A stretch of 33,716 nt of DNA, taken from an uncultured Myxococcales bacterium. Lineage in GTDB: Bacteria; Myxococcota_A; Polyangia; Polyangiales; Polyangiaceae. The notes beneath the pieces were generated by a model. That model saw only the letters and a list, made by a program, of their open reading frames with translations, was not told where the DNA came from and did not search any database. The DNA lies in the NCBI GenBank assembly GCA_937902985.1, contig CALFNG010000056.1:1-33716 (forward strand), in the 5' to 3' direction. The number at the start of each line of letters is the position of its first letter. The stretch's first letter is position 1. The position numbers and the translations under genes are program-made. Positions 1 through 33,716 of the stretch are shown here, piece by piece.

Positions 1-8
1 CGATCCCT

Positions 9-587
9 TCAGTCGTCGACGTCCAGTCGCCCCACGATCGCCGCAGCCTCGGCCGGGCCGATCGCGTAGATCGCCGCGATCAGCGCAGTTCGGTCGTGCG
101 TAGTTGCCATGGTGCGCGCCCGCCGGAGCGGCTCGTGCGGGTGGAACGCGAGGACCCAGGAGCCGAGCTGACGCCGGACCTCCTGCTCGCAGACCGACTC
201 GATCACTTCGATGCCGGCCTCGCGGAGGATCCGCGCGCCCTCGCCGTCGACGCGCGGGTTGGGGTCGCGCATCCCGGTCACGACGCGCCCGATGCCCCGG
301 TCGACGATGACGCGCGAGCAGGCGGGCGTGCGTCCGTGGAACGAGCACGGCTCGAGCGTCGAGTACATGGTCGCCCCGCGAACGGACCTTCCCTGGCTGT
401 CCGCCTCGCGCAGCGCTCCGATCTCCGCGTGATCTTCGCCGGGTCCCTGGGTGTGTCCCCGGCCGAGGACGACGCCGTCCCCGTCCGTGATGACGCACCC
501 GACCCACGGATTGTCCCCGGTCGTGCCGCGCGCGCGCTCGGCCTCGCGGATCGCGAGGCGCATCAGGGTTTCATGGTCGACGTTCAT
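9..587 (-). CDS. ribD: Stand-alone RibD-type pyrimidine deaminase (riboflavin pathway), reductase domain absent
   Basis: The 192-aa product matches the N-terminal deaminase half of RibD, which deaminates the diaminohydroxy-phosphoribosylaminopyrimidine intermediate of riboflavin synthesis. The zinc site is visible as HAEIGAL (H53, E55) and PCSFHGRTPAC (C81, C90). The RibD-specific DPNPRVDGEGARILREAGI stretch follows (about 108-126). Bifunctional RibD is about 360-370 aa with a C-terminal NADPH reductase. Here the protein ends about 65 residues after the deaminase core, in an unrelated tail, so the reductase step must come from another gene if the pathway is complete. The ATG lies inside an ATGA overlap with the stop of the upstream membrane-protein gene, which fixes the start and suggests translational coupling. 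Deaminase family is confident; participation in riboflavin synthesis is inferred. Confidence 0.85.
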   Translation of the reverse strand: MNVDHETLMRLAIREAERARGTTGDNPWVGCVITDGDGVVLGRGHTQGPGEDHAEIGALREADSQGRSVRGATMYSTLEPCSFHGRTPACSRVIVDRGIGRVVTGMRDPNPRVDGEGARILREAGIEVIESVCEQEVRRQLGSWVLAFHPHEPLRRARTMATTHDRTALIAAIYAIGPAEAAAIVGRLDVDD

Positions 588-2260
588 CGTCTCGGCAGTG
601 TAGATCGCGGTTTGGGCGGCGAAGGGATCCCCGCCGTATCGAACGCCCAGTAGAGCCCGAAGTGCGACAGAAGTCGCGGCGTCGCGGCGTCTCCTCCGAA
701 GACGCGGGCACGGACCTCCGCCTCGTCTTCGAGGGGGTCGACGTTCTCCGGGGTCTTCACGAGCACGAGATCGTAGGCCCGCGCGTACGGGCTCCGCGCG
801 TCGTACTGCTGGGGCGCGAACTCCCAGCCGTGCTCGGGCCATTCGGGCGCGCGTCCTTCGCGGTAGCGGACGGGCATGTATTCGTACCTCGCGAATGCAT
901 ACGCCCAGTCGCCGTGCTTTCGGGCGGCGTACCAGGCGGCGAGGTGGAGCATCCCGCCCCGCCAGAACGCGTCGGTGAAGTCGCGGTAAACGACCGCCGA
1001 GGCGCGGCGGCCTGCGGGGAGGGCGTCGATCATGCGGGACGCGTCGTCGGTCTCTTCTCCGTATTGCCGGAGATGCGCGTTCAGGTTGATCGCGCTCCAC
1101 CAGGCCACTGCGAGGCACGACGCCCCGGCCAGGCGCGCGACGATCGGCTGGTCGATGCGCGGAAGCGCGATCAGCGCGCCGAGGTACAGCGCGGGGACGA
1201 GCCGCGGGAACATGAGCTGCGAGCCCATGAAGACCATGGGCATCGCCAGGTAGCAGGCGAGCATCGTGACGAACGGGAGCACGACGGCGTGGCTCGAGGG
1301 CCCACGAGGCTCGGGTGGATCGTTAGCAAGCTTACGATCCACCGCTCCCCGCTCGGCGCGCGTGCCGTAGCGGTGGAAGACCGCGACCCCGAGGCTCAGG
1401 GCCACGATGGCTGCCATCGCCACGAGGGTCGCATAGACGATCGGCGCATCGGTCCGATCCGCGTGCAGGTCCGTCGCGTAGACCGAGAAGCGGGCGAACT
1501 TGTCCCAGAAGACGGGATCGCGCGTATCGGCGAGCTGAGGCTGGGTGCGGTAGTGATCGAAGTACACGACGGCGCACCAGAGACCGCCCGCGAGCGTCGG
1601 AGCGAACGACAGCCCCCCGTGAACGGCCGCTGCACGGACGCCGGGTCCGGTCTTCGTCAGGGCCTCGCGGACCGCGAGCTCCAGCGCCAGAGCCGCCGAG
1701 AACACCCAGAGCACGAGCATCGCGAACGGGTGGGTCATCGCGCAGAGCAGGCTCAGGACGGCGACGCTCACGGCGCTTCGCACGGTCGGTCGGCGGGCGT
1801 GGGCCGCGAGCTCGGCGATGGCGGCGAACGCGATCGCGAGCGCGACGAGGTAGTTGAGGAACCCCCACGACGCGGAGAACGCGAACAGCATGGGTATGAA
1901 GAGACCCGCGTACGCGGGCGGTCGCCCGAGGCGCACGAGCAGCCGGCGCACCGACCACGCGGTCAGCGCGAGGGCACTCCCGAGGAGCAGCTTTCCGGCG
2001 AGCTCGATCGGCATGGCGAGCGAGAGGACCGCGAGCACGAGGTGCACGAGCCCGTAGTACGTGAAGAGGTTCACCTCGAAGAGCGCGTGCTCGGGCGCGG
2101 TCGGGGAGAGGAGCCGCCGCGCCACGTCGGCGAGCGCGAGGTGTTCCGGATAGTCGACGCAGGGCAAGAGCCTGGGGACGAAGAGGCTGCCGACCGTGAG
2201 CGCCACCGCGCCCGCGAAGAGCGCCGGCTCGATCCACCGGGAGAGCGCTCGCCGAGTCAG
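584..2260 (-). CDS. Polytopic membrane protein, second tandem paralogue (GT-C-like?)
   Basis: This is a 558-aa membrane protein with many hydrophobic segments and a short loop LLPCVDYPEHLALADVARRL near the N terminus, after the first span. It aligns along its length with the gene immediately upstream: shared CVDYP-HL, PIELAG, WGF-NY, YYAARKHG-WA-FARY and a C-terminal RLLSH-G-YWAFD. The acidic residue in the first extracytoplasmic loop and the large polytopic layout resemble GT-C glycosyltransferases, but no family is certain. No ATG, GTG or TTG lies at the expected N terminus. A CTG at 2260-2258 sits in a CTGA overlap with the upstream stop, matching the GTGA and ATGA junctions either side, so CTG is the chosen start. 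The next in-frame candidate, GTG at 2206, would cut into the first span. Confidence 0.75.
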   Translation of the reverse strand: MTRRALSRWIEPALFAGAVALTVGSLFVPRLLPCVDYPEHLALADVARRLLSPTAPEHALFEVNLFTYYGLVHLVLAVLSLAMPIELAGKLLLGSALALTAWSVRRLLVRLGRPPAYAGLFIPMLFAFSASWGFLNYLVALAIAFAAIAELAAHARRPTVRSAVSVAVLSLLCAMTHPFAMLVLWVFSAALALELAVREALTKTGPGVRAAAVHGGLSFAPTLAGGLWCAVVYFDHYRTQPQLADTRDPVFWDKFARFSVYATDLHADRTDAPIVYATLVAMAAIVALSLGVAVFHRYGTRAERGAVDRKLANDPPEPRGPSSHAVVLPFVTMLACYLAMPMVFMGSQLMFPRLVPALYLGALIALPRIDQPIVARLAGASCLAVAWWSAINLNAHLRQYGEETDDASRMIDALPAGRRASAVVYRDFTDAFWRGGMLHLAAWYAARKHGDWAYAFARYEYMPVRYREGRAPEWPEHGWEFAPQQYDARSPYARAYDLVLVKTPENVDPLEDEAEVRARVFGGDAATPRLLSHFGLYWAFDTAGIPSPPKPRSTLPRR

Positions 2261-3999
2261 AGCGTCCCGTCTTCCGGGAGTCCCGCGCTGTCGAACGCCC
2301 AGTACGCGCCGTGGTGCGAGAGGAGCCGCACGGCGTTCGCGTCTTCCCTGAACACGAGGCTCCGCACCCGGGGCTCGCTGCCGGCGTCGGTGGGCAGGTC
2401 GTCGGGCGTCTTGACGATGACGAGCGGAAACGCGCGCGCGTACTTGCAGCGCGCGTCGTAGTCCTCGGCGCTGAACTCCCAGCCGCGCGCGGGCCACGGC
2501 GGCGTTGCCCCCGGCTTGAAGCGCACCGGGACGCTGAGGTACCGGGCGAACGAGAAGGCCCACGTCCCGTGCTTTCGCGCCGCGTAGTACGCCGCGAGGT
2601 GCGTGAGGGTGCCGTTGCGGAACGACTCCGTCCACGGATCCCAGATGACCGCGGTCGCGGCACGCCCCGGCGGCAGGTCATCGAGCATGGCCGAGGCGTC
2701 GCGCGTCTCCCGGCCGAAGAAGGCACAATGGGCGAACGCGTTCGCGCCCGCCACGAGCCCGAGGACGGCGGCCGCGTACTGCACGCGCCCGGCCCACCGC
2801 GGCGACGGCGACGGCGAGGGCGACGGCGAGGGCGAGGGCGACGGCGACGGCATCGCGACCACGGCCCCGAGCATCAACCACTGCGCAAGGCGCGGAAAGA
2901 TGAGGTGCGTCCCGATGAGGACCATCGGCGTCGCGAAGTAGGCGATCGCCATCGCGAGGAAGAGCCCGAGCAAGGGCGCAGTCCCGCGCGGCGCGTCGTT
3001 CGAGGCCGCGCTCGGCTCGCTCGAGAGCCGCCGCTCCTCATCCCGCCGCCTGGAGACACGAACCGCCGCGGCGAGCGCGACACAAGCGATGATCGCGATC
3101 GACGCCCAGAGAAAGAGCTGATCGCTCGCGTCGCTGTAGAGGTCCGTGGCGAACGCGCTGAAGTAGACGAGCTTCTCCCAGAGCGGGGGCGCCGTCCCCT
3201 CGAGCGTCGAGTCGCGGTACACGTCGGGGTTCCACGCGTACTGCCGGTGGTACACCGCAATGCAGAAGGCGCATCCGACGACCAGCGGAAGCAGCACGTG
3301 CGTCGTGCGAACGGCCGTCCTGTAGAGGCGCCTCGGGATCGTGGCGCGCGGGGCGTTCGCGTCGGCGGTGGCCGACTCGCGCCACGCGACCTCGCTCGCC
3401 ACGACCGCCGCCGCGACGCACAAGACGAGCATCGCGAGGACGTGCGCGAACGCGCAGATCAGGCCCAGGCTCCCGATCGCGATCAGGTTGCGCGCCGACG
3501 GGGCCAGCAAGGGGTCGGCGGCGCGCGCCACGAAGACGAGCGCCCACACAGCGATGGCGGTCGCCAGCACGTAGTTCACGAAGCCCCATCCGAGCGAGAA
3601 CGAGAAGAGGATCGGCGTGAAGAGCGTCGCGTGCCACGCCGGCCGGCGCAGCGCGCGGAGGAGTGCGACGACGCCCGCGCTCGTGGCCAGCAGCGACCCG
3701 GCGACGACCACTCGACCCGCGAGCTCGATGGGCACGAAGGTCGACAGCGTTCCGACCACGAGGTGAAAGAGGCCGTTGTACGTGAAGTAGTCGAGCTCGT
3801 AGTGAGCCTGCTCGGGAGCGCTCGCGTCCTGGAGGCGCCGCGCGAGATCGCTGAGACCGAGGTGCTGCGGATAGTCGACGCAGGGGAGCAGGCGCGTCGC
3901 GAAGAACCCGCCGACCACGAGGCCGACGGCGGCCCAGTAGAGGATCGTCAGCGGTCGGGATTCGAGCGCGAAGAGACCGAGCCAGCGGGTCTTTCTCAC
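2257..3999 (-). CDS. Polytopic membrane protein, first tandem paralogue (GT-C-like?)
   Basis: The 580-aa product has about ten or more hydrophobic spans. It begins after a basic N terminus (VRKTRW) with a span followed by the loop TRLLPCVDYPQHLGLSDLAR. It is clearly homologous to the next gene downstream, so the pair arose by tandem duplication. A Pro-Ser dipeptide run lies in one loop about two-thirds along and is absent from the paralogue. The GTG start lies in a GTGA overlap with the stop of the penicillin-binding protein gene, suggesting coupled translation. A role in transferring a sugar or other group to a surface polymer, perhaps linked to peptidoglycan, is only a guess from topology and from the neighbouring cell-wall synthase. 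Confidence 0.78.
   Translation of the reverse strand: MRKTRWLGLFALESRPLTILYWAAVGLVVGGFFATRLLPCVDYPQHLGLSDLARRLQDASAPEQAHYELDYFTYNGLFHLVVGTLSTFVPIELAGRVVVAGSLLATSAGVVALLRALRRPAWHATLFTPILFSFSLGWGFVNYVLATAIAVWALVFVARAADPLLAPSARNLIAIGSLGLICAFAHVLAMLVLCVAAAVVASEVAWRESATADANAPRATIPRRLYRTAVRTTHVLLPLVVGCAFCIAVYHRQYAWNPDVYRDSTLEGTAPPLWEKLVYFSAFATDLYSDASDQLFLWASIAIIACVALAAAVRVSRRRDEERRLSSEPSAASNDAPRGTAPLLGLFLAMAIAYFATPMVLIGTHLIFPRLAQWLMLGAVVAMPSPSPSPSPSPSPSPSPRWAGRVQYAAAVLGLVAGANAFAHCAFFGRETRDASAMLDDLPPGRAATAVIWDPWTESFRNGTLTHLAAYYAARKHGTWAFSFARYLSVPVRFKPGATPPWPARGWEFSAEDYDARCKYARAFPLVIVKTPDDLPTDAGSEPRVRSLVFREDANAVRLLSHHGAYWAFDSAGLPEDGTL
2801..2851. repeat. Hexanucleotide repeat GGCGA(C/G) encoding a Pro-Ser run
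   Basis: About eight and a half tandem copies of a 6-base unit, GGCGAC or GGCGAG, are seen on the plus strand. On the coding (minus) strand they encode alternating Pro and Ser in a loop of the first tandem membrane protein. The two interspersed unit types suggest an array that has expanded and drifted. Loss or gain of whole units would keep the frame. Confidence 0.9.
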
Positions 4000-6389
4000 G
4001 GGCCCGCACTTGCGTCGCTGGGCGCGCCGGCGTCGTCCGTCAGCGGCGGCTCGGACGTGGCGGTCGGCTCGGTCCCTTCGAGGAAGACGTCGTCGACGAC
4101 GTCGGGATCGTCGGGGTAGGGAAGCGCGCCCGTTCGCTGATCGATGGTCACGGTCGACACGCCGGGCGGTCGCGAGAAGTCGACGCGCGGCCGCCCTTCG
4201 TGCGCGACCTTCATGAAGGCCATCCACGCGGGGAGCGCGGTGACGGCGCCTTGCTCGCCCGAGCCGAGCAAGCGCCCGTCGTCGTAGCCGACCCAGGCGA
4301 CGGCCGCGATGTCGGCCGAGTACCCGGCGAACCAGGTGTCCTTCGGGCCGTTCGACGTGCCCGTCTTGCCCGCGAGGGGCCTGCCGAGGGCCTTGGCGCG
4401 CGCGGCGGTGCCGTGATCGATCACGCTCATCAGCAGGTTCGTCACGACGTACGCCTCGGCGTCGTCGAGCACGCGCCGCGGCGGGGGTCGAGCGGGCAGG
4501 GGCAGGTCTTTGCCGTCGGGCCCCACGATGCGCGTGACGAGCCGTGGCTCGTCGTACGTTCCGCCGGCCGCGAACGTCGCGTACGCCCCGGCGAGCTCGA
4601 TCGGTCGCACCTCGTAGCTGCCGAGCGCGAGCGAGAGATCCGGCTTCATCGGCGACGCGATGCCCAGCGCCTGGGCCCACGCGACGACGTTGGCGGGCCC
4701 CACGTCTTGCAGCACCCGCACCGCGACGACGTTCACGCTGTTGGCGAGCGCCTCGCGGAGGCGCAAGGGGTCGTGCCCGCGGTACCCCTCGAAGTTGCTC
4801 GGGTGGTAGCCGCCCTCGAACACGTCGGGGTTCGGATCGAAGAGGGTCGCCGGCGTGACCCGCCGCGAATGGATGGCGTACGAGTAGACGATCGGCTTGA
4901 ACGTCGATCCCGGCTGCCGCCGCGACTGCGTGACGCGATCGAGCGCGCCGGGCTGCCCCTCGTAGCTGCCGACGAGCGCGAGGATCTCGCGCGTTCGCAC
5001 GTCGAGCGCGATGAAAGAGGCCTCGGGCCCCGACTCCATGCGCAGCGGCACGCGGGGCGCGGCCGGGTCGCTGACGGGCACGTCGGGCACGGGGCCGAGC
5101 AGGCTCACGCGAACGCGCGCTCCCGGCGGAGCGAACACCGTCGGCGCGAGGCCGCGCTGGTTGTAGCGCGCGCAGTCGGCGAGGCGCACCGTGCCGAGGG
5201 CCGTTCCGACGCGCACGTCGAACGTGCCCGCCGCGTCGTCCGCGTCGGTCACGGTGCCGACGAGGACCTTGTGCTGCTCGAAGATCGGCGTCCCCTCGAA
5301 CGGCGTCAACGCCTCGCGTGGGGGCGGCCCCTTTCCTTTCCGGTCTGCGGTTGCGGGGGCCTTGAGTCCGTCCTGGAGACCGTGGCGCTTGTCGTAAGCG
5401 CCCACCGCGTCGCGCACCGCCTGCCGCGCCGCGGCCTGGAGCTTCGCGTCGATCGACGTCGTGATCGTGAACCCTCCGACGCGGGCGACGTCGGGCTCCA
5501 GCCGATAGAGCTCCGCGCGGGCCATCTCGACGGCCTCGGGCGCGAGCTCGCTCGCCGCCTCGCTGCCCGTCGCGAGCGTCACGGGCTCCCGGGTCGCGGC
5601 GGCCCACTGCGCGTCGTTCAGGAATCCCTTCTCGTGCATCTGTCCGAGCACGTACGCGCGGCGGCCGAGCGCGAGGGCCAGGCTCGCGCGCGGGCCGTAG
5701 TCGCGCGGGTTGGCGATGCGCCCGGCGATGAGCGCAGCCTCCGCGATCGTGAGGTCCTTGGCGCTCTTGCCGAAGTCGTCCCGGGCCGCCTCTTCGACCC
5801 CGTAGCGCCCGCGGCCCAGGTAGATGTCGTTGACGTAGAGCTCGAGGATCTCGTCTTTCGTCAGGTCCTGCTCGAGCCGGCGAGCAAGGAGCGCCTCGCG
5901 GATCTTTCGCGAGAGCGTTCGTTCGCGATTGTTGAGCAGCAGATTCTTCACCACCTGCTGCGTGATCGTCGAACCGCCCTGGCGCGTGCCATGGAAGCGC
6001 AGGTTGACGAGGAACGCGCGCGCGATGCCCCAGTAGTTGAGCCCCTGGTGCTCGTAGAAGCCCGCGTCTTCGGCGGCGAGGACGGCGAGCTTCACGTGCG
6101 GCGGCAGCGTCTCGATGGGCACGACCGTGCGTCGCTGGGTGAAGAGCTCGGCCAGCACGGTCCCGTCGCGGGCGAGGACCCGCGTGACCTGCGGCGCCTG
6201 GTACGCCTTGAGGTCGGAGACTGCCGGCAGCCCCGCCTCGAAGTGCCGGACCAGGAGGGTCACCGTGACGGCGGCGACCCCGGAGAGCACCCCGGTGATC
6301 GCTGCTGCCCACTTTAGCCATCGCTTCCACGGCCGCGATGCGAGGAATCGAACGATCGACGTGGCGATGGACTTCAGGCGCGTAATCAA
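3996..6389 (-). CDS. mrcA: Class A penicillin-binding protein (PBP1a type, bifunctional peptidoglycan synthase)
   Basis: This 797-aa bifunctional cell-wall synthase polymerises and cross-links peptidoglycan at the inner membrane. A basic N terminus is followed by one membrane span (about 27-48). The GT51 glycosyltransferase domain shows AAEDAGFYEHQG (E107), GGSTITQQVVKNLL and LELYVNDIYLGRGRYGVEEAA. The transpeptidase domain shows the serine motif in PGSTFKPIVYSY, the SVN motif in LANSVNVVAVRV and GKTGTSNGPKDTWFAGY. A segment between the two domains fits the OB-like insertion of PBP1a. Both plausible starts are TTG: 6389 (chosen) and 6455, which would add 22 residues and collide with the divergent small gene. 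It heads the operon with the two membrane proteins and the RibD-like gene. Confidence 0.93.
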   Translation of the reverse strand: MITRLKSIATSIVRFLASRPWKRWLKWAAAITGVLSGVAAVTVTLLVRHFEAGLPAVSDLKAYQAPQVTRVLARDGTVLAELFTQRRTVVPIETLPPHVKLAVLAAEDAGFYEHQGLNYWGIARAFLVNLRFHGTRQGGSTITQQVVKNLLLNNRERTLSRKIREALLARRLEQDLTKDEILELYVNDIYLGRGRYGVEEAARDDFGKSAKDLTIAEAALIAGRIANPRDYGPRASLALALGRRAYVLGQMHEKGFLNDAQWAAATREPVTLATGSEAASELAPEAVEMARAELYRLEPDVARVGGFTITTSIDAKLQAAARQAVRDAVGAYDKRHGLQDGLKAPATADRKGKGPPPREALTPFEGTPIFEQHKVLVGTVTDADDAAGTFDVRVGTALGTVRLADCARYNQRGLAPTVFAPPGARVRVSLLGPVPDVPVSDPAAPRVPLRMESGPEASFIALDVRTREILALVGSYEGQPGALDRVTQSRRQPGSTFKPIVYSYAIHSRRVTPATLFDPNPDVFEGGYHPSNFEGYRGHDPLRLREALANSVNVVAVRVLQDVGPANVVAWAQALGIASPMKPDLSLALGSYEVRPIELAGAYATFAAGGTYDEPRLVTRIVGPDGKDLPLPARPPPRRVLDDAEAYVVTNLLMSVIDHGTAARAKALGRPLAGKTGTSNGPKDTWFAGYSADIAAVAWVGYDDGRLLGSGEQGAVTALPAWMAFMKVAHEGRPRVDFSRPPGVSTVTIDQRTGALPYPDDPDVVDDVFLEGTEPTATSEPPLTDDAGAPSDASAGP

Positions 6390-6454
6390 GGGCGGGAAAC
6401 CTGGGCTGTCCGGCGAAAGGCGGGACCGGGCGCGGCCATGGTAAAGTAACAACA

Positions 6455-6613
6455 ATGCTCGCGGCGAGTCGTGGCGAGGTCGTTCTCGTGGCCTTCATCT
6501 TTGCGCTCGTCTGGGGCGCGGGGGTGTTGCCGCGGCTCGCCGGTCAGCTCGCTGCGCGGGGGCGGGCGAAGCGCGCGGTCGAGGGCGAACTCGAGCCGCG
6601 CGACGGGGGGTAG
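6455..6613 (+). CDS. Small TatA-like single-span protein (52 aa)
   Basis: A short reading frame of 52 aa starts at ATG and ends at TAG. Its layout is TatA-like: Glu just before a hydrophobic span (EVVLVAFIFALVWGAGVLP), then a hinge and a possible amphipathic helix (LPRLAGQLAARGRAKRAVEG), then an acidic tail. In TatA/B proteins the order is E, span, G-P hinge, LPEL-type helix. Here the canonical FGP is replaced by GAGVLP, so membership of the family is tentative. It lies 3 bases ahead of the receiver/PATAN/J gene and diverges from the penicillin-binding protein gene across about 65 bases that would have to hold both promoters. It could alternatively be an unrelated membrane peptide. Confidence 0.6.
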   Translation: MLAASRGEVVLVAFIFALVWGAGVLPRLAGQLAARGRAKRAVEGELEPRDGG

Positions 6614-6616
6614 GGC

Positions 6617-8944
6617 GTGGCGGGCGCAGCGAGGGGCGACGAGGGAGGGGCTCGCGGGCAAGTCACCACGGTGTTCGTGAGCGACCCCACCGCCGAGGCG
6701 GAGCGCGTCGCGCAGGCGCTCCGCATGAACGGCTACGTGGTCGTCGACGTGCCGCTCTCGATGCTCGTGGCCCGCGTCGCGGTGCAGTGCCCTGGCGTCA
6801 TCTTGATCGACGCCGACAGCGACGGCGCCCTCGACGCGGTGAGCCGCATGCGCGAGCTGCCCGACGCGGACGACATCGACGTGCTCTTCCTCGCGCGCCC
6901 GGGCGGCGCGGTGGCCAGCCCCGAAGAGGCGCTCGCGCACGAGGGCAGCGGCCTCTTCGTGCGCCCGGTCGACGTGCCCGCCCTGGTGCGCAAGGTCGAG
7001 TCGCTCGCCGGCGCGCCGCGCACGCCGTCGGTGGGGCCGCAATACGGCGGCTACGCCGGGCACGGGCGTGAAGGCTACGAGGGGGCGCCGTCGCTTCCGC
7101 CGGCGAGCATGCGATCGCTCCCTTACACGCCGGCGACGCCGGTGCCGCCGCCAACGGGTCGCCTGTCTTCGATGCGCTCGCCATCCGAGCCGCCGCCGGG
7201 CGTGGCCGCCGTGCGTCGGGTGGCTGCGCCCGCGCCGCCCGTGAGCTCGGAGCTTCAGCAACTCCTTGCCGAGGCCGAGCTCCGCGTCCACATCCGCGCC
7301 GAGACCGACTCGTCGCCGCCGAGTCCCGAAGACGAGATCGAGGCTGTGCTGCCGGCCGAGCTCCTCGCTGCGCTCGACGAGCCGATGGAGGGCGATGACG
7401 ACGACGACGAAGTCGCGCCCCCCGTCGCCTCGCGACGGTCGCAGCACTCGCAGGCCGCGCGCGAACGCACGAACGACGGCGGTGCTCCAAGGACGACGGG
7501 ATCGTCGACGGGCAGCGGCGCGACCCCGCAGGCCCGGCGCCGCGTGAGCACCGACGAGCGGATCGCGACGCACGGTCAACCGCAAGCGCAACCGCCTACG
7601 CAGGCGGGCACCCAAGCGGGACCCACCGGCGGAGGCATCTCGACGACCGGCGGCTCGGAGCCGCGCCTCGATATCAGGGCCGACCGGCCGCCGTCCGACG
7701 CGGGGACGCCGCTCCCGTCCGATGTCGCGACCCCGTCTCCGCCGGACCTGGGGACGCCCGCGCCGTCATGGAGGCTCGGGTCCGATGGGGAGCGCGCGCC
7801 GGGCTCGTCGGGCGGCCGCGCGCCTGCCGGCTCGAGCGTGTCGGGCGCGTCGAACGCGTCGGGCAGCGAGGCGGCTCTGCCTGCCTTGCTCGGCCCCGGG
7901 GACGCCATGCCCGCTCTGGCGCGCGCCATCGCCGCGCGCATGGGCGGTTCGCTGTGCTTCATCGACGGCTCCATCGAGCGCCGGATCGTCCTTCGCGAGG
8001 GGGACATCGGGACGGCGGCGTCGACCGCCGAAGACGAGTCGTTGCTCGCGTTCCTCGGGACGCGCGGCGAACTTCCGCGCGAGACGGTGCGCCGCCTCAG
8101 CTCGAAGTTCGCGCCGTTCGGTCGCCTCGCTGGCGCGGCGCTGGTCGCGCGCGGCTACCTCGGGCAAGACCAGATGTGGCCGACGTTGCGCGCGCACGCC
8201 GAGTGGGTGCTCGCGCGCGTCCTGCAGATGCAGAGCGGGAGCTTATTGCACGAGTCGCGACCGCCGGGTCGGCTCGCAGGCGAACCGAGCGTCTTCGGCG
8301 GCTCGCCGGGCGCGGCGGTCTTCGTCGAGCTCGTCCGACGCATCGTCGCGCCCGCCGACGCGATCGAGCGGCTCGGCGGTCCCGGCGCCCGGCTCGGCGA
8401 GGGCCGCGCCTCGGCGATCCTGGGCGAGTGCTCGTTGACGCCGCACGAGCTCGATCGCCTGCGCGGCTCGTCGGGGAGCACGCTCCGCGACGTACTCGAG
8501 GGCGGGCGCGACCCCGAGAGCCTGGGCGCCGCGGACGATCTGGCGACGGTGGTGTTCGCGCTCGCCCAGCTCGAGGTGCTCGAGATCCTTCCGTCCGTCG
8601 GCGAGCGGCCCGGCGGCCAGGACGACCCCGACCCCGACGACGCGGCGCTCGACGCCGAGGCCGTTCGCGAACGAGTCCGCGCGCGCTCGCAGCTCGTCGA
8701 CGACGGCGACTATTTCGCGGTTCTCGGTGTCGCGCGCGACGCCACCGGGTACGAGGTGCGGAGGGCGTTCCTCGAGCTCCGCCGCGCATTCGATCCATCG
8801 CGGATGCTGACCCCGGAGATCGCCGACCTCGCGGGCGACGTCCGCAAGATCACAGTCGTCCTCGAAGAGGCCTACGAGATCCTGAAAGACTCGGCCCGAC
8901 GCGATCGCTACCGCCGCGCCATCGAGGCCGTACCCGAGGCGTAG
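6617..8944 (+). CDS. Degenerate receiver + DUF4388/PATAN-like + J-like domain protein
   Basis: This 775-aa, probably cytoplasmic, regulatory protein has three parts. Residues about 17-132 look like a CheY-type receiver: TTVFVSDPTAEAERVAQALR, a beta-3 strand VILIDAD (D65/D67) and FVRPVD. The usual KP lysine is an Arg, so it is probably a poor or non-phosphorylatable receiver. Residues about 140-425 are a Pro/Ser/Gly-rich linker with an acidic DDDDDE run. Residues about 430-570 resemble the DUF4388/PATAN domain common in delta-proteobacterial regulators (GSLCFIDGSIERRIVLREGD). The last 80 residues resemble a J domain (DYFAVLGVARDATGYEVRRA), but the HPD signature is replaced by FDP, so Hsp70 stimulation is doubtful. 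The start is GTG, preceded by a G-rich Shine-Dalgarno-like run 3 bases after the TatA-like gene. Partner and function are unknown. Confidence 0.8.
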   Translation: MAGAARGDEGGARGQVTTVFVSDPTAEAERVAQALRMNGYVVVDVPLSMLVARVAVQCPGVILIDADSDGALDAVSRMRELPDADDIDVLFLARPGGAVASPEEALAHEGSGLFVRPVDVPALVRKVESLAGAPRTPSVGPQYGGYAGHGREGYEGAPSLPPASMRSLPYTPATPVPPPTGRLSSMRSPSEPPPGVAAVRRVAAPAPPVSSELQQLLAEAELRVHIRAETDSSPPSPEDEIEAVLPAELLAALDEPMEGDDDDDEVAPPVASRRSQHSQAARERTNDGGAPRTTGSSTGSGATPQARRRVSTDERIATHGQPQAQPPTQAGTQAGPTGGGISTTGGSEPRLDIRADRPPSDAGTPLPSDVATPSPPDLGTPAPSWRLGSDGERAPGSSGGRAPAGSSVSGASNASGSEAALPALLGPGDAMPALARAIAARMGGSLCFIDGSIERRIVLREGDIGTAASTAEDESLLAFLGTRGELPRETVRRLSSKFAPFGRLAGAALVARGYLGQDQMWPTLRAHAEWVLARVLQMQSGSLLHESRPPGRLAGEPSVFGGSPGAAVFVELVRRIVAPADAIERLGGPGARLGEGRASAILGECSLTPHELDRLRGSSGSTLRDVLEGGRDPESLGAADDLATVVFALAQLEVLEILPSVGERPGGQDDPDPDDAALDAEAVRERVRARSQLVDDGDYFAVLGVARDATGYEVRRAFLELRRAFDPSRMLTPEIADLAGDVRKITVVLEEAYEILKDSARRDRYRRAIEAVPEA

Positions 8945-8959
8945 CCAGCTCGCTACGCC
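8938..8959. terminator. Hairpin shared by two converging genes, containing both stop codons
   Basis: A perfect 8-bp inverted repeat GGCGTAGC / GCTACGCC flanks a 6-base loop. Each arm carries the TAG stop codon of one of the two converging genes (plus-strand stop 8942-8944, minus-strand stop 8955-8953). There is no T-rich tail, so intrinsic termination is uncertain. It may act as a bidirectional end structure or protect the RNA ends. Confidence 0.5.
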
Positions 8960-10503
8960 GGGACGAGCCGGTGAAGGGCCGCCTCGTCGCCGCGCTCCAT
9001 GGCGGCTTCGGCTTCGAGGCCCGCGTGGTCCCGGCCGATCGTCGCGATGGCGAGTGTCTTGTCGCCCTTGCGGAACGCGACCGCCGCGTCGCGGGACGCG
9101 AGCTGCCCGGAGCTCTCGACGCGATCCCAGTGCTCGGCGTGGCCGATGTAGTTGATCGTCAGATCGTAGTGCGCGCTCCAGAAGAACGGCACGAGATCGC
9201 AGCGTACCTTCGGGCCGAGCACGCTCCGCGCGGCGATCTGGCCCATGCGCTCCGCGACCACCCAGTGTTCGACGCGGATCGACTCTCCGGTCCGCGCGTC
9301 GGGCCACCGCGCGGCGTCGCCGACGGCCCAGACGCCGGTCGCGCTCGTTCGGAGTCGCTCGTCGACGACGATGCCGCGATCGAGCGCGAGCCCCGCCTCC
9401 TCTGCGAGTGTCACGTCGGGCCGCACGCCGGCGCCGACGATCACGAGATCGGCGGCGAGCCGCTCGCCGTTCGCGAGGACGACCGCGTCGGACTCGATGG
9501 CCTGGGTCGCGACCCCGAGGTGAAAGACGACCCCGTGCTCTTCGTGGACGGCGCGCACGAGGCCTCCGATGGCGTCGCCCATGACGCGCGCGAGAGGCAC
9601 GGCCTCGGGCGCGACCACGTGCACGTCGAGCCCGCGCGCTCGCAGGCTGGCCGCCGCTTCGAGGCCGATGAAACCGGCGCCGATGACGACGGCGCGCTTC
9701 GCGCCGGCGGCCTTCGCGATGATCGCACGGCTGTCGGCGAGAGTCCGGAGGACGAACACGTGCGGCGCGCCGATCCCGGGGATAGGCGGCCTCACGGGGG
9801 AGGCGCCGGTCGCGAGAACGAGCGCGCCGTAGGGCACGGAGGCGCCGCCTTCGAGCTGCACGTGCTTCCCCGCGACGTCGATGGCGACCACGCGCGTCCC
9901 CGTCCGGAGCGCGATCTCGTGCTCGCGGTAGAAGTCGTCGCCCCGGAGCGGGAGCCACTCCTCGGGGGCGTTGCCGGCGAGGTAGTCCTTCGAGAGGTTC
10001 GGCCGATCGACGGGGCCCGTGGCCTCGGCGCCGATGAGCGTGATCGGCCCCGCGTAGCGCGCGTGGCGCAAGGCCTCGGCGCACGCGTTTCCGGCCGCGC
10101 CGGCCCCGACGATCACGACCGACGCCGGCCCCGTATCCGCCAGGCGTACCGTCGCGGCGTCCCGCTTGCCCAGCACGAAGACCTTGCCGTCGCGAGCGAT
10201 GACGTCGAAGCACGCGATCGAGTTCAGCGCGGGCGCGCGCAGGGCCTCACCGGTCCGCAACGAGAAGCAGGCGTGGTGCCACGGACAGCGAACCTCATCG
10301 CCGACGACGAGGCCCTCGGCGAGCGGCCCGCTGTAGTGCGAGCAGGTTGCGCCGACGCCGAAAACGCTGGCGCCGCGCCGCGCGAGGAGGACCGCTTCGC
10401 CGAAGGCGTGGCCGAGCCGCGTGCCGCCGTCGGGTAAGTCGTCCTCGGCGATGCCCTCCGCGAGGTCCGGTCCGGTGAGCTTCTGGTCGCTGTGTTCACC
10501 CAT
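8953..10503 (-). CDS. Rieske-type FAD/NAD(P)-dependent oxidoreductase (AIFM3/ferredoxin-reductase-like)
   Basis: This 516-aa soluble flavoprotein has an N-terminal Rieske [2Fe-2S] domain. The ligands are seen as CSHYSGPL (C54, H56) and CPWHHACF (C73, H76). A pyridine nucleotide-disulfide oxidoreductase fold follows: the FAD-binding GAGAAGNACAEALR (about 133-146), LVLATGASPVRP, the NAD(P)-binding GAGFIGLEAAASLRARG (about 275-291) and the second FAD motif VWAVGDAARWPD. The same domain order occurs in AIFM3-like proteins and some ferredoxin reductases, which move electrons between NAD(P)H and an iron-sulfur partner. No dedicated oxygenase or ferredoxin gene is adjacent, so the partner is unknown. 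The ATG at 10503 is preferred over a TTG 12 codons upstream. It lies 57 bases downstream of the Clp gene and may be cotranscribed with it. Confidence 0.9.
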   Translation of the reverse strand: MGEHSDQKLTGPDLAEGIAEDDLPDGGTRLGHAFGEAVLLARRGASVFGVGATCSHYSGPLAEGLVVGDEVRCPWHHACFSLRTGEALRAPALNSIACFDVIARDGKVFVLGKRDAATVRLADTGPASVVIVGAGAAGNACAEALRHARYAGPITLIGAEATGPVDRPNLSKDYLAGNAPEEWLPLRGDDFYREHEIALRTGTRVVAIDVAGKHVQLEGGASVPYGALVLATGASPVRPPIPGIGAPHVFVLRTLADSRAIIAKAAGAKRAVVIGAGFIGLEAAASLRARGLDVHVVAPEAVPLARVMGDAIGGLVRAVHEEHGVVFHLGVATQAIESDAVVLANGERLAADLVIVGAGVRPDVTLAEEAGLALDRGIVVDERLRTSATGVWAVGDAARWPDARTGESIRVEHWVVAERMGQIAARSVLGPKVRCDLVPFFWSAHYDLTINYIGHAEHWDRVESSGQLASRDAAVAFRKGDKTLAIATIGRDHAGLEAEAAMERGDEAALHRLVPA

Positions 10504-10560
10504 CCGCGAACTGTGGAGTCGGAGCGCCCTCGACGTCAACGCGAGCCGCCCGCGACACGA

Positions 10561-13062
10561 TCAGGCCGTTGCGCAGGCGTCCCGAGCTGGTGCCTTGCGG
10601 CGCCGCACGGCGTCGACGGCCACCCGACCGGCCTCGGCGTCGACCAGCGCCACGTCGCCGCGGTCGATCTCTCCGCGCAGGATCATCTCGGCGATCGGCG
10701 CCTCGACGAGACGGCCGATCGCGCGCCGCATCGGTCGCGCACCGAGCTCTGCGTCGAATCCGCCCTCGTCGAGCAACGCGTCGACCGCGGCCTCGCTGAC
10801 GTCGAGGGTGATGCCGCGGGCCGCCTCGAGGTCTTCGCCCAGCGCGCGGAGCATCCGGCGTGCGACCTCGGCGACGTCGGAGCGCCCGAGCGGGGCGAAC
10901 GCGAGCACTTCGTCGATGCGGTTGTAGAGCTCGGGCGGAAGGCCCGCGCGGGCCGCGGCGCAGAGCGCCTCGGCGTACGCGCTCACGTTGCGTGCGTCGC
11001 GGTCGTCGGCCCGGCTGCGATCGCCGAAGCCGATGCGGCCGCGCAAGACGGGTCGTGCCACGTCGGCGCCGAGGTTCGAGGTCATGGCGATGACGACGTT
11101 CGTGAAATCGACGGTGCGCCCGCGCCCGTCGGTCATGTGCCCCTCGTCGAAGACCTGCAAGAACGCTTCGAGCACGTCCCGGTGCGCCTTCTCGATCTCG
11201 TCGAGCAAGAGCACCTGGTAGGGGCGCTTGCGGACGGCCTCGGTGAGCTGTCCTCCGCCGTCGTGTCCGATGTAACCCGGGGGGGCGCCGACGAGCCGCG
11301 CGATGGCGTGCGCCTCGGCGTACTCGGAGAAATCGAGGCGGGTCAGCGCGTGCGGCGAGTGGAACAGGCACTCGGCGATCGCCTTCGCCGTCTCGGTCTT
11401 GCCGACGCCCGTCGGACCGAGCAAGAGGAACGAGCCGATGGGTCGCCGCGATCGGAAGCCGCTGGCGTTGCGCCGCAGCACGCGGGCGATGCGGCCGAGC
11501 GCCTCGGTGTGGCCTACGATGCGGCCCGCCATGAGCTCCTCGAGGCGGAGCATGCGCGCCCCGTCGGTCTCGAGGAGGCGCTCGACCGGCACGCCGCACG
11601 TTTCGCTCACGACCTCGGCGATCCGCTCGCGGCCGAGGTCTCGTTCGCCGCGCCTGCGCGCGCGGGCGCCCGCGAGATCGAGCACGCTGACCGCCTTGTC
11701 GGGGAGCGCGCGATCGGGCATGTACCGGGCGCTCCACGCGACCGCGGCGGCGATGGCGTCGGGCGCGAAGCGAACGCCGTGGTGCTTCTCGAACGCCGGT
11801 GCCACGCGCTCGAGCGCGAGGACGGCCTCGTCGGGCGCGAGCTCGGCGACCTCGATGGCGGTGAGGCGACGCGCGAGGCCCGCGTCGGAGAGGACGACGC
11901 GCTTGTAGTCTTCGATCGTCGTCGCGCCGATGCACGCGAGCTCGCCGCGCCCGAGCGACGCTTTGAGCTCCGCGGCGGCCTCCTCGTCGGCGCCGAGGAT
12001 CGCGTGAATCTCGTCGAAGAAGATCACTACGCGCCCTGCGCCGCGCGCGACCTCGGCCTTGATTTGCGCCATCCGCTCGGCGAGCGCGCCCCGGACGCCG
12101 GTGCCGGCGAGGAGGCTCGCGGCGTCGATCTCGACGATGATGCGTTCGTCGAGAGACCCCGCCGCGCCGTCGGCGACCCGCTGCGCCAGGCCGCGGACGA
12201 CGCTCGTCTTCCCGACGCCGGCGCCGCCGACGAGGCAGGGGCAGTTGCCGTGGCGCTTGGCGAGGACGTCGAGCGTGCGGTCGATCTCTTCCTCGCGCCC
12301 GAGCACGGGATCGAGCTCGCCCCGCGCCGCCGCCGCCGTCAGGTTGCGCCCGACCGACGTGAGTGCCGGGAAGCGCTTGGGATCGAGCTCGAACCGCTCG
12401 ACGGCCTTCGAGGGGGCCGTCGTCGAGGGGCTCGTCGCCGGGCTCGCGTGGCGATGGCGCCTGGGTCGCGGCGCGACGGATGGCGCGGCCGGCGCGCTCG
12501 TCGGCGACGCGTGCGGCGAACCATGAGAAGCCGGCGTCGACGAGAATCGAGCCGGGCTCGCGGGGCTCGGGGCCGTCGGGCGCACGGGCTGCGTGGCGAG
12601 CGCCTTCGTCGACGACGGCGGCAGCGACAGCTGCGTCGCGCCCGGCATGCGGCGCGGACCGATGATCCCCATCGCAAGGTGCATCGCTGCCGTGCGGAGC
12701 TTGGTCACGTCCGAGCCGCACTGCGTGATCGCGCGGTACGCCGCGGTCGTGCGCTCCTGGCAAAGCGCGAACAAGAGGTGGATGCCGCCCGCGTCGCGCG
12801 ACGGTGACCGCGCCGCGAGCTCGCGCGTGCGCTGGAAAGCGCGCGACACCGCGTCGGCGTGGTCGTCGGTCAAGATCCGCGCGGCCTTGAGCAGCACGTC
12901 GGCGTCGAGCCGGCGTTCCTTGAGCAGCTCCGCTGCGCTGCCCGCGTTCGACGCGATCGCGGCGAGGAGGTGCCCGGTGGTGACGCGCTCTCCGCGCCCC
13001 TTGGCCAGGTGGTCCGCGAGCTTGCGCAGCGAGGCAAGCTCCGATTCGCGGCTGCCGGTCAT
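10561..13062 (-). CDS. Clp-family double AAA+ unfoldase (ClpA/ClpC-like)
   Basis: This 833-aa ATP-driven protein unfoldase begins with a Clp N domain (about 1-135). An unusually long Pro/Ser/Ala/Thr-rich linker follows (about 138-222). AAA1 has Walker A GGAGVGKTS (279-287) and Walker B VVIFFDEIH (345-353). AAA2 has Walker A GPTGVGKTE (549-557), Walker B VLLLDEIEKA and the pore loop PPGYIGH. No ClpB-type coiled-coil middle domain is present. An IGF tripeptide at about 677-679, after TSNLGADVARPVL, sits where ClpA/ClpC carry the ClpP-docking loop, suggesting a ClpP partner. The AAA1 pore loop reads AGTGVRGALAER instead of the usual AG-(K)-Y-RG-F, so the first-ring aromatic is missing. A 10-bp palindrome lies 4 bases before the ATG. 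The exact subfamily is not settled. Confidence 0.88.
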   Translation of the reverse strand: MTGSRESELASLRKLADHLAKGRGERVTTGHLLAAIASNAGSAAELLKERRLDADVLLKAARILTDDHADAVSRAFQRTRELAARSPSRDAGGIHLLFALCQERTTAAYRAITQCGSDVTKLRTAAMHLAMGIIGPRRMPGATQLSLPPSSTKALATQPVRPTAPSPASPARFSSTPASHGSPHASPTSAPAAPSVAPRPRRHRHASPATSPSTTAPSKAVERFELDPKRFPALTSVGRNLTAAAARGELDPVLGREEEIDRTLDVLAKRHGNCPCLVGGAGVGKTSVVRGLAQRVADGAAGSLDERIIVEIDAASLLAGTGVRGALAERMAQIKAEVARGAGRVVIFFDEIHAILGADEEAAAELKASLGRGELACIGATTIEDYKRVVLSDAGLARRLTAIEVAELAPDEAVLALERVAPAFEKHHGVRFAPDAIAAAVAWSARYMPDRALPDKAVSVLDLAGARARRRGERDLGRERIAEVVSETCGVPVERLLETDGARMLRLEELMAGRIVGHTEALGRIARVLRRNASGFRSRRPIGSFLLLGPTGVGKTETAKAIAECLFHSPHALTRLDFSEYAEAHAIARLVGAPPGYIGHDGGGQLTEAVRKRPYQVLLLDEIEKAHRDVLEAFLQVFDEGHMTDGRGRTVDFTNVVIAMTSNLGADVARPVLRGRIGFGDRSRADDRDARNVSAYAEALCAAARAGLPPELYNRIDEVLAFAPLGRSDVAEVARRMLRALGEDLEAARGITLDVSEAAVDALLDEGGFDAELGARPMRRAIGRLVEAPIAEMILRGEIDRGDVALVDAEAGRVAVDAVRRRKAPARDACATA

Positions 13063-13066
13063 CGGA

Positions 13067-13076
13067 AGAGCGCTCT
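13067..13076. promoter_or_regulatory. 10-bp palindrome just before the Clp start codon
   Basis: AGAGCGCTCT is a perfect palindrome ending 4 bases upstream of the Clp ATG on the minus strand, where a ribosome-binding site would lie. It could be a small hairpin hiding the ribosome site or half of an operator. No CIRCE element or recognisable heat-shock promoter is visible here. Confidence 0.3.
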
Positions 13077-13137
13077 CATGACCCCGGGGCCCGGGCCAAG
13101 AAAGGCGCGGGCGGCGACGGCGGTCGCGGCTCGAAGA

Positions 13138-13151
13138 GGCAGCGCGCTGCC
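13138..13151. promoter_or_regulatory. 14-bp palindrome in the gap upstream of the Clp gene
   Basis: GGCAGCGCGCTGCC is a perfect palindrome within the 108-base gap (13063-13170) between the toroid lipoprotein gene and the Clp gene. The same gap also holds the palindromic GGCCCGGGCC near 13088-13097. Either could be a terminator stem for the upstream operon or an operator for the Clp gene. GC-rich palindromes arise easily by chance in DNA of this composition. Confidence 0.3.
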
Positions 13152-13170
13152 GGGGGAACGGATCGCCGAC

Positions 13171-14442
13171 TCACGGCCAAAGCGTCGGGTGCCCCTCGGG
13201 GCGGGCGAGCTCGAAGCGCACCAGCGCGACCCACGCCGTTCCGGCGACGCTCGGAAGGGTGTCGAACGTGAAGGGCACTTCGACGCTCGCGGTCGGAAGC
13301 GAGCCGTCGTTCGCGCGCAAGGGCTCGAGCGCGTCCAGGATCGCCGCGGCCCGATCGAGGTGTCCCGCTCGCCATTCGGCGAGGGCGACCCCTGCGCTGC
13401 CCTCTGGCCAGACGACGTCGAGTCGGTCCCAGGTCTGGGCGGGCAGCTTCCCGGCGAAATGGCGCCTCACCCCCACGTTCTCGATGAGCGGTCCGGCCGC
13501 GTAGGGCCGGTGACCCCGCGCGCTCGAGCGAGGATCGTGCGAGGCGTAGCGCGCGTCGCCGATCGACAGCGCAGTGTCCGCCCGCGCGCGGTCCCCGCTC
13601 GCACCCAGGAAGATCGAGCCCCAGGACGCGCAGTCGAGGGCGAGCGCCTCATCGGCGCCTCGTTCGCCGAATCCCTGCACGAGCTGTCCGCTGGCGGCGC
13701 TCCACGCCCGGCTCTTCAGGGCACGCGCGATCCGCGCGGCCCCGTCCGTGTACGCGCGCGTCCCGGTGATTCGCCCGAGGGCTCGCAAGAAGAAATAGGT
13801 GTCGACGTTGTGCTCGACCGACGCCCACGAGACCTCGCCCGGGTCATAGACCTCGCGGACGTCTTCGTTCGCGGCTTCGTAGCGGATCGTGCCGTTTCCG
13901 CCGAGCACGAGCCCATCGCGCGGATCGCCCGGGCGATCGACCTGCCTCTCCAGCAGATACCCGGCGGCCCTGTGGGCCAGCGCGAGAATCGCGGCGCGCG
14001 CCGCGGCCGCCGGCTCGTCCGCCGACGCGTCGAGGTAGTCGACGGCCGCGTACCCCACCCATGCGATCGCGCCCGCGCGCTCGAATGGCCTCGCGGGGTC
14101 CGGCCCGGGGAGCGTGAACGAGAACGCGATCCCGCCGCTGGACGTCTGCAGGTGCGCCAGGCCGAGCAAGATCCGTCCGGCACGCTCGCGTTCTCCGGCG
14201 CGCAGCAAGGCCAGCGCGACGAGGGCGCTGTCGTACGACGCGACCCGGTTCGTGGTCGGATCGCTGATCGCCAGCAGGCCCGGCGAGTCCGCGTCCGGCC
14301 AGGGGCGCAGCGACCCGACGAGGAACGACGTGGCGTTCCCCACGGCCGCGCCGGCGACAGGGGCCCGGGCCGCCGGGCCGGCCGTGCACGCGGCAGAGGT
14401 CGTCGCTGCAGCCAGCCCCAGCAAGGCGACACGGAGCTTCAT
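13171..14442 (-). CDS. Lipoprotein with putative alpha/alpha-toroid fold, possible polysaccharide-acting enzyme
   Basis: The 423-aa product starts with a lipoprotein signal (KLRVALLGLAAATTSAAC, C19). Repeated helical blocks follow that resemble (alpha/alpha)6-toroid enzymes: SYDSALVALALLRAGE, AIAWVGYAAVDYLDA, SWASVEHNVDTYFFLRALG and WPEGSAGVALAEWRAG. Aromatic and acidic residues in the YDSAL, EHNVDTY and DCASWGS segments could line an active site. Such folds occur in glycoside hydrolases and lyases and in periplasmic enzymes of exopolysaccharide operons (compare BcsZ or AlgL in role, not in sequence). Its ATG lies in an ATGA overlap with the HEAT gene, making it the last cistron of the glycosyltransferase operon. 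Assignment to a numbered enzyme family is not possible by eye, and enzymatic activity is inferred. Confidence 0.7.
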   Translation of the reverse strand: MKLRVALLGLAAATTSAACTAGPAARAPVAGAAVGNATSFLVGSLRPWPDADSPGLLAISDPTTNRVASYDSALVALALLRAGERERAGRILLGLAHLQTSSGGIAFSFTLPGPDPARPFERAGAIAWVGYAAVDYLDASADEPAAAARAAILALAHRAAGYLLERQVDRPGDPRDGLVLGGNGTIRYEAANEDVREVYDPGEVSWASVEHNVDTYFFLRALGRITGTRAYTDGAARIARALKSRAWSAASGQLVQGFGERGADEALALDCASWGSIFLGASGDRARADTALSIGDARYASHDPRSSARGHRPYAAGPLIENVGVRRHFAGKLPAQTWDRLDVVWPEGSAGVALAEWRAGHLDRAAAILDALEPLRANDGSLPTASVEVPFTFDTLPSVAGTAWVALVRFELARPEGHPTLWP

Positions 14443-17400
14443 CCGACGAGGTGCAGGTGCGTCCGCCGCGCCACGTCGCGAACGTCGGCGTCCGGGTCGG
14501 AGAGCAGCGCGTTGACCGCGTCGCGAACGTCGTCGTCGCTCTCGGCGGCGAGCGCCTGGATGGCGGCGATCCGGACGAGGGCCGACGGGTCCCGGAGCGC
14601 CGGCAAGACGTGGAGCGCGAAGCCGCGCGCGTTGAAGGCGCCGAGCGCGACGACCGCGAACCGGCGCTCGTCGGCGGCGAGCCCGGTCGCGAGCCTGGAG
14701 GCGATCCGATCGGAGAGCGCCGCGGCGCGCGGTTCGGCCTTGAGCTCCATCCGCGTATCCTGCGAGGTGCGTCCCCAGGCCTCGGCGAACGAGCGTAGCC
14801 CTTCCGGCTCCCGGCTCCCGGCGAGGGACGCGAGCGCCGCAGCGCGCACCACGGGCGACGCGTCGCCGAGCATCGCCTCGAGCGCCCGGTGCGCGGCGCG
14901 TCCCGACGTTCCGCTGAGCCGCTCGAGCGCCCTCGCCGCCGCCGCCCGCACGCGCACCGAGGGGTCGCGACGGAGAGCGGCCAGCCGCGTCAGCGCGTGC
15001 GGGGTCGAACCGACCGCTTCGATGACCGAGATGCGGACCTCTTCGCTCGGATCCTCCGCTCTCTCCATGAGGACGTCCGCGACCTGCGCGAACGAGAGCT
15101 GCGCCACCGCCTTGACCGCCTCGGCGCGCACCAGCACGAAGCGCGAGCGCAGAAGCTCGCCGAAGAGCGGGACCATCTCCGGCGTGGCCAGCCGCCCGAG
15201 GACTCGCACCGCCGCCGCGAGGATCTCGGGCGTCTGGTTGCCCATCATCCAGTCGACGAACGAGAGCGTGTCGTCGCGGTGCATGTCGGCGAGGGTCGCT
15301 TCGACCGCTTCCTGGAGATCGTCGCTGCCGGCGCCGAGCCGGCTGCGCAGGGCGGCGATGACCTTGGGGTCGCGCTGCTTCTCGAGCGCCCGAACCGCCG
15401 CCAGTGCCACCTCGGAGTTCAGATCGGCCAGCGCGGTGATGAGCGCCCGCCGCGCTGCGTCGCTGGACACGCTGGACGCGAGCGCCCGGGTCGCGGCCAA
15501 GCGCACGGTTTCGGCGGGGTCGCCGACCGCCGCGTCGCACAGCACCGGAACGGCGCGATCGAGCTGGATCCGCGCGAGCGCCTGCACGGCCACCATCCGA
15601 GCCTCCGCGTCCAGGCTCGTGCGCAGCGTCCTCTCGTACTGCGCGACGAAGGCGTGGGGCGTCGTCGAGCTCGCGCTCGCCGGGTCCTCGAGACGGAGGG
15701 ACGCGAAGAACCTTTGCCGCACGCGCGGATCCTCGTTCTCCATGTACGCGAGCATGCTTTCGAGCGCTCCGTCTTGCCCCAGGACCTCGAAGACCGAGAT
15801 CAGCGATTCTTCGCTGCCGACGAGCGCGAGCGCCACCGTGCGAGCCGCGGCGTCCGCGCCGACGCCCAGGCGGCGAACGCGGGCCTCGACGGCAACGCCC
15901 CCGACCAGGGCGAGCGCGATGAGCGCGCGGTTTCTGACGAACGTGTCCGGGTCGCCCGTTCGCGCCTCGATCGCCAGCGTCGCGCGCGGGTCACCCTGGC
16001 CGACGCGCGCGAGCGCGTTGACGACCGCGGCGCGGACCCGGCCGTCGGGGTCCTCGGCCGCGACGAGCAGCGCTTCGAGCGATTCGCTGCACGGGATCTT
16101 CGCGAGCGCTCCCGCCGCGCTCGCCCGAAGCTGGGCGAACGGCTCCGTCAGGAAGCGCGCGAGCGCGCGGACGCCGCGTCGATCGCCGATCTTTCCCAGC
16201 GTCCATACGACCCCCAGCCGGACGTCGAGCGAGTCGCTCCGCTCCAGCACGTCGAGTCGATCGAAGAGCGCGTCGCGGGCGCCGACGGCGAGCGACGCGG
16301 CGATGCGATCGCGGACCGCCGGCGGAGCGCCGGGGAGCGCGCGAAGGAGCCCCTCGAAGGCCTCGGTACGAGCGACCGACCCGAGCGCGGTGATCGCGGC
16401 CATCCGCACCTCGAGCGACGCGTCGTTCAGGCGCGCCACGAGGGGCTCGACCTTCACGAGATCGGGTCGCTCACCCAGCGCGGCGACGGCGGGCAAACGC
16501 ACCGTATCGCTCGGGTCGGACGCGGCGCAGGTGAGGAGGAAGTCCGCGGCCGGGCCCTGCAGTCGGCCGATGATCACGACCAGGCTCCGCCGGACCACGA
16601 CGCTTCCCGTCTCGTAGGCCGCGACGAACGCCGCGAGGTGCGGCGCGAGGAGCGCCGGGGCGTACCCGACCAGCGCCTCGGACGCGGCCTCGCGCACGGC
16701 CTCTTCGGGATCCGCGAGCGTCCGGACGAGCGCGGCGGGCGCGTCGTCGTGCTTGAGGCGACCGAGCGCCTCGCACACCGACGCGCGGACCGGCCACGCT
16801 TCGTCGTCGATCGCGCGGAGCAAGAGCGGCGCGAGGCGGGCCACGCCGAGGTCTCCGCACGCTCGCGCGGCGGCGGCCCGCACCTCGAACGAACCCCCAT
16901 GTACGTACGAGGCGATGCTGTCGACGAGCCCGACCTCGCCCAGCATCATGAGCGCCGAGTAGGCGCTCGCGCGCTCGGCACGATCTCCCGACGCGAGCTT
17001 GGCGACGACGCGATCGAGGTAGCCGACGCGCTCGAGCGCGAGGGCCGCGCGCCGTCGAACCTCGGCGTTCGGGTCGCGCAGCGCGGCCTCGAGCGGCGAC
17101 GTGTCGGAGACATGCATCGTCTCGAAGGCCTCGAGCGCGCGAATCCGCGTGGCGTAGTCGGGGTCGGCGAGGGCGGCGACGAGCACGTCGACGCCGCGCT
17201 CGCCCTCGATGCGCGCCACCGCGCCCGCCGCGTGGGCACGGACCTGAGGCGCAGGATCGCGCAAGGTCGCGCGCACGATCGGCTGAAGGGCGCGCGGATC
17301 GCCGATGGAGCCCAGCGCTTCGGCTGCGGCCATGCGAAGGCGATCGTCGCGGTCGTGCAGCCGCGCCACGAGGTCGTCGACGGCCCGCGGATCGCCGATG

Positions 17401-18068
17401 CGCCCGAGGACGCGCGCAGCCCACACCCGCGCCGCGCCCTGCGACGGGTCGGCGAGCAGCCCCAACAGCGCGGGAGTGGCCATCGTGCCGAAGGCGGTGA
17501 GGGCCTCGGCGATGGTGCGCGACGACTGCTCGTCGGCCTCGGCCAGCGTTTCGACGAGCAGCGGGATGGCCGTCTCGTCGCGCAGCTGCGCGAGGGCCGC
17601 GGCGGCGGCGCTCTTGACCGACGTCCGGTCCTCGTTGCGATCGCGCAGGGCGCCGACCAGCGCCGGCACCGCCGACGACAATCCCGCGAGCCCGAGGATC
17701 GACGCCGCGTGCTCCCGCTCGCTCCAGCGAGGCGCCTCCCGGAGCCGCCGGCAATACTCATCCACGAGTTTCAGCTCGCCGAAGAGACGCGAGCCCCACT
17801 CCTTCTGGGACGCGTCCGATGATCGCAGCAGGGACAGGACGACGCGCTCGTTGGTCTGGGCGTCGAAGCGCTTCGCGAGCGCGTGGGCCAGCGGCCCCAC
17901 GTCGCCCTTGGCCGCGCCCGCGACCAGCTTCTGACCCTCGGCGATCTGCCGGAGGGCGCGCGTCGTCTTCCAGCGTCGAAACGCCTCGCGACCCAGGATC
18001 CAGGTCGCCGGTAGGAGAGCCAGGCCCAGGAGGGCAAGCGTGGCCCACAACGCGACGGCGGACTTCAC
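14439..18068 (-). CDS. Giant membrane-anchored HEAT-repeat protein (1209 aa)
   Basis: An N-terminal membrane span (about 5-25, ALWATLALLGLALLPATWIL) is followed by a short basic stretch. Then some 1150 residues of HEAT/PBS-lyase-type repeats continue to the C terminus. The repeating unit is about 31 residues with a D-P/V-R-A-A-ALG core, for example DPRALQPIVRATLRDPAPQV and DPSVRVRAAAARALERL. No catalytic domain is seen, so a scaffold or protein-binding solenoid is likely. By the positive-inside rule (basic GREAFRRWK after the span), the solenoid should be cytoplasmic. The GTG start is in a GTGA overlap with the response-regulator stop, and its own stop overlaps the toroid lipoprotein start. 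The operon position suggests it physically links the regulator to the glycosyltransferase complex, which is inference. Confidence 0.88.
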   Translation of the reverse strand: MKSAVALWATLALLGLALLPATWILGREAFRRWKTTRALRQIAEGQKLVAGAAKGDVGPLAHALAKRFDAQTNERVVLSLLRSSDASQKEWGSRLFGELKLVDEYCRRLREAPRWSEREHAASILGLAGLSSAVPALVGALRDRNEDRTSVKSAAAAALAQLRDETAIPLLVETLAEADEQSSRTIAEALTAFGTMATPALLGLLADPSQGAARVWAARVLGRIGDPRAVDDLVARLHDRDDRLRMAAAEALGSIGDPRALQPIVRATLRDPAPQVRAHAAGAVARIEGERGVDVLVAALADPDYATRIRALEAFETMHVSDTSPLEAALRDPNAEVRRRAALALERVGYLDRVVAKLASGDRAERASAYSALMMLGEVGLVDSIASYVHGGSFEVRAAAARACGDLGVARLAPLLLRAIDDEAWPVRASVCEALGRLKHDDAPAALVRTLADPEEAVREAASEALVGYAPALLAPHLAAFVAAYETGSVVVRRSLVVIIGRLQGPAADFLLTCAASDPSDTVRLPAVAALGERPDLVKVEPLVARLNDASLEVRMAAITALGSVARTEAFEGLLRALPGAPPAVRDRIAASLAVGARDALFDRLDVLERSDSLDVRLGVVWTLGKIGDRRGVRALARFLTEPFAQLRASAAGALAKIPCSESLEALLVAAEDPDGRVRAAVVNALARVGQGDPRATLAIEARTGDPDTFVRNRALIALALVGGVAVEARVRRLGVGADAAARTVALALVGSEESLISVFEVLGQDGALESMLAYMENEDPRVRQRFFASLRLEDPASASSTTPHAFVAQYERTLRTSLDAEARMVAVQALARIQLDRAVPVLCDAAVGDPAETVRLAATRALASSVSSDAARRALITALADLNSEVALAAVRALEKQRDPKVIAALRSRLGAGSDDLQEAVEATLADMHRDDTLSFVDWMMGNQTPEILAAAVRVLGRLATPEMVPLFGELLRSRFVLVRAEAVKAVAQLSFAQVADVLMERAEDPSEEVRISVIEAVGSTPHALTRLAALRRDPSVRVRAAAARALERLSGTSGRAAHRALEAMLGDASPVVRAAALASLAGSREPEGLRSFAEAWGRTSQDTRMELKAEPRAAALSDRIASRLATGLAADERRFAVVALGAFNARGFALHVLPALRDPSALVRIAAIQALAAESDDDVRDAVNALLSDPDADVRDVARRTHLHLVG

Positions 18069-18439
18069 CGCCGTTCCAGGAGCCCGATCAACGTCTCCAC
18101 GACGGTCTTCGGATCGATGGGCTTGTTGAGGAAGACGTCGGCACCCGACTGGATCGCCCAGAAGCGATCGGCCGCCTCCGTCTTGCCTGTCAGGATGACC
18201 ACGGGCAGCTCGGGGGCCATGCGCTTCATCGCGCGGCAGGCTTGATACCCGTTCATCTCGGGCATCGTGACGTCGAGCACGACGGCGTCCGGGCGATCGC
18301 GTTCGACGACCCCGAGGGCGACTTCGCCGTTGTGGGCGAGCGTCGTTCGGTACCCGAGCGCGCGAAGGCGAACCTCGAGGAACTCGACCCCCTTCAGGTT
18401 GTCGTCGACGAGCAGGATATGGGCGCCGGCCGGGCTCAT
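18065..18439 (-). CDS. Single-domain CheY-like response regulator
   Basis: This 124-aa protein is a complete receiver with no output domain. The acidic pair D12/D13 lies in HILLVDDN, the phospho-acceptor is D56 in AVVLDVTMPEMNG, T84 is in VILTGKTEA and K106 is in FLNKPID. All key residues for phosphorylation are present. With no DNA-binding or enzymatic domain it must act by protein contact. It lies between the sensor kinase (ATGA overlap) and the HEAT protein (GTGA overlap), so these are its obvious partners. It could alternatively be an intermediate in a phosphorelay. Confidence 0.93.
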   Translation of the reverse strand: MSPAGAHILLVDDNLKGVEFLEVRLRALGYRTTLAHNGEVALGVVERDRPDAVVLDVTMPEMNGYQACRAMKRMAPELPVVILTGKTEAADRFWAIQSGADVFLNKPIDPKTVVETLIGLLERR

Positions 18440-19731
18440 GAACCCACCGAACCGGTTGCCGGACCGGACCGAAGTATCGCGTTCGAAGCGCTCGAGTGAC
18501 GCTTGGGGGCCGCCGAGCCCTCGGGTTTTTCGAGCGGCCCGGCGGCCGCGTCGCGCCGTGTCCGCATGTCGACCGGCAGGTGGACGACGAAGCTGGCGCC
18601 CCCGCTCTCGCTCGCGCCGGCGCGGATGTCGCCTCCGTGGCTCGTGGCGATCTCCTGCGCGACCGCGAGACCGAGGCCGCTGCCGGCCACGTGCCCGTCC
18701 CGCTCGAGCCGCACCCCGCGGCCGAAGATCCGCTCCCGGTCCTCGACGGGGATCCCGGGTCCCGTGTCGCTTATCGTCAGCTCGGCGTGCGTGCGCGCGG
18801 CCGCCCCCTCGCGCGAAGGCTCCGGCGTTCGCGAGCGCGCGGAGAGCTTCACGTGTCCGTTCGGCGGGGTGAACTTGATCGCGTTGGCCAGGAGGTTCAC
18901 GACCACCTGTTTGATCTGCAGGGCGTCGCCCCAGACGCGCACCGGTGCGGGGGCGTCGACCTCCAGCGTCACGCCTTTGCGCTGGGCCGCCTCGGCGAAC
19001 GCGCGCCCCATCGCGAGGGCGATCTCCGAGAGATCGATCAACGTACGCCGCGCGGTGCGCTGCAGCGGCAGCGGCGGCGCACTGAGCGCGCGCGGGGGCA
19101 CCTCGGTACGCACCGTGCGACCGAAGCGCTCGAGCATCGCGCCCATGTCGGTCGCCGCCTCGATGATATCGTGGACGTGCGTCGCTTGCGCGTCGGTGAG
19201 CGGGCCCACGAGGCAGTCGCGGAGATTCGCGGCGAAGCCAAGGACGATGCCGCACAGCGCGCGCCCGTCGTGCGCCAGCGTTTGCCCCTCGGCTCGGAGC
19301 GAGGCCATGCGGGCGAGGGCCAGCCGCAGGTCCTCCTCGAGCTTGCCGCGCTCGGCGGCGGTCGCGAAGCCCCGCGGCGGAAGGAGGGACGCGAGCAGCA
19401 CCGGCAGGCCTGGGCCGTCGGTGGTGACGTGGTCGAGGCCGAGGCCCCCGACCCGTGCCTCGTCGACCCCGCCTTCGGCGAGCCCCACGACGACCGTACC
19501 CCGGAGGCGGCCTTCTTCGCGAAGCGCCCCGGCCAGCGGCAAGAATCCCTGCGACTCCCGCGCGATCTGCAGGACCACGACGTCGAAGCCCGGCCTGCCG
19601 AGGATCGCCAGGGCGTCGACGTTGGGCAGGGCGCACGAGACCGCCGCGCCGGCCGCCCGCAGGGGCCCGGCGACGCGCTCGCACGCGGGCTCGTCTCCGG
19701 CGACGACGACGATGACGACGCCTCGCAACAT
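18436..19731 (-). CDS. Sensor histidine kinase with N-terminal pseudo-receiver
   Basis: The 431-aa product has no membrane span. Residues 1-115 have receiver-like alternation (VVIVVVAGDEPACERVAG, DVVVLQIARE), but the phospho-acceptor Asp position is occupied by Gln or Ile, so this is a pseudo-receiver. A helical segment leads to a HisKA-like region with probable H154 in LAHDGRALCGIVLGFAANL, which lacks the usual RTP after the His. The HATPase domain is intact: N box QVVVNLLANAIKFTPPNG, G1 DTGPGIP and G2 GSGLGLAVAQEIA. Its start overlaps the glycosyltransferase stop by one base (TGATG), and its stop overlaps the response-regulator start. The natural phosphorylation target is probably the adjacent regulator. 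The signal may be sensed through the pseudo-receiver. Confidence 0.88.
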   Translation of the reverse strand: MLRGVVIVVVAGDEPACERVAGPLRAAGAAVSCALPNVDALAILGRPGFDVVVLQIARESQGFLPLAGALREEGRLRGTVVVGLAEGGVDEARVGGLGLDHVTTDGPGLPVLLASLLPPRGFATAAERGKLEEDLRLALARMASLRAEGQTLAHDGRALCGIVLGFAANLRDCLVGPLTDAQATHVHDIIEAATDMGAMLERFGRTVRTEVPPRALSAPPLPLQRTARRTLIDLSEIALAMGRAFAEAAQRKGVTLEVDAPAPVRVWGDALQIKQVVVNLLANAIKFTPPNGHVKLSARSRTPEPSREGAAARTHAELTISDTGPGIPVEDRERIFGRGVRLERDGHVAGSGLGLAVAQEIATSHGGDIRAGASESGGASFVVHLPVDMRTRRDAAAGPLEKPEGSAAPKRHSSASNAILRSGPATGSVGS

Positions 19732-21245
19732 CAGGCGGGCCTTGCGGCAAATCCCTTGCGCGCGAACTTGTCCCAGCCCTGCTTTCCCTTCAGAAAGTCG
19801 TAGAGCCCCTTGAGCTGCCAGGCCACGAGGTACTGCCGGTACCCGAGATTGGAGAGGAACCCCGCCACGAGGAGCACGAGGACGTCGCGCAAGCGGTCGT
19901 ACCTGAACAGCGACAGGCCCTCGACCGCGCTCGCCGCCCCGCGCTCGGAGCGGACGCAGAGCAAGATCGAGAGCGTGCTCAGCGCGAGGTTCGTCGCCGC
20001 GGCGAGCGCCATGAACGAGAGGAGCGCCTTGAAGGAGAGGATGTCGAGCGCCAGCGTCAAGACGAGGACGAGATAGCCCGCGCACTCGATGACCGGCGCC
20101 AGGGCTTCGAAGAACAGCTGGTAGGGTAGCGAGAAGAGGCCCACCTGCCGGAAGCGTGGATTGAAGATCATCGACCGGTGGTAGCTGAGTACCTCCCACA
20201 GTCCGCGGTACCACCGCGAGCGCTGCTTGCCGATGTCGCGGTAGTTCTCCGGCGCTTCCGTCCACGCCGTGGGGAATGGCAAGATCGTGATGGCCCCGGG
20301 CAGCTTCTTGTCCAGGAGATAGCGGTGCAGCCGCACGACGATTTCCATGTCTTCGCAGACGGTGTGGACGCCCTCGCCGCAGTACTCGATGCCCACGCGC
20401 GAGCGGATGCGCTTCGTCAGGAAGCCGCCGATCGCGAGCACGAGATCGCGCCGCATCAAGGCGAAGACGCCGGAGAGCACGAGCAGCGAGCGTAGGGCGG
20501 CGAACGCGACCCGGCCCTGGGAGAAGGAGCGCATGTACTCGACGATCTGGAATCTACCGATCCAGGTCTTCGGCAGGCGCATCTCGACGACGCGGCCGTC
20601 GCTCACGACCGATCCGTTCGACATTCCGACCTGGACCCCGACGGCGACGATGCCCTCGGGGTCGACGAGGATTCGCCGCGCCGCCAGCAGCAGCGCGTCC
20701 GGCGTGAGCAGGCTGTCGGCGTCCATGCTCGTCACGTACTCGCCCTGGGCCAGGTTGATGGCCGCGTTCAAGGCGTCGGCCTTTCCGCCGTTCTCTTTGT
20801 CGATGAGAACGAGGCGCGTGAGCCCCTGCGGGAGTGCGCCGCGCACCTCGTAGAACCCGCGGATGGGCGCGGTCGCGATCTGCTCGTCGTACTCGATCTC
20901 GGTCCGCACGAAGTGGAACGCGCGGAGGAGCTCCTGGACGGTCTTGTCCTTCGAGCCGTCGTTGCAGATGACGATCTCGAACGCCGGATACCGGAGGCGC
21001 AGCAGGGAGCGGATGCTGTCGCAGATCGTGACTTCCTCGTTGTAGGCGGGTACGAGCAACGTCACGAGGGGCAGGAAGCGGTCCTGCTGCCGATCGAGCG
21101 CGGGTCGCACGTGCTCGCCGGCCAGCTCGTCACGGATCCGCAGCGCGCTCAGGACCACGAAGGCGACGTTGATCGCGAAGAACACGAGGACGTACGACAC
21201 GATGAGTGCGTCGAGCGTCGCGATGAGTACGGAGACGATGCGCAT
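19731..21245 (-). CDS. Processive family 2 glycosyltransferase (polysaccharide synthase, PgaC/NfrB/BcsA-like)
   Basis: This 504-aa inner-membrane enzyme is likely to polymerise a beta-linked sugar on the cytoplasmic face and pass it through its own channel. An N-terminal span (about 5-35) precedes the GT-A domain. Motifs are VTLLVPAYNEE, CNDGSKDKT (D96), DKENGGKADALNAAI, SMDADSLLTPD (D175/D177), CEDMEI (E298/D299) and the processive-synthase motif QRSRWYRGLWEV (341-352). At least four C-terminal spans follow. No PilZ domain is attached, unlike BcsA. An ATG at 21245 is preferred over a TTG 3 codons upstream. It is first in the five-gene overlapping operon and divergent from the outer-membrane barrel gene. 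The exact sugar (GlcNAc, glucose or ManNAc) cannot be read from the sequence; the nearby deacetylase favours an N-acetylated hexosamine. Confidence 0.9.
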   Translation of the reverse strand: MRIVSVLIATLDALIVSYVLVFFAINVAFVVLSALRIRDELAGEHVRPALDRQQDRFLPLVTLLVPAYNEEVTICDSIRSLLRLRYPAFEIVICNDGSKDKTVQELLRAFHFVRTEIEYDEQIATAPIRGFYEVRGALPQGLTRLVLIDKENGGKADALNAAINLAQGEYVTSMDADSLLTPDALLLAARRILVDPEGIVAVGVQVGMSNGSVVSDGRVVEMRLPKTWIGRFQIVEYMRSFSQGRVAFAALRSLLVLSGVFALMRRDLVLAIGGFLTKRIRSRVGIEYCGEGVHTVCEDMEIVVRLHRYLLDKKLPGAITILPFPTAWTEAPENYRDIGKQRSRWYRGLWEVLSYHRSMIFNPRFRQVGLFSLPYQLFFEALAPVIECAGYLVLVLTLALDILSFKALLSFMALAAATNLALSTLSILLCVRSERGAASAVEGLSLFRYDRLRDVLVLLVAGFLSNLGYRQYLVAWQLKGLYDFLKGKQGWDKFARKGFAARPA

Positions 21246-21282
21246 CGCTGACAATAGGCCACTTTCACGTTACGTCCGCTCT
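21246..21282. promoter_or_regulatory. Very short AT-richer divergent promoter region
   Basis: Only 37 bases separate the chosen starts of the glycosyltransferase operon (minus) and the outer-membrane barrel gene (plus). This stretch and the following 15 bases are notably AT-richer than the surroundings (GTGGTTTATTCTAGG near 21283). That is the only obvious promoter-like patch here. The two promoters probably overlap or lie partly inside the coding ends, implying shared control. No confident -35/-10 pair was found. Confidence 0.35.
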
Positions 21283-22662
21283 GTGGTTTATTCTAGGTGG
21301 CTCGCGGGCCGCGCCCGCAGAAAACCACCGCGATTTCCGCTTCGCCCCGCGGCCTTCGCCGCGGGTGCGGCGGCTGCCGCGGTCGCGAGCGCACTCGTGG
21401 GCGCGCCCGCTCGCGCGTCGGACTGCGTCGCTTCCAGCTACGCCACGGTCGCGTCGGACCGTGACGTCGCCATCGTCGAAGCCGGTTCGCTGTCGAGCAG
21501 CGGGCGATGGGCGGATGCGCGAGCGGTCTACTTGTGGGTGCTCGCCCGTCACGAAGACGATCCCGAGGCCCTCTTCGGCCTCGCGCGGCTCGACGCCTGG
21601 GGTGGGTGTTACCCGCTGGCCGAAGCCGGATACCTGCGCGTCCTTTCCACCCACCCCGAAGACGCCGATGTGCGCGCGGCCTACGTCGACCTCCTGCTCT
21701 GGGAGGGGAGCCTCGACGACGCCGAGCGGATCCTCGCGCGGGGGCTCGCGCTCGACCCGGGCGCTCCGCCCCTTCTCGAGCGGGCCGCCCGGCTCGCCTA
21801 CTGGTCGGGCGACGCGACCGCGGCGCTCCGCCTCGCCGACGCTGCGGAGCGGGCGGCGCCCGACGACGGCGATCTGCGCGCGGAGCGTGACCGGCTCTTC
21901 CTCGGAGAGGCGCGCGCGACTGCGCGACTCGACCGCTATCCGTCGCCCTACCAGGATCTGGCGACGGTGGGGGCGCAGGTGCTCCAGCGGATACGGCGCT
22001 TCGATCTCTATGGCGGCGCCGAGATGGTCGCGCGCCTGGGCCAGCCCAGCGTGGTCGACGCTCACTATCCGGTCGGGCTCGCCTTTCACCCGTCGACCGG
22101 CGTCACGTTCGGGGGCGAGATCGAGCCGGGGGCGCCGGCCCGGGCCATTGCGGACGTGGCGCTCAAGGTCTGGGCGCAGGCGCCGCTCACGCATCGATTC
22201 GACGCGTCCCTGGCCTATCAGTTCTGGCACTTTTCGGCCGGCCCCGAGCTCGTTCACATCTTCAACCCGGCCCTCGGCGTGGCCCTCCCCGACGACCTTC
22301 GTCTCGAGCTCCGCGCCTGGCTGTCAGCGGCCACGTTGTTGACGCAGCCGACGCAGGCGACGCAGCCATCGGGAGCGAGCTCCACCGGTGTCACCGGAGC
22401 GGCCGGATTTCAGCTGTCATGGCGCGCGTCGGCTCGGCTGGATCTCGGCTTCGCTTGCACGTACGGCGCCGAGCTCGATCAGAACCCCGCGCTGCTCCAG
22501 CTTCTCGCGTACCGGGCGCTCGTCGTCAACGCGTACGCCGATCGCCTCTTCAGCCGCAGCTGGGGCTTGCGTCCGACGCTCGGGATCGATCGACGGGAGG
22601 CCCCCGGCGGGACCGCGCTCTGGGTCCCGTCGGTCGAGGTGAGCGCCTACACGCGGTGGTGA
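21283..22662 (+). CDS. TPR + outer-membrane beta-barrel export protein (YaiO/PgaA-like)
   Basis: The 459-aa product has a basic N terminus and a long Ala-rich signal sequence ending near APARA-SDC (about residue 45). Residues about 55-215 are TPR-type repeats (ARAVYLWVLARHEDDPEAL, AEAGYLRVLSTHPEDADVR, AERILARGLALDPGAPPLL). Residues about 225-459 alternate polar and aromatic residues like beta strands and end in an aromatic residue (SVEVSAYTRW), as in outer-membrane barrels. The order TPR then barrel matches YaiO-family and, in smaller form, PgaA/BcsC exporters. Its divergent placement against the synthase operon suggests it is the outer-membrane exit for that polymer. The start is GTG at 21283. 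No upstream ATG gives a signal peptide, as the longer frame reads back into the opposite gene. Confidence 0.82.
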   Translation: MVYSRWLAGRARRKPPRFPLRPAAFAAGAAAAAVASALVGAPARASDCVASSYATVASDRDVAIVEAGSLSSSGRWADARAVYLWVLARHEDDPEALFGLARLDAWGGCYPLAEAGYLRVLSTHPEDADVRAAYVDLLLWEGSLDDAERILARGLALDPGAPPLLERAARLAYWSGDATAALRLADAAERAAPDDGDLRAERDRLFLGEARATARLDRYPSPYQDLATVGAQVLQRIRRFDLYGGAEMVARLGQPSVVDAHYPVGLAFHPSTGVTFGGEIEPGAPARAIADVALKVWAQAPLTHRFDASLAYQFWHFSAGPELVHIFNPALGVALPDDLRLELRAWLSAATLLTQPTQATQPSGASSTGVTGAAGFQLSWRASARLDLGFACTYGAELDQNPALLQLLAYRALVVNAYADRLFSRSWGLRPTLGIDRREAPGGTALWVPSVEVSAYTRW

Positions 22663-22669
22663 GCGCTCA
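22660..22669. terminator. 10-bp palindrome formed by two converging stop codons
   Basis: TGAGCGCTCA is a perfect palindrome whose outer triplets are the TGA stops of the plus-strand barrel gene and the minus-strand gene downstream. It leaves the two genes only 4 bases apart. There is no T tract, so a terminator role is weak; it may be coincidental. Confidence 0.3.
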
Positions 22670-23800
22670 GCGTTCGAGCCGAGCGCGCGACGAGAGCAGC
22701 CGGGAGACGATCGGCGCATAGAAGCCCCAGAAGAACGACTCGTCGCGCCCGCCGCCGCCGCAGCCGCCGGTAGCGCGCGCCTGCCGGTAACCGAGGAGCC
22801 ACGCGCGCTCCGGATTGCCCAGCTCCATGGCGTTGTCGACGAAGTCGCCGGCGAAGTAGTAGGCCTCGCCGCGCCTCGTGACGGCCGGGAATCGGAGCCG
22901 CAGCCCGTGCCCTTCGAGCTTCGCTTGACCGGCCGCGGTCGTGTGGACGACGTGCTCGTAGAGGACGTCGCTCCCCGCGGCGTCGAGGACGTCGATCCAG
23001 TACCAGAACTGGCCGCGCTCCGGAAACCCGAACTCGGCGCCCGTCGAGGTGCGGTCCTGCGTCAACACGTCGCCGTCGAGATCGACCTTCTCGCGCAAGA
23101 CGACGATGTCGCCGTCTTCGTGCACGAAGACGAGCCCGGCTCCCGTGAGATCGAACGGGGCGCCGTAAACCCGCTCGTATGTTGCGCCGACCCACCGCGG
23201 GACCTCGTTCGCGTCCTGCAGATCCGGCCAGTAGCGCGCGACCCATCGCGTCCACCGCACGCCGAAGAGCTGTTCGAGGCGCGACCGCGCGGCCGCGCTC
23301 GTCGGCGAGGCGAAGGTGTTGAACTCGGCGAGCACCATCCCGCCTTTCGCCGCGAAGGCCTCGATGGCGAAGGCCTCGGCGACCGACAGTCCGCCGTAGA
23401 TCTTGGGGCTGCGCTCGAGGGCCGCCTGCTCGCCGGGGTGGGTGTAGTCCCCAGTGTAGGCCCCGTAGGTATCGGCGACGACGAGCACGTCCGCGGTGGC
23501 CAGGTCCTCGGGGGTAAGGTCACGACCGGTCTTCGTCGCCGGATCGAAGCCAAGGTAGTCGCGCGCGGGATCGAGGAAGCCGCCGGTCTTCTGGTGGATC
23601 TTGAGCGCGTGCAGTAGCCACGCAATCGCCGCGTGCTCGCGGTAGTTCCGGAAGGGGACCGTCTTGTCGACCAGGACGACGCCGAGCGCGCGCGCGGGCG
23701 CGAACCACCACGCGACGTGCGGCGCGACCGCGACGGCGAGCGCGAGTCCGACGAGGGCGCCGATTCGGCCGATTCGAATAATGCGCGCGCTCGGTGGCAA
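22667..23800 (-). CDS. Membrane-anchored extracytoplasmic protein of unknown function, amidotransferase-like core
   Basis: The 377-aa product has one N-terminal span (about 14-33) and then an extracytoplasmic alpha/beta region. Segments such as ALGVVLVDKTVPFRNYREH, LATADVLVVADTYGAY and AFAAKGGMVLAEFNTFASPT look like the open alpha/beta fold of class I glutamine-amidotransferase-like (ThuA/PfpI-type) proteins, but no catalytic triad could be fixed. Later segments are Trp/Tyr-rich (GQFWYWIDVLD, GEAYYFAGDFVDNAMELGNP), suggesting carbohydrate contacts. A similar ARKGGVVAIFKPVGTPDEP stretch lies in the deacetylase encoded divergently, so the two proteins may share a fold. The only start is TTG at 23800. 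It lies between the barrel and deacetylase genes, so a role in the same exopolysaccharide system is likely but unproven. Confidence 0.72.
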   Translation of the reverse strand: MPPSARIIRIGRIGALVGLALAVAVAPHVAWWFAPARALGVVLVDKTVPFRNYREHAAIAWLLHALKIHQKTGGFLDPARDYLGFDPATKTGRDLTPEDLATADVLVVADTYGAYTGDYTHPGEQAALERSPKIYGGLSVAEAFAIEAFAAKGGMVLAEFNTFASPTSAAARSRLEQLFGVRWTRWVARYWPDLQDANEVPRWVGATYERVYGAPFDLTGAGLVFVHEDGDIVVLREKVDLDGDVLTQDRTSTGAEFGFPERGQFWYWIDVLDAAGSDVLYEHVVHTTAAGQAKLEGHGLRLRFPAVTRRGEAYYFAGDFVDNAMELGNPERAWLLGYRQARATGGCGGGGRDESFFWGFYAPIVSRLLSSRARLER

Positions 23801-23846
23801 GCGAAGGTGGCGTCATCCTATCTGCGAAGAGCGGCCGCCGGGTGTA

Positions 23847-23860
23847 GTCTCGTACGAGAC
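23847..23860. promoter_or_regulatory. 14-bp perfect palindrome immediately before the deacetylase start codon
   Basis: GTCTCGTACGAGAC is an exact 14-bp palindrome ending one base before the ATG at 23862, inside the 61-base divergent region with the TTG-started gene at 23800. It occupies the place of the ribosome-binding site. It could be an operator for a dimeric regulator acting on both genes, or a hairpin controlling translation. It is less GC-rich than the surroundings, so it is less easily explained by composition than the other palindromes here. Confidence 0.45.
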
Positions 23861-23861
23861 G

Positions 23862-26150
23862 ATGCCTCGGGCTTCCCAGCGACGGACGGCCGCGTTCGCC
23901 GCGTTCGCCGCGTTCCGTCTGCTCGGTCCCGTGTGCGTCCTCGCTGCCGGCGCCGCCGGATGTGCGCGCGACAGCCTGCGGTCGTCGCACGGGGAGTCTG
24001 CGGGTCACGGGATCGCGGCGACGCCGCCCTCGCCGCCAAGCGGCGTCACGACCGGCGCGGAGTCGTCGTCGTCGGCGACCGTCGTCCCCAACCCCGCCGC
24101 GCCGACCGCTCGCTTCGGCGGCCGCGAGATCGAGACGGCGTGCAACGGCCTCGACGACGACGGAGACGGCCTCGTCGACGCGCTGCTTCCCGTGGAACCC
24201 AACGCCTGCTCGACCGCGCTCAAGGGCGCGTGCTCGCGCGGGTTCGCGGCGTGCGAAGACGGCCGCCGCGTGTGCCTCGGACCGGCGCCGATGCCCGAGG
24301 TCTTCGACGGGGTCGACAACGACTGCAACGGCGTGATCGACGACGTGCCGGCCGCGGTCGTCCGGCCGCGCGCCCTCGTGCTGGCTCCGCGCTACGCCTG
24401 GCTCGACGCGGCGCCGGACATCGCCGACGTGACGTTCGCGCTCGGGCAGGCGGGCATCCCCTTCGACTCGCAAGCCCCCGGCACGGACTGGTCTTCGGCG
24501 CTGGCCACGCTCGGCCGGTATTCGCTCGCGGTCGTGCCGGGATACCTCGTCGGCGACGGCTTGAGCGCGCGCGCGCGGGAGGCGCTCGAGACCTTCGCGC
24601 GCAAGGGCGGCGTCGTCGCCATCTTCAAGCCGGTGGGAACGCCCGACGAGCCGCAAGCGTGGAAGCTCGCCGGGCTGCGCTCCTCGACGCGGAAACGCGA
24701 CGTGCTCGAGCTGCGCTTCGACGGAGCGCGCCCGCCGGCGGTCACCGACCTCGACAGCCCCGAGGAGCGGCGCGTGCCGGTCAACGAAGTGGTCGCGGCA
24801 GGGCAGGCCGTCGGCGTCGAGGTCTACGCCCTCGATCCCGATCCCGCCGAGAAGATGGACGTCGTCGCCCACGGCGTCTCTTCCGCCGAGTCGCGACCGG
24901 CCATCACCCGCAGAGCGCTCGGCAGCGGAGCGATCTACGCGTTCGGCCACGACCTCTCGACGTACGCCCGCCAGCGCTGCTACGTGAACTGCTTCGAGCC
25001 CGCCGGCGACCTGCTGCGGCTCGTGCTCGAAGGGATGTTCCGCGAGAGCGCCGCGGGGCACGTCGTCCTCAAGCACACCGTGCCCGGCGAGGCGTCTTCG
25101 ATGCTCATCGTCACGCACGACATCGACGCGCCCGACGCCGACAACGAAGGGCCGTGGGGCCCACCGGGAGCGCTTCAGGTGGCGGCGCTCGAGCTGGCGC
25201 GCGGCGTTCGCGCCACCTTCAACGTCACGACCGACTACGTCAGCGGCTACTACAACGAGGCGACGATGCGCCAGCTGTGCGCGCTCGGCCTCTGCCCCCT
25301 CGGCGCGCACTCGGTCACGCACACCGCGGGCTTCGCGGGCCTCCCGCTCGGGACGTGCACCGAGACGCGCGCGACGTACACCTCGGCGAAGTCGGTATGC
25401 GGCGAGATCCGCGTCTCTCGCGATCTCCTGCAGGCGCTCATGGGGCGGCCGCCGCGCGTCTGGCGCTCGCCGTACCTCGTGTTGCCTCCGCACCTCTTCG
25501 AAGAGCTGGCGAAGAACGGGTTCTCCTACGACTCGGGGTTCGGGGTCGGCGACTTGCCGTACAACCTTCCGATCGATCTCGAGACGGTGGGCTTTCACCA
25601 GGATCGCTACGAGCACGCTCCGATCGTCGAATTTCCCATCGCCCTCGAAGACGGGCGCGCCGAGAGGGTCGGCGACGCGACGAGCCGGGTCGAGCTCAGC
25701 GACTCGACCCGCGCGCGCTTCGAGACCCTGTGGGACTACACCGCGCTGCGGAACGTCCAGAACCGGAGCTACACGACCCTGCTCTTGCACCCGTCGCGAG
25801 GGCGAGACATGCCGCCCGAGAACCTGAGGCGCAAGCTCGAGATCCTCGACGCGTTCGAAGGCCGCGCCCTCGCGCTCGATCTCGTCGCGCGCCCGCTCGA
25901 AGAGGCCGGCGATTTCTGGCGCGCACGGCTCGGAGTGCAGCTCGACGCGACGTACGGCGCGACGGGCTACGCCGGGACCCTCGTCGTAGGCAAGCTGCCC
26001 GTGACCGGCCTCACCCTCGAGTTCGGCGACGCCGTCCGCGAGTTCACCTGCGCGGCCTGCGGTCGGGCGGCGCTCCACGGAAAGCGCGTGGTCCTCGCCG
26101 ACATGCTGCCGGCGGGCACCCGGGCGTCGTTCGTCGCCTCCGTCCGGTGA
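23862..26150 (+). CDS. Lipoprotein polysaccharide deacetylase (CE4-like) with MopE-type metal motif
   Basis: The 762-aa product starts with a lipoprotein signal (CVLAAGAAGC, C34). A Ser/Pro/Thr linker leads to a Cys-rich MopE-like putative metal-binding segment (CNGLDDDGDGLVD, then FDGVDNDCNGVIDD, about 94-161). Residues about 168-365 look like an amidotransferase-type alpha/beta domain without obvious catalytic residues. The CE4 deacetylase domain follows: motif 1 LIVTHDIDAPD (D420, D422), motif 2 GAHSVTHTAGF (H483, H487), motif 3 RVWRSPYLVLPP and a late LLLHPS. Such enzymes remove N- or O-acetyl groups from glycans; PgaB does this on periplasmic PNAG. The location beside the synthase and barrel genes fits a PgaB-like job, though PgaB's own hydrolase domain is absent. 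A peptidoglycan or O-acetyl substrate remains possible. Confidence 0.85.
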   Translation: MPRASQRRTAAFAAFAAFRLLGPVCVLAAGAAGCARDSLRSSHGESAGHGIAATPPSPPSGVTTGAESSSSATVVPNPAAPTARFGGREIETACNGLDDDGDGLVDALLPVEPNACSTALKGACSRGFAACEDGRRVCLGPAPMPEVFDGVDNDCNGVIDDVPAAVVRPRALVLAPRYAWLDAAPDIADVTFALGQAGIPFDSQAPGTDWSSALATLGRYSLAVVPGYLVGDGLSARAREALETFARKGGVVAIFKPVGTPDEPQAWKLAGLRSSTRKRDVLELRFDGARPPAVTDLDSPEERRVPVNEVVAAGQAVGVEVYALDPDPAEKMDVVAHGVSSAESRPAITRRALGSGAIYAFGHDLSTYARQRCYVNCFEPAGDLLRLVLEGMFRESAAGHVVLKHTVPGEASSMLIVTHDIDAPDADNEGPWGPPGALQVAALELARGVRATFNVTTDYVSGYYNEATMRQLCALGLCPLGAHSVTHTAGFAGLPLGTCTETRATYTSAKSVCGEIRVSRDLLQALMGRPPRVWRSPYLVLPPHLFEELAKNGFSYDSGFGVGDLPYNLPIDLETVGFHQDRYEHAPIVEFPIALEDGRAERVGDATSRVELSDSTRARFETLWDYTALRNVQNRSYTTLLLHPSRGRDMPPENLRRKLEILDAFEGRALALDLVARPLEEAGDFWRARLGVQLDATYGATGYAGTLVVGKLPVTGLTLEFGDAVREFTCAACGRAALHGKRVVLADMLPAGTRASFVASVR

Positions 26151-26196
26151 GGGGCCTCCGTGCGCGCCCGCGCTCGCCCTCCCTCTCGCTCTCGCC

Positions 26197-26820
26197 TTAG
26201 GACAGGAGGCGATACGAGACGGCACGCCTCTCGGCGCCCGTGAGGGGCCAGGCGTAGGCGTGGTCGCTTTCGAGCGTGGCGCGCGGGTGCGCTGGCGGTC
26301 CGTCCTTCGCGAGGAGCACCCAGACGACGCCGCCGGGCGCCGCGAGCGTCGTGGCGAGCTCGAGCCAGGCGGGAGGCGCCAGCGTGGCGCGCGAGATCGC
26401 GACGTCCCAGGCGCGCCGGCCCGTCAGCGCCTCGCCGCGGCCTCGCTCGATGGCCACGTCGGCGCGGTTCAGGGCTCCGACGACCGTACGGAGGAAGCTC
26501 GTTCGCTTCGCCAGCGGCTCGACGAGCGTCACGCGCAGGTCGTCGCGCAAGAGCGCCAGCGCGAGCCCCGGAGCGCCGGCGCCGGCGCCCACGTCAACGA
26601 CGCGCGCCCCCTCCGGAATGTGCGGCGCGAGCACGAGCGCGTCGGCCACCATCAGGTCGACGAGCTCGTCGTCGGTCCGCGCCGCGGTCAGGTCGATGCG
26701 CGCGTTCCACTCCTTGAGGCGTTCGAGCCAGACGCCGAGCGCGTCGCGCACCGGGTCGGTCAGGTCGGCGCCCAGCGCCGCCGCCGCGCGCGCGATCGAG
26801 GGTCCGAGCTTGGCGACCAT
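26197..26820 (-). CDS. rsmG: 16S rRNA (guanine527-N7) methyltransferase RsmG (GidB)
   Basis: The 207-aa product methylates G527 of 16S rRNA with S-adenosylmethionine. It shows the RsmG pattern: LKEWNARIDLTAAR (about 35-48), the SAM-binding VVDVGAGAGAPGLALALL, VTLVEPLAKRTSFLR and the family marker WDVAISRATLAPPAW. With the ATG at 26820 the protein has the usual family length. In-frame starts further upstream (ATG 26871, TTG 26892) would add 17-24 residues unlike the family and would overlap the divergent kinase start. It converges on the deacetylase gene across a 46-base pyrimidine-rich gap where no hairpin was seen. It is isolated here from mnmG/parAB, its frequent neighbours. Confidence 0.92.
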   Translation of the reverse strand: MVAKLGPSIARAAAALGADLTDPVRDALGVWLERLKEWNARIDLTAARTDDELVDLMVADALVLAPHIPEGARVVDVGAGAGAPGLALALLRDDLRVTLVEPLAKRTSFLRTVVGALNRADVAIERGRGEALTGRRAWDVAISRATLAPPAWLELATTLAAPGGVVWVLLAKDGPPAHPRATLESDHAYAWPLTGAERRAVSYRLLS

Positions 26821-26869
26821 CCAGCCGCAGTGGTACCTCTCCCGCCGGGCCGCCGCGAGCCCGAACACC

Positions 26870-27982
26870 ATGGCCGGACTCAGCCCCAACAAACCGCCCG
26901 CGCATGCGTCCGCGGAAGACCTCGATCTCGCGCCGCTCGACGCGCTCGTCGCGCGCGCGTTCGCCAGGGCGTCGCGGGTGGGCGCGTGGCAGCCGATGGC
27001 CGGCGGCGCCTCGACCCGGCGCTACGTTCGCGCCCATCTGTCGGGCGGCTCGGCCCCCTCGGTCGTGGGGATGTTCGTGCCCGACGGGGCGAAGCCCGAG
27101 GAGATCGCTCAATCAGGCGCGACGGCGGCGCGGTGGCCGTTCCTCGAGGTGCGCGACCTCCTCGCTTCGCGCGGCGTCGACGTGCCGGCGGTTCATGCCG
27201 AAGACACGGCCCGGGGCTGGGTGCTCCTCGAAGACCTCGGCGACGAGACGCTCGCCGTCTTCCTCGCGGCGCACCCCGAGCGCAAAGAAGAGCTCTACGT
27301 CGGCGCGGTCGGCGATCTGGCGCGCGCGCAGCAGGCGCTGTCGACGCTGCCGGCGGGCAGCGTCGTGGCGAAGCGCGCGTTCGACGAGGAGCTCGTTCAC
27401 TGGGAGATCCAGCACTTTCGCGAGTGGGCCCTCGACGCGCGGGGGACGACGCTGTCGCCCGAAGATCGTGCCATGTTTGACGGCATCGCGCAGCGCCTCG
27501 CCCGCCGCATCGCGGGCGGTCCGCGCGTCTTCGTGCACCGCGACTACCAGTCGCGCAACCTCATGGTGCGCCGCGCGCCGCCTGGCTCGGCCGGCGGGGT
27601 GTGGCGCTCGCTTGCGTGGATCGACTTCCAGGATGCCCTGCTCGGCCCGCGCGTCTACGACCTCGTGGCGCTCTTGAACGACAGCTACCAGACCTTCGAT
27701 CGCGCGTTCATCGAGGCCCGGCTCGACGAGTACGCGCGCGCAGCGGGCCTCGACGTGGCGTCGCGCGGCGAGCTCGGTCGCGACTTCGATCGCGTGACCG
27801 TGCAGCGCAAGCTCAAGGACGCGGGGCGCTTCGTCTTCATCGACCGCGTGAAGAAGAACCCGTCGTTCCTGAAGTTCGTCGAGCCGACGATCGCGAAGGT
27901 GCGCGCGAGCCTGGCCCGCCTGAGCGACGAAGAAGACATGAACGCGCTCTCCAACCTCCTCGCGCGCGTGCTCCGCGGATAA
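26870..27982 (+). CDS. amgK: AmgK-like sugar kinase (aminoglycoside phosphotransferase fold)
   Basis: The 370-aa cytoplasmic kinase has the APH fold: GGASTRRYVRAHL (substrate and ATP lobe), WVLLEDLGDETLAVFL (about 117-132), catalytic loop VHRDYQSRNLMV (D225, N230) and metal-binding AWIDFQDALLGPRVYDLVAL (D252). These match the AmgK family, which phosphorylates MurNAc/GlcNAc at the anomeric position in cell-wall recycling. The usual partner MurU nucleotidyltransferase is not adjacent. The stop codon is followed after 4 bases by the TTG of the GH35-like gene, so the two are very probably coupled. The start ATG lies in a CCATGG that also reads as an in-frame ATG for rsmG on the other strand. Kinase family is firm; the exact sugar is inferred. 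Confidence 0.85.
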   Translation: MAGLSPNKPPAHASAEDLDLAPLDALVARAFARASRVGAWQPMAGGASTRRYVRAHLSGGSAPSVVGMFVPDGAKPEEIAQSGATAARWPFLEVRDLLASRGVDVPAVHAEDTARGWVLLEDLGDETLAVFLAAHPERKEELYVGAVGDLARAQQALSTLPAGSVVAKRAFDEELVHWEIQHFREWALDARGTTLSPEDRAMFDGIAQRLARRIAGGPRVFVHRDYQSRNLMVRRAPPGSAGGVWRSLAWIDFQDALLGPRVYDLVALLNDSYQTFDRAFIEARLDEYARAAGLDVASRGELGRDFDRVTVQRKLKDAGRFVFIDRVKKNPSFLKFVEPTIAKVRASLARLSDEEDMNALSNLLARVLRG

Positions 27983-27986
27983 CGCA

Positions 27987-30071
27987 TTGCCGAGCCCCCG
28001 CGCCGCCCGCCCCGCCGACACGCCTGCCTCGCACGTGCGAGTCCGGCTCTCGCCCGACGGCCTCGATCTCGGCGGCGGCGAGGTGCTCCCGCTGTGGGCC
28101 GGCGCCATGCACTACTGGCATCACGTTCCGGCCGACTGGCGTCCGGGACTGCAGGCCATGCGCGACATGGGCCTGCGCCTCGTCGACATCTACGTGCCCT
28201 GGGGCGTCCATGAAACGGCGCCGGGCGCGTTCGACTTCGGCGCGCGAAACCCGTCCCTCGACGTGGCCGGGTTCCTCGCGATCGCGCACGAGATCGGGCT
28301 GCGCTGCGTCTTTCGGCCCGGTCCGCACATCAACGCCGAGCTCACCTACTTCGGGCTGCCCGAGCGCATCGTCTGGGACGCGAAGTGCCAGGCCCGGACG
28401 CCGGGGGGCCACCCGGTCATTCTGCCGATCGTCCCGGTGGCATTCCCGGTGCCGAGCTACGCGAGCGACGCGTTCATCGAAGAGACGGCGCGCTGGTACC
28501 GCGCGGTCGGTGAGCAGGTCTCCCATCTCCGCTGGCCCGAGGGGCCCATCGTGCTGGTGCAGGTCGACAACGAGGGCGCGCTCTACTTCCGCGACGGCCA
28601 GTACGATCAGGACTACCACCCGGACGCGGTGCAGGCGTTCCGCGAGTTCTTGCGCGAGAAGTACCACGACAGCGCGCACGACCTGCGCGCGGCCTGGGCC
28701 GACGAGTCGGTCGCCTTCGCGACCGCTCCGCCGCCGAAGCGGTTCGACGCGCGCGAGACGCGGCAGCTCGCGCGCCACGTCGACTGGGCCGAGTTCCACG
28801 AAGAGCTCCTCTCGACGGGCATGGAGCGAATGGCGGCCGCGCTCGTCGACGCGAAGCTCGACGGCGTCCCCACGACGCACAACCTGCCGCTCGGCGAGAG
28901 CGCGACGCCGCTCAACCCCGCCCGCATGACGGCGATCGATCTCATCGGCCTCGACTACTACCACCGCGCGAACCCCACCGAGCACTGGACCATCCTCAGG
29001 CGCACGACCGAGCTCGCGTGCCGTTGCGAGGGTCGCTCGCGGCCGGCGTTCGGCGCCGAAGTGGGCGCGGGCTTCCCGCCGTTCTTCGCTCCCCTCGACG
29101 AGCACGACTCGATGTACGCGCTCACGTGCGCGATGGCGTACGGCCTCCGCGGCTTCAACCTGTACATGGCGGTCGAGCGCGACCGCTGGATCGGCGCGCC
29201 CATCGATCCGCACGGCCGGCCCCGCCCGATGGCCGCCTCGTACGCGCGCTTGCTCGCGGCGCTCGACCGCACGGCGTTCCACACGCTCCGCCGTCGCGCG
29301 CCGGTTCGCCTGGTCGTGCCGCGCGCGCTCCGTCGCCTCGCGCGCGTGACGCACGCGTTCGGGCCGCTCACGCCCGCGCTCTTCCACGTCGCGGGGGCCG
29401 GCTGGCGCGAGAGCGTCCTCGAGCGCGACTTCGGTCTCGACGCGCCGCCGGTCATCGCCGCCGAGGCCTACCTGCGCGCGTTCGAGCGCGCCCTCCACGC
29501 GCGCGGCGTGCCCTTCGCCTACGCCGGCGGCGAGACCGTCGAGCACTCCACCGTCGGAGCCCGGTGGATCGTCTGCGCGAGCGCGGGCGGCCTCAAGCCG
29601 CACCTCGTCGACAGCCTGCTCGCGGTGCGGGAGCACGGCGTCATCGTGACGATGGGTCCGCGAGCGCCGGAGCTCGACGGCAACATGCGCCCCCTCGAGC
29701 GCCCGGTCGACGTCACCGGGATCGAGATCGAGCCGCTCGACGACCTCGCCCGCGCCGATGTCCTCGTCGCCCGCCGGATCGACGAGCTCTCCCTTCCCAC
29801 CTGGCCGACCGATCCCATCGACGCGCACGTGACGGTCCATGAAGATGCGTCCGGCGCGCCGCGCGTCGTCTTCGTGATGAACCCCACCGACCGCGATCTC
29901 GTCGTCCGCCTGTCGCTCGCGGGCATCTCCGTGCTCGTCGACGCGCTCGAGCCCGCGGGGGGACCGGGGGGGGGCCGGGGGGGATACCGCCCGCGCGTCG
30001 CCCGGGACCGGGGGGCGTTCGAGGTCACGGTTCCCGCGCGCACCGTCCGGATCATGACCGTCGAGAGCTGA
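27987..30071 (+). CDS. GH35-like beta-galactosidase family glycosidase
   Basis: The 694-aa product opens with a GH35-type barrel: LWAGAMHYWHHVPADWRPGL, MGLRLVDIYVPWGVHE and PGAFDFG (about 37-85), then CVFRPGPHINAE. The acid/base Glu is expected at E196 in VLVQVDNEGAL. A candidate nucleophile is E358 in PAFGAEVGAGFPPFF. A Rossmann-like middle part and a small beta-rich end (RVVFVMNPTDRDLVVRLSLA) follow, as in multidomain beta-galactosidases. No signal peptide is seen, so it is probably cytoplasmic. The start is TTG at 27987, 4 bases after the kinase stop; a GTG about 16 codons in is an alternative. Coupling with a sugar kinase suggests it releases a sugar that the kinase phosphorylates. A poly-G region near the 3' end is described separately. 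The substrate is unknown. Confidence 0.83.
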   Translation: MPSPRAARPADTPASHVRVRLSPDGLDLGGGEVLPLWAGAMHYWHHVPADWRPGLQAMRDMGLRLVDIYVPWGVHETAPGAFDFGARNPSLDVAGFLAIAHEIGLRCVFRPGPHINAELTYFGLPERIVWDAKCQARTPGGHPVILPIVPVAFPVPSYASDAFIEETARWYRAVGEQVSHLRWPEGPIVLVQVDNEGALYFRDGQYDQDYHPDAVQAFREFLREKYHDSAHDLRAAWADESVAFATAPPPKRFDARETRQLARHVDWAEFHEELLSTGMERMAAALVDAKLDGVPTTHNLPLGESATPLNPARMTAIDLIGLDYYHRANPTEHWTILRRTTELACRCEGRSRPAFGAEVGAGFPPFFAPLDEHDSMYALTCAMAYGLRGFNLYMAVERDRWIGAPIDPHGRPRPMAASYARLLAALDRTAFHTLRRRAPVRLVVPRALRRLARVTHAFGPLTPALFHVAGAGWRESVLERDFGLDAPPVIAAEAYLRAFERALHARGVPFAYAGGETVEHSTVGARWIVCASAGGLKPHLVDSLLAVREHGVIVTMGPRAPELDGNMRPLERPVDVTGIEIEPLDDLARADVLVARRIDELSLPTWPTDPIDAHVTVHEDASGAPRVVFVMNPTDRDLVVRLSLAGISVLVDALEPAGGPGGGRGGYRPRVARDRGAFEVTVPARTVRIMTVES
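29957..30015 (+). repeat. Clustered G tracts within the glycosidase gene (possible G-quadruplex)
   Basis: Runs of 6, 9 and 7 G separated by ACC and CC, then GGG and a further 6-G run, lie in the coding strand. They encode a Gly/Pro-rich stretch near the C terminus. Four runs of at least three G with short loops meet the usual G-quadruplex pattern. The 9-G run is a candidate for replication slippage that would shift the frame for only the last 30 or so residues. Confidence 0.6.
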
Positions 30072-30092
30072 CCTGAGGCCGACGGAGCCACC

Positions 30093-31595
30093 ATGCTCTT
30101 CGCGAGCCCCCTCTACGGCGCCTTCCTCGTCGCGACCTGGGCGATCTTCTGGCTGCTCCCCTCGCGAGTCGATCGACGACGGGTCGCGCGCCCGCTGTTT
30201 CTCGTAGCGGCGAGCTACGGCTTCTACTTCTACGGGACGTGGGACGCGGCGCGCGACGAGGCCGTGCCGCTCGCCGCGCCGTGGTGGGCGGCGCTCTGCC
30301 TCGCCGTCATCTTCGTCGGCAGCACGCTCGATTTCTTCATCGGCCGGGCCCTCGCGCGCATCGAGCACCGGGCCGCGCGCAACGCGCTGCTCCTGGTGTC
30401 GATCGCGTACTACCTGGGCGTCCTCGCGGTGTTCAAGTACTGGAACTTCGCCGCCGACGCGGTCGCCTCGGCCGCGGCGGCGCTCGGGGCGCACGTCAAC
30501 GTCACGCGCCTGCGGCTCGTCTTGCCCTTCGGCATCTCGTTCTTCACCTTCGAGACGATGAGCTACACGATCGACGTGTGGCGTCGCGAGCTCGAGCCCG
30601 CCCGGCGATACCTCGACTATCTGCTCTTCGTCTCGTTCTTTCCCCACCTCGTCGCGGGGCCCATCGTGCGGCCGTCCCAGATGCTTCCGCAGCTCGCGGC
30701 CGAGCCGCGGGTCGACGCCGCGGCGCAGGCCCGCGGCCTCTGGCGCATCGCCGTGGGGCTGGCGAAGAAGATCGTCATCGGCGACTTCCTCGCGCAGGGG
30801 ATCGTCAACCGCGTCTTCGCGACCCCCGAGCGCTTCACGGCGCTCGAAGTGCTCGTCGCCGTCTACGCGTACGCGATGCAGATCTACGCCGACTTCTCCG
30901 GCTACAGCGACGTCGCCGTCGGCAGCGCCGCCCTCTTCGGCTACGTGCTCCCCGAGAACTTCGACGCGCCGTACCTCGCGAGCGATCTCCAGGAGTTCTG
31001 GCGGCGCTGGCACATCTCGCTCAGCACGTGGCTCCGAGACTATCTCTACAAGCCGCTCGGCGGCTCGCGCGGGGGTTCGCTGAAGACGTATCGCAATCTG
31101 ATGATCACCATGGTGCTCGGCGGGTTGTGGCACGGCGCGTCGTGGAACTTCGTCGTGTGGGGCGCGCTCCACGGAGGGGCGCTCGCGGTCACGCGGATCT
31201 GGCAACGATCCCGCGCCGTGTTCGCGTTCTCGCAGGGACGCACGCCGATGCTCGCGACGGGCGCGACGCGCGCGCTGGCGACGCTCGCCACCTTCCACTT
31301 CGTCTGCTTCGCGTGGATCTTCTTCCGCGCACCGACGTTCGACCACGCGCTCCTGGCCCTCCGTCAGCTCGCGCACGGCGGCTGGACGCTCGAGCACGTG
31401 ACGCCGAGGGTGGTGCTGGTCGTGGCGGCGGCCGCGGCCTTGCACGTGTCGCCGCGCGCGTGGGAAGGGCGCGCGCGCGAAGCGTTCGTGCGAACGCCGG
31501 CGCTCGTGCAGGGGGTCGTGCTCGCCGCCGCTGCAGTCGCCCTTCACCTCGTGGCCGGCGCCAGGCCGGAGCCGTTCGTCTACGGCCAGTTCTGA
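30093..31595 (+). CDS. AlgI-like MBOAT O-acyltransferase
   Basis: The 500-aa polytopic inner-membrane protein belongs to the MBOAT family (AlgI/DltB/PatA type), which moves acetyl groups across the membrane for O-acetylation of surface polymers. Markers are LPFGISFFTFETMSYTIDVW (about 144-163), FFPHLVAGPIVRPSQMLPQL, YADFSGYSDVAVGSAALFG, EFWRRWHISLSTWLRDYLY (H307) and GGLWHGASWNFVVWGALHG, with the conserved family His at H347. A GGAG ribosome-binding site sits about 7 bases before the ATG, one of the few clear ones in this window. It follows the glycosidase by 21 bases. The usual SGNH partner (AlgJ/AlgX/DltD type) is not in the window, so the acceptor is unknown; a surface polysaccharide is likely. 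Confidence 0.93.
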   Translation: MLFASPLYGAFLVATWAIFWLLPSRVDRRRVARPLFLVAASYGFYFYGTWDAARDEAVPLAAPWWAALCLAVIFVGSTLDFFIGRALARIEHRAARNALLLVSIAYYLGVLAVFKYWNFAADAVASAAAALGAHVNVTRLRLVLPFGISFFTFETMSYTIDVWRRELEPARRYLDYLLFVSFFPHLVAGPIVRPSQMLPQLAAEPRVDAAAQARGLWRIAVGLAKKIVIGDFLAQGIVNRVFATPERFTALEVLVAVYAYAMQIYADFSGYSDVAVGSAALFGYVLPENFDAPYLASDLQEFWRRWHISLSTWLRDYLYKPLGGSRGGSLKTYRNLMITMVLGGLWHGASWNFVVWGALHGGALAVTRIWQRSRAVFAFSQGRTPMLATGATRALATLATFHFVCFAWIFFRAPTFDHALLALRQLAHGGWTLEHVTPRVVLVVAAAAALHVSPRAWEGRAREAFVRTPALVQGVVLAAAAVALHLVAGARPEPFVYGQF

Positions 31596-31687
31596 GGGCA
31601 GCGCGGGGAAGGCGCGCTCGGGGCTGATCCATTCCGCGAGGCCGCGTTTGGTGCGCTGCGAAGCCCCGTGGTACGCCCCGCGCTCGC

Positions 31688-32086
31688 ATGCTCTCGCGCC
31701 GCGCCGCCGTAGTCTTCGCCCTCGTCGATGTCGTGACCGCGGGCCTCATCGCGCTCGGCGTGTTCGTGGGCCTGCCGTCGCGCTGGGCGCCCGTCGACTT
31801 CGCCGCCATCGCGCTCGTGCTGCTGGATCTCGCGTCGGGCGTCGGTCTCCTCGCGGCAAAACCGTGGGCGGCACGCCTCGCCCTCTGGGCCTCGGGGGTC
31901 GCGCTCGGCGTGGGGCTTTGGCTGATCACCATTCTTGCCGTCACCGCGGGCTGGCTGAGCGGCGTCTACGGGCCCGTCGGCCTCGGGGGCTCGGTCATTC
32001 TCGCGCTCGTCGCGGCCCTCGTGCTCCCGTATCTGGTCGTCGTTCCCGTCGTCCGGCTGGTGTGGCTGCGCGAGGCCCGGCGGTGA
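31688..32086 (+). CDS. Small polytopic membrane protein of unknown function
   Basis: The 132-aa product is almost entirely hydrophobic, with about four predicted spans: AVVFALVDVVTAGLIALGVF, FAAIALVLLDLASGVGLLAA, LALWASGVALGVGLWLITIL and SVILALVAALVLPYLVVVPV. A basic C-terminal tail follows (RLVWLREARR). No family is recognised. It is separated from the O-acyltransferase by 92 bases with no clear structure, and its stop overlaps the next gene's GTG start (GTGA), so the two are probably coupled. It may be an accessory subunit for the membrane-anchored toroid protein that follows. Confidence 0.72.
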   Translation: MLSRRAAVVFALVDVVTAGLIALGVFVGLPSRWAPVDFAAIALVLLDLASGVGLLAAKPWAARLALWASGVALGVGLWLITILAVTAGWLSGVYGPVGLGGSVILALVAALVLPYLVVVPVVRLVWLREARR

Positions 32087-33716
32087 TCGCCCGGGCGGTC
32101 GGCCGCGATCCCCTGGCGCGAGCGCTCGCGGTTTGGGCCCTGGTGACGCTGGTCGCGGCCCTCGGCGTGAGGCAATCGTTCGCGCTCGGCGCGACCGGTT
32201 CGGCTGGCGCTCCGAGCGCGCCGCGCACGATCGTCGCCAGCGTGTGGAGCGCCGGTCGTCTGGTGGCGCGCGGCGCGCTCGCGCAGCCCGGCGAACACGA
32301 CGCGCGCCTCGACGCCGCCCTCGACGCCGATCCGAAGGCGACGCTCGTCTACGAGACCGTGGTCGGTGAGGGCCCGGTGCTCGTGCGCCCGCAAGCCTTG
32401 CTCGCGCTGTCGCTCGTGCCCGGTCGCGACGGGCTGGCCGTCACGAGCGGGCAGCGCACGGAGTACCTGACGCCCGACGAGATGCTCTCGCGGCAGGCGT
32501 ACGACAAGGGCATCGAGCTCGCGAGCCTCGGGTTCAAGACGGGCGTCGACGTCACGCTCGTGCTCGCGATCCTCGCCGACCGGTTCGCGACGACCGTGCC
32601 CGATCTCCTCGATCACGCGCGCTTCCGCCGCGTTCGGGTCGTTCGCTCGGTGCCGGCCGAGCCGCCCGCGCGCGTCGTCACGGCGGAGACCCTCACTCGC
32701 GACGACGTCCGCGAGGCGGCGATCGCGGCGGCGCGCTTTCTGGCGCGAGGCGTCGACGAGCGCGGCCGCTTTCGCTACCTCATCGACGCCCCCACGAACA
32801 CCACGCTGCCCGGGTACGACTGGCCTCGCCACGCGGGGGCGACGTACTTTCTCGCGCAGGCGGCCGACCTGTCGCGCGACCCGCCCCTCGGCGTGGCCGC
32901 GCTGCGCGCCGCGGCCTTCCTGCGCGACCACGCGATGGTCGATTGCGGCGAGCACAAATGCGTGGGCGAGGGGCGCCTGGTCGACGTGGGGTCCACGGCC
33001 CTCTCGGTGATCGCGCTCGCCGAGATCGCGCGGACCCAGCTCGACCCGACCTACGCGGAGGTCGTGGCGCCGCTGGCTGCGTTCCTTCGCTCGCAGCAGC
33101 GCCCCGACGGCGACTTCATGCACGAGTACGACCGGCGGGGGCAGCAGCCAATCGACGTGCAGCTTCTCTACTACACGGGCGAGGCCGCGCTCGCGCTCTC
33201 GCGCGCGGCGTCGCTGCTCGGCGATCCGCGCGACCTCGACGCGGCGAGCCGCGCGCTGGCGCGTCTCGTCGGGCCGGGCTGGAACTTCTTCGGGAGCCGC
33301 TACTACTTTGGTGAAGAGCACTGGACCTGCCAGGCCATGGACGATCTGTGGGATCGTGCGCCCGATCCGCGCGCGCTCGACTTCTGCCTCCGGTGGCAGG
33401 CCTACGACCGCAAGCTGCAGTACGGGCCCGGCGAGACGCCCTACGACGCCGACGGCGCCTACGGCTTCGGTCCGGTGGTGACACCGCGGCTGACCCCCGT
33501 GGGCAGCCGGGCCGAGGCGGGCCTCGCGACGCTCGCCGCCGCGAGGCGCGCTCGCGAGAACACGCCACCCTCCGAGATGGCGGCGCTCGACAACGAGATG
33601 CGCCGGTCGCTGGCCGTGCTCCTCCGGCACCAGTTCCGCCCGGGCCCGCGACACCTGTTCGCGGATCCAGCGGCCGTCGATGGCGCGATGCCCGCGAGCG
33701 AAGTCGACTGGCAGCT
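32083..33716 (+). CDS. Membrane-anchored protein with C-terminal alpha/alpha-toroid-like domain (3' end beyond window)
   Basis: An open frame of 544 codons runs from a GTG at 32083 (GTGA overlap with the preceding stop) to the window end without a stop, so the gene is incomplete. An N-terminal span (ALAVWALVTLVAALG, about 14-28) is followed by a domain of about 150 residues. The stretch VPGRDGLAVTSGQRTEYLT then DKGIELASLGFKTG there faintly recalls AMMECR1 proteins. From about residue 205 there are helical toroid-like blocks: AAIAAARFLARGVDERGRF, LPGYDWPRHAGATYFLAQAA, DVGSTALSVIALAEIA, FLRSQQRPDGDF and EEHWTCQAMDDLW. This resembles periplasmic carbohydrate-acting or terpenoid-cyclase-type toroids. 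It is a second such protein in the window but not an obvious paralogue of the lipoprotein at 13171. Function is not known. Confidence 0.75.
   Translation, partial: MIARAVGRDPLARALAVWALVTLVAALGVRQSFALGATGSAGAPSAPRTIVASVWSAGRLVARGALAQPGEHDARLDAALDADPKATLVYETVVGEGPVLVRPQALLALSLVPGRDGLAVTSGQRTEYLTPDEMLSRQAYDKGIELASLGFKTGVDVTLVLAILADRFATTVPDLLDHARFRRVRVVRSVPAEPPARVVTAETLTRDDVREAAIAAARFLARGVDERGRFRYLIDAPTNTTLPGYDWPRHAGATYFLAQAADLSRDPPLGVAALRAAAFLRDHAMVDCGEHKCVGEGRLVDVGSTALSVIALAEIARTQLDPTYAEVVAPLAAFLRSQQRPDGDFMHEYDRRGQQPIDVQLLYYTGEAALALSRAASLLGDPRDLDAASRALARLVGPGWNFFGSRYYFGEEHWTCQAMDDLWDRAPDPRALDFCLRWQAYDRKLQYGPGETPYDADGAYGFGPVVTPRLTPVGSRAEAGLATLAAARRARENTPPSEMAALDNEMRRSLAVLLRHQFRPGPRHLFADPAAVDGAMPASEVDWQ

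Follow-up and report, generated by a model that had tools for sequence, protein, structure and literature searches.

A candidate synthase-dependent exopolysaccharide system of a Myxococcales bacterium with a HEAT-repeat protein and a response regulator as its proposed control module

Introduction

Synthase-dependent exopolysaccharide systems are defined by four parts, namely an inner-membrane polysaccharide synthase, a part that binds c-di-GMP, periplasmic modifying enzymes, and an outer-membrane exporter; those of Gram-negative bacteria typically contain the c-di-GMP-binding part, and five polymers were known at the time of this survey (PMC7112194). The same source, in which c-di-GMP is bound by PgaCD in the PNAG system (PgaABCD), makes no mention of HEAT. 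The window analyzed here, which is the whole stretch of 33,716 nucleotides (G+C = 72%), comes from an 8.3-Mb genome of an uncultured Myxococcales bacterium and holds a block of eight genes (Table 1). Three of the four parts were found in this block: a GT2 protein with TM segments and a QxxRW motif is the synthase, predicted CE4 and glycosidase-fold lipoproteins are the modifying enzymes, and a protein with TPR and a YaiO-like barrel is the exporter. The c-di-GMP part was not found, and a HEAT protein together with a receiver (REC) domain protein stands where PgaABCD has the binding of c-di-GMP by PgaCD. The block is therefore read as a variant synthase-dependent exopolysaccharide system and not as a PNAG system.

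Each of the closest described systems shares some of these components. PgaABCD likewise has a GT2 synthase, a TPR/outer-membrane barrel, a CE4 deacetylase, and a glycan hydrolase function; the window differs from it in its separate GT2 clade, in the lack of PgaD, and in carrying deacetylase and putative hydrolase as separate proteins instead of a PgaB-type two-domain enzyme. The Bcs (cellulose) and Alg (alginate) systems also combine a processive synthase, TPR plus an outer-membrane pore, and a periplasmic glycan-cleaving enzyme, whereas the window has the HEAT/REC module, no PilZ, and no BcsB-like co-polymerase that could be found. Pel resembles the group in its barrel and deacetylase, and some relatives of the window locus have a degenerate GGDEF receptor with an I-site as Pel does. 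Pel uses the GT4-type PelF and the PelG transporter, unlike the window, whose synthase is a GT2. The yaiP-yaiO-yaiS locus of E. coli brings together a GT2, a YaiO barrel, and a deacetylase, but it lacks HEAT and REC. No description of the present system was found in the literature searched, which covered few subscription journals, and a prior description is possible. We consider it probable that the block encodes a secretion system for a synthase-dependent exopolysaccharide, built around a GT2 of a distinct clade, in which HEAT is the control or docking subunit through which a histidine kinase (HK) and a response regulator (RR) switch the synthase.

The Eight-Gene Block

All eight genes named in a preliminary description of this DNA were recovered, on the basis of Pfam/NCBIfam domains and of a codon-usage check that gave coding-type bias for every one of them. 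When the bases were read directly, each gene of the minus-strand run GT2, HK, RR, HEAT, and lipoprotein was found to overlap the next, by 1 base at GT2/HK, by ATGA at HK/RR, by GTGA at RR/HEAT, and by ATGA at HEAT/lipoprotein, which bears out the proposal that GT2, kinase, regulator, and HEAT lie in one overlapping operon. The starts were refined to 14442 for the lipoprotein, 18439 for the RR, and 19731 for the HK, and the ATG of the CE4 gene is probably at 23862. The TPR/barrel gene is divergent from the GT2 gene, as is the CE4 gene from that of the anchored protein. In agreement with the preliminary description, which reported no PilZ or GGDEF in the block, a domain scan detected neither in the scanned proteins of the window (the incomplete last gene at the window end was left out); a PgaD-like domain was absent from the scanned block proteins, and Rfam gave no RNA family. 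A ClpA/B-like AAA gene lies downstream at 10561-13062, and rsmG/GidB (26197-26892) borders the other side.

Table 1. Genes of the block, with positions in the window.
Feature	Position	Strand	Evidence
Lipoprotein, (alpha/alpha)6 glycosidase fold, putative glycan-trimming hydrolase	13171..14442	-	AlphaFold model, structure match, signal
1209-aa HEAT-repeat protein, one N-terminal TM helix	14439..18068	-	PF13646 (HEAT_2) 2.8e-109; TM residues 1-19
Single-domain response regulator (RR)	18065..18439	-	PF00072 7.6e-26; DD, phospho-acceptor Asp, Thr, Lys intact
Histidine kinase (HK), cytoplasmic	18436..19731	-	PF02518 5.3e-26; no TM; H-box, N, G1, G2 boxes
GT2 processive polysaccharide synthase; N-terminal TM, GT-A domain, C-terminal TMs	19731..21254	-	PF00535 1.1e-23, PF13641, QxxRW motif KQRSRW, TM segments
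TPR + outer-membrane beta-barrel exporter	21289..22662, start uncertain (about 21280-21400)	+	TPR_19; YaiO-barrel profile, 96 bits
Membrane-anchored periplasmic protein, class-I glutamine-amidotransferase-like fold	22667..23800	-	Predicted structure, Foldseek
CE4-type polysaccharide deacetylase lipoprotein; MopE-like Asp-rich repeats, amidotransferase-like domain	23862..26150	+	PF01522 1.5e-6, PF11617

Linkage of GT2, HEAT, and REC across Phyla

The GT2 alignment alone was searched against one genome per species (84,980 species), and the best 80 matches were taken as 80 loci. A class search of 193 genomes of the same class, 13 of which have the GT2, brought the set to 93 loci; two of these (L026 and L086) are on the same contig, leaving 92 distinct. 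The two largest Louvain clusters consisted of shadow ORFs of the GT2 reading frame and were set aside. In 82 of the 93 loci of this combined set the GT2 is adjoined by a same-strand HEAT gene, and in 77 of the 93 a REC domain lies near it. The window locus belongs to the HEAT-coupled GT2 group so delimited, with a GT2 of the clade, an adjacent HEAT gene, and REC nearby. Within the 80 best-matching loci, 66 HEAT genes had a distance of 1-2 kb to the midpoint of the GT2 (0.435 per kb); hardly any lay farther out than 3 kb, and past 5 kb their density was about 0.00-0.01 per kb. REC density peaked at 2-3 kb (0.312 per kb) and was down to about 0.03 per kb past 5 kb. The linkage of HEAT and REC to GT2 is thus far above chance.

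The gene order is mostly REC-HEAT-GT2, and GT2-(HK)-RR-HEAT in Myxococcota, so that the GT2-HEAT-REC link survives reordering. In one clade, a HEAT-like part and the GT2 are joined in a single ORF (L040, L043, L045, L051, L072, L073, L076, L090, and L101), which was counted as a single fusion event; Pfam HEAT_2 exceeds its cut-off in L076 and in L045, gives a weak match in L040, and was not detected in L072. Most of the 11 loci without an adjoining HEAT gene are explained by contig-end cuts, by an enlarged GT2 ORF in which the HEAT signal is weak (Mycoplasmatota), or by a HEAT gene a few kb away (L033). L029, which appeared to be an exception to the HEAT-GT2 pairing, was ruled out as such by a HEAT orthologue of full length and 45% identity that lies on a different contig; none of the other window genes was found near this orthologue. 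REC and HEAT are accordingly the commonest neighbors of the synthase across phyla, and with the fusions this supports the view that they belong to it.

Synthase, Export, and the Nature of the Polymer

A QxxRW motif together with C-terminal membrane segments is the mark of a processive GT2 synthase, and residues D99, D178/D180, E301-D302, and Q344-R347-W348 are common to 12 GT2 homologues in an alignment. The barrel protein showed weak NCBIfam matches to PgaA and BcsC, and its C-terminal RW is conserved in ten homologues. Among the best 80 matches and the class-search loci, a TPR/YaiO-type barrel accompanies 41 of the 66 loci from diderm or unresolved taxa and none of the 27 from monoderms (Bacillota, Mycoplasmatota, Actinomycetota, and Chloroflexota). 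Such a pattern would be expected for an exported polymer, and it speaks against an intracellular product linked to lipid. The probable task of the machinery in the window is to produce a sticky sugar polymer and deliver it to the cell surface, and the assignment to synthase-dependent exopolysaccharide systems made earlier is supported by the synthase, the exporter, and the predicted deacetylase and glycosidase.

The proteins that would modify this polymer were examined at the level of fold and motif. The glycosidase-like lipoprotein, which has a signal and a lipobox-like MKLRVALLGLAAATTSAAC, gave an AlphaFold model (pLDDT 85.9, pTM 0.87) whose best match was the methylmannose polysaccharide hydrolase MmpH (7qsj; Z 33.5, rmsd 2.6, 307 aligned), and the acidic residues E208, D268, and E345 are invariant in its family (alignment A4). 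The (alpha/alpha)6 fold is common to hydrolases, epimerases, and phosphorylases, so that hydrolysis is a putative activity of this lipoprotein. In the CE4 protein the metal-binding and catalytic motifs THDxD, HSxxH, R-x-P, and LLxHP are conserved, and its profile hits both polysaccharide deacetylases and the amidotransferase-like domains of beta-galactosidase. The predicted fold of the anchored protein (pLDDT 79.4) resembles class-I glutamine amidotransferases with a modest TM (Foldseek 1o1y, 8.6e-6, TM 0.36 of query). The glycosidase-like and anchor proteins matched no Pfam/NCBIfam family, and sequence-profile searches of the PDB found nothing useful for them.

Four of the 193 class genomes contain the glycosidase-like family, and each of them also has the GT2; by arithmetic the chance of this is about 1e-5, but the four genomes are related. 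The CE4 family was found in five of the 193, four of them with the GT2, and the anchor in three, each of which bears the GT2, in one case on a different contig. Members of the anchor family lie next to the GT2 in about 13 loci of several phyla, among them Bacillota, Spirochaetota, and Bacteroidota. In one distant Myxococcota locus (L025), barrel, short HEAT, GT2, glycosidase, and CE4 make up a single operon whose genes overlap or abut, which links its accessory genes with the synthase. All the same, CE4, glycosidase, and anchor count as accessory, as most relatives lack them. Across phyla the GT2/HEAT/REC core is kept, and these three are patchy. The synthase was indeed found without this CE4 in 9 of the 13 GT2-bearing class genomes, a separation that the preliminary description had named as evidence against its proposal; lack of the barrel, which it had named together with the deacetylase, is expected in monoderms.

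These data also bear on a PNAG or poly-hexosamine pathway proper, in which the GT2 would be a divergent PgaC, the barrel PgaA, and the CE4 and glycosidase proteins would do the work of PgaB. PgaC/IcaA (TIGR03937) is the best NCBIfam model of the GT2, and the weak PgaA match and the presence of both modifying proteins are in keeping with such a pathway. The score of 106.9 bits, however, is far below the cut-off of 422 for PgaC/PNAG membership, and E. coli PgaC and YaiP both fall outside the GT2 clade in the tree, although this group was gathered by its own profile and the separation is partly expected. The CE4 profile also gave no match to E. coli PgaB, PgaD is missing, and the CE4 itself is mostly absent from the GT2-bearing class genomes. 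A PNAG pathway in this strict sense thus seems doubtful, and since the accessory proteins are not shared by most relatives, the PNAG-like hexosamine product of the preliminary description is not established.

The HEAT Protein

The window HEAT protein has full-length orthologues that are 35-58% identical. In relatives its size ranges from about 350 to 1209 aa while the linkage is constant, and the similarity of the long Myxococcota HEAT to short forms is inflated by the repeats. As a membrane-anchored protein that is paired with or fused to the GT2, HEAT is proposed to be the cytoplasmic control or docking subunit, and its contact with the GT2 is supported by the fusion and the linkage. HEAT repeats bind many partners, so that the RR may act elsewhere. 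HEAT might instead be mainly an assembly or localization scaffold that positions synthase and exporter, with REC/HK setting position and not catalysis. The variable size at constant linkage, the TM anchor, and the HEAT-GT2 fusion would all suit such a scaffold, but the constant pairing with REC suggests switching, though it is compatible with localization as well. We regard a scaffold role of this kind as rather unlikely, and favor HEAT as the subunit through which the synthase would be switched.

Signal Input

The window RR keeps all receiver residues. The HK, which has a 39% identical orthologue in one relative (L016), may carry a degenerate receiver domain in its N-terminal part, as read by eye. 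Across the family the REC acceptor is Asp in 55 of 74 loci and Glu in 19, which indicates that phosphorylation is not used throughout. The REC partner is either a single-domain RR (in short ORFs in 39 of the 74 loci) or a larger protein of REC-GGDEF-REC architecture, whose N-terminus is often Hpt-like or of the ODP type (PF19583). Partners with GGDEF were seen in about 25 relatives, including two Myxococcota loci; with one contig counted twice, the A-site is degenerate in 22/25, and the RxxD I-site is kept in 11/25 and missing in 14/25. Degenerate-GGDEF partners with an RxxD I-site resemble PelD-type receptors, and c-di-GMP may still be an input where they occur. The earlier statement that c-di-GMP control is replaced therefore stands for the window locus, which has no such domain, and is too strong as a general claim. 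Receiver-to-HEAT signaling appears to be the common theme, and c-di-GMP sensing may persist in a subset.

In another reading, c-di-GMP would still be the true input, through GGDEF-type receptors beside the locus or elsewhere in the genome, with HK/RR as an extra layer. This is unlikely; the REC-GGDEF-REC partners with their I-sites speak for it, but the block has neither GGDEF nor PilZ, more than half of the GGDEF partners have lost the I-site, and many loci have a single-domain RR only. That the genes are mere neighbors, with two-component genes and HEAT unrelated in role, is highly improbable, since the distance control, the linkage kept through reordering, and the fusions oppose it, although the HK is less conserved than the other parts and is absent from many loci.

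Proposed Mechanism

In the mechanism that we favor, the GT2 would polymerize a sugar from a nucleotide-sugar and thread the polymer through the inner membrane, and, judged by homology or fold, the CE4 deacetylase and the (alpha/alpha)6 glycosidase lipoprotein would trim it and the TPR/barrel protein would carry it across the outer membrane. The HK would phosphorylate the single-domain RR, which in this form would dock on the membrane-anchored HEAT superhelix; HEAT would contact the cytoplasmic face of the GT2 and switch polymerization, so that the REC–HEAT module would gate the synthase. The identity of the polymer, the RR-HEAT binding, and the direction of control are the putative elements of this scheme.

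More broadly, the group may be an unrecognized family of exopolysaccharide synthases, spread over many phyla, in which a HEAT subunit bound by receiver domains gates the polymerase, a view to which we give even chances. Its inputs would be of a plug-in type (HK-RR in the window; Hpt/REC/degenerate-GGDEF elsewhere; an ODP domain of the oxygen-binding type in Clostridia, Mycoplasmatota, and Spirochaetota), making it an evolutionary alternative to PilZ/PgaD/PelD control. If true, a widespread synthase group with a protein-phosphorylation/HEAT gate would add a new control principle for biofilm polymers, and it would supply testable matrix-formation genes in poorly known phyla.

Distribution of the Group

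According to record titles, the matches listed cover more than a dozen phyla (Myxococcota, Bacteroidota, Gemmatimonadota, Acidobacteriota, Pseudomonadota, Bdellovibrionota, Bacillota, Mycoplasmatota, Actinomycetota, Chloroflexota, Spirochaetota, Deinococcota, Neomarinimicrobiota, and Verrucomicrobiota), several of the genomes being MAGs. As the group spans monoderm and diderm phyla, the minimal unit of REC, HEAT, and GT2 is separable from the outer-membrane part by comparison. The GT2 points to a myxobacterium of the Polyangia type as the probable source of the window, since its nearest relatives among the matches listed (~80%) belong to Labilithrix sp. and Myxococcales bacterium 68-20.

Neighbours and variants of the HEAT and GT2 genes

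The oxygen-binding-type (ODP) domain located upstream of the HEAT-GT2 fusion, in which a HEAT-like part and GT2 share a single ORF, hints that polymer synthesis responds to oxygen or redox state. PF19583 was confirmed in the L040 protein, and the same joining of ODP, GGDEF and REC was also observed at the relatives' loci L043, L045, L051, L072, L076, L081, L090, L101 and L103, in most of which the ODP domain was recognized by alignment only. The REC domains adjoining HEAT carried Glu in place of the phospho-acceptor Asp at 19 of the 74 loci counted, and those 19 are possibly locked-on receivers. A possible polymer-modifying transferase is the sulfatase-fold/TPR protein, which was located next to HEAT-GT2 in Bacteroidota and related loci.

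No other window genes were found beside the detached HEAT orthologue at L124. For the tandem membrane proteins at the window start, a Pfam scan of the first member alone detected no family. The gene group on the other side adjoins the block, with rsmG and an APH-type kinase in between, and its truncated protein may be a second helical toroid.

Locations of the features described
Feature	Location	Context
Full-length HEAT orthologue	G193:C132:82441-86094 (L124; contig of another genome)	Distant from GT2-RR locus of that same genome; seen in one genome
GH35-like glycosidase, AlgI-type MBOAT acyltransferase, small protein, truncated protein	window 27987-33714	
Two similar membrane proteins	window 584-2635 and 2257-3999	Tandem
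Sulfatase-fold (PF00884) protein with C-terminal TPR	L044:4803-7265	Adjoins HEAT-GT2
ODP-type metallo-beta-lactamase domain, degenerate GGDEF and REC in one protein	L040:6389-8482	Directly upstream of HEAT-GT2 fusion
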